DNA of 64,000 bases from contig LLEY01000241.1 of NCBI GenBank assembly GCA_001414485.1, positions 1-64,000 on the forward strand, read 5' to 3'. The position numbers and the translations under genes are program-made. A model generated the notes under the pieces. The model did not search any database. It was not told the origin of the DNA and worked only from the letters and a program-made list of their open reading frames with translations. Numbering within the stretch: the stretch's first letter is position 1; each line of letters opens with the position of its first letter. The stretch is from Calycina herbarum. Lineage: Eukaryota; Ascomycota; Leotiomycetes; Helotiales; Pezizellaceae. Positions 1-64,000 of this stretch are shown here, one piece after another.

Positions 1-897
1 CCTCGTCTCTTTTAGAGTACTTTTATTTTCTGTCTTCTAAAGAAAAGAGGGAGAAAGCCTTAATAAAAAAAAAGCTCGGATTACAAAAAAAGTAGGCAAA
101 TTCAAGCTTAACTCGCAACTCACTGTATAACAACTTCATACTCTTCATAAACTCAGTCTCTCGCTTTCTAGTTACTTATTATTAACCTAGAATATACGCT
201 TAATTCAACTTAATGTTTTAAAAGTAAGTAATTCTAATACTTAAAACTCTACATACCTTCGCTTAAGAAGGTAAAACCTAACGTTTCCTTTATATTTACT
301 TCTCTCTCTCTTAATTCCAACTCTAATCTCTTAACTCAATTAACAACCAAGCTGAAAAAAATACGTAGAACCTGATAGTAAGTAAATACCTACAAGAAGA
401 ACGAACGCCTTACTATTCCTTCACATCTTCCTCTATCATCTCCAATTTCCAAGTCAATGTATAAAATTTTCGAAAGATCTTCGTTCCTCGATTAAATAAT
501 ATTATCTTTCTTTAAAGATTTCCGCGGTGCTATATCTTTCTTAGAAGTATTTATTATTAATCACTGGGGTATTTCCAAGTTATTTATAAGTAGCTCTGGA
601 AATAAAGACTGCTATTCCTAGGTAGCCTAGAAATAGCAAGGACGACCTTTCAAATAATACTATTCGTATATTACCTGGAAACCAAAAATTTGTTATAAAG
701 AGCGACGTTTTGAAGATTCTATGATTATTTGTAGAGAAGGGGAATCTATAATTTGCCCTGAAAGGAAACCTGCAAATAGCTCTGCTGGAAATTTTTAGCC
801 TTACTACTTGATACTTCTAAACTACCCAGGAATAGCCCCGAGGAAGAAAAACATTGTTATCGATAAGGTTACCTGGATTCTTAGATTACTTGGAAAA
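1..897. other. AT-rich, RIP-like relic without genes
   Basis: This stretch is rich in TpA and short homopolymers, with no open frame that looks coding. The composition resembles the RIP-mutated transposon block at 32-62 kb and differs sharply from the EF-Tu region that follows, so it is probably the decayed end of a repeat. I could not recognise any element in it. Confidence 0.5.
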
Positions 898-1062
898 GTC
901 ACATTTGGAAAATCCCATGGCTATTGATTGGTAGGTAGCCTACAAATAGTCCTATTTCAGAAGTTCCGATCATTCCGCGTGAGATTATTGGTAGATAACC
1001 TACAAGTAGCTGGTCAAAAAACCCTTGGTCCCTTGCTATTGGTAGGTCACCTACGAAGAGCA
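611..1062. repeat. Four dispersed hairpin-forming units
   Basis: Near-palindromic units occur at 611-637, 920-949, 984-1010 and 1035-1062. They follow a common pattern: a CTATTGGTAGGT-like arm, a two- to four-base centre, and an ACCTACAAATAG-like arm. The first has a CTAGG/CCTAG core instead of GTAGG/CCTAC. Spacing is irregular (about 310, 64 and 51 bases). Read on the minus strand, three of them give a repeated VGYLPI-like peptide, which I take to be a by-product of the repeat. Function is unknown; they could be miniature mobile palindromes or remnants of a repeat array. Confidence 0.55.
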
Positions 1063-1543
1063 GTGCAAATAAAAGAGACAACCCCAAGATACTAGAACTA
1101 GATTACTAATAAGCACAGTACCTGATTTTACTTTAAACAATTTGTTAGTGCCAATTACTCAACTCGTTGCGTCCTTATTTTGCCCCCTGTCCTCGGCCTC
1201 GACAGCGAGCAGGCCTCGAGGCAATCGAAAACGGATGACTGTACTGATAACAGCGTGTCAGTAATTTCAAGACAAGACTTCTTAGGTATTAAATTTCTTA
1301 TTTCGAGTCTACTAACTAACTTGAAAGAGAACAAAGCTGAGAGTGGCATTTTTGTGTCTGGTAATTTACAACAATAGAAGTACAAGTTTTTCTACAAGGT
1401 GTGTTTTGTTGTAGATTTACAAACTCCATATTCCATGCCCACCTATGACTTTTTGAGAAAATCCCTTTCCCAGCAGCCCAGCCAGACCCAAAGCCCGGCC
1501 AAAAGTTGTACAATCATTTCTTCTCTTTCATTCATCCATATTC
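1063..1543. other. Intergenic, downstream of EF-Tu
   Basis: No supported gene. Small opposing frames at 1155-1385 and 1180-1377 overlap each other and show no domain. This is probably the 3' flank of the EF-Tu transcript plus unique DNA. Confidence 0.4.
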
Positions 1544-2990
1544 TTACTTGATGATACGAGTCACCAATCCAGTTGCGACGGTTCGTCCTCCCTCTCGGAT
1601 GTTGAAACGTTGTCCAGCTTCAACAGCAATTGGGTGATGAATCTCACATCTCATCTCAACGTTGTCACCTGGCATAACCATCTTGGATTCCAAATCCTCG
1701 GTCCCCTCAGGCCAGAAGAGAGCACAAGCCTCATCTGCGGTTCTCAAGAACATCTGTGGTCGGTAGTTGTTCATGAACCCAGTGTGACGTCCACCCTCCT
1801 CTTTGCTGAGAACATACATGGAAACGAGGAACTCCTTGTGAGCCTTGGTAACTCCTGGCTTGGAGATGACCATTCCACGCTTGACGTCTTCGCGCTTGAT
1901 TCCTCGGAGGAGGAGACCGGAGTTGTCACCTGCTTGGGAGGTTTCGCACGATTTCTTGAAGGTTTCGATGTCGGTGACCTTGGTTCGGAGTGGGGTTTCG
2001 CCTTTTCCTACGAGCTCGACTTCCTCATCTCTCTTTAATGTTCCTCGCTCGACACGACCGGATACGACCGTTCCACGACCTGGAATGGAGAAGACATCCT
2101 CGACGGACATGAGGAAAGGTTTGTCGAGATCTCTCTGCGGGGTTGGGATCCAACTGTCGACAGCTGCGAGCAACTCATCAATCTTCTCCTCACCAATCTC
2201 AGGTCTGCGGCCCTCCAAAGCGCAAAGTGCGGAACCGAGAATGATTGGTGTCTCATCTCCCTCAAATCCATATGTAGTTAACAATTCACGCATCTCCATC
2301 TCAACCAACTCCAGCATTTCTGGATCCTCAAGAGCATCAACCTTGTTTACGAAAACAACACACTTTTGGATACCAACTTGACGAGCGAGCAGGAGGTGCT
2401 CTCTTGTCTGTGGCATTTGTCCATCAGAGGCGGCGACCACGATAACTGCTCCATCCATGTTGGCAGCACCAGTAATCATGTTCTTAATGTAATCGGCGTG
2501 ACCGGGACAATCGACGTGGGAGTAATGTTTGTTTTCCGTCGAGTACTCGACGTGTGCCGTTGAGATTGTGATACCACGCTTTCGCTCTTCGGGGGCCTTG
2601 TCAATTGCTCCATAATCTAGGAAATTTGCGAATCCCTTTTCTGCCTGTCGCTTTGTGATTGCTGCTGTTAATGTAGTCTGTTGATAGTCAGCGTCTGGCA
2701 CTTCGGCATCCAAGTCTCGAGTCCAAGTACCTTTCCGTGATCGACGTGACCAATTGTACCTATTTCCCATCAGCATGAGCTCGAAGATCATCTGCGAAGA
2801 TGGACAAACCAATATTAACATGAGGTTTCGACCGCTCGAATGCGGTGGCGTATGTTCGTGCAGTGTTCAACACAGCAGCTCCTTTTTGGCCTCTCAGAGC
2901 ATGTTGAAGCGGACTAACGGTGGAACCTTGTAGCCATGATGACCGCGCGGTTCTAAGGAAAGGAGTGACTGATCGCGCGAATGCCGGCAT
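1544..2990 (-). CDS. tuf1: Elongation factor Tu, mitochondrial
   Basis: GTPase that delivers aminoacyl-tRNA to the mitochondrial ribosome. Three exons on the minus strand (2990-2810, 2759-2731, 2677-1544) give 447 residues, a normal length. The N-terminus, about 45 residues rich in Arg, Ser and Ala, looks like a mitochondrial presequence. GTPase motifs are all present: GHVDHGKT (P-loop), [17 protein letters not shown] and SALCALEG, followed by EF-Tu domains 2 and 3 ending in [11 protein letters not shown]. Intron 1 (2760-2809, GTTTGT...AG) and intron 2 (2678-2730, GTACTT...CAACAG with a CTGAC branch site) enclose a 29-nt exon encoding TIGHVDHGK. The start codon was chosen because the presequence begins there. 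Reading frames on the opposite strand here are shadows. Confidence 0.96.
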
Positions 2991-3690
2991 TGTGAATTGA
3001 GGTGATGGCGAGATGGAGGGATGGGGGGAATAGGGAGGATTGGAAAGTGGTATGGATAGGAGGGAAATCGAGAAGCTTGATGATTATTTTTTAGCGCATG
3101 GTTCTGTCGGCCCGGCATTCGGGTCGGATCGCTGTCAGGTGATACGCTCCTTTTTGGCTCCCTCCTGACCTCCATACAAATACATTGAATTTCAAAGACC
3201 GAGTGATGTTGCGTTAGATATAATCTCTTCTTCACCAGTCATGTAGTGAAAGAAGACTACGTTACTCTTCCACTTCTCTGGCACTGAAGCGCGACCGAAA
3301 ACTAACCTCAGCGCAGCGGATCAAAACCCCAAAATCATACTCAACGCGTTGCTACAATAAGCCCAACTTATCCAGCTAGCTAGAAGCTCCAGACTTTCAC
3401 AGCTATACCCAACACAACTTTGCTCCTTGAGTTGGCTAGGTGTGTAAGAATGTGTAAGTTTCAAGGCACTAAATACCTGTTAGGTAGGAAGACGGGATAC
3501 CGGTACGATACAATTTTTTTATATTTCTGCCATATTTTTCGTTCATGTAGAGAGATAAGTAAAGAGGTGCCAAAATCCATGGCCACAGTCGTTTCTCAAG
3601 GTTCCCAAGAGACTAATTGCTCCTTCCTCTACCTTGACGATGAGGTGGTGAAAATCAATTTGACTTCGTACCTCGAGTCGACCCTAAGAG
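2991..3690. other. EF-Tu upstream region
   Basis: Contains the EF-Tu promoter and 5' leader, read leftwards. Small frames (2894-3235, 3420-3722) have no recognisable domain. No TATA box or other site could be assigned with confidence. Confidence 0.4.
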
Positions 3691-5040
3691 GACCTCCATT
3701 TGAAGCCCATCCGTCTAGGTAGGTTTGAGTTGAGGTGGGCCTTTCTCGTTGCAAGAGGCAGTCGCGACTTGAGGGTGTTGGTGAGAGAATTGGCCCTTCA
3801 GGTCGAGGTCGCTCCTTCTTTATTTCCCACCACGAGGAGAGGAAAGGAACAAGTTCAAAGCCTCCCCCTACCCCTTCAAGTTCCTTTTCATAGGTACGTG
3901 ACTTTCGGAGTTTTGTTCTTTAGGTAGGCCTGGAAAATGGCACGTCCAAGGACACTGCTGGACAGGGTAGCAAAATACAATACCGCATCTCAAAATACAC
4001 TGGAAATCAAATTTCTCGATGTTCTACATTTCAACGATATACAACATTATTCTAATAAGTCAAGTTGTCGATCTATGATAGTTTCCTTACTAGCGTCAGA
4101 TTTTCAGTGTAGAATTTTGCAATTTCAGATGCTCAGGGATTGAGAAGTAAGAAGTGAGTGAAGTACCTCGGGGTCTTTCCTTCCTTCCCAGATTCCCAGG
4201 ACTTGACCACCTCGGGAGACATATCGTACCACTATGACGAGAGACCCTCTTGACCAGAACGCGACTCGAACATCACGGCGCTCCTTCCCTATTTCCTGGA
4301 CATTGAATTTGGGCGACCACGATGAGAGCGAGGAGGGAAGCCACGACTCAGACCAGATCCAAAGTATAAACCCCCTCTCCCCTTCCGGTTCCAATTCACA
4401 TACAGATTTTCTTCCGTTGTTGAAAACGGATCGCAATCCCAAGAGGGGGACGAAAACGCGAGCTAGCTTAGAGATGCTTCGCAGCCTAGAAAGGTTGTAT
4501 TTAAGCATGGTGATCGAGAATGAATGTACCTCCTACTATGGGGTTTAGCCGTTTAACGACAGACAACATTATTCTTTAAAGTCATCCGAATAGCATGTCT
4601 AGTAGCACTCAATCTTTCAGTGCAAAGTTTTGCAATCGGCCTCTAGAACCAAGGTGAGAAAGCCACTAAACAAGTGAGATGTCAAGACAGCAGAATGGTA
4701 TATGTCGTTGGCGGTCAAAATCGTGTTACTGAGCCCAGATGACTTTGATGCTCTTAGAGCGGGCCTACATCAGAGTCCCTCGACAGACGGGAGGTTTGCA
4801 GAACTCTTTTTCCCTTAAAGTTCGTAACTTTATTAGGGAAGGAAGGCATGACCCAGACCAGATCCAGAGTAAAAACTCGCCCTTCCCCCCTCGGGTTCCA
4901 TTTCATTCCGCACCTATACATAGTTGCTTGTTGTCGGATGTGAGTTTTTGGTGGGAATGGGAAAGCGAGCTCATGATGTTCTCGCGTCCAAGGATTGTGT
5001 ATTTGAGATCTGAGATGAGAATGAACGTGCTACCCTGAGC
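3690..5040. repeat. Diverged tandem repeat, period about 510 bp
   Basis: Related segments recur in the same order. GACCAGATCCAAAGTATAAA at about 4350 matches GACCAGATCCAGAGTAAAAA at about 4856, both followed by a C-rich run and GGTTCCA. An AACATTATTCT...TTTTGCAAT segment at about 4040-4125 matches one at about 4563-4635. A weaker third C-rich copy with a similar GTTCC context lies at about 3855-3895. The spacing is roughly 505-525 bases. Substitutions and indels are many, so the duplication is old. No coding frame runs through it. Confidence 0.55.
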
Positions 5041-5139
5041 GTGTGTGTATACCTTACAAAATCATGCCATCTGATTCATTAACTCTAACCACGGGGCCTC
5101 GTGGATCCATCCTTCACGTCGATTCGCCAGCCGCCATAT

Positions 5140-7522
5140 TTATTCCTCACTTACCTCACTCATATAACCCCGTTCAACCGCTTCCAAATCCAACCCACTC
5201 AACCCACCATTCTGTAACCCCTGTCCCCAAAACCTCGCCTCCTTATAAAAAGCCCTCTGTATATCAACAGCTGCACTCAAAATCTCAACCTCCTTCTCCT
5301 GAAATCCCTCCCTCTCAGCATTCACATCAGGGTCGCCAAACCGATGGAAAGGCCACTCATCAGCCTCACATATCTCCCACTTCTCCCCTTTGACAGGAAC
5401 AGCAGGCACCTTCCCCTCTCTAAAATAATCCCGTACCTTACCAATAGTACATCTAGAAACAGCAGCTAAACTACAATGGCCCTCTGATCTCTGCTCAATG
5501 AGACCCGCGTCTTTGAATTTCCCGGCCATTTTGAATGCCGCATGGAGGGGGGTTACGGGATCAGCGGTGTTCCCGATGAAGAGGAGGGGAAAGGAAGTTT
5601 TGATGGGCTTGGGATTGCGTGCTGGATTGTCGTCCCAACGCATGGGAGGGTCTATTGCTTCTATACCCCAGCCGTCGCAGCCGATCATGAGGGTCATCCA
5701 GATATCGGCCCATGAAGAGGCGTTGGCAAGATCTTCGTAGAGAACTTGGAGGTTTGGGATTGTTTCGTTGAGCTGGATGTGTTAGGAGTCAATTTTACAG
5801 AGAGGGGGGGTTGGTGAACTTACGACGTATCTCTTGTCGCTGCACATGATTGCGTTTTGCGCCTCGTTTGGATAAGACATCGCCGGTAGTGGAGAACCGC
5901 AAAAAGGCTGTATATCTAACCTGAACTTGAAAATCTGTTCCAAGATATCATACGATCCCCGATAAAGCAAGTCTGCAACCATAGCTAAGATGTGGAAGGT
6001 TGACGTAGGCGAATATAAGATAGTGAATGTGAGCATCCTGAGATCTTCATAGGTGATGATAACTGGAGCCTTGAAATTTGGGTCGATGAGTGTGATGGGG
6101 TTTTCCTTAACTTTGGTCATGATTTCTTGGAAACGATTCTCTACATCTTCAGCAGAATCTCCTTCCCTCCAAAGCGCGCATTTTCCAGCTGCTTGGTGAC
6201 AGTATTTGGAAAAGGAATTGAAAACTGCGTCTGTATCTCGGAGACTTCCTTTCCATACTGGGCCCACGTAATGGTCGGCATCGACAACACCGTCGAGTAC
6301 TACGCGACCAACTCTGTCTGGAAACATCGACGCAAAGGTAGCTCCAAGAAGGGTCTGAAAATGGTTAGCTGAATGTGAAAGATTTGAGGAGATCGAACTT
6401 ACTCCGTAACTGAATCCCCAGTAAACCAACTTACTCTTGGTGTCGAGATTAGTAGCATCACCCGATGTAGTCTCATCCTTGGTGTTGACAACCACTTCAT
6501 CGTCTCCACCCAAAATCTCAGTCCATTCATCCCAAGCATCAATAATGCTGAGCATATCCCTAGCAACGGTAGGTGTACTCAGATGTCTGAAAATACTATC
6601 ATTTCCCTTCAGAGCATCCTTTTGCTCACAGAGTCTTGCAGTAGCTCTCGCTCTGACATCGAATTTCTGTATAGCTTGGGCACTGGAATTCACATTTCCA
6701 ATCTCTCTTCCAGAAACAGCCCATATCGATCGATGGAAAGCACCAGTAATATAATCCTCCTCCTCGTGGTCATCATCAATTGGAAAAGAGAAACAATCAG
6801 CACGTGGGGTGGTGGCAGCAATTCCTCTGGGATCAAACCCAATGACATCTTGGTCTGCACCAACAATTGCTTGCAATGATTTTCCAAAGATGAGTGCGGA
6901 CATTGTCCCTGAGCCTCCGGGACCCCCAGGATTTATCAAGAGAGGAGAAGTCGAATATGGCTTTGGTCCGGTATGGATTCCTGGTGCTAGTACAAGTGCG
7001 ATGTGAACCTCGGGATTATCCGATGAAGCATTCAAGGGACGATGATAATCCATGGCAACCGTTAGACGGGCGCATTTGTACGTTCCGATGTTTCTGTAGC
7101 ATGGATGCCATTCGAGTTTCTCACTGGGAGTAATCTGAAAATTTGTCAGTCGGGATCGGATGAGATATCAAAATTCGGTGTACTTCGTCAAATGACCAGT
7201 TGGTGGCATCGCTGTCATCCTCCGGTTGATTGAATGAAAGAAGACTGGGTATCGCAGAAAGCGACCACCACAAGAATAAAAGAATTGCGACGAAGATACC
7301 CAACGCTCGAGGCCGACGCGTAGAGATGGGTCTTCGCTTGAAATCATCGCCAATACATGTCAGACCATTACTCTCGCTCATCTTTATTCTTACTCGATCT
7401 CTGTTTCTGGATGCATCGAAATTTCTGTTTGCATCCCGAATCTCAGACGCAGCATCCTCATAATAGCCTGCTGCACCGAGAAGTCCAGTCTTCTCATCGA
7501 TAGCCTCGCTGATTCGGGCCAT
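5140..7522 (-). CDS. TAP-like alpha/beta hydrolase with N-terminal membrane anchor
   Basis: Probable serine peptidase/hydrolase of the tripeptidyl aminopeptidase-like (S33) family. Four minus-strand exons (7522-7184, 7134-6403, 6354-5824, 5772-5140) give 744 residues. Introns of 49, 48 and 51 nt have GT-AG ends and branch sites such as GACTGAC and GCTAACC. Residues about 73-95 form one hydrophobic segment after a basic stretch, suggesting a type II membrane protein. The lumenal/extracellular part shows LEWHPCY, the NPGGPGGSG oxyanion loop, and the nucleophile motif GFSYG, split exactly by intron 2 and continuing as TLLGATF. The acid is in GNTADPVTP and the histidine in SEGHCS, within a TAP-like C-terminal domain. 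The start at 7522 has A at -3 and precedes the anchor; an upstream in-frame ATG at 7711 is less likely. It borders the diterpenoid cluster, but nothing shows a role in it. Substrate unknown. Confidence 0.9.
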
Positions 7523-7833
7523 CTTTGGTACCTCTTGGAATATGATCGCGAATTTTAACCTGGAAGTCCAGCGACGAGAAAAACAAAAAGAATTGTGAAA
7601 ATAAGAAACGCTCGCAGAGCTCAAGGAGATGTCAAGAACTGTAGGGACTCCGACAGCCTGTTCTGTCTTGTTGTTGGTTACGTAGGTCGCGATGCACGAC
7701 AGCATCAACAACGTTCAAGGCAGCCAAATGCATCAGCTGGACACCACAGGGAGGGACATTCACACCGACGCTTACAGCGCTAGGATATGATGTGAACGTG
7801 CCGCGGCACCTTCTTAAAATGGTCAGAGATATA
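7523..7833. other. Upstream region of the hydrolase gene
   Basis: Promoter and leader of the hydrolase, read leftwards. A plus-strand frame at 7595-7783 has no domain and lies in this leader. Nothing else seen. Confidence 0.4.
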
Positions 7834-7971
7834 TCAATGGAGCCAGTGAAATGCGCTGTGTGCGAGAAGATCCCTTGATTTGACTGATTTGAAGTGTTTC
7901 ATGTCGTCATTGAGGCTGGGAATCGCGTCAATTAGCCTTGCAGGAGGGGTTGCATGGGTTTCGGATTTGGC
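7834..7971 (-). pseudogene. Short coding-like remnant, copy 1 (cluster left flank)
   Basis: Read on the minus strand this gives an open stretch containing SETHAT, then IPSLNDDMK, ending at TGA. The stretch at 22048-22173 gives PETHAT, then IPDANDAMK, in the same orientation. The nucleotide match covers roughly 70-90 bases. I do not recognise the protein. Further out, both copies have CTATCACGTGCCT (8091-8104 and 22322-22334), suggesting a longer, diverged duplication. Confidence 0.4.
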
Positions 7972-8267
7972 ACGTGATGCTATATCGAAACCACGGAACA
8001 CTCAATCAACTTAGAATACTCTTCTCTTGATTAGAAGGCTCGTATGTTTTATTGTCTACTTGCAAGAACTGGAGGTTCGTTAGACCCAACACTATCACGT
8101 GCCTTCTCTTTCCCGGCTCACTCTCCTCCAAAACAATATTAGCCCAGTCTTCTTACCTATCAAACGACCACCTCATAATCCCCCTCTCTTTCTTACTCTA
8201 CTACCAACAAGAAACTTCAGCAATTAACATTGTGTAGGCGGGTAAATCGACGACCAATAAAATCCGT
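7972..8267. other. Intergenic, left edge of diterpenoid cluster
   Basis: Lies between the remnant and the 3' end of P450-A. It contains CACGTG at 7973 and again near 8095, but no gene I can support. Confidence 0.35.
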
Positions 8268-9638
8268 CTACTCATGAACAGGACGAAGTTCTATCATGTA
8301 TGGCTCTTTGACCCACAGACCGTAAGTTTTCTGTTCAACCCATGGAATCGTATGTCTCTCTTCCAGCTCCTTTGGGATGACTAGGTCAAAATTCCAGAGC
8401 AAGCGACTAAAGATCAGACGCATTTTTGCTTTTGCTAGTTGCTGAGCAATACAATTTCTCGGGCCCATACTGAAAGGTTGTAATGCGTTCACATTATCGT
8501 TCTTAAAGGTTTCGGAATCGAAAGCTGGGTCTGATGCTGTAGGAAGGAATAGAGGTGAGGCTGTGGGCAACCATCTTTCGGGAATGAAAGAAGAACAGTT
8601 GAAGTTGTCTCGGATCCAGCAATTACAAGTGTGCCGGCTGTAGCCTCGATTTCGGGCATTGTCATGGTATGTTTGAAATTGTTATTTGCAATGTAGGACA
8701 TGAAGTCCGAGCGGTCCGTAGTGAGTGCCAACCGCTTGTGCACCCATTCCACACTTCGACGAAAATGATATAGTCGCTCGTTGAATGCTGATTTTGGAAT
8801 GAAGAGCCACAGTAACTTGTCCAGGACAGGATAAAAGATGATACTTGCTAACAGGTTGGAGGCTTTCAGGCGAGCAAACAGAAATGCTACCCAGCGATGA
8901 TATCTTCCTTTTTCCAAGCATTCGAAGGATTGTCCAAAAGTTAAGTCTCCCTAATTTAAAACATCAGATTTAATTTTGCTCGTAAAAGGGATAGTTTGGG
9001 GAGTTTGAAACTTACTGTAATGTCGAATGTTGTAAAGTTATACCAATCCTTGAGATCTAGTCTGCCTCTCTGTCTCGCATTTTCGAGGAGTTGTCCAACA
9101 TATTTTTGCAGTATGGGTTCCTGCGATCTCACAGCAGCTGAAGAAAATGCATGGTTTAGAATCTTTCGCTGGCGAGTGTGGTCGTCTTCAAACGAATCCA
9201 GAATCGAGAAAACACCATTTGGGGCAGGTCTAATCCAAGCGGGGTTCTTCGTGAATTCGGAGTGTCCGCGACCACGGGCACCATAAATATCATGCCAGGC
9301 TTCGCTATCGATAAACGATAATTCGTCGGGTGCTAGTCGTACTACTGTCCCGTACTCTTCATAGATCCTCCAGGTATCTCGCACCAGATTTCCGGTTGCG
9401 AGAGAAATTGCGTACGACAGACGGGATATGGTCCATAACCAAGGCCCCGGGACTTTATTTAATGGATGAAGAAATAGGTTATAAGTACCACCCAGAATTG
9501 TGTACTATGTTTTGAAATTGTGGTATCAGCAATAATTTGAGGAATTACCATCAGGAAAGCCGCAACCACAGCAGCCGATACAAACAGAATCTCGCTTCCT
9601 TGAATCAGTTCAAACATAGTCGTTGATTTGGTTCCCAT
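8268..9638 (-). pseudogene. Cytochrome P450-A (CYP65-like), internally deleted
   Basis: Remains of a membrane-bound P450 monooxygenase resembling the fungal CYP65/isotrichodermin C-15 hydroxylase type. Minus-strand exons 9638-9549, 9504-9016 and 8950 onward are joined by introns of 44 and 65 nt. The N-terminal membrane segment, LHPLNKVPGPW, GARGRGH, DDHTRQRK(I)LNHAF, and the I-helix AGSETTST are all visible. Directly after STVLLS the sequence jumps to the PERW motif in a different frame (about 8582-8597). The J/K-helix segment, with the ExxR salt bridge, is therefore missing: roughly 90-100 residues in relatives. The heme loop reads FSMGPRNCIAQ, where the usual Gly after Cys-Ile is Ala. A functional P450 cannot be made from this locus. 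Confidence 0.85.
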
Positions 9639-9969
9639 TTTGAAATAATTGTTGTGTGGTATCACTGGAGTCCATGGGGATGATGGGAACATCCAAACCC
9701 GAGCGTCCTCGAAATTGTGTCATGTGATCTGCCCCCACCCCCATCATCGTGGGCGACTGCGTCGCGGATTGTGTTACCCTGTCTCACAAGGGCGAGACGC
9801 TGAAGAAATACATGGCAAGTAGAAACCAGGTGCATCAATTCCAACCGGGTAATATTTGCCAAACGGCAAATTAAATTTGAGCAGGACAAACACTCGAACT
9901 CAACATGGAACATCAGTCCATTGAAATTTTTAGTCAAAGTTGCTGGTACAAAAATTATGAAAGTGTGAA
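9639..9969. other. Intergenic between P450-A and P450-B
   Basis: Upstream region of P450-A and 3' flank of P450-B. A minus-strand frame (9662-9937) has no domain. Nothing else seen. Confidence 0.35.
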
Positions 9970-11713
9970 CTAGTAAGCGAGAGGGTTAGGCCTCTCCCTA
10001 ATTAAAATTCTGGCTTCTAGATCAGGGAAAAGATATTCATGAGCCGCAACATTCGAGGATCTGCCTTTTCCATCGGGAAACTTGAAATCATAGTTGACAA
10101 TCAGATGGGCAACAAGAATCTTGATCGTGTAGACTGCAAAGAATCTCCCAGGACATGAGTATTTACCGTGTCTAAAATGCATGTTGTCTTTGTGAGTTGT
10201 AGCAAACTGGTGTAGATTTCTTTGCCCGGGGTTTTGGCCTTCGCGATAATGTCGAAATCCATCAAATTTATGAGGATTGGGAGAGGCAGACGCAAGGGCG
10301 ATGGGAACCACGAATGACCATGTGAACATCTTTTGGCAACTTCGTGCCATCTGACAAATTGATAGTCTCCTGTGCTGCACGCTTGAAGCCAACTGCTTTT
10401 TATTAGCATCTGCAGCTCAAAGCGAGAAAGGTTACTCACTAAGATAAGACTGGGACGATTGAGTCTCTGCTACTCCTTCATAAAGCTATCTAGTTTCTTC
10501 ATCTTTGTAAGGGTGGTCTTTTTCCACCCGCCATATTCCATTAGTGTCTGCAATATTTCGTCTCGGAGGGCCTCCAGATACTCAGGTCTCGCGACGATAT
10601 CGTACAAGACTTGTGTCGCTGTCATTGAGGTTGTGTGCACAGATGCCAATGCGAGAACCAACAGGCGGTGTACCAACAATCCCGGCTGACCATCTCGTTC
10701 GTTCCAGGCTTCGTCCATCAGCCACTGAAGAAACTCGTTAGGCTTCTCGTATGATGAATTATGTGCTGCTTCCATCAATCTCCGTTCTTGAGCAATGGGC
10801 ACAACTAGCTCTTGGGCTATACGAAGGTTGCGTGAAACTTGCCAAGTTCCAGGAATAATGTAGGAAGTAATACGTTTCAAAAAACCAGGGATAATTCGCA
10901 TTTGAATTGCAACCTTGAATCCACTTTCTGGGAAGTTCCATTGCACTTCGAGCCAACGCTTATTCCGATACAAAGGGAGCACTGAACTTCTTGCAAAGTC
11001 GTGAACAACTAAGCGAACCATTGTGTCAAAGCCAAGGATGGATGCCCATTCATCTGTTGATTTTAAATCAGTAAAGTAATGATAAGTCACAGTGCATTAT
11101 TTTTTCATACCTTTGTATAGAGGTAACTCTTGTGTAAGGCCCCATTTTATTTCCTCGCATATCAACGGAATGAACATTCCCAATTTTGGAGTCAGTCTTG
11201 TTTGAATTGCATGTGTATGCAAGTTTCCACGTAAAAGAATATCGATCGTGTTGTAGTTTCCCTGAAAATTCTACACCAGTTTCAGTAAATTTTGTACAGT
11301 TTTGCGAAGTGTTGAAGCAAACTCACCTCAATATTTGCAATCATGGAGCTTAGCTTTTCTTCGGGTATAGCTCGAAGTTCGTTAACATATTTGTTAGGTA
11401 CAACTAGCATATCATTACCATTGGTTTTGAAAAAGCTATTTTTGTACTGAAAGGATATGTCAGTATTGTAGAAGAAACAAATGCTGTGAATAGTTCACGC
11501 CTTTTGATACCCGTCTTGAAGCAACTCTGTCGCACCCGTCAAGTATATAAGTCTCCTCAAGTAGGCCCACTTCGATCCGACGAATGGAGCATCAAATTCG
11601 GCATTTCCTTGTGGTTTGAAAGTGGAATGTAACCATCTTGCAGACAAGTATATCAATATGAAAGAAGATAACACATAAAAAGAAAGTAGGGAAATGATTT
11701 TCCGATGTTCCAA
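9970..11713 (-). pseudogene. Cytochrome P450-B (ent-kaurene oxidase-like), nonsense mutated
   Basis: P450 of the type found in fungal gibberellin/diterpenoid clusters. Five minus-strand exons can be joined (11713-11501, 11446-11327, 11261-11111, 11053-10440, 10392-9970). Visible parts are an N-terminal membrane segment, DGYQK|YKN, an I-helix LALASVHTTSMTA, the K-helix, PNPHKFDGFR, and the heme loop GKYSCPGRF. The K-helix ExxR reads KE-stop-QRLN, where the expected residue is replaced by TAG at 10472-10470. After intron 4 the open frame runs on, but the familiar sequence (NLSDGTKLPKD) is in the next frame, so two opposing frameshifts scramble about 30 residues. The first intron has a GC rather than GT donor (AAAAG|GCGTGA). 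It is divergent with the MFS gene. Confidence 0.8.
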
Positions 11714-12446
11714 TAGATGAACTGATTGATGTTGCGTTCCGAGTGTTGTTCATTTTGATGGCTTTCAAAAATGGAAAGTCTTGTTATCACAAAAATCTCA
11801 CACAAGAAAGGCAGCGAGGAAGGTATGGCATAGAGAACCAACACCCCGTTTGAATATTTAGGTGCAATCATAAGGTACGGATCATTCAAGAGGCTGACGA
11901 AATCCCTGCCATACAAACTATCAGCCTGGGAGTTTGCATCGCTTCGCCTTACGCTATGTTAAACCGGACTTATGATGTGACGGTGTGAGTGACACCAACT
12001 CGAAAGATACTGAAGATTCTGAATGCCAAGCTGCGATCGTAGTTGATGCATTTTGCATTCGACAGCGAGGACCGGAACTGCACTAGAGATATGCCGGCCG
12101 CCACCTTCCGGTTTGAGGTGACTTTTTCAGCGTTGCTATTCATATTTATGGAGCTAACACGGGCTGAATACCAAGGGTTGCAGTGGATCCAACATTGCCC
12201 CACTCAAGTCTTAAGCGAGCCCAGAACAGGGGCAGTGAGGTTCAGGAATTAGTGAAACACGGAAAAAGTGATGTTGGTGTTGGTGTGTCTTGCATACCAA
12301 AAAATCATATTATTAGCAACTCACGGCAAGTTCGTCTCAATTGCCGTGCAAGGGACTGAAAAGCAACAACCGCGAAGATAGGGAGTTTTGACGAAGCCCA
12401 AGTAAAACCGAGGAAGGAAAGAAATACCCATCCTGACGTCGCCGCA
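11714..12446. other. Divergent promoter region, P450-B / MFS transporter
   Basis: A 730-bp spacer between a leftward and a rightward gene of the same cluster, so it should hold both promoters. Open frames in it (11653-11916, 11970-12203, 12043-12252) overlap one another without domains. No specific factor site was identified. Confidence 0.45.
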
Positions 12447-14931
12447 ATGGCTGTAGAACACCCAAGTCAAATCGAGGTTGCTTCTGTGGGTGGGAGCGCC
12501 CCTTCCACAGAAGCGTGTGATAAAAAGAGCGAGAAGCAACAGGAAGCAACAGCCAACCCCATGGATGAAGAAAAATCAGGAAAAGTTGAGGCTGGAGAAA
12601 ACATGGGCTCAGAACCCACCACCACTCCGGCTCCGAAAGAACGCAAGATATTTGGTATCAAAGTAAGAAATTTTGGTTGCCTCTTTGGAATGAAGTCCGC
12701 GGCTAATGGAAACGTTATGTAACAGTGGATCTTGATCGTGCTGGCCATTTATTCCAATTTGCTCTTTTATGCAATTGATAATACGATTGTAGCAGTCATA
12801 CAACCAGTGAGTTAGTTCATCGGCATTTTCAAAGAATCACGAGGGAGACTTATTTTGCAGGTGATTGTTCGTCAATTCGGACACGTTCAAAACTTGCCAT
12901 GGATCTCAGTTGGGTAGGTATTTTCTTGTTTATTTTTGGGTTAGGTCAGCGTATCATACAGTTGCTGACCGAAAATTCATAAAAGTTTTCTCATGGCTGG
13001 AACCGCCACGGCCTTGATCAATGGAAAGTTGTTTGGAGCTTTCAACGCAAAGCACCTATATATCTCGGTATGATCGAGTAACAAGTTTAATTGGTTCTTG
13101 GATTTCTAACCCAATATCACACTAGTTCTCTCTCATTTTTCTCGTTGGCTCTGTGGTCTGTGGGGTGGCGAGAAACTTGCCAACCTTGATTGTTGGACGT
13201 GTTATCGGTGGTATTGGGGTAAGTTCACACAAAAACATTGTATTCTACTACGTCACAACTTGGCTAATTTCTTTATAAAGGGAACCGGAATGTATCTTGG
13301 TGCTTTAACATTAATCTCTGTGAATACTAGCGCGAAAGAAACCCCCGAGTATATGGGATACCTGTAGGACTTTTGCGCCCCGAATATTCTTCGATAATTA
13401 ATTCTGTATATAGTGCTCTAGTCTGGGGGTTCGGTTCTGTCATCGGGCCACTTATTGGTGGCGCTTTTGTTGAAAGCAAAGCCACTTGGAGATGGGTGAG
13501 CGTATCACCCTCTTGTTGGTTTAGCAAGTACTCACTATTTTGTAGGGTTTTTACATCAATGCTCCGGTCATTGGAGTATTTATTCCGATATATTTGTACC
13601 TTGTGCCCTCCTACAACCCACAACTCAGTTCCGGAATCTCTTCCAAAATACTTCAAATTGACTGGATGGGAGCTCTGCTGAGCTCTACGGCATTCGTCGC
13701 AGGCATCATGTCTATCAACTATGGAGGTACACTATACGACTGGAACAGTGGTCGAATAATTGCTCTATTCGTCGTCTCTGGGAGTTATTTCTTGGCATTA
13801 TTTCTTCAGCAGTATTATTGTGTTAAGACTACTCGTGCACTTAGAGTTCTTCCAATCCATTTGTTGATGGTTAAAGATATGATATTGTGCTTCGTATGTC
13901 AAGGTATGAATGTATATCGATGAATATTGCTTCGCCGTTAATTTTTCTAGTTGCTGTTGCAATAATCGTTCCAGTGCCTTTGTACTATCTACCTATTTTT
14001 TTTCAGTTCGCGAAGGTATGTAAATTCCTGGAATAACGGGAGGAGGAAATATCATGATATCCGTTCAAAATACTGACATGAAAAGGGGGATTCGGCATTG
14101 AGAGCTGGCATCAAAACACTCCCGTTGATTGCGACTTGGGTAACGTCAAGTGCCTTTAGAGGGAAGATGATGGGCAAACTGGGCTGGTACCAACCATGGT
14201 ATATTGTTGGGAGTATTTTGAATATTTTGGCTGGAGTTTTTCTATGCACGTGCTTCCTTACATTTCTTTTCTTTCTTCTGAAACCGTTCTTTGAAAATAA
14301 TACTAACGGACCAAAAACAAAAAACAGCGCGTGTTACTATCGATACACCAAACGAGGTAATCTATGGCCTTGAAATTTTGTCCGGAATTGGCACTGGGTG
14401 TTATGGGCAGGCTGGCTTCGCCGTAGCGCAGCAACTCGTCCCTCCTACTGATATTCACCGCAGCATCTCCTTGATGCTAATTGGTAAGCTTCTAAATCTT
14501 AAATACGAAAGAAATATTGACTCTAGCGTTTCAGCTCAGCTTACCGGGACCACTCTCGGGTTAGCACTCGCAGGTGCAATTTTTCAAAACTTTTCTCTCA
14601 CACACATTCGAGCAATACTGCCTGGTCTATCTACTGCACAACTCAGTCGTATCATAACAGATGCAGCGAGCATATCTGAAATCGGAATTGATGAAGGCCA
14701 ACGGATTCGAGTTTTACATTCGCTTGCCATTGCTTCGGCTAACACGTATGATTACCGGAAAACACTCATTTTTCTGTTTCCGTTCTGACTGTTTGACAGA
14801 TACATTTTGATTTACGCGGCAGCGGGGTTTTCCCTTGTTTGCTCAATGCTTTTCACTGTAAGTTAATGCAAATCCCCGTTTGGTAATAAGTACGCTAACA
14901 TCAAAATGTCCAGCCTCGCAAACTCTGGTAA
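12447..14931 (+). CDS. MFS transporter (DHA14-type), probable frameshift in exon 11
   Basis: Major facilitator efflux pump of the 14-helix drug/toxin type, probably once exporting the cluster product. Fourteen exons were placed: 12447-12662, 12726-12806, 12861-12913, 12986-13067, 13126-13218, 13281-13363, 13414-13495, 13546-13903, 13951-14015, 14086-14249, 14328-14483, 14535-14745, 14800-14857 and 14914-14931. They give about 572 residues. Visible are a hydrophilic 70-residue N-terminus, FYAIDNTIVA, GRVIGGIGGTG, WGFGSVIGPLIGGAF (motif C), KATWRW and GLALAGAIFQN. All junctions keep frame except exon 10 to 11, where the acceptor cag|cgcgtg is one base out of phase. This is consistent with loss of CG from a CGCGCG run near 14328. 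If real, the last four helices are lost; a missed splice site is the alternative. Confidence 0.8.
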
Positions 14932-15174
14932 GATCAAGCAAGCATGGGTTAGGTTTTGGCTGCAGAGATTGGACATGCTGTCGTATCTCTCAGATAATCT
15001 TAATACCAAAATGGTTGAATCGGTAGCTCGTTCTTCAAAATAAATAAGATGTTTGTCGCCGGAAGGGTTCGCACACATGGCCGATCGAGGAATACATGAA
15101 TCAAAGGTGGAATGAATACAACGCTTCTCAACGAAAGTTTTCCTCTGATATTTGTTGCTAAGCCTACTCTAAGC

Positions 15175-16977
15175 CTACGCAATATGTCTCTTCAACGTGA
15201 TCTTTTGCAATGCGCTCACTTGATTCTTCTCCCCCATTATCACGTTTGCAGGTCTCTCGGTTTGACCATCCGGAAAATTAATCTCGAACTCTAGTAACAG
15301 CACCATTAACAACAATTTGATCTGGGCACTAACCCAGAAACGACCAGGGCAAGCAAATTTCCCGACACCCGAAGAAGGAATTTCGGCACTCAAGGAAGCG
15401 AACTGATGCCTCTCTTCCTGTCCCTTTTCCTGTCGCAATTTGAAGAAACGGAGACCATCAAATATCTCGGGGTCGTGCATCATAGGGTAATGTGTCATGG
15501 AAATATATGTTGATGCAGGGAGGATGACCCCATTAGACAGTTGAAGTGGGACGGCAAGTCGTCGATTAAAAGTCACTAATTTTGTAGTGTAGTTAGCAGT
15601 TGTAACAGGACATGAAAGTAAGTATGTGTTAGTCTAACGTACTCAGTCCCGCAGTATTGAGGCGGTTATACTCCTTAATAAAGCTGTCGGTCTTTCTTAA
15701 ACTAGTAGGTGTTGCTAGTTTAATGCCACCATGTGCTGTTATTGCTTCAACTATCTCTTCTCTCAACATCGTTATATACTTAGGTCTAACACAAAGATCC
15801 AAGATGACATTGGTAGCTGCTTCTGCGCTTGTGTGAATTGCTGCCATGTTGAGAAATAGCATTCGTTTCACGATTTGATCTGTCTCTGAGTCATGCCCTT
15901 GCGCCGTGTCGATCAACCATTGCAACATGTCACCATGTTTCTGTCCGTCATCGGCAGAACCATTCACAGATTTTGCAGAGCTACTTTTGGTGAGTGTGGA
16001 GCGATTCTCAAACCGTGGAAGTAATAGTCTCCGAGCTACTACAAAACGGGCGCGAATCTGGCGAACCGAGGATAAAAAGGGGGCGACGATTGGATGAAAG
16101 ATGCGGTAGAGAGTTTTCAGGTCATTCATTACATTAGACACGCTTATTGAGTACTAGTTAGCCTGCTCCTGTTAGAATCCGATAGGTGGTTTTCATACTC
16201 CATAGTACATATATCCTGTTGCTGTGGCCAACCAATCCGGATCTCGGCAAAGATCTGAACCCACAAAAACACAGGCGGTAGCACTTGTAATGTTTTCAAT
16301 CACTGGCAAAAACGCGGGTAAGGATTACAAATCTTAGACAGGAATATGTTAGCGGTGATACTGTATTAAAATTCAAGTCTTGGGTATTTACTTACCATTT
16401 TTACTCCCGACCTTTTCAAGCTTTCGATTCAAGGTTAAGAGGATTTCGTCAAACACCGGTTGAGCGAGGCGACCTGATATCTCGAAAGATCAATATTTTC
16501 AAAGAGGGTGGGGGCAGTTACTCTGATATTACTCACCTATGTTTTGAGACAGTTGGCTGGCGCAAACCACGAATTGGAAATCGCCTTGTTCGACGATGTC
16601 CATCCCAGTGTACTCTCCGGCATGTCTTATTGTGGCAGTTAATTGTAGCTCTGAGCGAGATAGAGAGCTAAAATACTTCATGAAATTTCTCGATACAATG
16701 ACCCGATCCATGTCCGTAGTCCAAAGTGAATATAAACCATCTTTATACTGATTCTGTCAGCTGATATAGTTTTCACGTGATATAGCAAGCTGTGACCCAC
16801 CCCAAGCTAGAGACTGTGACTATAGAAATGACTTTTTGTTGTGTTTCCTAGTAAACCTGGCTTTGGTCCAATTCGAGGAATACCCACGACTTTTTGCTGC
16901 CAAAAAACACGCCGGGAGAGCAAGCTCCAGAGGATGAAAGCGCCAACAAACAAACTGAAGAAAACGGAGGCAATCAT
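15175..16977 (-). pseudogene. Cytochrome P450-C (CYP68-like), probably defective
   Basis: P450 related to those of gibberellin clusters. Minus-strand pieces are: an N-terminal exon from 16977 (MIASVFF...GPKPGLLGN); 16747-16537 (YKDGLYSLWT through VVCASQLSQNIG); 16473-16396; about 16303-16199; 16153-15643; and 15575-15175. The I-helix AAIHTSAEAATN, ExxR as KEYNRLN and the heme loop GKFACPGRFW are all intact. After the first exon the frame meets TAG (SHSL-stop). The 20-30 residues normally leading to GYQK are absent before YKDG, which suggests a deletion. Between the third and fourth pieces one acceptor choice gives a TAA, another does not. Defective status is therefore likely but less certain than for P450-A and B. 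Confidence 0.7.
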
Positions 16978-17430
16978 CTTCAACAGAAGCTGTGTCAGAC
17001 AGGTTCAATTCCTTCTCTCTTCGGAAACGGAACTCAATTGTGTTGGTTGCGATGAATGAAGGCCACGCGTGGATGAGATTCATTACGGGACGTGTTGGTG
17101 TTTTGTGGCATTCTAGAAACACCAGGTTCCAAGCAAGGGTGTTGTCAACGGATCATCATACTTTTGCCCAAAAGAACTTCCAACAGGATTTCTGCAGGCA
17201 ATTGTTATTGATTACGAGTGGGCAAGTACCTCGAAGGGTGTTTCGAAGGGGAAGTTCGCGACGAAGTGAAGTCATTTCAATCTTCAGAAAAGCATTCTTT
17301 GGCGCCCAACCTCCCAAGTGGGGTTACAATGTGGGGCATTTCTAGAGGGGGGCGGGCGTGTACATATATGTTGGAAGGCTGGCCCAACTAGAGAAGTCCT
17401 TGAAAAATCACTCACATGTTGGATAATATA
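16978..17430. other. Intergenic, upstream of P450-C
   Basis: Divergent spacer between P450-C (leftward) and the remnant at 17431. A plus-strand frame (16992-17345) has no domain. Nothing else seen. Confidence 0.35.
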
Positions 17431-17910
17431 ATGTCGAAGATGGGCAACCCTTGTTCGCGGAGGTACAGCGACTATGATATGCCTATCAACGAACCAACAG
17501 GTATGCTCTGGGAGTCCTGGAACTGCAAGCTCTCATTTAACAGATTCATCTACGCATAGAAATTGAACCAACACTGAAGATACCTGCATAATCTCTGTTA
17601 AATCATGGCCCCAGGAAGAGATCAGCACTGTCTGGGAGCGAATGGAGATATACGATATCGGACATCCTGCCGCTGAAGAACACAAGTCCTGGGGTCACTA
17701 TGTAAGGTAACTGCGTGAACTTTTACGTTCGTGAGTTCCAGTCTATGTTACCGAGGCCTTGAGTGATCTATTGATAGATTTCATGTGCTAGAAGACATCA
17801 TCGAGCTTGACAAGCAGTCCTTTTTGCCACATGATATTTTCGGTAACCATGTTGATATTTTTACCGTATATATCACCATTATGGTTGTTTTTTCATTACT
17901 ACTTCCTTAA
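17431..17910 (+). pseudogene. Unrecognised gene remnant before the diterpene synthase
   Basis: Three pieces can be joined with plausible introns (17492-17541, about 17707-17777). They start MSKMGNPCSRRYSDYD and run through SWPQEEISTVWERMEIYD, then GHYVR|FHVLEDIIELDK. An in-frame TGA interrupts it just after the first intron (THRN-stop). Amino-acid composition and splice signals look like real coding sequence, but I do not recognise the family. It is not the GGPP synthase expected in such clusters, as no DDxxD motif is visible. It could be the eroded remainder of another cluster enzyme. Confidence 0.35.
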
Positions 17911-18044
17911 TTTGCTTCAATCTTCACATAATAAGGATTTATTCTCTAGCACCGCAAATAAAAGTCCAACCTACATCTATTTTCCATTTCTCCAGACGAG
18001 CATTTTTCAAAGTTCAAACCGTCACGGGAGATACTAGAGCGAAA

Positions 18045-21000
18045 ATGAACCCCTTTGAGCAACAAGCACGTCTTCTCATCTGTCGTTTGTCGAATGAGTC
18101 TGTTTGATCATGCGGAAACGGTTCCATGTCACCGCCTATCTACGACACTGTTTGGGTGTCAATTATCTCACGAACAACCACACATGGTACATATTGGGTT
18201 TTCCGGAATGCTTCCAGTATATACTCAATACTCAGCAGCCAGATGGGAGTTGGCAATCATATAATTCACAGGTGGACGGAATTATGAATACCGCAGCTTC
18301 GCTTCTCGCTCTGATGAAGCATTCTTCGATCCCTTTGGAGAAGGAGAAAGGCCACTTTCCTACGAAGAACTACTCTCGCCTCACTTTGGCGACGGAAAGC
18401 CTTAAAAAACTACTTTCCTCATGGGATGTGTCTACTTTCAATCATGTTGAGTTTGAGATTCTGGTTCCATCACTTCTAGCGCTGCTCGAAGATCATGGTA
18501 TCAAGTTTGATTTTCCTGGAAGAAACCACCTTATTACGGAATGGAGAACAGGCGATAGGCTCATCGATCATAAGTTTTCAGTTACAGATCACCTAAGCAC
18601 TTTAAGAACCACCGCTATCGAGCTATTCTCTACGTTTTCATATGCCTATTACTCTCAAGCTCCTCCCTCTAGCTAGCTACCTATTCTCTCTTTCAAGAAA
18701 TTCTCTATATTTACTACTCCCTACCTTATCGGTTTAGGAGGAAGAAGGGAGACGGGAGAGGGGTTAGGGCTAGACGTCTTATAACTACTATACTAATTTA
18801 GATATTTTATATAACCTTTCTTATATTTCCTCTCTAATTTAGGAAAGGCGCCCGCTTTAAGCTAGGCGTAAAAGCCCTATATAATCTCCTGCTTTTATAA
18901 TCGCGATTACTCCTTCTTCTTCTTTTCCGAAACTATAGTAAGGTAGCGAGGTAGCGTAGAAGCGTAGAAGATTAGGAGCCTAGGAGCTAGACCTTAAGAG
19001 AGTATAAGTATAGAGAAGCAGAGAAGCGTGTTTGTAAAGAGCGAAAGCAAAGTCCCTCCTAATAAAAGATTTATAATTAAAAACTTATAATCGATGAGCC
19101 TATCGCCTATTCTCCATTCCATACCTTATACAACTTAACCAACAAAAGTTGCGTAAATTCAAACCCGAGTGGATTTATGGCTCTGCAAATACTGCTCTGC
19201 ACTCTTTAGAAGCTTTTGTGGGAAAGATCGATTTCGATAAAGTCATCTCCCGTAAAACTAATGGGAGCTTGATGGCATCACCGGCTTCTACAGCGGCCTA
19301 CTTGATGAATTGTACTGTTTGGGATTACGAGTCCGAGAGCTATTTGAGGAGTGCTATAAGCGAAGGATCTGGTAAAGGGAATGGCAGCATTCCGTGTGCC
19401 TTTCCAACTACCTTTTTCGAAGTGACTTGGGTAAGTTTTTTTGCACAGTTCTTGACACGAAATATTGCTAAGTCAATTCCAGGTGGTTCCAGCCCTTTTG
19501 AAAGCCGGGTTCACAACTCAATGTTTGGGAAAATATAACTTGAGCATTCTGCAAGGAATCCTTGAAGCGGGTCTTACACCCAGCAATGTGATAAGTTTTG
19601 GTAGGAATATCAGCGATACCCAATGCTAAGAGGCATATACTAAAATTTCTCAGCGCCGTTGTTACTTCTAGATGCTGATGATACTGCCAAAGTGATACTC
19701 ACAACCTCCCTTCTTGGAAAGAATTTCAGTCCTGATCAGATGATTGCCACGTTTGAGCTTGAAACCCACTTTCAAACGTATGCTCATCAGAGGACTGCCA
19801 GCTTCAGCACGAACTGCAATGTTTTGAATGCACTTCTACATCTTCCTAGTGTCAATCAATATATCAATCAGGTGGAAAAAACCGTACTTTTTCTCTGTAA
19901 GTGTTGGGCAACAGGAGACATAGGCGACAAATGGGTAACATTTTCAGGCAATCCCTTGCCGTGAAAATACATTCTGACCTTTTGAGTATAGAATCTTTCC
20001 ATATATTACCCAATGATGCTTCTGGCCCAAACGTTCCGACCGCTTCTTGTTCTTTGGGACCAAGGACAAGTTTCGGGTCTAAAAGAAGAGAGACTACGTC
20101 ATCAAACACCTCTCGTACTCCTTCAAATTCTTCATCGGACACTACATTGGCAGAATTCCGATAGATCATGGGGGCAAGGAAACAAGTGCGAAGTAACAGC
20201 ATATGCTGTGCTTACACTTGTCGACACTTCAGGCCTCTCGTTGTTTGCAGGGTTGGTTGAGAACCTCAAGACTAGCTTACAAGCTGGCCTACGATTTCTA
20301 GAGCAATCGCGTTCAACATGGGAAGAGCCAAATTACACATGGATTAAAAAAGTTACATACAGCTCTAACGTACTTTCTGCCACGTATTGCTTGGCAGCAT
20401 GCTATGCGGCAACCACTTTGCTGGAGTCCCTACACTATGGCTGGAAATCGTCAACAAAAGAATTGGTGGGTGTCCCCGAGCCGAAATTAGAAGGACTGTG
20501 TCGTTTTTTCTCGAAGATACCATTATTTAGAGACCAGCCCCCTTGGAAGCTCCATGCTTCACTCATGGAAGCTTTTATTTTTCTGCCCCGTCTCCAAAAA
20601 GCCCGCCTGGAGATATTTCCCAGAATAGATATGGCCAAAGATGAATATCTTGAGTATATTCCTTTTACATGGACCAGCTGCAATAACATAGGGGCTTTCC
20701 TCGAACTGGACCTATTGTGGGACATGATGGTAATATCAGTGTTGAACTATCAGGCAGATGAGTTCATGGAATCTGTTGTTGGCACCCACTTCTCCGGGGA
20801 ACTAGAACTTGCAGAAGATCTGATCAAATCTATATTCGCGAGACCAAAAAGTAGCCTAGTGGCCCCAGACAAAGAGAGGCTATTGCCTAGCCCACCGCTC
20901 TCGGAAAAATCTTCTAGCGACAACATCTGCGTTAGTGGTGCCGAAATCGTGAGAAAACCTTTGGAGAAATTTGTCCGCTTCATTCTCGACCACGAAAGAA

Positions 21001-21632
21001 TTCAAAACGCATCGACATTTATGCTTCACCATCTCACCAAGCAACTAAAATATTTCCTTCTAGCACACCTTAAACAATGCGTCGACAATGCGGCATTATC
21101 CGACCAGCAGCAGAGGTCCAACAATGGCACTTTTGGTTCCTCGCTTAGCCACTGGGCCTGGATCCACACCATTTCAGCAACGCACACCTCATGTCCATAC
21201 TCATGGGAATGGATACAATGTCGTATCACCACTGAAGAAGATATTCCTTTCACCACAGCAACTGCCGAGTATTTATCTTCCGAGCTCGCTGCGCACCTCT
21301 CGGCAATGTGTCGGATGTACAACGATTTTGGCTCGATCTCTCGTGATAAAGAGGAAGGCAACTTGAACAGCATCAACTTTCTTGAATTTGGGACGAGTGT
21401 ACTAGGGTGCTTGTCGGGGAATCCGAAAGAAGTTGGTATACTCAAGTTAGAAGGGAAAAAGGCAAAACTTTTCGCCATCGCGGAATATGAACGAGCGAAC
21501 GTGGTTGATTTGCAAACTCGCTTACTACCGCTTGTAAGCAGTCGTACTCAAGGCATGCTCAAGCTATTTGCTGATACCGATTTATACGGACAAATGTATG
21601 TAGCACGAGATATTGCAAGCAGGATGAAGTAA
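18045..21632 (+). pseudogene. Bifunctional diterpene synthase (CPS/KS-type), disrupted
   Basis: Fungal copalyl diphosphate synthase/kaurene synthase-type enzyme. The family turns GGPP into a labdane diphosphate (class II site) and then a polycyclic diterpene (class I site). Class II motif DADDTA is at 19671-19688, the class I acidic motif DEFME at 20757-20771, and the NDFGSISRDKE metal-binding motif at about 21321. Introns are 19431-19482, 19601-19653 and 19935-19991; the last exon is 19992-21632. From PDGSW to the stop the sequence reads well once a 589-bp transposon (18535-19123) is ignored. Upstream, TGA at 18105-18107 follows NESV, and one T appears lost near 18200 (YDTVWVSII in one frame, PECFQYIL in the next). 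Three independent lesions make it a pseudogene. The product (kaurene or another skeleton) cannot be told by eye. Confidence 0.9.
18535..19123. mobile_element. MITE-like DNA element inside the diterpene synthase
   Basis: A 589-bp insertion with terminal inverted repeats of about 50-55 bp. The left end is TACGGAATGGAGAACAGGCG...; the right end is the reverse complement with C-to-T changes, ending ...CTCCATTCCATA. It is flanked by the 6-bp direct repeat CCTTAT (18529-18534 and 19124-19129). Removing the element and one CCTTAT restores an unbroken frame (RNHLIQLNQQ then KLRKFKPEW). The interior is AT-rich with no transposase, so it is non-autonomous. Superfamily not determined. Confidence 0.85.
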
Positions 21633-22047
21633 CTGTTAGTGGGCGAGCTGTCAGAACAAATTACGATGAAGACAATGTTATTTCATAATATATCATCCGT
21701 TATTTTTGTTTTCCTTTCCTTCGAGGTTAATCCAAACAAGAGTTCCATTAGTAGAAGTATCACGAAAACATCTGTTCATCGTTATTAGACATTTGAACAG
21801 ACCAATCTTGTTCCGGATCCACATCGTTCTCCATCTAGTTCTTCTTCTACTGCTCCAATTTGACTTTGTTCCGGTTATTCCTGGTTGTCTTCTTCCTCCT
21901 CTTCTTGCGCTCCTCTCGTTTACTTCTTCCTTGTTTGGCCTGTGAAATCCACGAAGATTGCGGCACATGAGCGTGTCAGAAACCCTCTGAACCATCACAG
22001 ATAGAAGATAGACTGCAGCTTCCTCTTGAGTCTTCGCATCTAACGTG
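21633..22047. other. Intergenic, right edge of diterpenoid cluster
   Basis: 3' flank of the diterpene synthase. A minus-strand frame (22079-21693, 128 residues, Arg-rich end) contains a stretch TQEEAAVYLLSVMVQRVSD that looks protein-like, but I recognise no domain. It may belong with the remnant at 22048-22173 in another frame. Confidence 0.35.
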
Positions 22048-22173
22048 TTACACCATTGAACAGGGCCAAAGACTTCCATTCCTGGCTTCTTCCTGATGCG
22101 CCCAAAAATCTACAAGTTGCTTCATGGCGTCATTGGCGTCGGGAATGCTAGTTGCATGGGTTTCGGGTTCTGC
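22048..22173 (-). pseudogene. Short coding-like remnant, copy 2 (cluster right flank)
   Basis: The minus strand reads PETHAT, IPDANDAMKQLVDFW and ends at TAA. It resembles 7834-7971 in the same orientation, placing a pair of direct repeats about 14.2 kb apart around the diterpenoid genes. A CTCACAG just upstream could be a 3' splice site. Identity unknown. Confidence 0.4.
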
Positions 22174-22709
22174 ACTGTGAGGTAGTTTCTCAACCTTATT
22201 TTCCTAGTTTCCATTTCTCGTTCTCTCTGCCTCGCTACTGGTACTCAGAATATTCTAGTTTTTATTTGATGGTTCTGATGTTTCCGTATTCTCCACAAGA
22301 AGAAATTGGTAGATTCAAAGATCTATCACGTGCCTACTCCTTGTTGCCCAGGATTCAAGATCTTAGGCTTCCCTGACATACTTACCTTTTCCGAGATTCA
22401 CATCTTGGCCATTTTGCTTGGAAATGCCAGTAAACTCTTTACTATCTCTAGACATCTTGGCCTCTATTATTTCAAGGCTAGCTTCGCATTTAGCGATGAT
22501 GGCGGAATGTTTAGTGTCCTCCCTGAAGGTCCCAATTACTTTCTGAATACGAGTAGAACGTACCTGGTTTCATCAAATCCTTTGACCGAGAAAGATCGAT
22601 GTCACTAAATCGTTCGCAAATCAATACTAAAACAACCTTCCCTCCAGCCAGGAGAAAAGTCACTCACCAAAGTCGCAAAACTTCAAGAGATAGGATCAGA
22701 GCCATCAAA
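22174..22709. other. Upstream region of the 2OG-oxygenase-like gene
   Basis: No domain-bearing frame. It holds CACGTG near 22329 and the leader of the gene starting at 22710. Confidence 0.35.
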
Positions 22710-24410
22710 ATGTCGGAAGCAGGAGAAGAAATGCCGGACACTGGAGAACACATGTCAGAACAAGATCTTCTGGAGAGTCTCCGGCTCGAGATATCCAAAA
22801 CCCAATTTTGTTGCAGTGGCAGGATCCCAATTTCAACAAAGCTAAAAGCAGTCAACCGATATGGATCATGGAAAAATGAGGAGTATTTCTTGGCTTCCCC
22901 TCCTGTCACCATTCGTTGGGAAAATCAGAAGGGCAGAATGGCGAAGATCACTCTACCTACAGAGTGCGATGACAGTCCAAAGGTTGCTAAGCTGAGAAGG
23001 GACAGCCAAAATGCGAGCTTTGGGCCAGAATATGAGTCGGCTTCTGCTGATGAATTGAAGAAGATGGTTGGCCATTTGGACACAAGCCAATTTTCGACGA
23101 CCTTCAATCCTTATGATTTCGGCATTGTGGACGTTATCAAGAAAGTGTTGTTGTCTGGAGTTGGTGAGAACTGCGCGGGAATCGATGGCCTGGTAGGTGA
23201 TGGGGACCAGGAAACTTGGGGGGTTGTGGCGGAGTTGTGCAATTTGGAAGTGAGAAAACTCCTTTTCTCGTCTCGAGAAGAAACTGATGTTGGACAGTTT
23301 TATTCAGAAGATTCAAAACCGACTGCGGGACCAAACACACAACAAATTGGTTTTCAGACACAAAACAATGAACCACATGAGTCCCATGGAGCACAGATCC
23401 AGGAATCGACAGAATTCGGTACTCTAATAGTGAGCCTGCCGAGTTTGAACCAAGGTAGGCGGTATTTTATGGAGTTTTCTCATATGCATTCGTGTTGCTA
23501 ATGACCTTTAGCCCCAAGTGTGGAATATCATGAATTTAATGAAGAGAAAAAGACTAGGCGGCAGGCATTCACTCTAGGAAGTGTCGGAGACGATGGCCAA
23601 CCAGACTCCATTTGTTGGGCTGCCTTCTACAACAACACTTACTCAGACTGCTCTATTCCTTCACCAAAATCTGGCGACTTCATCATCCTCACTTACAAGC
23701 TCTTCGTTTCGACCCCGCTGGCGATGATCACACCGCAGTACAACACCTTGGTCCCATTCCAATTTCCATTGATCGATAAGATGAAAAGTCACCTCAAAGA
23801 CATGGATTTCCTGCAGAATGGCGGCATACTTGGATTTTATTGCACCCACCGCTACGGGCATGCCAATGATCTGTCAAATGAGCGATTTCCACACATCTTG
23901 AAAGGCCTTGACTTCATGATTTATTCGACGCTGAAGCGCCTTGGATTGGAAGTGGCCATTCGGCAAACACTATATTACGACCAGAACGACGATGAGGAAA
24001 TAAATCTGGAGACAGAGGATGAAGTAGAGGACATGGCCATAAAACTCTCGAAGAACAAAGTCACAAGAATCATGGAAAATTTCAATTCTCCATTTCAAGT
24101 CACCCACGCATGGAAGAATGACGAGGACCAGTGGCCCCCGAAGGTTCGTGAGGTAGGTAAAAATATATTGATTGTTTCAAATCGATGGACTGACCGTGGG
24201 TAACAGTTGTTTGAATACATCAAACAGGAAACGGAAATTGAAGACTCGGATTCAGTGCAATGGTTGAATACACTAGACCCAGAAATGACTGAGAACTCAA
24301 CATTCCATGTCTTCGGCAGAAACACTGGAAGTGGGGAAGTATATGGAGTCCAGACACGCTCATTTGTTGCAATTTTGGCGGGAGTCCCTATGAAGAACGA
24401 TGGAGAATAG
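22710..24410 (+). CDS. 2OG-Fe(II) oxygenase-like protein lacking metal ligands
   Basis: Member of a fungal family related to prolyl 4-hydroxylase-type 2-oxoglutarate oxygenases. Exons 22710-23454, 23512-24152 and 24207-24410 give 529 residues. Family landmarks in order: LLESLRLEISKTQFCCSG, TTFNPYDFGIVD, EFGTLIVSLPS, WAAFYNN.YSDC, ILTYKL, LGFYCTHRYGHAND, LKGLDFMIY and VFGRNTGSGEVYG. In active relatives the core is HxD...H...R. Here the HxD position reads HGA, the SDCEHE-type histidine position reads SDCSIP, and the Arg of GYRLTLTY is Phe in GDFIILTY. It is therefore probably a non-catalytic homologue. The start at 22710 has AAA before ATG; an earlier in-frame ATG at 22599 would add a basic extension and is less likely. 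Confidence 0.8.
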
Positions 24411-26439
24411 GAAGGAGATACATCACAAAGTAACATTGAAGCTGTAGTAGCGGAAGGAGAAAGAGACCAAAAAAACTGGAGAAAGTAACGAGGAACAAAT
24501 TAGTCTCATGATAACGAAGGAACGACAGTCCTAGCCTGGCTTTCAATAAAGGAACTATACTTTTCAATTACAGTACACAGGGAAAACAATGCAAGCTCTA
24601 TTAAGTAACGTAGCCTTCGTTATAATTGTTTTGAAGAGCTTGCCCCTCAACAGTAAGTCTGTAACTCAATACTGCTTGCAATATCACGTGTTATAAATAT
24701 TTATCTATATATAAAACTGTAGTTTAAATAACTAGATTAAGCATGCCTTTCGTGCGACTACCCACAAGCTGGAGTAAGCGGTATTCTAGAATGGACAGAG
24801 CCGGCGAACTCCTCGGTAGCCAGCTCCATGTTCATATCATTTCGGAATACCGATGAGCATATAACCAAGGTTGTGGTGGCGTTTTTTGGAAAAGAAGAAT
24901 GCGAAATCACAATTCTGGGCCCTCGTGTGCGGGGGTTTCTCAGTTTTTGAAAGACTCGTTTCACTGTAGACTGTGTGCACCCCATGCCAGCACTCTTGCC
25001 ATTTGGGCATACGACACGGAATGATGTCTGCCTAAATCTTGCACCCAAAGCCTCACTTGAAGACCCAAGAATTAAGAGTGATAATTCGGTCTTGGCTGAT
25101 GTATGCTTATGCATCAACAATCTGGAGTCACCAATGAAATTAACCGAGGCTGGTGACCCATACTAATATAGTATTGGGCTTCGATTGCAACATTGTATAA
25201 GGGCGACCTCACTCAAACATCACAGGGTTTGATTCGGTATATTATTTGCTCGGGAGATAGCAACCTGAGAGATACAAGACCATGTCCGACCTCTATAGCC
25301 AAAAGGGCCCAAATGAAAATGTTAATGTTCACGCATCGCATCATTTCAGCATGGGACCGAGAAATTACAATGCTTAGCAAACAGCAAAAGTTGAGATGCG
25401 TCTGAATTTTATATACTATACCGTGGGGATTTAGCTTCGTCCTGTTCAAAGATAGAATTCGGAAATATTTAGTGTTGTTTGATTTTCCGCCCCTACAACC
25501 CATCTTGAAAGTACCTGTTTGGGTAGAAGAACGAGAAAACTAGTGGAATATCAATATGAAGGAAAGCGAAGTAGACGTATAATCCCCTCTCCCCCAAAAA
25601 ACCGAAAGTAAATACACCAAGACGGAGCAGCTTATTTTGAATCCGCAGTCACGTTTTAGAAAGTCACGTCTTTGGGCAGTGACGGCCTGCGGGGAATTTC
25701 AAAGTTGGTACCTGGAAGACCAATTTCGGAGCACGTCTTCTTAGAGACAGCGCTGTGATGTTTGAGATCAAAATTTACCCTAGTCACGTCATGATTAACA
25801 CAAGGGGTGCCACATGTGGCGGTGCATTTCCCCATATTTGAGGTGGCTGGGAGCTATTTTCCAAGAACGTCCCTCTCCACCATGACATCTCGATCAGAAC
25901 TTTTCCCACCCGATGACCGAGACGATCACGATGCAAGACTCAGGTCCACATACAGATGCTGTATGAATCAATACATTTGTGCTCCTACGAGACGCAACGC
26001 GAGAACTTCACGGAAATGGTCACCGCTCCATCCAAAGATGCCTTGGTCATCGGGGTAGCTCCAGGTTTGATAACTTGGCACAGGAGAAGCTAAAACCACC
26101 CGGTATTATGCAATTCCAGTTCCAACATATTAGACCAGTTAGATCTTCAACATTCCAGGCATTTTTCGTCTCCCCGCAGCAAATTGAGAGGCTAGGGGAG
26201 ATCTGGTGATGTGCAGATGGGCTAGAGCAAACCAAGCTTGCGCCACAGACGACATCATCGCGCTCCAATTACCCCTCCTCTCCTTGTGGCTTTGTTGGTA
26301 TATGAAGCTTCAGTACACTTCTACTGTCTACCTTTTCCCACATTTCTCATACTCATTTCTTTCATCTTCATACCCTCGATTTTATACTCATCCGTTCTCA
26401 ATTTCTATCTGCATTCCATAATAACTACCAAACGTAATC
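24411..26439. other. Long intergenic region
   Basis: About 2 kb with no confident gene. The longest frame is on the minus strand at 25120-24758 (120 residues, no recognised domain). The base composition is unremarkable, with local AT-rich spots (24680-24740). The last 500 bases are the pyrimidine-rich leader of the repeat-protein gene. Confidence 0.4.
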
Positions 26440-29400
26440 ATGGAGAAGATCAAGAACTTACTGTAAATTTCCACGCCATTGCATTACTTCGTTTCTAACA
26501 TTTTATAGTTCGCCTGGCAAGGACAGAGACAACGAACAATTGTATGGCACTGGAGAAAACACCAATACTGCACACTCAGGTACTACCCACGCTGGAGGGT
26601 TATCAGGAGAAGGAAGTCATCTTGTAAACAAAACCACAACTGGCCACACAACTGGTGGCTCCAATACCATGCCAGGGGGATATCCAGTTGATTCAACAAC
26701 CGGAATCACATCCGGAACAAACACGAATACCATTGCTGGGCCACATACTTCCAGCATTGGCAATAAAGCAGATCCGAGGGTCGACTCGGACCTTGACAAT
26801 TCCAGAAGAGTAGCCGAATCAGGGTTGGCAGGAGGAAACCACGGGGTTGGTCATTCTGAGCATACATCTGGTACCGGCCTAAGCAGCAATCAAGCTCCCG
26901 GATATAATACTGGCACAAGCTCGTCAACCACTGCTGGTCCCCATTCCTCAAATCTTGAAAATAAGATTGACCCAAGAGTGGACTCTGATAACTCGAGAGG
27001 AGTCGGCGCTGCTGCCAATACTCATGGAGCAGGATACCCAAACACCTCTTCTTCATCTACGGCTGGGCCACATTCTTCCAGTCTGGGCAATCAAGCAGAC
27101 CCCAGGGTGGATTCGGATCTCAGCCGATCACAAGCTATTGGAAATCACGGCACCACTCACACCGGTACCGCACCAAGAAGCTTTCCACTTGGATCCGGCA
27201 CTTCATCGTCAACCACAGCAGGGCCACATTCTTCGAATTTGGAAAATAAAATCGATCCCAGAGTGGACTCTGATCGGGATGGGTCCAGAGCTGTTGGTGG
27301 ACAAGGTTCCTCAGCACATCCTATGATGGATAGAAGTTATCCAATTCAGACTGGGTATGGCAATTCTTCTACGAACACGGGATCATCTGGTCACAATGTT
27401 GGTCGCGATGCAGCGGCTCTCGGAGCTGGTGGAGCCGCTGGCTCAGCTATTCACCATCATCAGAATCAAAGTAATGTTGGATCCAATGTACCATCCTCAG
27501 GTACTGGATATGACAATTCTGCTACGCATACAGGATCATCTGGCCACCATCTTGGCCGTGATGTAGCTGCACTTGGAACTGCAGGAGCTGCAGGTTCAGC
27601 CGTTCATCATCATAATCAGAACCAAAGTCATCTTGGATCCAATACATCATCCACGGGTACTGGCTTACATGGCACATCCGGAGTAGGTTGAGATATTTCT
27701 ATACAGTCCTTGTTCCAGACAATTCTTTATTCTGCATATATAAAAGACATTACTGACATTTTACAGCCGCATCAAACCGAAACAGCAAACCTTCTAGATC
27801 CTCATGTCTCCGGCGGAGGTGCTCGTCGGGAAGACGCAATCCATCACCATGAACATCAATCAACCGGACGAACACCTGTTGGAGGCGGGGCCGAGGAAGC
27901 TGACAGCTCTCACAGAGACATTGGAATTACATCAGCCGATGCTACAAGAATTAAGGACACCGAACTAGCGCCAAATCCCGAATTGACGGGCCATAACAGT
28001 TCCACATCCCACACTGGACGAAACGCCGCTCTCGGGGCTGGTACTGGACTTGGTGCTGCGGGGCTTGCAAAGCAGTAAGTCGTTCTTATAGTACTGAGAG
28101 TCACTTTTGCTGATTTTTAAAGTGAGCATAGTAGCCATCACAACGGACAATCTGGTATCGGTGGATACTCTGGTGTTCCACACTCTGGAACCGAAACTGG
28201 TCACAGTTCCGGACTTACTGGTACTTCGGGAAGCAACTACCCAAGTACAAGCATTGCTAGAGATGTAAACACTACCGGACAATCCGGCCATTATGGCAGA
28301 GATGTTGTTGGTACTGGAGCTGGATTGGGCGCAGCGGGTATTTCAAAGCAGTACGTTCGTTATACGAGAATCTTTTCCATATTTTGATCTTGAAAATATA
28401 CTAATGGTGCGAAGTGAACATGGTAACCATCACGCTGGACAACCCACTGGCCAATTTGGGGTTGGGAATACTCACGACACCAATTATCAGTCCGGAACCA
28501 CTGGTATATCACATAATCACCCCAATACCGGTGGGAACCTAGATAGAGGAGTCGGCACGACCGGCCAATCTAGTCACCATGGAAGAGATGCCGCTCTAGG
28601 TGCAGGAGCTGGATTAGGTGCAGCAGGACTCGCAAATCAGTATGTTGAGATTCTCTTGCATATTTCTTCCGAATACTTACATTTCACAGTGAACATGATC
28701 AATACAATACTGAGCGAAGTAGCGGCATTGGCAGCAATCCAACAACTGTTGGAACCACCACAACCACTACTACTCGTCATGGACATCATGACAATCGTGA
28801 TACTACGGCATCGAATGTGGATCAATCTACAACCCACCATGGTCGAGATGCTGCCCTCGGTACGGGGGCTGGCGTCGGTGCGGCAGGTCTTGCCAAACAG
28901 TAAGTCTTTTTGTTCACATTTTGAGTATCTCTACTAACGACGTTACAGTGAACATGACAAGCACCAAACTGAGCGAAGCAGTGCAATTGGCAATGCTTAT
29001 CCAACCACTGGATCTGGAACCAATACAAGCGCTACTCAGCATGATCTCAAAACTAATTTTGGCAACTATCCCGCTGCAGACCAATCTACTGCCCATCACG
29101 GATCTACCTCTCACCACGGTGGCGCTGCGGGTGGCACCAATGCCGCCGCTATAGTGCGTGAGGCCGAAATAAGCCTGCAAGAAAAGGGGCGCGGACCAGA
29201 AGGGAAGCAATATTCCAAAGATTACGAGAAGGAACATAAGCATGATCAGAAAGAGCATGAGAAGGAGTTGAAGAAGGAGCACAAGCGAGATGAGAAGCAT
29301 GCTCACGAAGTTGAGAAGCAGGAGAAGAAAGATCATAAAGGTGGTATCTTCTCATTTTTACGTAAGGGCAACCATATTTTTATTCCATTTTACATACTAA

Positions 29401-30250
29401 TTGTGACCCCACAGATCGAGATAAGAACAAGAAGTACACTGACGACGAAGAGAAGGAGTTTGAGCGCCAAGAGCGTGAGCATAAAGCTTCTCAATCTCAT
29501 CATGGACGAGATGCCGCTGGGGGAGCTGCATTGGGAGCAGGTGCCACCGGTGCATACGAAGCCAACAAGCACTATGGCCAACACTCGGATACCAACAAGA
29601 CCCTTCCAACTGCGCCAGGAAACGATGGCGTCGGTACTGGAGCTGGCACCCAGAACGCACTCGCGGGTCAATCAGCCCACGGCCAATATGACAATTCTAC
29701 AGCAGGTCAAGGCAATATTGGTTCAGGCACAGTTGGACTTCCAGGAACTACTGGTACTCAACATGCCACTACTAGCCAACATCCAGGTCGTGATGCAACT
29801 GCAATCGCAGGGTCTGGCGTAGGCGCTACTGCTCTGGGACAGCACGAACATAATAAACAATACAAAACTTCCGGAAATCAATCCAGTGTTCCTCACTCAA
29901 GTCCTCACTCAGGTACACACACGAGTACCCTCCCTACAGGTCAGCACGGCTTAGCCTCTGATCAATCACGCTTAAGCGAGGCCGACTTCGACCAAGAAGG
30001 AAACCCAATTAGCTCGCACCACAGCCATTTACCACCAGCATATGGTAATGAAACTGAGAGTGATGGTAGAAATAGATTGCACAAAGATCCTCCTGCTGGA
30101 CATCCTGCTGCACAAGCCATTGTTGGACAGAGTACTCGTGGATATTCTTCAACTTATGATGGAGCTGGGAGACATGAGAACTTGACTGGTGATAATAATG
30201 GGTTGGCCAGTGACAGTGGTGTTAAGTATGCTGGGGGAAATACTTATTAA
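26440..30250 (+). CDS. Large hydrophilic repeat protein (fungal cell-surface/hydrophilin-like)
   Basis: Eight exons (26440-26462, 26509-27682, 27767-28074, 28123-28350, 28415-28639, 28690-28899, 28949-29361, 29415-30250) give 1138 residues. It starts MEKIKNLLSPGKDRD. The N-terminal third repeats TAGPHSSNLENKIDPRVDSD-like blocks. Then come modules ending GRDAALGAGxGLGAAGLAxQ followed by HEH. A Lys/Glu/His-rich charged segment (residues about 790-860) precedes GGIFSFLHRDK. The tail is Gly/Ser/His-rich and ends VKYAGGNTY. There is no signal peptide and no membrane segment beyond the short Gly/Ala zipper-like motifs. Similar ascomycete proteins are often called cell surface or LEA/stress-like proteins; the function is not established. 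Introns 3 to 6 all split the same CA|T histidine codon. Confidence 0.85.
27023..28899 (+). repeat. Duplicated exon modules of the repeat protein
   Basis: Exons 3 to 6 each end with an Ala/Gly motif (GAGxGLGAAGLAKQ-like) and break in phase 2 within a CAT codon. Each following exon opens with the rest of HEH. Exon lengths of 308, 228, 225 and 210 nt and introns of 48, 64, 50 and 49 nt point to serial tandem duplication of an exon plus its intron. Earlier, in exon 2, GPHSS...DPRVDSD and GRDxAALGxxGAAGSA units repeat without introns. Confidence 0.75.
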
Positions 30251-30842
30251 GCGTGCAATATGGTCGGTTAACGAGGTTTTGGTTTAGTTGTGGGGATTGG
30301 TTAGGCTTGAAATTGGGCCTGAAATTGTACTGTAATTGGGATGATTTGAGATGAGTTACGAGTATATAATAAGGTTAAAATGAATATTTTGGTATGGTTT
30401 TCCGCTGGCCCATATGTAGGTGATGAGGAATTGTTTTTATCAGGAAGAAATTTGGTCCGATGTTCAATAGTGCAAAACTAGGGTTGGACGATAGAGACCA
30501 TTCGCTGCAGGCCACTTTAGCAGGGTGGGAGCGTGACTCAACGTTGTCTTTCCCTTTTTCTCTTCTCTTCTCTCAAGAATAATATAAGAAATTTCCAGGT
30601 AAAGAGAATCATCTCTCATAAATAAGAGAAAGAGAGCTCTCTGTCGCACAAAGTTGGTTTGGTTTATAACAATTTAAATTCATTTAAGGTTCATATTTCA
30701 TATAAATCTTGGCCTCTCTGGTCCGTGTGGTATATAAACTAGCGGCTAGCGGCTACCAATTCGGTGGTGCACGGAGCATTCAGAACCTCAGCATTCGCAC
30801 CATTGGAGCATCCTACAAGACAATATTCAACACAATCCCACG
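30251..30842. other. Intergenic, tandem genes
   Basis: 3' flank of the repeat-protein gene and promoter of the F-box-like gene. It contains a CT-rich run (30545-30575). No gene supported. Confidence 0.4.
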
Positions 30843-32092
30843 ATGGCCGAGCCTCCCCCACTTACCCACGACCATACGCAAGGTTATGGCTCGTTTGTAT
30901 TCTATCCGGTTGTCGACGATAAAATCACATCTAAGTCGCGTCACCGATTTAAAGAGTTTGCTGCCTACTTCCTCAGTATTATCACCGGAACTAACAAGAA
31001 CCCAGGACATTCAAGCGTGAAAAAAAGGTCAAGGGTGTATTTCCATTCATGAAGCTACCTCTAGAGGTCAGAAACCAGATATACAAGATTCTGATCTCCT
31101 CGATGTTCGGTGAGATGCCCGACCTGCCACGAGTCTCGTCTCCTCACGGGATCTGCTTCACCATTAAAGAGAAAAATTGGGAGGAAGAGGATGACGATAA
31201 CTTTGAATACGCCACCCGCCGCCATTACGCTGCCGACGACATTGAACGCATTGAACGCACTGAAGATTATTACCTAAACGCATACAAAGAGGAAGACGTA
31301 GCGAAAGTGCCCCGTTTCCCGAGAAGCTGCACCGAAGCCCACCAAGATATCGAGAGCGAAGCAGCTTTTACCACGGATTCGGATGTCACGAATTCGGACA
31401 CAACGACTTATTACACCGCAAATTCGGATTTTGAGAGTGTGGATTCGGGTTGGGAGACTGTCGATTCGAGCGAGGAAGATAACAATCGCCGTCCCAATTA
31501 TGACAGCCTCGATTACCAAGTCCAGCTAGCTATGCCAGATATAGCTCCCGACTACCAATTTATCCGAAAGCTATCTCACGTTAGTCAACAGTTCTCAAGA
31601 GAAGTAGGACAGTGTCTTTGGGAAAACTCTGTTCTCAAAATAAGAAACCTGGCTTTTTTGTTTTCCTTTGCGGAGAATTACCCGTCTACACTCAGACATA
31701 TTAGAGGATTGGTACTCGATGTTCTCTGGGAGGATGATTTTCTGGACACCTCCACCTCGATTCTCGAAGCGGTTTTCGAATTGATAAATCGACATATGAA
31801 TTTGAGATTTATCACCATTGGGTTCACAACACGGAAATGCTTAGTGGAGGATTACCGTGATGGATCGTGGGAGGGACTGGCGACTTGTACACATATATTC
31901 AGTGGATCGACGCCTAGCGAGAAGTTTCAAGTATCTCCAAGGATCAGTTGTCATGACGATGTGTATACTGAGGGATCATTGTGTGAGGTCGTGAAGGAGG
32001 CGCTTGAAGAAGAATGGATGCCGGATTGCTTACGGGCAACCAGCGATATTGCTTCGTATATTGAAGGACGCAAGGAGTTAGCTGGGGCATGA
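30843..32092 (+). CDS. F-box/2EXR-like domain protein
   Basis: Two exons (30843-30892 and 31006-32092) give 378 residues. The intron begins GTTTGT and ends with ACTAAC...CCCAG. It joins MAEPPPLTHDHTQGYGS to TFKREKKVKGVFPF in frame, and the domain opening FPFMKLPLEVRNQIYKI follows. That opening is the F-box-like/2EXR signature common in expanded ascomycete families that start with a Leu-Pro-Glu-x-Arg motif. A long acidic region rich in Asp, Glu, Ser and Thr follows (residues about 75-175), then an alpha/beta-looking C-terminal half (SHVSQQFSREVGQCLWEN). A start at 31049 within the domain would remove the conserved FPF and is less likely. Partner and target are unknown. Confidence 0.65.
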
Positions 32093-32284
32093 AAAACTGG
32101 TCTGATGAATTCACGGAAATTACTTCACCTGGAGGGATGGATTTATGGTCTCACTTCAAAGCGCAAACACCGAGATTCTGTTTGACGTCTCATGCGAAAT
32201 TTCTTCTAGCATGCCAGAATAGCGAGGCAATTCTGTACATATTTTTTTTCGTTGGCTAAGTATCCGGGTATTCCTTCAGTGATC

Positions 32285-32303
32285 AAATAGATGTGAAGTG
32301 GTT
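32285..32303 (+). repeat. LINE target-site duplication, left
   Basis: The 19-base sequence beginning AAATAGATG is repeated exactly at 61837-61855. The flanking unique sequence differs beyond it. Confidence 0.85.
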
Positions 32304-34111
32304 CACAACTCACCTTTTTTCGCAGATTGAAATTTTTGTTCTAAAAAGCTCAATCTCTCTTGCTTCCGCTTAATAAGCTAAATTCCTTCCATGGAGTCTC
32401 TCTTAGGAGGGCCTCCGTCCTCGCCTACGCCTCTGGGAAGGGGCATAAGGAGGGGGGGGGGTTCGCCCGATTCCCTCTATCCCGAACATCTAACAATACT
32501 TCGTCTCTAAGACCACTAGAGCTCTCGAACGTGGAGCTATAGCCTAAACCTTCTTTGGAGGGATTAGAGAAGCTATAGACCACCACCTTAGTACTGCTCT
32601 CGATGGTGCTCCTCTAGAACTCTTACCCTTCCTCCGAGCCTTTTATACTTAAGTAGCCGACCTTAGCCTTTCTTTCTACCAGGCATTTACTAAAGAGACC
32701 TCACCTCTACTTCCTTTAGCCCTTAACACTCACTTAGAGTGTAGGGACGCCCCTACGCCCTCGTCGACTCCCTCCTCCCCTCTAGGCCCTATAAGGAAAA
32801 TTTCATACGCATAGACTATAAGGAATGCCTTAGCGCGTAAAAACAAAGCCAAAGCTATAAGTATAATAATAATAATAATAACAACTATATTACCTCTCTC
32901 TTCTACCGCCTTTAAGCTATAGAAGAATAAGAGAACACCGGTTAAATCTAACCTTAGAGTCTTTGTCCAACTACTCTAAGACTCTCTTAACAGGAACCAC
33001 TCCGCCTAAGCTATCTTCCTTATACTTTACAACCTAAAAATAGACTATAAAGAGCTAGTATAAGAAGTACTCTCGGTTAAATCTGGTTTCGCCATTGTCT
33101 TTAAAGACAAAGAAGCTCTAGATACTCTTTTAATAATAAAGAGGGCCTATATCTAAACCCTATTTACTATAGCTAAAATAGAGGTCTTACAAGACTAAGT
33201 AGTATACTATATAACAGGTATACCTCGAAGTATAGAAACTGTCTAGATCAGCGAAGAAGGAGCGATTCTTTTAACCCTTATCTCTACTATAGCTGAAGTA
33301 GTAGCTATAGTAATAAAGGAACGAATTAGAATAGCACCTATAAAAGTTAACATAGCCGCTAGCTCTCTCTTAAACGAGCTGTTTTACACTACCTAGATCG
33401 CCTTCTTTAAAGAAGAGGACGTAAGAGGTCCTTCCGCTATCCTAGACATAACGTCACTCCTAGGCAGCAGAGCCTTTCTTAAGCGTCTCTTTAAAGTCTC
33501 TACTGTAATTTAGTGCTTAAAGTGCTAGAAGTGGCACAACTTACGGAACTGCGGCAAAAATCAACGATGCTGCCTATACGGTAGTATGAAACACTTAGAA
33601 GCCTTCTACCTAAGATATGTAAAGCACTCTTAATACAAATTAAAATGCCTATACTATAACAGCCCTCACGCCTTAGACGACCCCGCGTGCCAACTCTAGC
33701 TAAAAGCCTCTAGACCCTCGCCTTCGATAGAGAATAAGAGATCTATACGATAAGTATATAATAAGATTCGTCTAAGAAAAGAGGAAGACTTGCCCTATAG
33801 TAACGCAGATACTGAAATAAGCTACTCTACTACCCCTACCCTCCCCTCGAACTTACTATAACTAAGTAAAGAGGCTTTTATAAGCGCCTCTTCCTCGCTT
33901 TCGAACCCCTCTTCTTAACTAGGGAGCCTAGACCCTTACCTCTCTCTTCTATAAGTAGACGAGGACCTTTTAAGTAACACTGCCTTTAAGTCTTATAAAT
34001 TAACATATATAAGTCTAGTGAGTACTAAGAGCTAGTACTCTAACTAGCCTACTCTAGACGAATAGATATAGTTCTTATCTAAGAACTATATATTTACTAG
34101 AAGGAGATTAA

Positions 34112-34545
34112 TATCACGAATCACGTGTAAGCATGTGACGAGTGAAGACCAGGCGGCGCTCTGACAGGTTAAGCACTATCGGAAACTCTTATAGAAGAAG
34201 GATCCTTAGAATAGCTAAGCGATCCATGGATTTCTTTTAGTAAGAAGCATCACATAACCTAGTCGCCTAAGTCGCTTGAGTCGCCTGTCGACTAAAGCGA
34301 TCAGGGCGAGCGACTAGAGCAATTAGAACGGAAGACTATAGTTCTATATAAGACTAGCACGTCTGCTATTAGATAGGAGCTTCGTGCTTAACTTTAGTTA
34401 TTAATCTTATTATCTTATTTAACATCTTTAATACAAGTAACGAGTTCACTTCTAAGTAAACAACCCGGCGTATCTATACTTCTTACCTGTATACTAACCT
34501 TCGAGACTTAGTCATCTTTGTTTAGTTCGTTTAAGTTTCGTTATA
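34112..34545 (+). repeat. LTR-1 5' LTR (434 bp)
   Basis: Begins TATCACGAATCACGTG and ends TTTCGTTATA, RIP-altered forms of TG...CA. It matches 45538-45971 end to end. Confidence 0.85.
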
Positions 34546-34576
34546 CTTTGAGTACCTGCTTAGAAGTTCAGTCGCC

Positions 34577-35720
34577 ATGGCCCTAGCAACCCCCGCCGCA
34601 GCAGCTAGCCCGAATGCTAGTCGAGTCAACGTCGTAGGCACATCTAGAAGTGTAACTGGAAGGACACCTGCCGGTACACAGTTAACCAGGAACGACGACA
34701 ATGTTAGTATGCCGGACGCCTCTAAGCCCTATAAGGTCGAAGTACTTGAATCTATTAAAGTTAAGATGCTAGATACGTATTATAGGAAGCGAAAGGAACT
34801 CGACTCGTTTCTTCTTTAGATAGACATCTACTTTAACTTCAACTCTGACAAGTTCGAAGGCAATTATAATTCATAAACTATCTTTGCCATCTCCTATCTT
34901 AGGGGATTAGTATTAGAATAGGCCCAGCTATACTTAGAGGACTTCTTTAAGAATAAGGATAAAGACAGAAAGATAGAATTAACTAAGATCATGTTTAAAT
35001 CTTAGAGAGGATTTAAGGTAACTATTAGAAAAGTCTTTAGAGACTTCGATACGATCCGAACAGCTATATGTAAGCTTTTAGAGTTACGCTAAACCAGATT
35101 AGTAATAGATTATACTAATAAATTTTAACGTTATAGGACGAAGTTAGGATAGGATACTATCGCTCTTATAGAACTCTTTCGTAGAGGATTAAAGGTATAT
35201 ATCTGTAAGGAAATGGCTAAGTAGAATATACAGTTCTTAACTATCATAGGTATAATTGAAGAGGTTGTCTAGTTAGATAACCGCCTATACGAATTTAGGA
35301 AGAGTAACCCTAGATACGGGGAACAGAGCAAAGGGACAGGAAAGTAGAAGCACTCTCACGCTAATAAACATGGTAAGGAAGCGAACGCTATACAAAAGAA
35401 AACCTTTCAAAAGAAAGGCGGACTTTCCTAGAAGGAGCGAAATCGTCGACGCGAGTAGAACTTGTGTTACAACTATAGCCTTCCTAGCTATAGAGCAAAT
35501 GAGTATAGTAAGAAGAAAGACTCAAATAGGAAGGGACGAATCAACGCTACGGTCTACAAAGAAGTAGTATTACTTAATAAAATTAAACTTACAGACGAGG
35601 AACTCGAAGCTAGAGAATATAGCACGTAAATTGAAATAGACGCTGCAGATACAACAGCAGGCGCTGTATACTTATAGCTAAATAAAGGAATTAAGTTATA
35701 AGTTAGTGAAGTGTAAGACA
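34577..35720 (+). pseudogene. gag relic of LTR-1
   Basis: Starts at an ATG in good context (GCCATGG). It reads through TAG codons as a gag capsid-like protein: YRKRKELDSFL, ISYLRGL, then a basic linker. A zinc knuckle with CxxC degraded to CYNY follows near 35465. The first 80 residues are still open. Confidence 0.7.
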
Positions 35721-36245
35721 CTGATAACAATAGGGATCTATTACTCGAAGAATATCACGATATACGGTTAGAAATGGATTACGAATTACCTCTTTAAGTA
35801 GAATATAAATCACTACTATTAACAAGTTTATTAGAGTCATCGGAGTTAGGATCTGACTTATCGGAGGTAAATCCTAGAATATATAAACCTAAAGAAGGAG
35901 AAACATAGGCATTTATCAGAACCTTTAAGAGAGGGAATAGATAGGTATATATAGAAGGACAGAAACCTGATTTCTAGAGCCTATATTCTACTTAAGAAGT
36001 TAATCCTACTATCTTAACTATCTATAAGATAGTAAGAAATAACTAAGATCGAGTAACCATAGTTAGCTCTATTAATAGGAAGGAAACTATTAAGTTTAAG
36101 GAGCTAGGACTAGAACAAACGATACTAAACGACTACCTAGAGAAGAGAGATCTGTGGATAGTTACTAATTTAAGAAATAATACTACTAAATAGTAGTAGT
36201 ATTACCTAAAAGGATTCGATAAATACAACGGATATTCAAAGTCGG

Positions 36246-36691
36246 TGTAACGAAACTCAAACGAACTAAACAAAGATAACTAAGTCTCGAAGGTTGGTAT
36301 ATAAGTAAGAAGTATAGATGCGCCGGGTTGTTTACTTAGAAGTAAACTCGTTACTTATATTAAAGATGTTAAATAAGATAATAAGATTAATAACTGAAGT
36401 TAAGTACGAAGCTTCTATCTAATAGTAGACGTGCTAGTATATATATAATCTTCTATACTACCTAGATCCCTATATAAGCCTAGATCCCTAGATCCCTTTA
36501 GATCTCTTAAGAGATCTAAGGGGATCTATTACGTAACTACTAACGGTTATCTAATAGTGAGATTCTAAAATACCTAAATACCTTTATATTACTAATTCCC
36601 TTCTATATTACCTTCTATTTCCTGAATATCGTGCCTTATCTTATTAAAGCGCTATCTAGACTACTTATTATATATAACGTGATTTATAATA
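36246..36691 (-). repeat. LTR-2 3' LTR (446 bp)
   Basis: On the plus strand it begins TGTAACGAAACTC and ends GATTTATAATA. It pairs with 43072-43517. A GATCCCTATATAAGCCTAGATCC block in its middle is also found in the LTRs of LTR-4. Confidence 0.85.
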
Positions 36692-36959
36692 CTATCCTCT
36701 TCTTAGCCTAGTATATCCTTATACTTAAGTATAAGCTAAGAAACTCGGTTAAGGTACTAGTAGCATCCTTTCCTTTCTATTATGTCCTACTCTATATAAA
36801 AGAAGAAAGAAGAATAAATACTTCTTATAAAAAATATTAAAATAGTTTATAATAAAATATTACTATATTCTCGCTATACTTCCTAAAAGCGTAGGTGTTT
36901 TATTAACACCTCCTAATCTTTCTAATATTCTAAATATATTTATTTAAAGTTGAAATATA

Positions 36960-37333
36960 ATAGAACCGACGATACTTAGGAGAAGAACGTTCCTTATACT
37001 AGTAACTGGTCCTCTATCGAAAGACAAGAGGAGAAGCTAGATAGGGAGGAGGAGGAGGCAATAGCGAAGATTCTACAGTTATAAAAGCAGAAGGCCTTTC
37101 TTAAAGAAAGGTAACGTAAAATGTCCTATTAAGGACTTCGTTTTCTTGATAAACTCGACGTTACTAAGAAGGTAGAAAAGAAAGAGAAGAAGGAGAAAGA
37201 AAGAGAGGAATAAAAGCAGCGGGAGGCGGAGGTTACCTGTCTAACAGCCCTGCCTATTCCTACTAATTCTTAATCCGAGATAGTCCTTAACCTAGCCTTC
37301 CTTACTGCTTTCTCTTTAGACTATAAAATGTAG
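36960..37333 (+). pseudogene. Antisense Lys/Glu-rich ORF of LTR-2
   Basis: Lies between the end of pol and the 3' LTR on the strand opposite to pol. It reads RQEEKLDREEEEAIAKIL, KQKAFLKER, GLRFLDKLD, then a KEKK-rich run, EAEVTCLTALPIP, LNLAFLTAFSLDYKM and stop, with a few RIP stops. It is collinear with the LTR-1 and LTR-4 versions. Confidence 0.55.
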
Positions 37334-40300
37334 GTAAACTTAGGTTTTCCTAATAGAACTTCTAAAGTTCTACTAGGTAATAGTTAAGATTACTTTTTAA
37401 CTCCTAAGTGTTTTCTAAATATAGGTAATCTAACTATTTAATTAGATACTTAATCTTTCCTCTAATAATCCTATAGTTAAGAATTCTTTCGACTTTATAT
37501 TTAGTATTTAGATCAACTAGTTAAATTTCTATAAATAGGGCTAGTAGTGCTCCTAGTAGTGCTAGTTTAAGTAGAGATATATAAAATACTAGGTAAATGT
37601 TTATTATCTTTAATAATACTAATTTATAATTCAAAGGTCTCTTAACTCGTTTGATTTTAAATAATCTAAGTTTTTTATAATCTAGTTTATTACTTAGTCT
37701 TTTTATATTAATGTTTTTTTATATTAAGTAGACTTTATCCTCCTCTTTTAGCGTTAGCTCCTAACTACGTCGTTTGTTATAGTAGTACGTGTTTCTTTCT
37801 ATAATAAACTATAAATCTTTTATAAGTTTCTTATATAACCTCTTAATTTTTAAGACCTAAATATAAACAAGCTAGTTATTAATAGTCGTAGATAGTAGTT
37901 CTTAATATACTAATAATTTATATCTAAAGTTAATATAGAATAGTATAATAAGTATTATTTCTATTACTAAACTATTATAGGTAAACTATACTAAGGGCAG
38001 TAGTTCTACCTAGTTGTTTTACTAGTAGTTTATATAATAATAAAGGTATATTTCTACTACTTAGTTTATACGTTTATTTCCTCTATTTATTTAAGAGTGA
38101 AAAGCTATTAAAAGCTTTCTTTTTACACCTAATTGTTCTATAAGAGCGATCTAAAATTTTAAAGTAAAGAGTTTATCTCTATCTAAGAGTATTTTTTTAG
38201 ATAGTTTATATCTTAAGACTACTTCCTTAAAGAATGTAAATACTAATTCCTTAGCTATACTTAACTCTATATATACTACTAGAATTATATATTTCGTAAG
38301 TCGTTCTATAATAACTAGGATTAAGTTATACTTAACTCCTATTATTAGATCTTTAGATTTTAGTAATTTAATAATAAAATCTATAGATATTAATTTCTAA
38401 GGTATTTATAGTATTAGAGTAGTATTTATCTATCTATAAGGAGTATAGTAGGAAGCCTTATTCCTAGTATAGGTATTATACTCTACTATCACTTCCTTAA
38501 CTATTATAGATAACCGATTAATATAGTAGTATTATCTTATTCTCTAAAGGGTTCTACGAATTCCTTAGTAGCTATAAGTAGGTATAGTATAGTATTCTTA
38601 TATAAATTCCTTTATATATAAGCTAAGAACCTATAATTTCCCTTTTATATATTAGTTATAACCTTTATATATATTCTAAATTTTATCTATCTAAATATCG
38701 TTTATTACTATAATTTTATATATAGTAGATACTAAGTCTCTATTCTTAAGAGTTTTTAAGATTATAATCTTCTTATACTCTTTATTTCTCTTATATCTGG
38801 GTTTTTAGCTAAGAGTATTAGCTCGAGTATTTAACGTTCTCTTTATATATTAAATAATAATATTAAACCCTTCTAATATCTCTAACTATCTAGCTAATTA
38901 TCTAGTTATAAGTTCCTTAGTTATTATAAATATCCTAAGATTCTTATAATTAGATAGGACTATAACTAAGTATTTTACTAGCTATAAATAAATTCTCTAG
39001 TATTCTAAAGCTAATACTATAGTAAGCAACTCTTTATTGAATATACTATAGTTTTATTATACTAGGTTAAATATTTTAGAATAATATATAATAAGTATAA
39101 GTTTTCTCTTTTTATTTAGTTATAAGTAAATCGTACCTACTAATATATTTAAGGTATCTATTTTAATTATACTTAGTTTTTCTATATTAAAGTCGTATAG
39201 AATAGGTTTTTCTATAAACCTTACTTTAATCTTTTAAAAAGCGTCTTTAGCCTATTTATTTTAAATAAATTTAATAGCTTTCTTAACTAATATTATTATT
39301 AGTTTAGTAATCTTTATATAGTCTTATATAAATAGATAATAAAAGTTTATAAATCTAAAGAAGAACTATATATCTTTTATATTTTCTAGTAATTTCTAGT
39401 TTAAGATATTTTAAATCTTTACTAGATCTATTTCTATTTTCTCTAAGCTAAATACCTATTCTAGGAAAAGTGTCTAAGTTACTCTAAACTCGTATTTCAA
39501 GAGTTTTAACTAAGAGTTTACTTTTATAAGTTATTATAAAACTTCTCTAATATATCTCTTATATTATTCTTCTTTTTCTAAGAAGATTAAGATATTATTT
39601 AAGTAATAAATTACTATTACTCTTAAAAGATCTCTTAAAATGTTATTATTTTATCTCTAATATATAGCTAGTATATTATAAAGTTTAAATAGTATAACTA
39701 TATATTTATAAAGGCTTAATAGTAAGGTAAATACTATCTTCTATTTATCTCTAGTTTTTATTTATATAAGTCTATAAACGTTTTATTAATCTAATTTCGT
39801 AAATTATACTACCTTACTTAACTTATCCTATAAGTATTAGCTAGGTAGTAATAGATAAGCGTCCTTAACTATAGTATAATTTACTTCCTAATAATTAATA
39901 TATACTCTCTTATCTAGGTCGTCTTTCTTCTTAATAATAAGTATATTTAAGGTAATTAGTAACTTAGATCTTCTAATATATCCCTTTTTAATACCTTTCT
40001 TTATATAACTCTCTATTCTCTATAGGCTTTTCTAGTTATATAACTGAAGCTTCTACTTTAAGAAGTAATAACCCTCTTTTAATTTAATCTTATAATCCTA
40101 TAAGCGATGTTCTAGCAAAGCTTATAAGTCTTCTAGGTTTTTAAACAAAGCCTTAAATTCTCTATACTATATAGGTATTTCGTTATTAGCTTTCTTACTA
40201 ACCTATAGAAGACCCTAGATAAGGTGTCCTAGTACTTTAGAAGAGGTGGCGCTAACCTTATTCTAGCTTTAAAGTTATAAACGCAAACTCTTATATTTAT

Positions 40301-43071
40301 ATCGACTAAAAGTTATCTTCCTAGCTTTCTAGTCGATTTCTAGATTATATTCCTAAATCTATAGTATACTAAGTATTACTTCCTTACTTCTTATTTTAAT
40401 AATATCGAATTATATATCTAAATAGTGTCTTTTAATATTAATTTCTATTAGAATAGTTTACTAATTAATAATTCTATTTTAATATATAATATCTATTCTA
40501 TCGACTACTCCTAGTTAATATAGTCTTATCTCTTTAATTAGAACGTTCCGCTTCTCTCGAGCTATTAGGGAAATAAAGTTACCTATTACTCCTAAGTCTA
40601 TTATAACTCGTAACTTCTTCCCTCTTATTTCTATAGTTACTACTAACTGTCTTTCTCCTAAAGTAGCGTCTAACTTTACTTTAATATATTAGACTTCGAA
40701 AGATCGATTTTCTCGATTATAATTCCTTCTCTCCTCGTTCTTATACTATAGAAAGAATCTTACTTTTTCCTTATTAGTATATACTACCTCGTATACTAAT
40801 CTATATTCTAGGATTCCTATTATCCTAGGAATTCCTCTTATAAATCGTTTTAGTATTTATCTATAATTATATTAGACCTATTTATAACTGGTTTCTATAA
40901 TAGCTTTTATAGACTATAGCTCTCCTATATATAGATAATCTAAAGTAGCCTCTAGTATACTTATCTCTAGTTTTATATAGTAAACCTTAAATATATAGTC
41001 TCTTAAATTCTTTTCTCTAATAGCCTAAATCTAGGACTAAGGAAAGAATACTACTCCTTCTTCATTTAATAATACTACTTCGTATATCTAATAATATTCT
41101 ACTATTCTAATAGGTTCTAGTAATATTCCTTTGAACCGTTTCTATAATAACTAGTCTAAGGTCAGACTTAGTTTATATTATATCTATTATACTATTGTTT
41201 TCTAAACTGTTTCTATAAACTATAGTTCTCTTATTAATAGGTAGTATAATTCTTCTAGTTCTGTTTTAGCCTATCTAGTTATATTAAGCTCTCTTTACTC
41301 TTAAAATAGTATACTAAATAGTTATTATAAGTTATATTTTCTAAATACTAGCCTATTATTTCTAATTAATATAACTATAATATATTACTTAAACTTCTTT
41401 AGTATAACATCTTTAGATAGTGTTTTAAGGAAAGAGTTTTTAATTTATCTTTTAAATCCTATTAGAACTTACTATATCTATATACTATTCTTATCTAAAA
41501 TATTATATACCTTTTATACGTCTCTAACCTCGGGATAAATAAGTCTCTTAATTCGTAGTTAGTTATATATAGGTTCTTTATCCTTAATAGTTTTTTACTT
41601 AGTAATTAGGCTAACTAAAGTTATTATCTTAGGGTTATTTCTTATAACTATATATATTATTAAAATAGTTAGGTTAACTCCCTATATAGTATAAGGACTC
41701 TAGAAGTCTGGTTTCTAATTATCGATATATATCTATCGATTTCCTTATTTAAAGGTTCTAAGGAAAGCCTAAGTTTCTCTAACTTCGAGGTCTTCCTTTC
41801 TTATTTCTCTTTCTAAACTAGAAGATAAATCCGATGTCTCTGAAGAACTAGTTAATAGTAGTAATTTATATTCTACTTAAAGAGGTTACTTAGATTCTAT
41901 TACTGATTATATATTATAATATTCTTTAAGAAGTAGATCTCTATTATTATTAGTATCTTATATACTACTAATTCCTTTATTATTTTTAATCTAGGTTCTA
42001 TATTCTTATGTCTTAAGCTTCTTATTTATAAGTTTAATATAATTAGTTAAGGCTACCTATTATTAAATAGTAGTATTAATTTGTTTCTTTCTCTTAGAGT
42101 CTTTCTTCTTACTATACTTATTTGCTTTATAACCTAGAAGGCTATAATTATAATATAAGTTCTACTTACGTCGATGATTTTACTTCTTCTAGGAAAGTCC
42201 TTCTTTCTTTAGAAAGGTTTTCTTTTATATAGCGTTTACCTTCTTACTATATCTATTAGTATAAGAGTGCTTCTACTTCTCTAACCCTTTTCTCTTTTCC
42301 TTATATCTAAGGTTACTTTTCCTAAATTTATATAAGTAGTTGTCTAGCTAGACGACTTCTTTAATTATACCTGTAATAGTTAAGAATTATATATTTTACT
42401 TAGCTATTTCCTTATAGATATATATCTTTAAACCTCTACAAAAGAGTTCTATAAGAGCGATAGTATCCTATCTTAACTTTGTTCTATAACGTTAGAATTT
42501 ATTAGTATAATCTATTACTAATCTAGTCTAGTATAATTCTAAAAGCTTATATATAGCTGTTTAGATTATATTAAAGTCTTTAAAGACTTTTCTAATAGTT
42601 GCTTTAAATCTTCTCTAAGATTTAAATATAATCTTAGTTAATTCTATCTTTCTATCTTTATTCTTATTCTTAAAGAAGTTCTCTAAGTATAGCTAGGCCT
42701 ATTCTAATACTAATCTCCTAAGATAGGAGATAGTAAAGATAGTTTATAAATTATAATTGCCTTTAAACTTATTAGAGTTAAAGTTAAAGTAGATGTCTAT
42801 CTAAAGAAGGAACGAGTCAAGTTTCTTTTGCTTCTTATAATACGTATCTAGTATCTTAACTTTAATAGATTTAAGTGCTTCGACCTTATAGAGCTCGAGG
42901 GCGTCCGGTATACTAATATTATCGTCGTTCCTAGTTAACTATGTACTAGCAGGTGTTCTTCTAGTCGTACTTCTAGATGTTCTTATAACGTTAACTTAAC
43001 TAGTATTTAGACTAGCTGCTACGGGGGTTGCTAGGGCTATAGCGACTGAACTTCTAAGTAGGTGCTTAAAG

Positions 43072-43517
43072 TATAACGAAACTTAAATAAACTAAATAAA
43101 GATAACTAAGTCTCGAAGGTTAGTATATAAGTAAGAAGTATAGATATACTAGGTTGTTTACTTAGAAGTAAACTCGTTACTTATATCAAAGATATTAAAT
43201 AAGATAATAAGATTAATAACTAAAGTTGAGTATAAAGCTCCTATCTAATAGCAGACGTGCTAGTATATATATAATCTTCTATACTACCTAGATCTCTATA
43301 TAAGCCTAGATCCCTAGATCTCTTTAGATCTCTTAAGAGATCTAAGGAGATCTATTACGTAACTACTAACAGTTATCTAATAGTGAGATCCTGAAATACC
43401 TAAATGCCTTTATATTACTGATTCCCTTCTATATTACCTTCTATTTCCTAAATATCGTACCTTATCCTATTAGAGCGCCGTCTAGACTACTTATTATATA
43501 TAACGTGATTTATAACA
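43072..43517 (-). repeat. LTR-2 5' LTR (446 bp)
   Basis: Same length as its partner, ending ...GATTTATAACA next to the GTCGG duplication. Confidence 0.85.
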
Positions 43518-43599
43518 GTCGGATATAACTACCTACCTACCTAGTCAAGACTATAAACTAGAAATTAACGAGAAATATTAGGTGTTAAAGGTTGAAAAA

Positions 43600-44880
43600 G
43601 GAATTATAATAGTATTTAAAGGATTAGAGGATCAACGAATATTCGGAGTTACTAAGGTAGACCTCTAGACCGACCTAATCTAGGAATTCTACTAATCTAT
43701 AAAAGATGAACAGTAGACTACTAAGACATTAGGAATAAGGCTTCCCGCTATACTCCTTATAGACAGATAAACACTACTCTAATACTATAGATACCTTAGA
43801 AATTAATATCTATAGATTTTATTATTAAATTACTAAAATCTAAAGATCCGATAACAAGAGTTAAGTATAACACGATCCTAGTTATTATAGAACAACTTAC
43901 GAAATATATAATTCTAATAGTATATATAGAGTTAAGTATAGCTGAGGAATTAGTATTTATATTCCTTAAAGAAGTAGTCTTAAGATATAGACTATCTAAA
44001 GAAATACTCTTAAATAGAGATAAACTCTTTACCTCGAAATTTTAGATTACTCTTATAAAACGATTAAGTATAAAAAGAAAGCTTTTAATAGCTTTTTACT
44101 CTTAAATAAATAGAGGAAACGAATAGATAAATTAAGTAGTTAAAATATACCTTTGTTATTACGTAAACTACTAGTAAGACAACTAGGTAGAACTACTACT
44201 CTTAGCACAGTTTACCTATAATAGTTTAGTAATAGAAATAATACTTATTACGCTATTCTACACTAACTTTAGATATAAATTATTAGTATATCAAGAGCTA
44301 CTATCTATAACTATCGATAACCAGCTTACTCGTATTTAAGTCTCAAAAATTAAGAGGTTATATAAGAAACTTATAGAAGATTTACAGTTTATTATAAAAA
44401 GAAACATATACTACTATAACAAACGACGTAGTTAGAAGCTAACGCTAAAAGAGAGAGATAAAGTCTACTTAGTACAAAAAAATATTAATATAAAAAGACT
44501 AAGTAATAAACTAGATTATAAAAAACTTAGACTATTTAAAATTAAACAAGTTAAAAGACCTTTAAATTATAAATTAGTATTACTAAAGATAATAAACATC
44601 TATCTAATATTCTATATATCCTTACTTAAACTAGTACTACTAGGAGCACCACTAGCTCTATTTATAGAAATTCAACTAGTTAATCTAAACACTAAATATA
44701 AAGTTAAAAGGATTCTTAACTATAAAATTATTAGAGGAAAGATTAAGTATCTAATTAAATAGTTAGATTACCTATACTTAGAAAACACTTAAGAACCTAG
44801 AAAAAACATTAACTAGTACTCGGAGGAACTTTAAGACTTCTACTATCGAAATCTAAGGTTGCCTATATTAGGTGATTAAT
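43600..44880 (+). pseudogene. Integrase/chromodomain relic of LTR-1
   Basis: Reading across stops gives ISIDFIIKL, VIIEQLTKY, LNRDKLFTSKF and AFYS.IN.GNE, the order of a gypsy integrase core. It continues with AQFTYNS and a C-terminal module ILNYKIIRGKIKYLIK.LDY. The catalytic Asp of SDRD is Asn, as expected from RIP. Confidence 0.7.
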
Positions 44881-45200
44881 AGAGAAGACCTCGAGGAAAC
44901 TAGGATCAAGACCTAGGTCGAAAGCAGGGTTAGAAGCAGTAGGGGTAGAGTAGGTAGCCAGCCTAGTAGCCTCCTCTCTCTTTTTCTTCTCTTCTTTTTC
45001 TTTTTCCTCCTTCTTCTTAGCCTTATCTAGCTCCTGAAGAGTACTAAGTCCTCGACAAAGCATCTGTTATTCTCGCTTATTAAGAAGACGTTACTATACT
45101 CGAAGATAGAGAACCTTTAATATTGCTTCCTACTAGACTCGAAAGGCTTTTTCTTAGGCCTAATAGGCTGTCTCTTCCTCGACCCGTAGACGACGTTTCT
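44863..45200 (-). pseudogene. Antisense Lys/Glu-rich ORF of LTR-1
   Basis: Antisense to pol and overlapping its stop tail to tail. The intact part (45063-44863) reads MLCRGLSTLQELDKAKKKEE..., then TRLATYSTPTASNPAFDLGLDPSFLEVFSINHL. The frame continues upstream through one stop (FLNKRE). The same protein is recognisable in LTR-2 and LTR-4. Coiled coil likely; function unknown. Confidence 0.55.
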
Positions 45201-45537
45201 ATATATTAAGAGATTCCTATTTAAAAGTTAAGAGTATTCGATTTTACTTCTTAATATTATAAGTTTTACTCTTCCTAGTATACTTAGAACATTTCTTACC
45301 CTCGGTAATAGATATATATCGACGGCCAGACATAGAGGTAAGACAGCGAGTATAAGAGGATATTTCAGATCCTACTCGATTAATATAAAGAGCGTTATTA
45401 ATACGATTTTGTTTTAGTTTATCTTTTGTAGATAGTATTATTAAAAACATTATAGTAAGAGAAGGCCGCTAGCTTTCTAACAATATTTCTTAGGTTATAC
45501 TTAAGCGTAGGAACACGCTAGGCTAAGAAGGGAATAG

Positions 45538-45971
45538 TATTACGAATCACGTATAAGTATATAACGAGTGAAGACTAGGCAGCGCTCTAACAGGTTAAGC
45601 ACTATCGGAAACTCTTATAGAAGAAGGATCCTTAGAATAGCTAAGCAATCTATGGATTTCTTTTAGTAAGAAGCATTACGTAACCTAGTCGCCTGAGTCG
45701 CTTAAGTCGCCTGTTAACTAAAGCGATTAGGGCGAGCGACTAGAGCGATTAGAACGGAAGACTACAGTTCTATATAAGACTAGCACGTCTACTATTAGAT
45801 AGGAGCTTCGTACTCAACTTTAGTTATCAATCTTATTATCTTATTTAACATCTTTGATATAAGTAACGAGTTTACTTCTAAGTGAACAACCTAGCGTATC
45901 TATACTTCTTACCTATATACTAACCTTCGAGACTTAGTCATCTTTGTTTAGTTCGTTTGAGTTTCGTTATA
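45538..45971 (+). repeat. LTR-1 3' LTR (434 bp)
   Basis: Pair of 34112-34545; most differences are C/T or G/A transitions. Followed by target duplication ATTAA. Confidence 0.85.
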
Positions 45972-46731
45972 ATTAACTATTAAATTATAAGACAACACCT
46001 AAACTATACCTGCTTTATACCTATATACGACTAGAACGTTAACTCTTCTAGAGTCCTTACTTTTATACGAAAGAGAGCGAGGATTCTCTTAAGTTAACAA
46101 TTACTAACTATACCCTTGCTTAAATACCGAGACCTTGTTTATATTAAGATTACTTCTTCTTAAGGCCCTCTACTTTATATACTTAAAATATATAACGCCC
46201 CCCTAGGTGCTAAGGAGCAGGAGAGGCTGTTAACCATGTTCTTAGCTTAGTATATATCCTTATAACTAATACTCTAATAGCTGGCGACTTTAACCTAAAG
46301 AGCTAACTCTAGCAGCCGGACTTTCTAGGGTAGGAAAGCATATAGTCCTCCCCGCTTATTAACTAGATAGAGGACAGAGGGCTATAGCTCTCTACCTCTC
46401 CTAGTACGCGAACTTATAACCTCGGTAATACCCTTAACCTAGCATTCTACTCTAATAACCTCTACTAGAGAGAGGCTGCTACTAAGGTTAACCTTATATT
46501 TAAGTGTAGCTCTAACCACTTCCTACTTCTTACTCGACTTTTATATATAGGAAACTTAACTATAAAGAACCCCTCTTTTAAGCTTAGCTCTCTTAACGTT
46601 AAAACCTTTAAGATAACTCTTTAAGAAAAGCTTGAAACTTAATAGCTTTACGAACTTATAGAGCAACCAGACTCGGACTCGCTAGAGGCCCTAGCAGGAT
46701 TTATTACTAAGAGTGTATATAGCGTATATCT

Positions 46732-46963
46732 TGTTACGGCGCTGGTCCGTAACACGTGATTCTCGGTCCTACACGTGACCGTCAGAGCTGTAACGCTTGG
46801 ACGGATTTATGACGAGATTAAAGGCTCTTTATAGTTAGTAGGAATACCCCTTTTTCGTAGGGTATATATTCCGCATTCCCTCGTTCTTAGAACTGTAGCT
46901 TTAAATTCTCGAATATATACACATATACTCTTATGCCTTTGCCTTTAGATATAGATCGTGATA
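46732..46963 (+). repeat. LTR-3 5' LTR (232 bp)
   Basis: Begins TGTTACGGCGCTGG and ends GATCGTGATA. It is nearly identical to 51698-51929, with mostly transition differences. Confidence 0.88.
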
Positions 46964-47734
46964 TTATTTAAAGCTCAACCCTTTTTACTCCCTACAAAGG
47001 ATTATAATATCGACCGGATTCTACGCTCGTAATAGCTAGAAGATCTCACACTTGTAACAGTGTGATTACGACCCTCCTCCTCCGCCTATAACAGCCCCTC
47101 TTCCTATAAACGGATCCCTCGAGCATCTCTGCGTCCGTAACGACTCATCTCCTCGAAAGACACGCCTGTAACGGCCTGTACAACCTTTTTTATAACCTCT
47201 CCCTACCTTCTCCTCCTTCCTTTCCGACAATACAATAGCCGACACTCGAAGTAGTCGTGGCGGAAAAGGGAAGACACCTACTAGCTCGTCTCGAACCGAG
47301 CCTCAATAACCGGATAATACCTCTGAAGTCGCCCCTCCCTCGCCTGCCTCCCCTGCGATAAGCGAGCCTCCTACGGACGAAAACGTTCGTTTACGGGCTG
47401 AAATCCTCTCTTTACGTGTACAACTCCACCAAACCCCGTTGCCTGTAAACCACCCTAACAACCCTCTCCTAAGCCGCGAGTATATGCAAGCCCTCTGAGA
47501 GGCCACTACCGACTCCTCCCGTTCCCGATTTGGTTCCGACAATTCTGCTCGTAAGTTCCAAGATAGCGAGAAACTCAAGGACGGCATCTCCCTGTCATAT
47601 AAGGCCTGGCGGATTATCCTAGCTAGCAAAATGAGAAAGAACCTCTTCGAGAACGAACAAGATAAACTTACCTTCGTCTTTATAGCTACTTCCGGCGTAG
47701 CACAAGAGCACCTGGAACCACAGATGGATATGCT

Positions 47735-48052
47735 TTTAATACTGCTGGACTCATTGATACTAGAGCGAATGGATGGCTATTTATTGACACGGCTTTGGCC
47801 GACCAGTTAAGTCAACATTGCGGACAGGCTACGGAAAAGCTGTCACACGTAATATCAATTACAGGGTTTAATAGACATAAAGGACTAGCGATTACTCGCG
47901 TCATTCGCTTAACGCTGAGTATCGACAGACGACAGTTCACTAATACGCCCTTCCTAATCACTAATATCGGCGGACACGATATTATTATCGGCCGTCAATG
48001 GCTTACAGACGTAAACGTAAAGTTAGTAGTCCGTAGCTGTAAGATTAAGTAG
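47735..48052 (+). pseudogene. Aspartic protease-like segment of LTR-3
   Basis: Reads LIDTRANGWLFIDTALADQL and then an open 85-residue frame containing FLITNIGGHDIIIGRQWL, the pattern of a gypsy retropepsin. The catalytic Asp-Ser/Thr-Gly loop reads DTRA, so Gly is altered. This is transposon sequence, not a host gene. Confidence 0.65.
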
Positions 48053-48699
48053 CTAGAATCCCTTCCCCCGGTTCGTCGATTCGATTACTTAGTACCTATT
48101 ACTAGGGAATCGATAACCATCTCCCCGCTAGACCTCTAAGCTCAGGAGGATATAGAGAACCGCGACCTCCGCTAGAATGCTACGGAGGAACCTATATTAA
48201 TCTATTCGATACTGCCTCGAAGCTAGCGTCAAACCCCGCTACTAGTCACTTTCGAGGAAATTCTAGACGAAAGCTTTTAGTAAGACCTCGTCTCTGCCTA
48301 GAATAGAATATAGGTTCTTATTCCTAACCGCCAACAACGTCGTCGATCCTCCTTAGGAAAACGTTTAGTTACAGACCGTAAAGCGGCTGTGAGCTCGCTT
48401 ACGGACATCTGTAAACCTACGGAAGACTTCGCTATTAATATCTATTGTATTAGAGCTACTGCTTTTAAACTTAACCTTTAAAAGCGCGATAACAAAGTCT
48501 TCTCTACTAGCTTATAAGAGATCGACTATACTCTTATAGACAGGTTACGTATAGAGCTCTCTTTAGTAGATTACGCTTTAGACGAATAACTAGTAGAATA
48601 GAACGTTTGCTAGGAATACACGGACTTTAAGGATGTCTTTTTAAAGAGAGCTTTAGACGAGCTTCCTCTACTACGAAACTAAGTCGACTACTAGATCGA

Positions 48700-51560
48700 A
48701 CTTATAGGTCCGAATACCCTATTACATAGCCTGTTATATAGGATGACGACTAAGGAACTTCTAGCTATAAAACAGTATATCCTTGATAACCTTGATAAAG
48801 GGTTTATTATTCCTAGCCACGCCTCTTTCGCCTCTCTAGTACTGTTTATAAAGAAGCCTGACGGAAGCTTACAGCTCTATGTCGACTACCGGAAACTTAA
48901 CAACCTTACTCGTAAGAACTAGCACTCTCTTCCGCTAATCGACGAAACTCTTATACGAATTACTAGTACTAAAATCCTTATAAAGCTCGACATTTGTTAA
49001 GCTTTTAACCGTATATGTATAGATCTAGAGTCGGAAGAACTTATAACCTTTTAGACCTATTATAGTATATTTAAATATAAGATGTTGCCTTTTAGCTTAA
49101 CTAACGGTTCTACTATATACTAGAGGTATATAAATAGTGTTCTTATAGAATATCTCGATAACTTTTGTATAGCTTACTTTAACGACATTCTTATATACTC
49201 TAATAATAAGCTCGAACATGTTGAACACGTCTATAAGGTCTTGGAACAGCTCTATAAAGCTGGACTATAAGTGGATATTAAGAAGATAGAGTTCTACGTT
49301 ACTTATATAAAGTACCTTAGTTTTATTATCTTTATAGACGGAATCGAAGTCGACCTAGAGAAGATCTTAGCAATCGTTTCCTAGAAATATCCTAGTACTG
49401 TTAAGAGTATCTAGTCCTTTCTAGGTTTTTATAACTTCTACTAACGTTTTATTCAGGATTATAGACAGATTGCTCGTCTACTAAACCATCTTATAGGAAA
49501 GGAAGTGCTATTTAAGTTCGACTTAGAATATAAGAAGGCTTTTAACACGTTAAAAGAAGCCTTAGTTACTGCCCCTCTCTTATACCACTTTATAGCCGAT
49601 TTAGAGACTATGGTTAAGACTAACGCTTCTAACGGAGTAGTTGCGGCTATAATATTACAACGTATATCCGAAACCAAACTGTAGAGACTCGTAGGCTACT
49701 TCTCAAAGACGATGAACCCTGCTAAGCTAAACTACTAAATCCACGATAAGGAGATGTTAGCTATTATACGCTCTTTTAGACAATAGTAAGCGGATCTTGC
49801 TCAGACTAGCTCCTAGATTAAGGTCTTCACCGATTATAAGGCTTTAGAGTACTTTATAACCTCTAAAACCTTGAACCAGCGGTAAGCGAGATAGATAGAG
49901 TTTCTATTAGAGTTCTATTTTATAATTATATTTCGATCTAGTAAGTAGAACGAGAAAACGGACACGCTAACACGCCGAGACTAAGACGTTAACCTATAGA
50001 ACGACCTAAAAGCGTCCGTAAGATAATAAACCTTACTTACGTCTGATTAGTTAGATCCACGTATTACTACTTAATCAGACCCTCCTATAACGTTAGCCCT
50101 AGTTACCTTAGAACCCTCGCTTAACCTTGTCGACTAGTTACTTACTATTAACTATAACTCTTTAGACTTAGAAGACGACTAAACAAAAGCTACCCGCGAG
50201 TACTAAAACTAGATAATAGAGAACAGCTTACTTCTTTAGTAAAAGAGACTCGTGGTTCTTGATTAAGGCACCTTACGGACGGACCTAATCTATAAGGCTT
50301 ACGTATAAGTATCTACGGCTTACCCTAGACGGACAAAGACGGTAGCTATCCTCGCCTGTAGATACTGGTGGAAAGGTTTATAGACGTCCGTAGAAACCTA
50401 TATTAGTAACTGTAGAGACTGTCGACGTGCTACAGTTCCTCGCGACTGTAAACCTAGGTTTTTATACCTGTTACTAGTTCTAGAACGTCCCTAGCAGTAT
50501 ATTACTATAGACTATAAGTCTTTCCCTACTAATAAACAAGGTTACGATACCTTATAGGTAGTTATAGATCGCCTAACTAAGTAATCGGTCTCGATCCCCT
50601 GTCTAAAGACAGTTATAGCCTGAGATATAGCTCGAATATATATTACGTAGATCTATCGAACCCACGGCTATTTATAAAGTATTGTTTTAGATCGTAGACT
50701 ATAGTTTATTTCTTCTTTCTAGTTTGAATTCTACGGAATCCTTAGTATAAAGCTTAAGCTATCTACTGCTTTCTACCTATAAACTGACGGATAAACCGAA
50801 ATTATAAACTAATAAATTAATTAACGCCTACGGCCTTTTATTAGTTACTATTAGAACAACTGGAGCGAACTTGTCCCTATTCTAGACTACGCTTAGCTTA
50901 CGCTCCTATACGAGAGCCTAGGTAGGCTCTCGCCCTTTAAAGTAATTAACAGATACGTAGCTACTATGTCCTTTGATTAGAACTGTCTAGATAAATCCGT
51001 AACGGTCTACGAACAGCTTAACCGGACCGATATAGAGGCACTTGTATAGAGAATACACGATACTTAGACTATAGCAAAGGAATTAGTTAGTAAAGCATAA
51101 GACCGCTATATAAGGTCTGCGAACCGGATTCGAAGAGTAGTAGACTTTGACGTAGACGACTTTGTTTAGGTATCGACTCGTAATTAGAAGATAGACTGGC
51201 CGAGCTATAAGCTAGATAGACAAAACGAGGGTCCGTTCTAGATTACAGCTCGCGAAGGACACTCTTTCTAGCTTGAACTGCTAGACTACTTCCGTATATA
51301 CCCTGTATTCTACCCGTCACTACTCTGTAAGGCTGCTATAGATCTGCTACCTAGACAGGTAAACGAACCACCCCTGCTAATATAGGTTACAGATTAGGAA
51401 GAGTAGAAAGTGAAAGAAGTCTTAGCTATAAAAGCAGTTCGTAGAAAGCTCTAATATAGGGTTTAATAGTTAGGCTATAACCCTAATCTATAGTGGTATC
51501 CGGCCTCGAATTTTAAGTATTGTCTATATAAATTACGCGATTTTCACCTTGCTAATCTAT
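48700..51560 (+). pseudogene. pol relic of LTR-3 (RT, RNase H, integrase, chromodomain)
   Basis: One frame with many TAG/TAA codons. The polymerase YxDD motif is YFND, and the RNase H TDAS motif is TNAS. The integrase zinc-finger region reads YISNCRDCRRA and is followed by ITIDYKSFPTN. A C-terminal LGYNPNL.WYPASNFKYC segment resembles a chromodomain. The D-to-N changes are what RIP gives at GAC/GAT codons. Confidence 0.75.
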
Positions 51561-51697
51561 CCCGCACTAGTCCGCTAAGGGCTTTATAAAGCTAGATATA
51601 AGCGTAGGAAGACGGAATAGACGATTATAATCATCTAACGGACGATTTAGTTATAACACAAAGCTTATAGGCAAGCTTTTTCTAAAAGGGGGGGTAA

Positions 51698-51929
51698 TGT
51701 TACAGCGCTAGTCCGTAACACGTGATTCTCGGTCCTACACGTGACCGTCAGAGCCGTAACACTTAGACGGATTTATAACGAGATTAAAGGCTCTTTATAG
51801 TTAGTAGGAATACCTCTTTTTCGTAGGGTATATATTCCGCATTCCCTCGTTCTTAGAACTGTAGCTTTAAATTCTCGAATATACACATATATACTCTTAT
51901 GCCTTTGTCTTCAGATATGGATCGTGACA
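51698..51929 (+). repeat. LTR-3 3' LTR (232 bp)
   Basis: Begins TGTTACAGCGCTAG and ends GATCGTGACA, followed by TATCT. Confidence 0.88.
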
Positions 51930-52441
51930 TATCTTAGCAGTGCTAAGCGAGGGCTCGGACACGGGTTTAGACACCCCTAGTAGAATAAGGAGTGCTAGAC
52001 GGCGGCTACTAAGGTAAGGTAGGTACAAAGGCTTAACGTAAGCGTACGAGCTTTAAAGACTTTTCGTAAGAGTCTAAGGTAGGAAATCCGGAAGATAAAG
52101 AGAGAATACTTCCGTACCCTAGTTAATAAAGCTATAAAGAGCAAAGATATATTTAAAATTTATAAGTAGTACTAGAGCACTAGAATCTACAAGTCTCCTC
52201 CTCTAAGAGACTTAGTAGGCTAACTAGGCTTCTCTACCTAAGAAAAGCAGAAGATCCTAGTATAAGAGCTACTTATAAACAAGGCCGAAGTCGGGGATAT
52301 TCTATTTAATACTCTAACCACCTCTACTTAGTCCCTTCTCTAGGTAGTCCTTATACTACGTAAGGTTAAGGAATCGATCCTTAGGAAAGCTTCTACTGCG
52401 TTAGGAGAAGACGAGCTAGTAATAGGAGTCCTTAAAGCAGC

Positions 52442-52887
52442 TGTAACGAAACTCAAACGAACTAAACAAAGATGACTAAGTCTCGAAGGTTGGTATATAG
52501 TAAGAAGTATAAATACGCCGGGTTGTTCACTTAGAAGTGAACTTGTTACTTATATTAAAGATATTAAATAAGATAATAAGATTAATAACTAAAGTTAAGT
52601 ACAAAGCTCCTATCTAGGTAGTAGACGTGCTAGTATATATAGAACCCTTCGTACCACCTAGATCCCTATATAAGCCTAGATCCCTAGATCCCTTTAGATC
52701 CCTTAAGGGATCTAACGAGATCTATTACATAACCTCTAACAGTTATCTAACAGTAAGATCCTAGAATACCTAAATGCCTTCGTATTACTAATTCCCTCTT
52801 ATACTACCTTCTATTTCCTAGATATCGTACCTTATCCTATTAGAGCGCTGTCTAGACTACTTACTATGTATAACGTAATTTATAACA
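52442..52887 (-). repeat. LTR-4 3' LTR (446 bp)
   Basis: Plus-strand start TGTAACGAAACTC, end AATTTATAACA. Pairs with 58734-59179. Confidence 0.85.
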
Positions 52888-53149
52888 CTATCCCCTTCTT
52901 AGCCTAGTATGTCCTTATACTTAAGTATAAGCTAAGGAACTCGGTTAAGGTACTAGTAGTATCCTTTCCTTTCTATTATATCCTACCTTATATAGAAGAA
53001 GAAAGAAGAACGTATACTTCTTATAAAAAGTATTAAAATAGTTTATAATAAAATATTACTATACTCTTACTATACTTCTTAAAAGCATAGATGTTTTATA
53101 GATTCCTCTTAATCCTCTTAATATTCCAAATACATTTGATCAAAGCTAA

Positions 53150-53528
53150 AATATAACAAGACCGATGATTCTTAGGAGAAGAATGTTCCTTATACTAGTA
53201 ACTAGGCCTCTATTAAAAAACAAGAGGAGAAGCTAGATAGAGAGGAGGAGGAGGCGATGACGAGGATTCTACGGTTACGAAAGTAGAAGGCCTTTCTAAA
53301 AGAAAGGCGGTGTAAAATGTCTTATTAAGGTCTTCGTTTTCTTAACGAACTCGACGCTACTGAGGAGGCAGAAAAGAAAGAGAAAGAGGAGAAAGAGAGA
53401 AAGGAAAAAGAACAGCGAGAGGCAGAGGTTACTCGCCTAGCGGCCCTATCTATTCCTATTAGTTCCTAATCTAAGATAGGTCTCGACCTAGCCTTCCTTA
53501 AAGCCTTTCCTTTAAACTACAAGATGTA
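53150..53528 (+). pseudogene. Antisense Lys/Glu-rich ORF of LTR-4
   Basis: Reads KQEEKLDREEEEAMTRILRLRK, KAFLKERR, GLRFLNELDATEEAEKKEKEEKE, REAEVTRLAALSIP, IGLDLAFLKAFPLNYKM and stop. It has only four visible in-frame stops, fewer than pol around it. It sits opposite to pol, next to the 3' LTR. Confidence 0.6.
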
Positions 53529-56500
53529 GGTAAACTTAGGTTTTATTAGTAGAACTCCTAAAGTTCTACTAGGCAACGGTTAAGGTTGCTTTTTAGCTCC
53601 TAAGTATTTTCTAAGTATAGGTAATCTAACTACTTAATTAAATACTTAACTTATCCTCTAATAAGTTTATAGTTAAGAATCCTCTTAACTTCGTATTCAG
53701 CGTTTAGGTTTACTAGTTAAATTTCTATAAGTAGAGCTAGTAGTACTCTCAGTAGTACTAGTTCGAGTAAGGATATATAGAATACTAGGTAGATGTTTAT
53801 TATCCTTAGTAGTGCTAATTTATAGTTTAAAGGTCCTTTAATACGTTTAATTTTAAATAGTCTAAGTTTTTTATAATCTAATTTATTACTTAGTCTTTTT
53901 ATATTAATATTCTTTTATACTAAGTAGACTTTATCCCCCTCTTTTAGCGTTAGCTCCTAACTACGTCGTTTATTATAGTAGTATATATTTCTTTCTACTA
54001 TAAATTATAAGTCCTCTATAAGTTTCTTATATAGATTCTTAATTTTTAAAACATAAATATAAGTAAGTTGGTTATTAATAGTTATAGATAGTAGTTCTTA
54101 ATACGTCGTTAATTTATACCTAAAGTTAGCGTAGAATAGCATAATAAGTATTATTTCCGTTACTAAACTATTATAAGCAAACTATACTAAAGGCAGTAGT
54201 TCTACCTAGTTATTTTACTAGTAGTTTATATAATAATAAAGATATATTTCAACTACTTAATTCATTTGTTTATTTCCTCTATTTGTTTATAAGTAAAAAG
54301 CTATTAAAAGCTTCCTTTTCACACCTAATCGTTCTATAAGAGCGATCTAAAATTTAGAGGTAAAGAGTTTATCTCTATCTAAGAGTATTTCTTCAAGTAG
54401 TCTATATCTTAAGACTACTTCCCTAAGGAATATAAATACTAATTCCTTAGCTATACTTAACTCTATATATACTATAAGAATTATATACTTCATAAGTCGT
54501 TCTATAATAACTAGGATCGTATTATATTTAACTCCTATTATTAGATCTTTAGATTTTAGTAATTTAATAATAAAATCTATAGATATTAATTTCTAAGGTA
54601 TCTATAGTATTAGAGTAGTATTTATCTATCTATAAGAAGTATAGCAGGAAGCCTTATTCCTAGTATAGGTATTATATTCTATTATTACTTCCTTAACTAT
54701 TACAAATAACCGATTAATATAGTAGTATTATCTTATCCTCTAAAGGGTTCTACGAATTCCTTAATAACTATAAGCAGGCATAGTATAGTATTCCTAGACA
54801 AACTCCTTTATATATAAGCTAGGAACCCATAGTTTCCCTTTTACATACTAATTATAACCTTTATATATATTCTAAATCTTATCTATCTAGATGTTGTTTA
54901 TTACTACTATTTCATATATAGTAGATACTAAGTCTCTATTCTTAAGAGTTTTTAAGATTATAATCTTTTTATATTCTTTATCTCCCTTATATCTAAGTTT
55001 CTAACTAAGAGCATTAGCTCAAGTATTTAACATTCCTTTCACATATTAAATAATAATATTAAATCCTCTTAATATCTCTAACCATCTAGCTAATTATCTT
55101 ATCATAAGTTCCTTAATTATTATAAACGTTCTAAGGTTCTTATAATCAGATAAAACTATAACTAGGTATTTTACTAGCTATAAATAAATCCTCTAGTATT
55201 CTAAAGCTAATACTATAATAAGTAATTCTTTATCAAAAATACTATAGTTTTATTATACTAGGTTAAATATCTTAGAATAATATATAATAGGTATAAGTTT
55301 TCCTTTATTATTTAGCTATAGGTAAACCACTCCTACTACTATATCTAAGGCATTCGTTTCAATTATACTAGGCTTTTCTATATCAAAATCGTATAAAATA
55401 GGTTCCTCTATAAACTTCGCTTTAATTTTCTAAAAAGCGTCCTCTACCTATTTATTCTATATAAACTTAATAGCTTTCTTAACTAGTCCTAATATTAGTT
55501 TAGCAATCTTTATATAGTTTTAAATAAATAGACAGTAAAAGTTTATAAATCTAAGGAAAGACTATACGTCTTTTATATTTTCTAGTAACTTCTAGTTTAA
55601 GACGTCTTAGATCTTTACTAAATCTATCTCTATTTTCTTTAAGCTAAATACCTATCCTAAGAAAAGGGTTTAAGTTACTCTAAACTCGTATTTCAAGAGT
55701 TTCAACTAAGAGTTAACTTTTATAAGTTATTATAAAACTTCTTTAACTTATCCCTTATATTCCTCTTCTTTTTCTAAGAAGATTAGGATATTATCTAGGT
55801 AATAGATTACTATTACCCTTAGAAGATCTCCTAAAATATTATTATTTTATCTCTAATATATAGCTAGTATATTATAAAGTCTAAAAGACATAACTATATA
55901 TTTATAAAGGCCTAATAGTAAGGCAAATACTATCTTCTATTCATCCCCGACTTTTATTTATATAAGTCTATAAGTATTTCGTTAATCTAATTTCGTAAAT
56001 CGTACTACCTTACCTAACTTATCCTACAAGTATTAGCTAGATAGTAGTAGATAAGCGTCCTTAACTGTAGCGTGATTTACTTCTCTATAATTAACATATA
56101 CTCTTCTATCTAGATCGTCTTTCTTTTTAATAATAAGTATATTTAAGGTAATTAGCAACTTAGACTTTCTAATATATCCCTTCTTAATACCTTCCTTTAT
56201 ATAACTTTCTATCTTCTATAAGCTTTTCTAGTTATATAACCGAAGCTTCTACTTTAAGAGGTAATAACTCTCTTTTAATTTAATCTTATAATCTTATAAG
56301 CGATGTTCTAGCAAAGCTCGCAAGTCTTCCGAGTTCTTGAACAAAGCCTTAAATTCTCTATACTACATAGGTATTTCGTTATCAGCTGTCCTACTAACCT
56401 ATAGAGGACCCTAGGCTAGGTGTCCTAGCGTCTTAGAAGAGATAGCGCTAACCTCGTTCTAGCCTTATAGTTATAATTATAAACCTATATAATTATATCG

Positions 56501-58733
56501 ACTAAAGGTTATTATTTAAGCCTTCTAATTAATATCTAGATTATATTCCCTAATCTATAGTATACTTAGTATCGCTTCCTTACTTCCTATTTTAACAATA
56601 TCGAATTATATATCTAAGTAGTGTCCTTTAATAGTAATACTTATTAGAATAGTTTACTAATCGATAATTCCATCCTAGTATATAACGTCTATTCCGTTAA
56701 CCACTCCTAGGCGGTATAGCTTTATACCTTTAATTAAGATGTTTAGCTTCTTCTAAGCTACTAGGGAAAGAAAATTGCCTGTTACTCCTAAATTAATCAA
56801 GACTTAGAGTTCCTTTCCTCTTATCTTCGCTGTTACTATAAGTTAATTTTCTCTAGAAGTAGTATTTAATTCTCTAATTATCGGTTAGTAAAGCTCTTTC
56901 TATACTAACTCCGTTTCTTAGTCTATATTGTATTCGTTTATCTCCTAGAAGATTATACTAAATAACTTCCTACTTTGTAATTCCTAAAATATTACTCTAA
57001 CTTTTCCAACTAAAGCGACTATAGCATACTAGCTTCCTATTTCTAGTATAGCTTCCTTATTATCAGGTAGTATACCTAAAAAACTGGTTTTAAGGCGTCC
57101 TATAAAGTCGTTAGAACCCTACTATTACCATTCGCTAGTTTCTTCTTATAGATCTACGACTATCTAAATATCTCCTATCTTAGACGTACTAGATAGTTTA
57201 CTAGATACTGCTTATTCTAGTCCAGGTTCTTTAAATTTAATAGTTTCCTTTCTAGTAATAAGGCTTACTAAAGTTATTCTATCCCGTTTATTCTAAACTA
57301 TTTTATAGGTAGTTAAAATAGTAGGGTTAATTTCTTAAGTAGAATATAAGCTCTAGAAATCAGGTTTCTAGTTTTCTATATATACCTATCTATTCCCTCT
57401 TTTAAAAGTTCTAATAAATGCTTATATCTTACCTTATTTAAGCTTATGTATTCCTAGGTCTACTTCTAATAAGTTAGATATCGATTCTAATAACTCTAAT
57501 AAACTTATTAATAGTAGTAATTTATATTCTACTTAAAGAGGTAATTTATAATCTATTTCCAACCGTATATTATAATATTCTTTAAGTAATAGATCCCTAT
57601 TATTATTAGTATCCTATACCTTACTAACTTATAACTTAATTCCTTCGTTTAGCTATAAGTATATAGCGCCTGCCGTTGTATCTACAGCGTCTGTTTCAAT
57701 TTACGTGCTATAACCTCTAGCCTCGAGTTCTTCGTCTATAAGTTCGATTTTTTCTAGTAAAGCTACTTCTTTTTAGATAGTAGCGTTAGCTTGTTTCCCT
57801 TTAGAGTCTTTCTTCTTACTATACTTATTTACTCTATAGCTAGGAAGACTATAGTTATAATACAAGTTCTACTCACGTCGACGATTTCGCTTCTTCTAGG
57901 ACAATCCTCCTTTCTAGGAGTTTTCTTTCTTAGATTCCTTCCTTAGAACCTATGATTTCTAAGTAGCATCGATTTCTATAGGATCTCTATAATCTTTTCG
58001 TCTACTCTTTCTATGTCGATGACTATAACTTCCTTTCTTCTCTAGATTTCTTTTATAGATATAGTTGTCGATCCTAATTACGTTATTCGTTAATTTATTT
58101 AATATATCTAGAAAATCCTCTTACACGATTTCATCTTTCATATTATCCTTAAGTCTATAATAAAATTATTTATATAATACTTTATCGTTCCATCCTATTT
58201 ATATAAAGTACTATTGAAATTATAAGACGTACTTAGCAGCTAACCCCTTCTACTTAAGTATATATAAAGCTCTAACTACCTTTTTCTTTATATCAACATC
58301 CTTAAAAGCCTGGTTAATTCCCTCCCTAAATCCTCGAACATTCCTAAACAAATCCCTCGTTTTCTTAGACATCTAAAGAGAGACTTTTCTATTAGCTGTT
58401 TTGTTCATCTAGTAATCCTCTAGGTACAGTTCCAACCAGTTATAGGCTACCCCTTCAAGATAGGTAGACAACTATATAACCTAGTCAGTTTCACTTAGGA
58501 ACTAGGTATAATAAAAACTTAAGTAGAGGGAAGCTTTTATCAAGAATTCAGCTAGCTTCTCAAGTAAGCTATCAAACGGCTTTAGAAGAGGAAGTTTCAC
58601 TTCCTCTCAAAGAGTAGTAACTAGTACAACTGGTGTAACTAGGGGGTCCGCAACTGGCCTTGGTAGGGCGGTTCTTAGAGTAGAAGAGGTTGCCGACATA
58701 GTAGCGATCTTACTTCTAAGCAGGTACTTAAAG

Positions 58734-59179
58734 TATAACAAAACTCAAACAAACTAAACAAAGATAACTAAGTCTCAAAGGTTAGTATACAGTAAGAAGT
58801 ATAAATACGCCAGGTTGTTCACTTAGAAGTGAACTCGTTACTTATATCAAAGATATTAAACAAGATAATAAGATTAATAACTAAAGTTAAGCACGAAGCT
58901 CCTATCTAGGTAGCAGACGTGCTAGTACATATAGAACCCTTCGTACTACCTAGATCCCTATATAAGCCTAGATCCCTAGATCCCTTTAGATCCCCTAAGG
59001 GATCCAACAAGATCTATCACATAACCTCTAACAGTTATCCAACAGTAAGATCCTAGAATACCTAAATACCTTCGCATTACTAATTCTCTCTTATACTACC
59101 TTCTATTTCCTAGATATCGTACCTTGTCCTATCAGAGCGCCGTCTAGACTACTTACCACGTATAACGTGATTCGTAACA
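58734..59179 (-). repeat. LTR-4 5' LTR (446 bp)
   Basis: Starts TATAACAAAACTC and ends GATTCGTAACA, followed by GCAGC. Equal in length to its partner. Confidence 0.85.
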
Positions 59180-61836
59180 GCAGCCTGGCTATAGATCTCA
59201 CATCTTATCCTCTCCTTATTCAAAGGCTATATAGAGGTAGGTTTCTATCTAAAGATCTTTTATACTACTATTATCGCTATTATCCTAAAGCCTAATAAGA
59301 AAGATAAGTCGTCCCTCTAAGTATATCGCCTAATTACCTTACTTTTAGTTCTTAGAAAGAGGCTTAAAAGGCTCCTTATAAAGAGAGCCTCTTAGATAGC
59401 TATTAAGTACTCTATCCTAGAGTAAAACCAGTTCAGAGCTCTCCCTCTAAGAGCTGCTACAGACCTTACTACCTGCCTTACCTTCGATATTAAGTTAGCT
59501 CTTACAGATAAACAGGAAGCCTCCCTCCTTATACTTAATATTAAAGAGGCCTTTAACGTAGTACTTCCTAGTCGCCTAATTAAAAGGCTAAGAGAGTAAG
59601 GTTAGCCGGATTACTTTATTAAATAAGCTACCTCTTTCTTAACTAATAGACTAGTAAAAGTAAAACTAGATAAGGAAATAGGAGCATCTACCCCGCTTTA
59701 ATACAGGCTTCTTTAAGGCTCGCCTATCTCGCCTATTCTCTTTATACTTTATATCTAGCCCCTCTTTAGCTTAGGGGTTAGCTCTCTTCTAGTATTACAG
59801 AGATTCGGTTACGTAGACGACATTAGATTACTTGCTTTTAAGCTCTTAAAGGCAGGGAATATTAAGGCCTTTATAGAGTAGGTAGCTAGCGCTCTAGAGT
59901 AGGGTATAGACGAGGGCATTACTTTTAACGCTAAGAAGTTAAAACTTATATACTTCTCCTATAAAAGGAAGCAAAAAGGGAGAGGTATCTAGCCCCCTCC
60001 CTCTATTATAGTTAAAGGGAAGATAATAGAACCTATATAAGAGCTTAGGTAGCTTAGCATCTTCTTTAACCCCCGCCTTACGTTCTATAGCCACGTTAAA
60101 AGAATAACAAGCAAGGCTACTCTTATAGCTAATACTCTTAAAGGAATAACAAATACGATAAGAGGCTTACCTTCTTATCTACTTAAGTAAGTTACTACTA
60201 CTTCTATTCTCTCGATCGCCTACTTTAGACACAAGACCTAGTACCCTAGTTAAACAAGAGAGGAAACAGACTAAGCAGGCTCTATAAACAACCGGATTAG
60301 CTGCTACCTAACTCTCTTAGATAGAGTAGTATTAAAGTATACTAGGATCATCCTCCTAGTCTACAAGACTACCCCTACCTCGGCACTCCTTATAGAATCT
60401 AGCCTCTTAGCTGCTAAAATCGCTCTTATAGTAAAAAGTAGAGTATTTAAGACTAGAACTCGCTAACTCGACTTAGCTTACCTGCTTAAACAATGTGTAA
60501 ATAACCCTTACTTAAAGGCTAGGCTTATTTACCACTCTTCTAAACCCCTCTCTCCCTTAGAAGAAATCGACCTAATATAAGACCCTCTATAGAATAGAGG
60601 GTTTAACCGGCAGGCCTACCTTCTCGAGATAGCAGGTCTAAGCTCTAGTAGTAATAAGGACTCCTATAAAGCTGAATTCCTTGAATTCCTTACCTCTGTC
60701 TCGCCTATAGACCTGGTTATATTTACCGACGGCTCTCGCTTAGACAACAAAAGTACTAGTGGCGGCGTATGTCTTATAAGAGGAGGGGTTATTCTAAACA
60801 TAAGGCTCTCCCTCTTCGGCAAAACATTAGAGATATACGACGCAGAAGCTAAAGCTGCCTTACATAGTCTAGAACTAGCCCTAGACTCCCCTTTCTAGGC
60901 CTCGGCTACGAAGTACTAGATTTGCCTCGACAACCTCGAAGCTATACTATAACTAACCTACCAGTCTTATAGCACGTTATAAGAGACCTTTAATAAGGTA
61001 TACAGCTTCACTTAGCTATACCCGGGGAAGATTTAGACAAGGTGGTGCCCTAGTTATATAGGAATCCGCGGCAACGAAATAGCCGACAAAGCTATAGAAA
61101 AAGCGGCTCGAACACCCCCTTCTGGTTCCCCTCTACTCTATACTACTATACTTAAGAGAGAGGTTAAAGAGACAGAGATCAGGCTCGTAAATCAGCTCTG
61201 GTAGACAACGCTCCCAGATACCTATAAAAACCTAGGACTTACTTCCTAGCTTTTAAAACCTAAGACTCTCTAGCTACTAAGAGAGGTCCTAGCTCGGCTA
61301 ATTGCGGCTTAAACTAGATACGGAGACTTTATAGCATATCACCTCTGCTTCTTCTACCTCGATACGTTACTAGAATTAGGGAATTGCAAGTATAAAAGAG
61401 CGAAAATATAATTCCACCTACTCTACTATAGGCTAGTAAACAACAAAGACCTAAGGCTATTAGCTAAGGCGGCGGGAAACCCTCAACTTCTTTTCAGACC
61501 TGGCTACGAAGAACTCTTTAGCAAGATCTACACTAAAACTAAGTTCTTTACGAAAATCTGTCCTTCAAGATAGCTTAACTCTCTTTTCCTTTCTTTTCTC
61601 TTTACTTATATATCTCCTTTATCTTTCCCTGATTCTATAAACTAATTAAGGATAAGGGTTGTTCCGAAAGTGGAGCTTCTCTTTAAACTATCTCTTATAA
61701 ATTAGCTCACTCGTTTACTATCCCTGTAGCCTAGGGCACCCCCCTAGCGTTATTTGCCCTCTTTTGGGACACTTTTAGGATTTAGCCCACGCGAGCTATT
61801 CTCCGCTTGACGTTAAATAGAAATAAATAAATAAAT

Positions 61837-61855
61837 AAATAGATGTGAAGTGGTT
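61837..61855 (+). repeat. LINE target-site duplication, right
   Basis: Exact copy of 32285-32303, directly after the AAAT-repeat tail of the LINE. Up to four bases of its start may belong to the tail. Confidence 0.85.
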
Positions 61856-62364
61856 TCGTTGCTTCCACCACCACAAGCTATATTCCCTCAACTTCATTCT
61901 TCTGTAAATGACGAGATTTCTACCTAAGCACGTACAAACAGTGTGCTCTGGGGGCTAACCAGTATACTGCTGTGTTTACGTAAATCTTGTGGTGTTGACG
62001 GGGTTCTCTTTCTTTGGTGGGGCTTAGCACGCCAGCATAAAATTGGGTAAACATTAAGAAATACACGTAAACTTTATTAGCTTCGCTGTTTGTTTGTATC
62101 AAGAGGTCAGACTAGCACAGGTATATCGTATTCACTTTCCTTTATCCAAAGAGAATCCTGCAAAGGTCTCTGGGGTTAGTGACGAAAGTCCAACGAGAAG
62201 GATGGTGCCTAAACGTAAAAATTTCGTTGTTCCTCTGCCACGTGTCTGCTTCTCACAATACTTGAACATTTGCTCGAACTCATATGCCCTTTGCAACGCC
62301 CCTGGGGAACCACGATTTCCCCCCTATCAATTGTGTCCACGATACCTGTCTTTCAAGAGCAACC
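61856..62364. other. Host DNA right of the transposon block
   Basis: Composition returns to that of ordinary genic DNA. No domain-bearing frame. This is the presumed promoter and leader of the SEC11-like gene. Confidence 0.4.
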
Positions 62365-62790
62365 ATGAAGAGACCACGTTTTAAATTGCGAAAGGCACTC
62401 TCCAACACTCTCCCCGCCCTCCTCATTCTCACCACAGCATTCATGACCTGGAAATTCATCTCATTCTTATCAGCAACACCCATTACGATTATGTGCGCCA
62501 TGGGATCGACTGTATACCCATCTCACAAAGGCGACCTGCTATTCATTTGGAAAAGACAACCCAGCATTCGCGTAGGAGATATACCAGTGGTCTGGTTCTC
62601 CAATGGTTCTCGACCTCCCATGGTTCATCGTGCAATCAGGGTCTTCGATACATCCACTTCGAGGTAAATACACATTTCCGAATTGAATTGTAATGCAATT
62701 AGTAGACTAACTTTACGCAGCCAGATTATATTAACGAAAGCCGAGGATAATTATCCAGATGATTCAGGATTAAATCCGCCTGGACGGTGA
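62365..62790 (+). CDS. Truncated SEC11-like signal peptidase I
   Basis: Homologue of the catalytic subunit of the ER signal peptidase complex. Exons 62365-62663 and 62721-62790 give 122 residues. The 57-nt intron runs GTAAAT...GACTAAC...GCAG. A basic N-terminus (MKRPRFKLRK) precedes a membrane segment LPALLILTTAFMTWKF. The serine box reads MGSTVYP instead of SGSMEP, keeping the aligned Ser. GDLLFIWKR, VGDIPVVW and the catalytic VHRAIR follow. After the intron, LTKAEDNYPDDSGL matches the acidic box, where relatives have TKGDNN..DD. The protein stops at GLNPPGR, about 40 residues short of SEC11, lacking the final membrane-associated strand. The first in-frame ATG at 62284 would add 27 odd residues; 62365 suits the family. 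Probably a diverged paralogue, possibly inactive. Confidence 0.75.
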
Positions 62791-63984
62791 TGAGGGACGA
62801 GGTTGTGGGGGTGGGGGGTTGTAAAGGGATATGTGCCTTGGCTTGGATCCGTGGTAATTCCTTTCTATGAGTGCCCATGGCTGAAAATTCTATTCTGGTT
62901 ATTGCTGTTGTGATGGTAGATTTGAGATGACGAAATCTTTGCGTGTTATATCAGTATTGGATTACATTTACCTTTGTAGAAGAAGGTCAAAAGGGACGAG
63001 GAAGACCGCCAACTCGAATCTACGATCGAGAATAATTCTCAAGATTGATAAAGTGCAATTTCGCTTTATGAAGAGATGTTTTCGGATTGTGTAATGGCAG
63101 CTGGGAGTGCCTCATCAACCGTAGGACGACTGAATGGTTCTTTGCCTCTTGTTAAGTAATCGATGAGTGCGGAAACTCCCTCTCCCATGTAAAAATGAAC
63201 CAACTTCTACCACTACCCAGAACACCAAACCTACATTAAAGTCACAATCAACGAAACTTATGTGAAATGGAACTCATCAACAAAAGCTCATGATAATGGA
63301 TGTTGATTATGTCTCAAGTCAACACCTTGAGCGAGATGGAGGCAATTCCAACATCTCTTGGGGTTTTGTGATTTCGAAATCTCAGCTCATAAATAGCTTT
63401 AGATGGGTATTCTATAATATTTGGTAACAGAATTGATCTCTAAGACTTGCGAGAAAGATCCAAATTCTAGATCGTCGTCAACCTCGACTATTTTAAGTTA
63501 CCCACGTTCGCCTTTGTACTAAATAATAATTATTTGTAACTACTTAAGAGCAAGGTTATTAAGAATATTAATTTAGTTTAACTATTCAATCTATTTGATT
63601 CAATGAATCAACGTCTTCTAGAACTGTTAAAGTAATAATCTTTGATAGAGCTCTTTACTTGCCTTGGTTCTCTTTTAGACATTCATTTGAACTTCAATAA
63701 CAAGCTCGTCCCAACTATCTTAAGTTTCTGAAGATAGTGCAGAAACTACAGCCCCCTCTTAGGTTAGAAGCATATAATCCGGCATACACTCAGAAAGGTC
63801 ACGTGAGAGGTCGACATATCTCCGAAGTTTGAAGATTCCTAGTTTTCAATTCAAGGGCTAGAATCGTTAGTGTTTCAGTGAACTAAAGTCAAAGGTAAAA
63901 CCTTTCATCACTTCTCTGCAAAAAACCCGAAGTCAACTCCGTCGTTGTAAGATCTCAACACCCCTGTTTCAGATCGACACCACG
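62791..63984. other. Intergenic at window end
   Basis: About 1.2 kb with no supported gene. An AT-rich patch lies at 63520-63640. Confidence 0.4.
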
Positions 63985-64000
63985 ATGTCCAAACTCAGCA
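63985..64000 (+). CDS. Possible start of a gene running off the window
   Basis: ATG at 63985 with A at -3, followed by four sense codons (SKLS) before the sequence ends. Only context supports it. Confidence 0.2.

What the first reader, a model, noticed from the sequence alone, without database searches (positions are those of the whole stretch)
8268..21632. A dead diterpenoid gene cluster
A CPS/KS-type diterpene synthase, three P450s (two of gibberellin-cluster type) and an MFS pump lie together, which is a classic diterpenoid cluster. At least four of the five genes carry lesions of different kinds: transposon insertion, nonsense codons, frameshifts and a deletion. The motifs for both cyclisation steps (DADDTA and DEFME) survive. 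No GGPP synthase is seen. Sister species may hold the working cluster with an unknown product.
Basis: partly seen in the sequence, partly recalled or inferred. Interest (0 to 1): 0.75.

Follow-up and report, generated by a model that had tools for sequence, protein, structure and literature searches.

The report
Decayed fungal diterpenoid gene cluster
A stretch of a fungal genome holds the broken remains of a gene set for making a diterpene-type natural product, and related fungi carry close relatives of two of its genes, so this looks like an ordinary case of a lost chemical pathway.

Summary
Window 8,268-21,632 carries a bifunctional-type diterpene synthase (DTS), three P450s and an MFS pump. 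The DTS and all three P450s are broken. The DTS has a nonsense codon, a frameshift and a 588-bp inverted-repeat insert, all in the first sixth of its coding sequence. P450-1 lost about 97 codons with a frame change. P450-2 has a nonsense codon and frameshifts. P450-3 has two nonsense codons and a damaged exon 1. The MFS gene is open except for one unresolved junction. No PF00348 match lies on this contig. Relatives: P450-1 and P450-2 are 76-80% identical to full-length proteins of Lachnellula suecica and Botrytis; P450-1 is 84-85% identical to a metagenome contig that also appears to encode the DTS's sister. The same genome keeps an older paralogous cluster on C347 without visible lesions. So it is a dead member of a known kind; gibberellin identity is not shown. 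Two surprises: the 3' part of the DTS shows little decay, and the DTS is far more diverged from relatives (48-54%) than the P450s.

The parts
8268..9638 (-). P450-1 pseudogene; about 97 codons (I-helix end to PERF region, with the ExxR motif; region names recalled) missing at 8585-8594, frame changed
   Evidence: Pfam; tblastn with P0147 and P0146; relatives P0146, P0147, P0179
9970..11760 (-). P450-2 pseudogene; no in-frame start seen, non-canonical exon 1 donor, nonsense at 10470-10472, frameshift at 10311-10313
   Evidence: relatives P0121, P0122
12447..14931 (+). MFS transporter gene, about 14 exons by hand, open apart from one out-of-phase junction between exons 10 and 11 (14249/14328)
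   Evidence: no close relative found in the own genome, so the junction is unresolved
15172..17000 (-). P450-3 pseudogene; nonsense at 16807-16809 (exon 1) and 16325-16327 (exon 4), exon 1 end and donor not recognisable, six-codon gap before the heme loop
18045..21632 (+). CPS/KS-type diterpene synthase pseudogene; nonsense at 18105-18107, frameshift at about 18200-18212, insert; open from 19123 to the stop with introns 19431-19482, 19601-19653, 19935-19991
18535..19122 (.). 588-bp element with terminal inverted repeats (44-53 bases, 89-93% alike), flanked by the 7-bp repeat ACCTTAT (18528-18534 and 19123-19129); non-autonomous transposon inferred
   Evidence: 12 further partial matches elsewhere in the genome, which used 18600-19140 as query
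19671..19688 (+). DADDTA, class II (protonation) motif (role recalled)
20757..20771 (+). DEFME, class I (ionisation) motif (role recalled)

Best explanation
This is a pseudogenised diterpenoid biosynthetic cluster. Its ancestor would have had a bifunctional cyclase (class II protonation, then class I ionisation of geranylgeranyl diphosphate taken from primary metabolism), three P450s that oxidised the hydrocarbon, and an MFS pump that exported it (roles follow from the families). Loss of function is inferred from independent breaks in four of five genes, which are shown; the order of the breaks and the product are unknown. The breaks are young compared with the divergence of the genes: the remaining codons still look much like those of relatives.
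For: Gene content. Breaks of four kinds in four genes. Relatives: P450-1 79% L. suecica, 80% B. deweyae, 84-85% metagenome contig; P450-2 77% L. suecica, 76% B. aclada, 71% over the 207 shared columns of a short B. tulipae model. Recent loss: P450-1 end branch 0.14 against 0.091-0.13 in three relatives; P450-2 0.21 against paths of about 0.15-0.25 in its four sisters; DTS exon breaks 1 of 68 columns conserved at 95%, family median 1, and 0 of 17 at 99%. P450-3 against its C317 relative: 94, 60, 72 and 75% of residues shared in exons 2, 3, 5 and 6 with synonymous sites saturated, so selection acted for most of the time since they parted. No RIP signature in the genes (TA/AT 0.55-0.81 against 1.61 in the insert).
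Against: No RNA or proteomics. The MFS gene and the 3' part of the DTS are open, which fits recent loss but also partial retention. At 90% conservation the DTS exon has lost 6 of 96 columns against a median of 3 (rank 15 of 66), so it is not wholly unmarked. The P450-3 exon 4 stop could be skipped by a later acceptor at the cost of about nine residues. Assembly error is not fully excluded; only the P450-2 stop has a second record.
Confidence: 0.88

Rival explanations
1. The P450s are dead but the synthase lives on as a shortened class I enzyme. Translation would start after the insert (in-frame ATG at 19272) and give 732 residues that contain DADDTA and DEFME and a complete class I domain; it would need copalyl diphosphate from another cyclase of the same genome.
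For: All three DTS breaks lie in the first 490 coding bases and none in the next 2,348 (0.005 if three breaks fell at random; counted after the fact). The open part keeps the family's conserved columns (1 of 68 lost, median 1; 0 of 17 at 99%). Other cyclase loci exist in the genome.
Against: No promoter or transcript evidence was sought or found. Young decay gives the same picture. At 90% the exon has lost 6 of 96 columns against a median of 3, rank 15 of 66.
Confidence: 0.06
2. Some or all breaks are assembly or sequencing errors in a working cluster.
For: Nonsense codons and one-base shifts are typical errors of poor assemblies (general knowledge).
Against: A 588-bp element with a flanking repeat and a deletion of about 97 codons are not such errors. 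P450-2 ends at the same residue in a second record. The P450-1' and P450-2' exons on C347 in the same assembly read without breaks.
Confidence: 0.03
3. It is a decayed gibberellin cluster.
For: Bifunctional CPS/KS-type cyclase and P450s; P0133, a hit of P450-2 at 68% over 45% of the query, is named ent-kaurene oxidase by its source.
Against: No PF00348 match on the contig, three P450s instead of four, no desaturase recognised; the nearest named relatives lie in Botrytis and Lachnellula with no known product, and PMC9920419 calls the B. cinerea diterpene cyclases uncharacterised (passages seen).
Confidence: 0.05

Closest known systems
Diterpenoid gene sets of unknown product in Botrytis and Lachnellula suecica
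   Same: P450-1 and P450-2 76-80% identical to the full-length models; in B. tulipae the DTS and P450-2 locus tags are 00160 and 00200 on one contig
   Different: DTS class I exon only 48% identical to Botrytis; no L. suecica DTS is named among the 120 listed hits; complete gene content of those clusters was not seen
Paralogous cluster on C347 of the same genome
   Same: DTS, a P1-type and a P2-type P450 plus two more P450s in about 19 kb
   Different: 51, 48 and 48% identical for P450-1, P450-2 and DTS; no lesion seen in the exons read, though start codons were not all assigned and the output was cut; no MFS match in the 40 kb; part of an aldo-keto reductase instead (named from recall)
Gibberellin cluster of Fusarium fujikuroi and its remnants in other fusaria
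   Same: Cyclase plus P450s; pseudogenes and remnants of the cluster are described in PMC3694855 (passages seen)
   Different: No GGPP synthase, no desaturase recognised, three P450s here
Diterpene cluster 25 of B. cinerea B05.10 and B. fabae G12
   Same: Five genes with a diterpene cyclase, entered as '1 trunc' and 'DTC + 2 trunc' in Table 3 of PMC10971195 (passages seen)
   Different: Whether it is the orthologue could not be checked; gene ids were not seen

Membership tests
Fungal bifunctional CPS/KS diterpene synthases | DxDD class II motif | tested here: met
   DADDTA 19671-19688
Fungal bifunctional CPS/KS diterpene synthases | Class I metal-binding motif | tested here: met
   DEFME 20757-20771 and NDFGSISRDKEE 21321-21356, (motif roles recalled)
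Fungal bifunctional CPS/KS diterpene synthases | Sequence kinship | tested here: met
   Sister of P0002 with 100/99 support in a clade of 17 rows whose five named rows are Botrytis, Stromatinia and Sclerotinia
Gibberellin cluster | GGPP synthase in the cluster | tested here: not met
   PF00348: 6 matches on 5 contigs, none on C159; gene list of the cluster from PMC4617483
Gibberellin cluster | Four P450s | tested here: not met
   Three P450s recognised in the stretch
Gibberellin cluster | Desaturase | tested here: inconclusive
   Pfam scans of selected open pieces found none; no desaturase sequence was used as a query
Gibberellin cluster | Kinship to the characterised gibberellin P450s | not tested
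   No protein named as such among the 25 hits or the 120 listed hits; one is named ent-kaurene oxidase
Pseudogene cluster | Disabling lesions against relatives | tested here: met
   Four of five genes
Pseudogene cluster | No functional transcript or product | not testable with these tools
   No RNA or metabolite data

The most novel reading that the evidence does not exclude
The cluster changed its cyclase while keeping its P450s. Against Botrytis, P450-1 and P450-2 are 76-80% identical (71% to a short B. tulipae model) but the DTS class I exon is 48%, as distant as the old C347 paralogue, whose P450s are also about 50%. Against the metagenome contig, P450-1 is 84-85% but the DTS 54%. So either the synthase was exchanged, more than once, or it evolved several times faster than its tailoring enzymes, which would mean new skeletons fed to conserved P450s, with this lineage then abandoning the pathway.
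Probability: 0.3. Interest if true: 0.5.

Novelty: new member of a known kind. Interest (0 to 1): 0.3.

Why it matters
Loss of secondary-metabolite clusters is well documented, so one more dead cluster is ordinary. The useful parts are that close relatives of two of its genes can be named (Lachnellula suecica, Botrytis, a metagenome contig), that the host keeps an older paralogue, and that the cyclase and the P450s show very different divergence, which can be tested with public assemblies. I found no product for this gene set in the papers searched.

Tried and rejected
Missing GGPP synthase as a sign of decay: rejected, C347 has no PF00348 match either. RIP as the cause of the stops: not supported by dinucleotide ratios. 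Frameshifts in the MFS gene: most apparent breaks are consensus introns; one junction stays open. C347 P450c as the counterpart of P450-3: replaced, C317 is far closer (73% against 38% for P450c and 35% for P450-2'), and that copy carries a stop by its heme loop. A topological conflict between DTS and P450 trees: in the 70-row tree the window DTS stood outside Botrytis plus C347, but in a 25-row tree it grouped with Botrytis and others at 79/70, and holding C347 with Botrytis was not rejected, p 0.18, whereas holding C347 with Botrytis and Lachnellula was rejected for both P450s; so only the difference in divergence is claimed. The 70-row tree used 65 of the 119 external hits listed plus the window and four own-genome paralogues; one of 71 rows was dropped for coverage. 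An open piece at 17606-17847 has no Pfam match and no second copy in the genome. dN/dS against other species was impossible (no relatives' DNA). One segment (ex4b) was misframed, so it and the pooled line are not used; a D3 comparison with C347 was misaligned and one translation printed there was out of frame; neither is used. Rfam gave no match in the window. Literature; a Botrytis cluster paper that I recalled is not held. All papers were seen as listings, abstract starts or passages only.
Full report
What is there. Between 8,268 and 21,632 lie three P450 genes on the minus strand, an MFS gene and a diterpene synthase on the plus strand. P450 identity comes from Pfam hits to exon pieces, MFS from PF07690 at E 1.9e-24 on joined open exons, and the synthase from PDB copalyl diphosphate synthases and 365 database proteins, the window's own included, 120 listed. 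DADDTA, DEFME and an NSE-like stretch are present.

The breaks. tblastn with relatives shows the synthase in frame 3 with one stop (18105-18107), then frame 2 from about 18,200, then frame 3 again from 19,122. Relatives are continuous where the window carries 588 extra bases. That insert has terminal inverted repeats that match at 89-93% over 44-53 bases and a 7-bp flanking repeat; diverged partial copies exist elsewhere (14 rows, one the query itself and one its own inverted repeat). P450-1 jumps from residue 307 to 405 of the Lachnellula protein across a few bases, with a change of frame, and so lacks the ExxR motif. P450-2 stops at 10470-10472, inside the ExxR motif, and changes frame at 10311-10313; its exon 1 has no in-frame start that I can see and a non-canonical donor. 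P450-3 was judged against C317:290163-290621, its closest relative in the genome (73%): it has stops in exons 1 and 4, no recognisable end of exon 1, and a six-codon gap. The exon 4 stop could be skipped by a later splice acceptor at the cost of about nine residues. The MFS gene reads through about 14 exons with consensus introns, but exons 10 and 11 are out of phase with the splice sites I can see; without a close relative this stays open.

Age of the loss. P450-1 has an end branch of 0.14 against 0.091, 0.11 and 0.13 in its three closest relatives; P450-2 has 0.21, against summed paths of about 0.15-0.25 for its four sisters. The open synthase exon has lost 1 of 68 columns conserved at 95% (median of 66 rows 1) and 0 of 17 at 99%, but 6 of 96 at 90% (median 3, rank 15); four divergent rows of 70 were left out before this count. 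P450-3 and its C317 relative share 94, 60, 72 and 75% of residues in exons 2, 3, 5 and 6 while synonymous sites are saturated, so selection held both for long and both breaks are late by comparison. Dinucleotide ratios show no RIP in the genes, unlike in the insert and the AT-rich islands.

Relatives. P450-1 is 79-80% identical to proteins of L. suecica and B. deweyae and 84-85% to pieces from a metagenome contig; P450-2 is 77% and 76% identical to L. suecica and B. aclada, and 71% to a short B. tulipae model. Contig lengths in the hit tables pair P450-1 with P450-2 in L. suecica, Lepidopterella and Pseudovirgaria, P450-2 with the synthase in B. tulipae, and P450-1 with the synthase in the metagenome contig (the two metagenome P450 entries stand for 7 and 5 contigs, of which the longest has that length). 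This is inference, since the contigs could not be opened. In the same genome, C347:467-486k holds a synthase, a P1-type and a P2-type P450 and two more P450s, 48-51% identical for DTS, P450-1 and P450-2, with no lesion in the exons read; start codons were not all assigned and the output was cut. The genome has five further synthase matches (C347, C246, C44, two on C98) and a fragmented one on C344.

Uneven divergence. Window against Botrytis: P450s 76-80% (71% for the short model), synthase class I exon 48%, a 101-residue part nearer the N-terminus 66-67%. Window against C347: P450s 48-51%, synthase 48%, that part 62%. Botrytis against C347: P450s 49-54%, synthase 53%, that part 61-62%. So the window synthase is nearly as far from the Botrytis one as the old paralogue is, while the P450s are not. 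Tree topology does not settle this for the synthase but does place C347 outside for the P450s. This is the one feature that I would follow up.

Known or new. Decayed diterpenoid clusters are known: gibberellin cluster remnants in Fusarium (PMC3694855, passages) and a diterpene cluster with truncated genes in B. cinerea and B. fabae (PMC10971195, Table 3 passages). Only 19 of 56 fungal di-TPS regions carried a putative GGPP synthase (PMC4617483, passages). The gibberellin label fails on two tested features and is untested on kinship. The finding is real, and ordinary in kind.

Noticed in passing
C344:109049-110123 (L008, L034, L035): A second broken diterpene synthase in the same genome: three neighbouring matches that abut but change frame, one with a stop.
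   Followed up: partly
C317:289.3-291.1 kb (L042, L043): A P450-3 relative; no DTS, P450-1 or MFS piece matched the 40 kb fetched around it. It carries a stop just after its heme-binding loop, so both copies of this P450 are broken.
   Followed up: yes
window 36000-52000 and 54000-57000: Stretches with RIP-like dinucleotide ratios (TA/AT 1.54-1.86; GC 0.26-0.27 in 36-46 kb and 54-57 kb, 0.40 in 46-52 kb), probably mutated transposons.
   Followed up: no
window 17606-17847: Two short open pieces with a plausible intron between P450-3 and the synthase; no Pfam family and no other copy in the genome. May be a remnant of a sixth gene.
   Followed up: partly
window 19992-21629 and 10473-11096: A second database record on a 32,239-bp contig encodes the same synthase exon and the same P450-2 exon with the same end (P0001, P0123), though C159 is 74,986 bp long.
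   Followed up: partly
database proteins P0134 and P0137: P450-2 relatives of B. fragariae and B. cinerea are short (245 and 265 aa), which hints at repeated loss of this gene in Botrytis, or at poor gene models.
   Followed up: no
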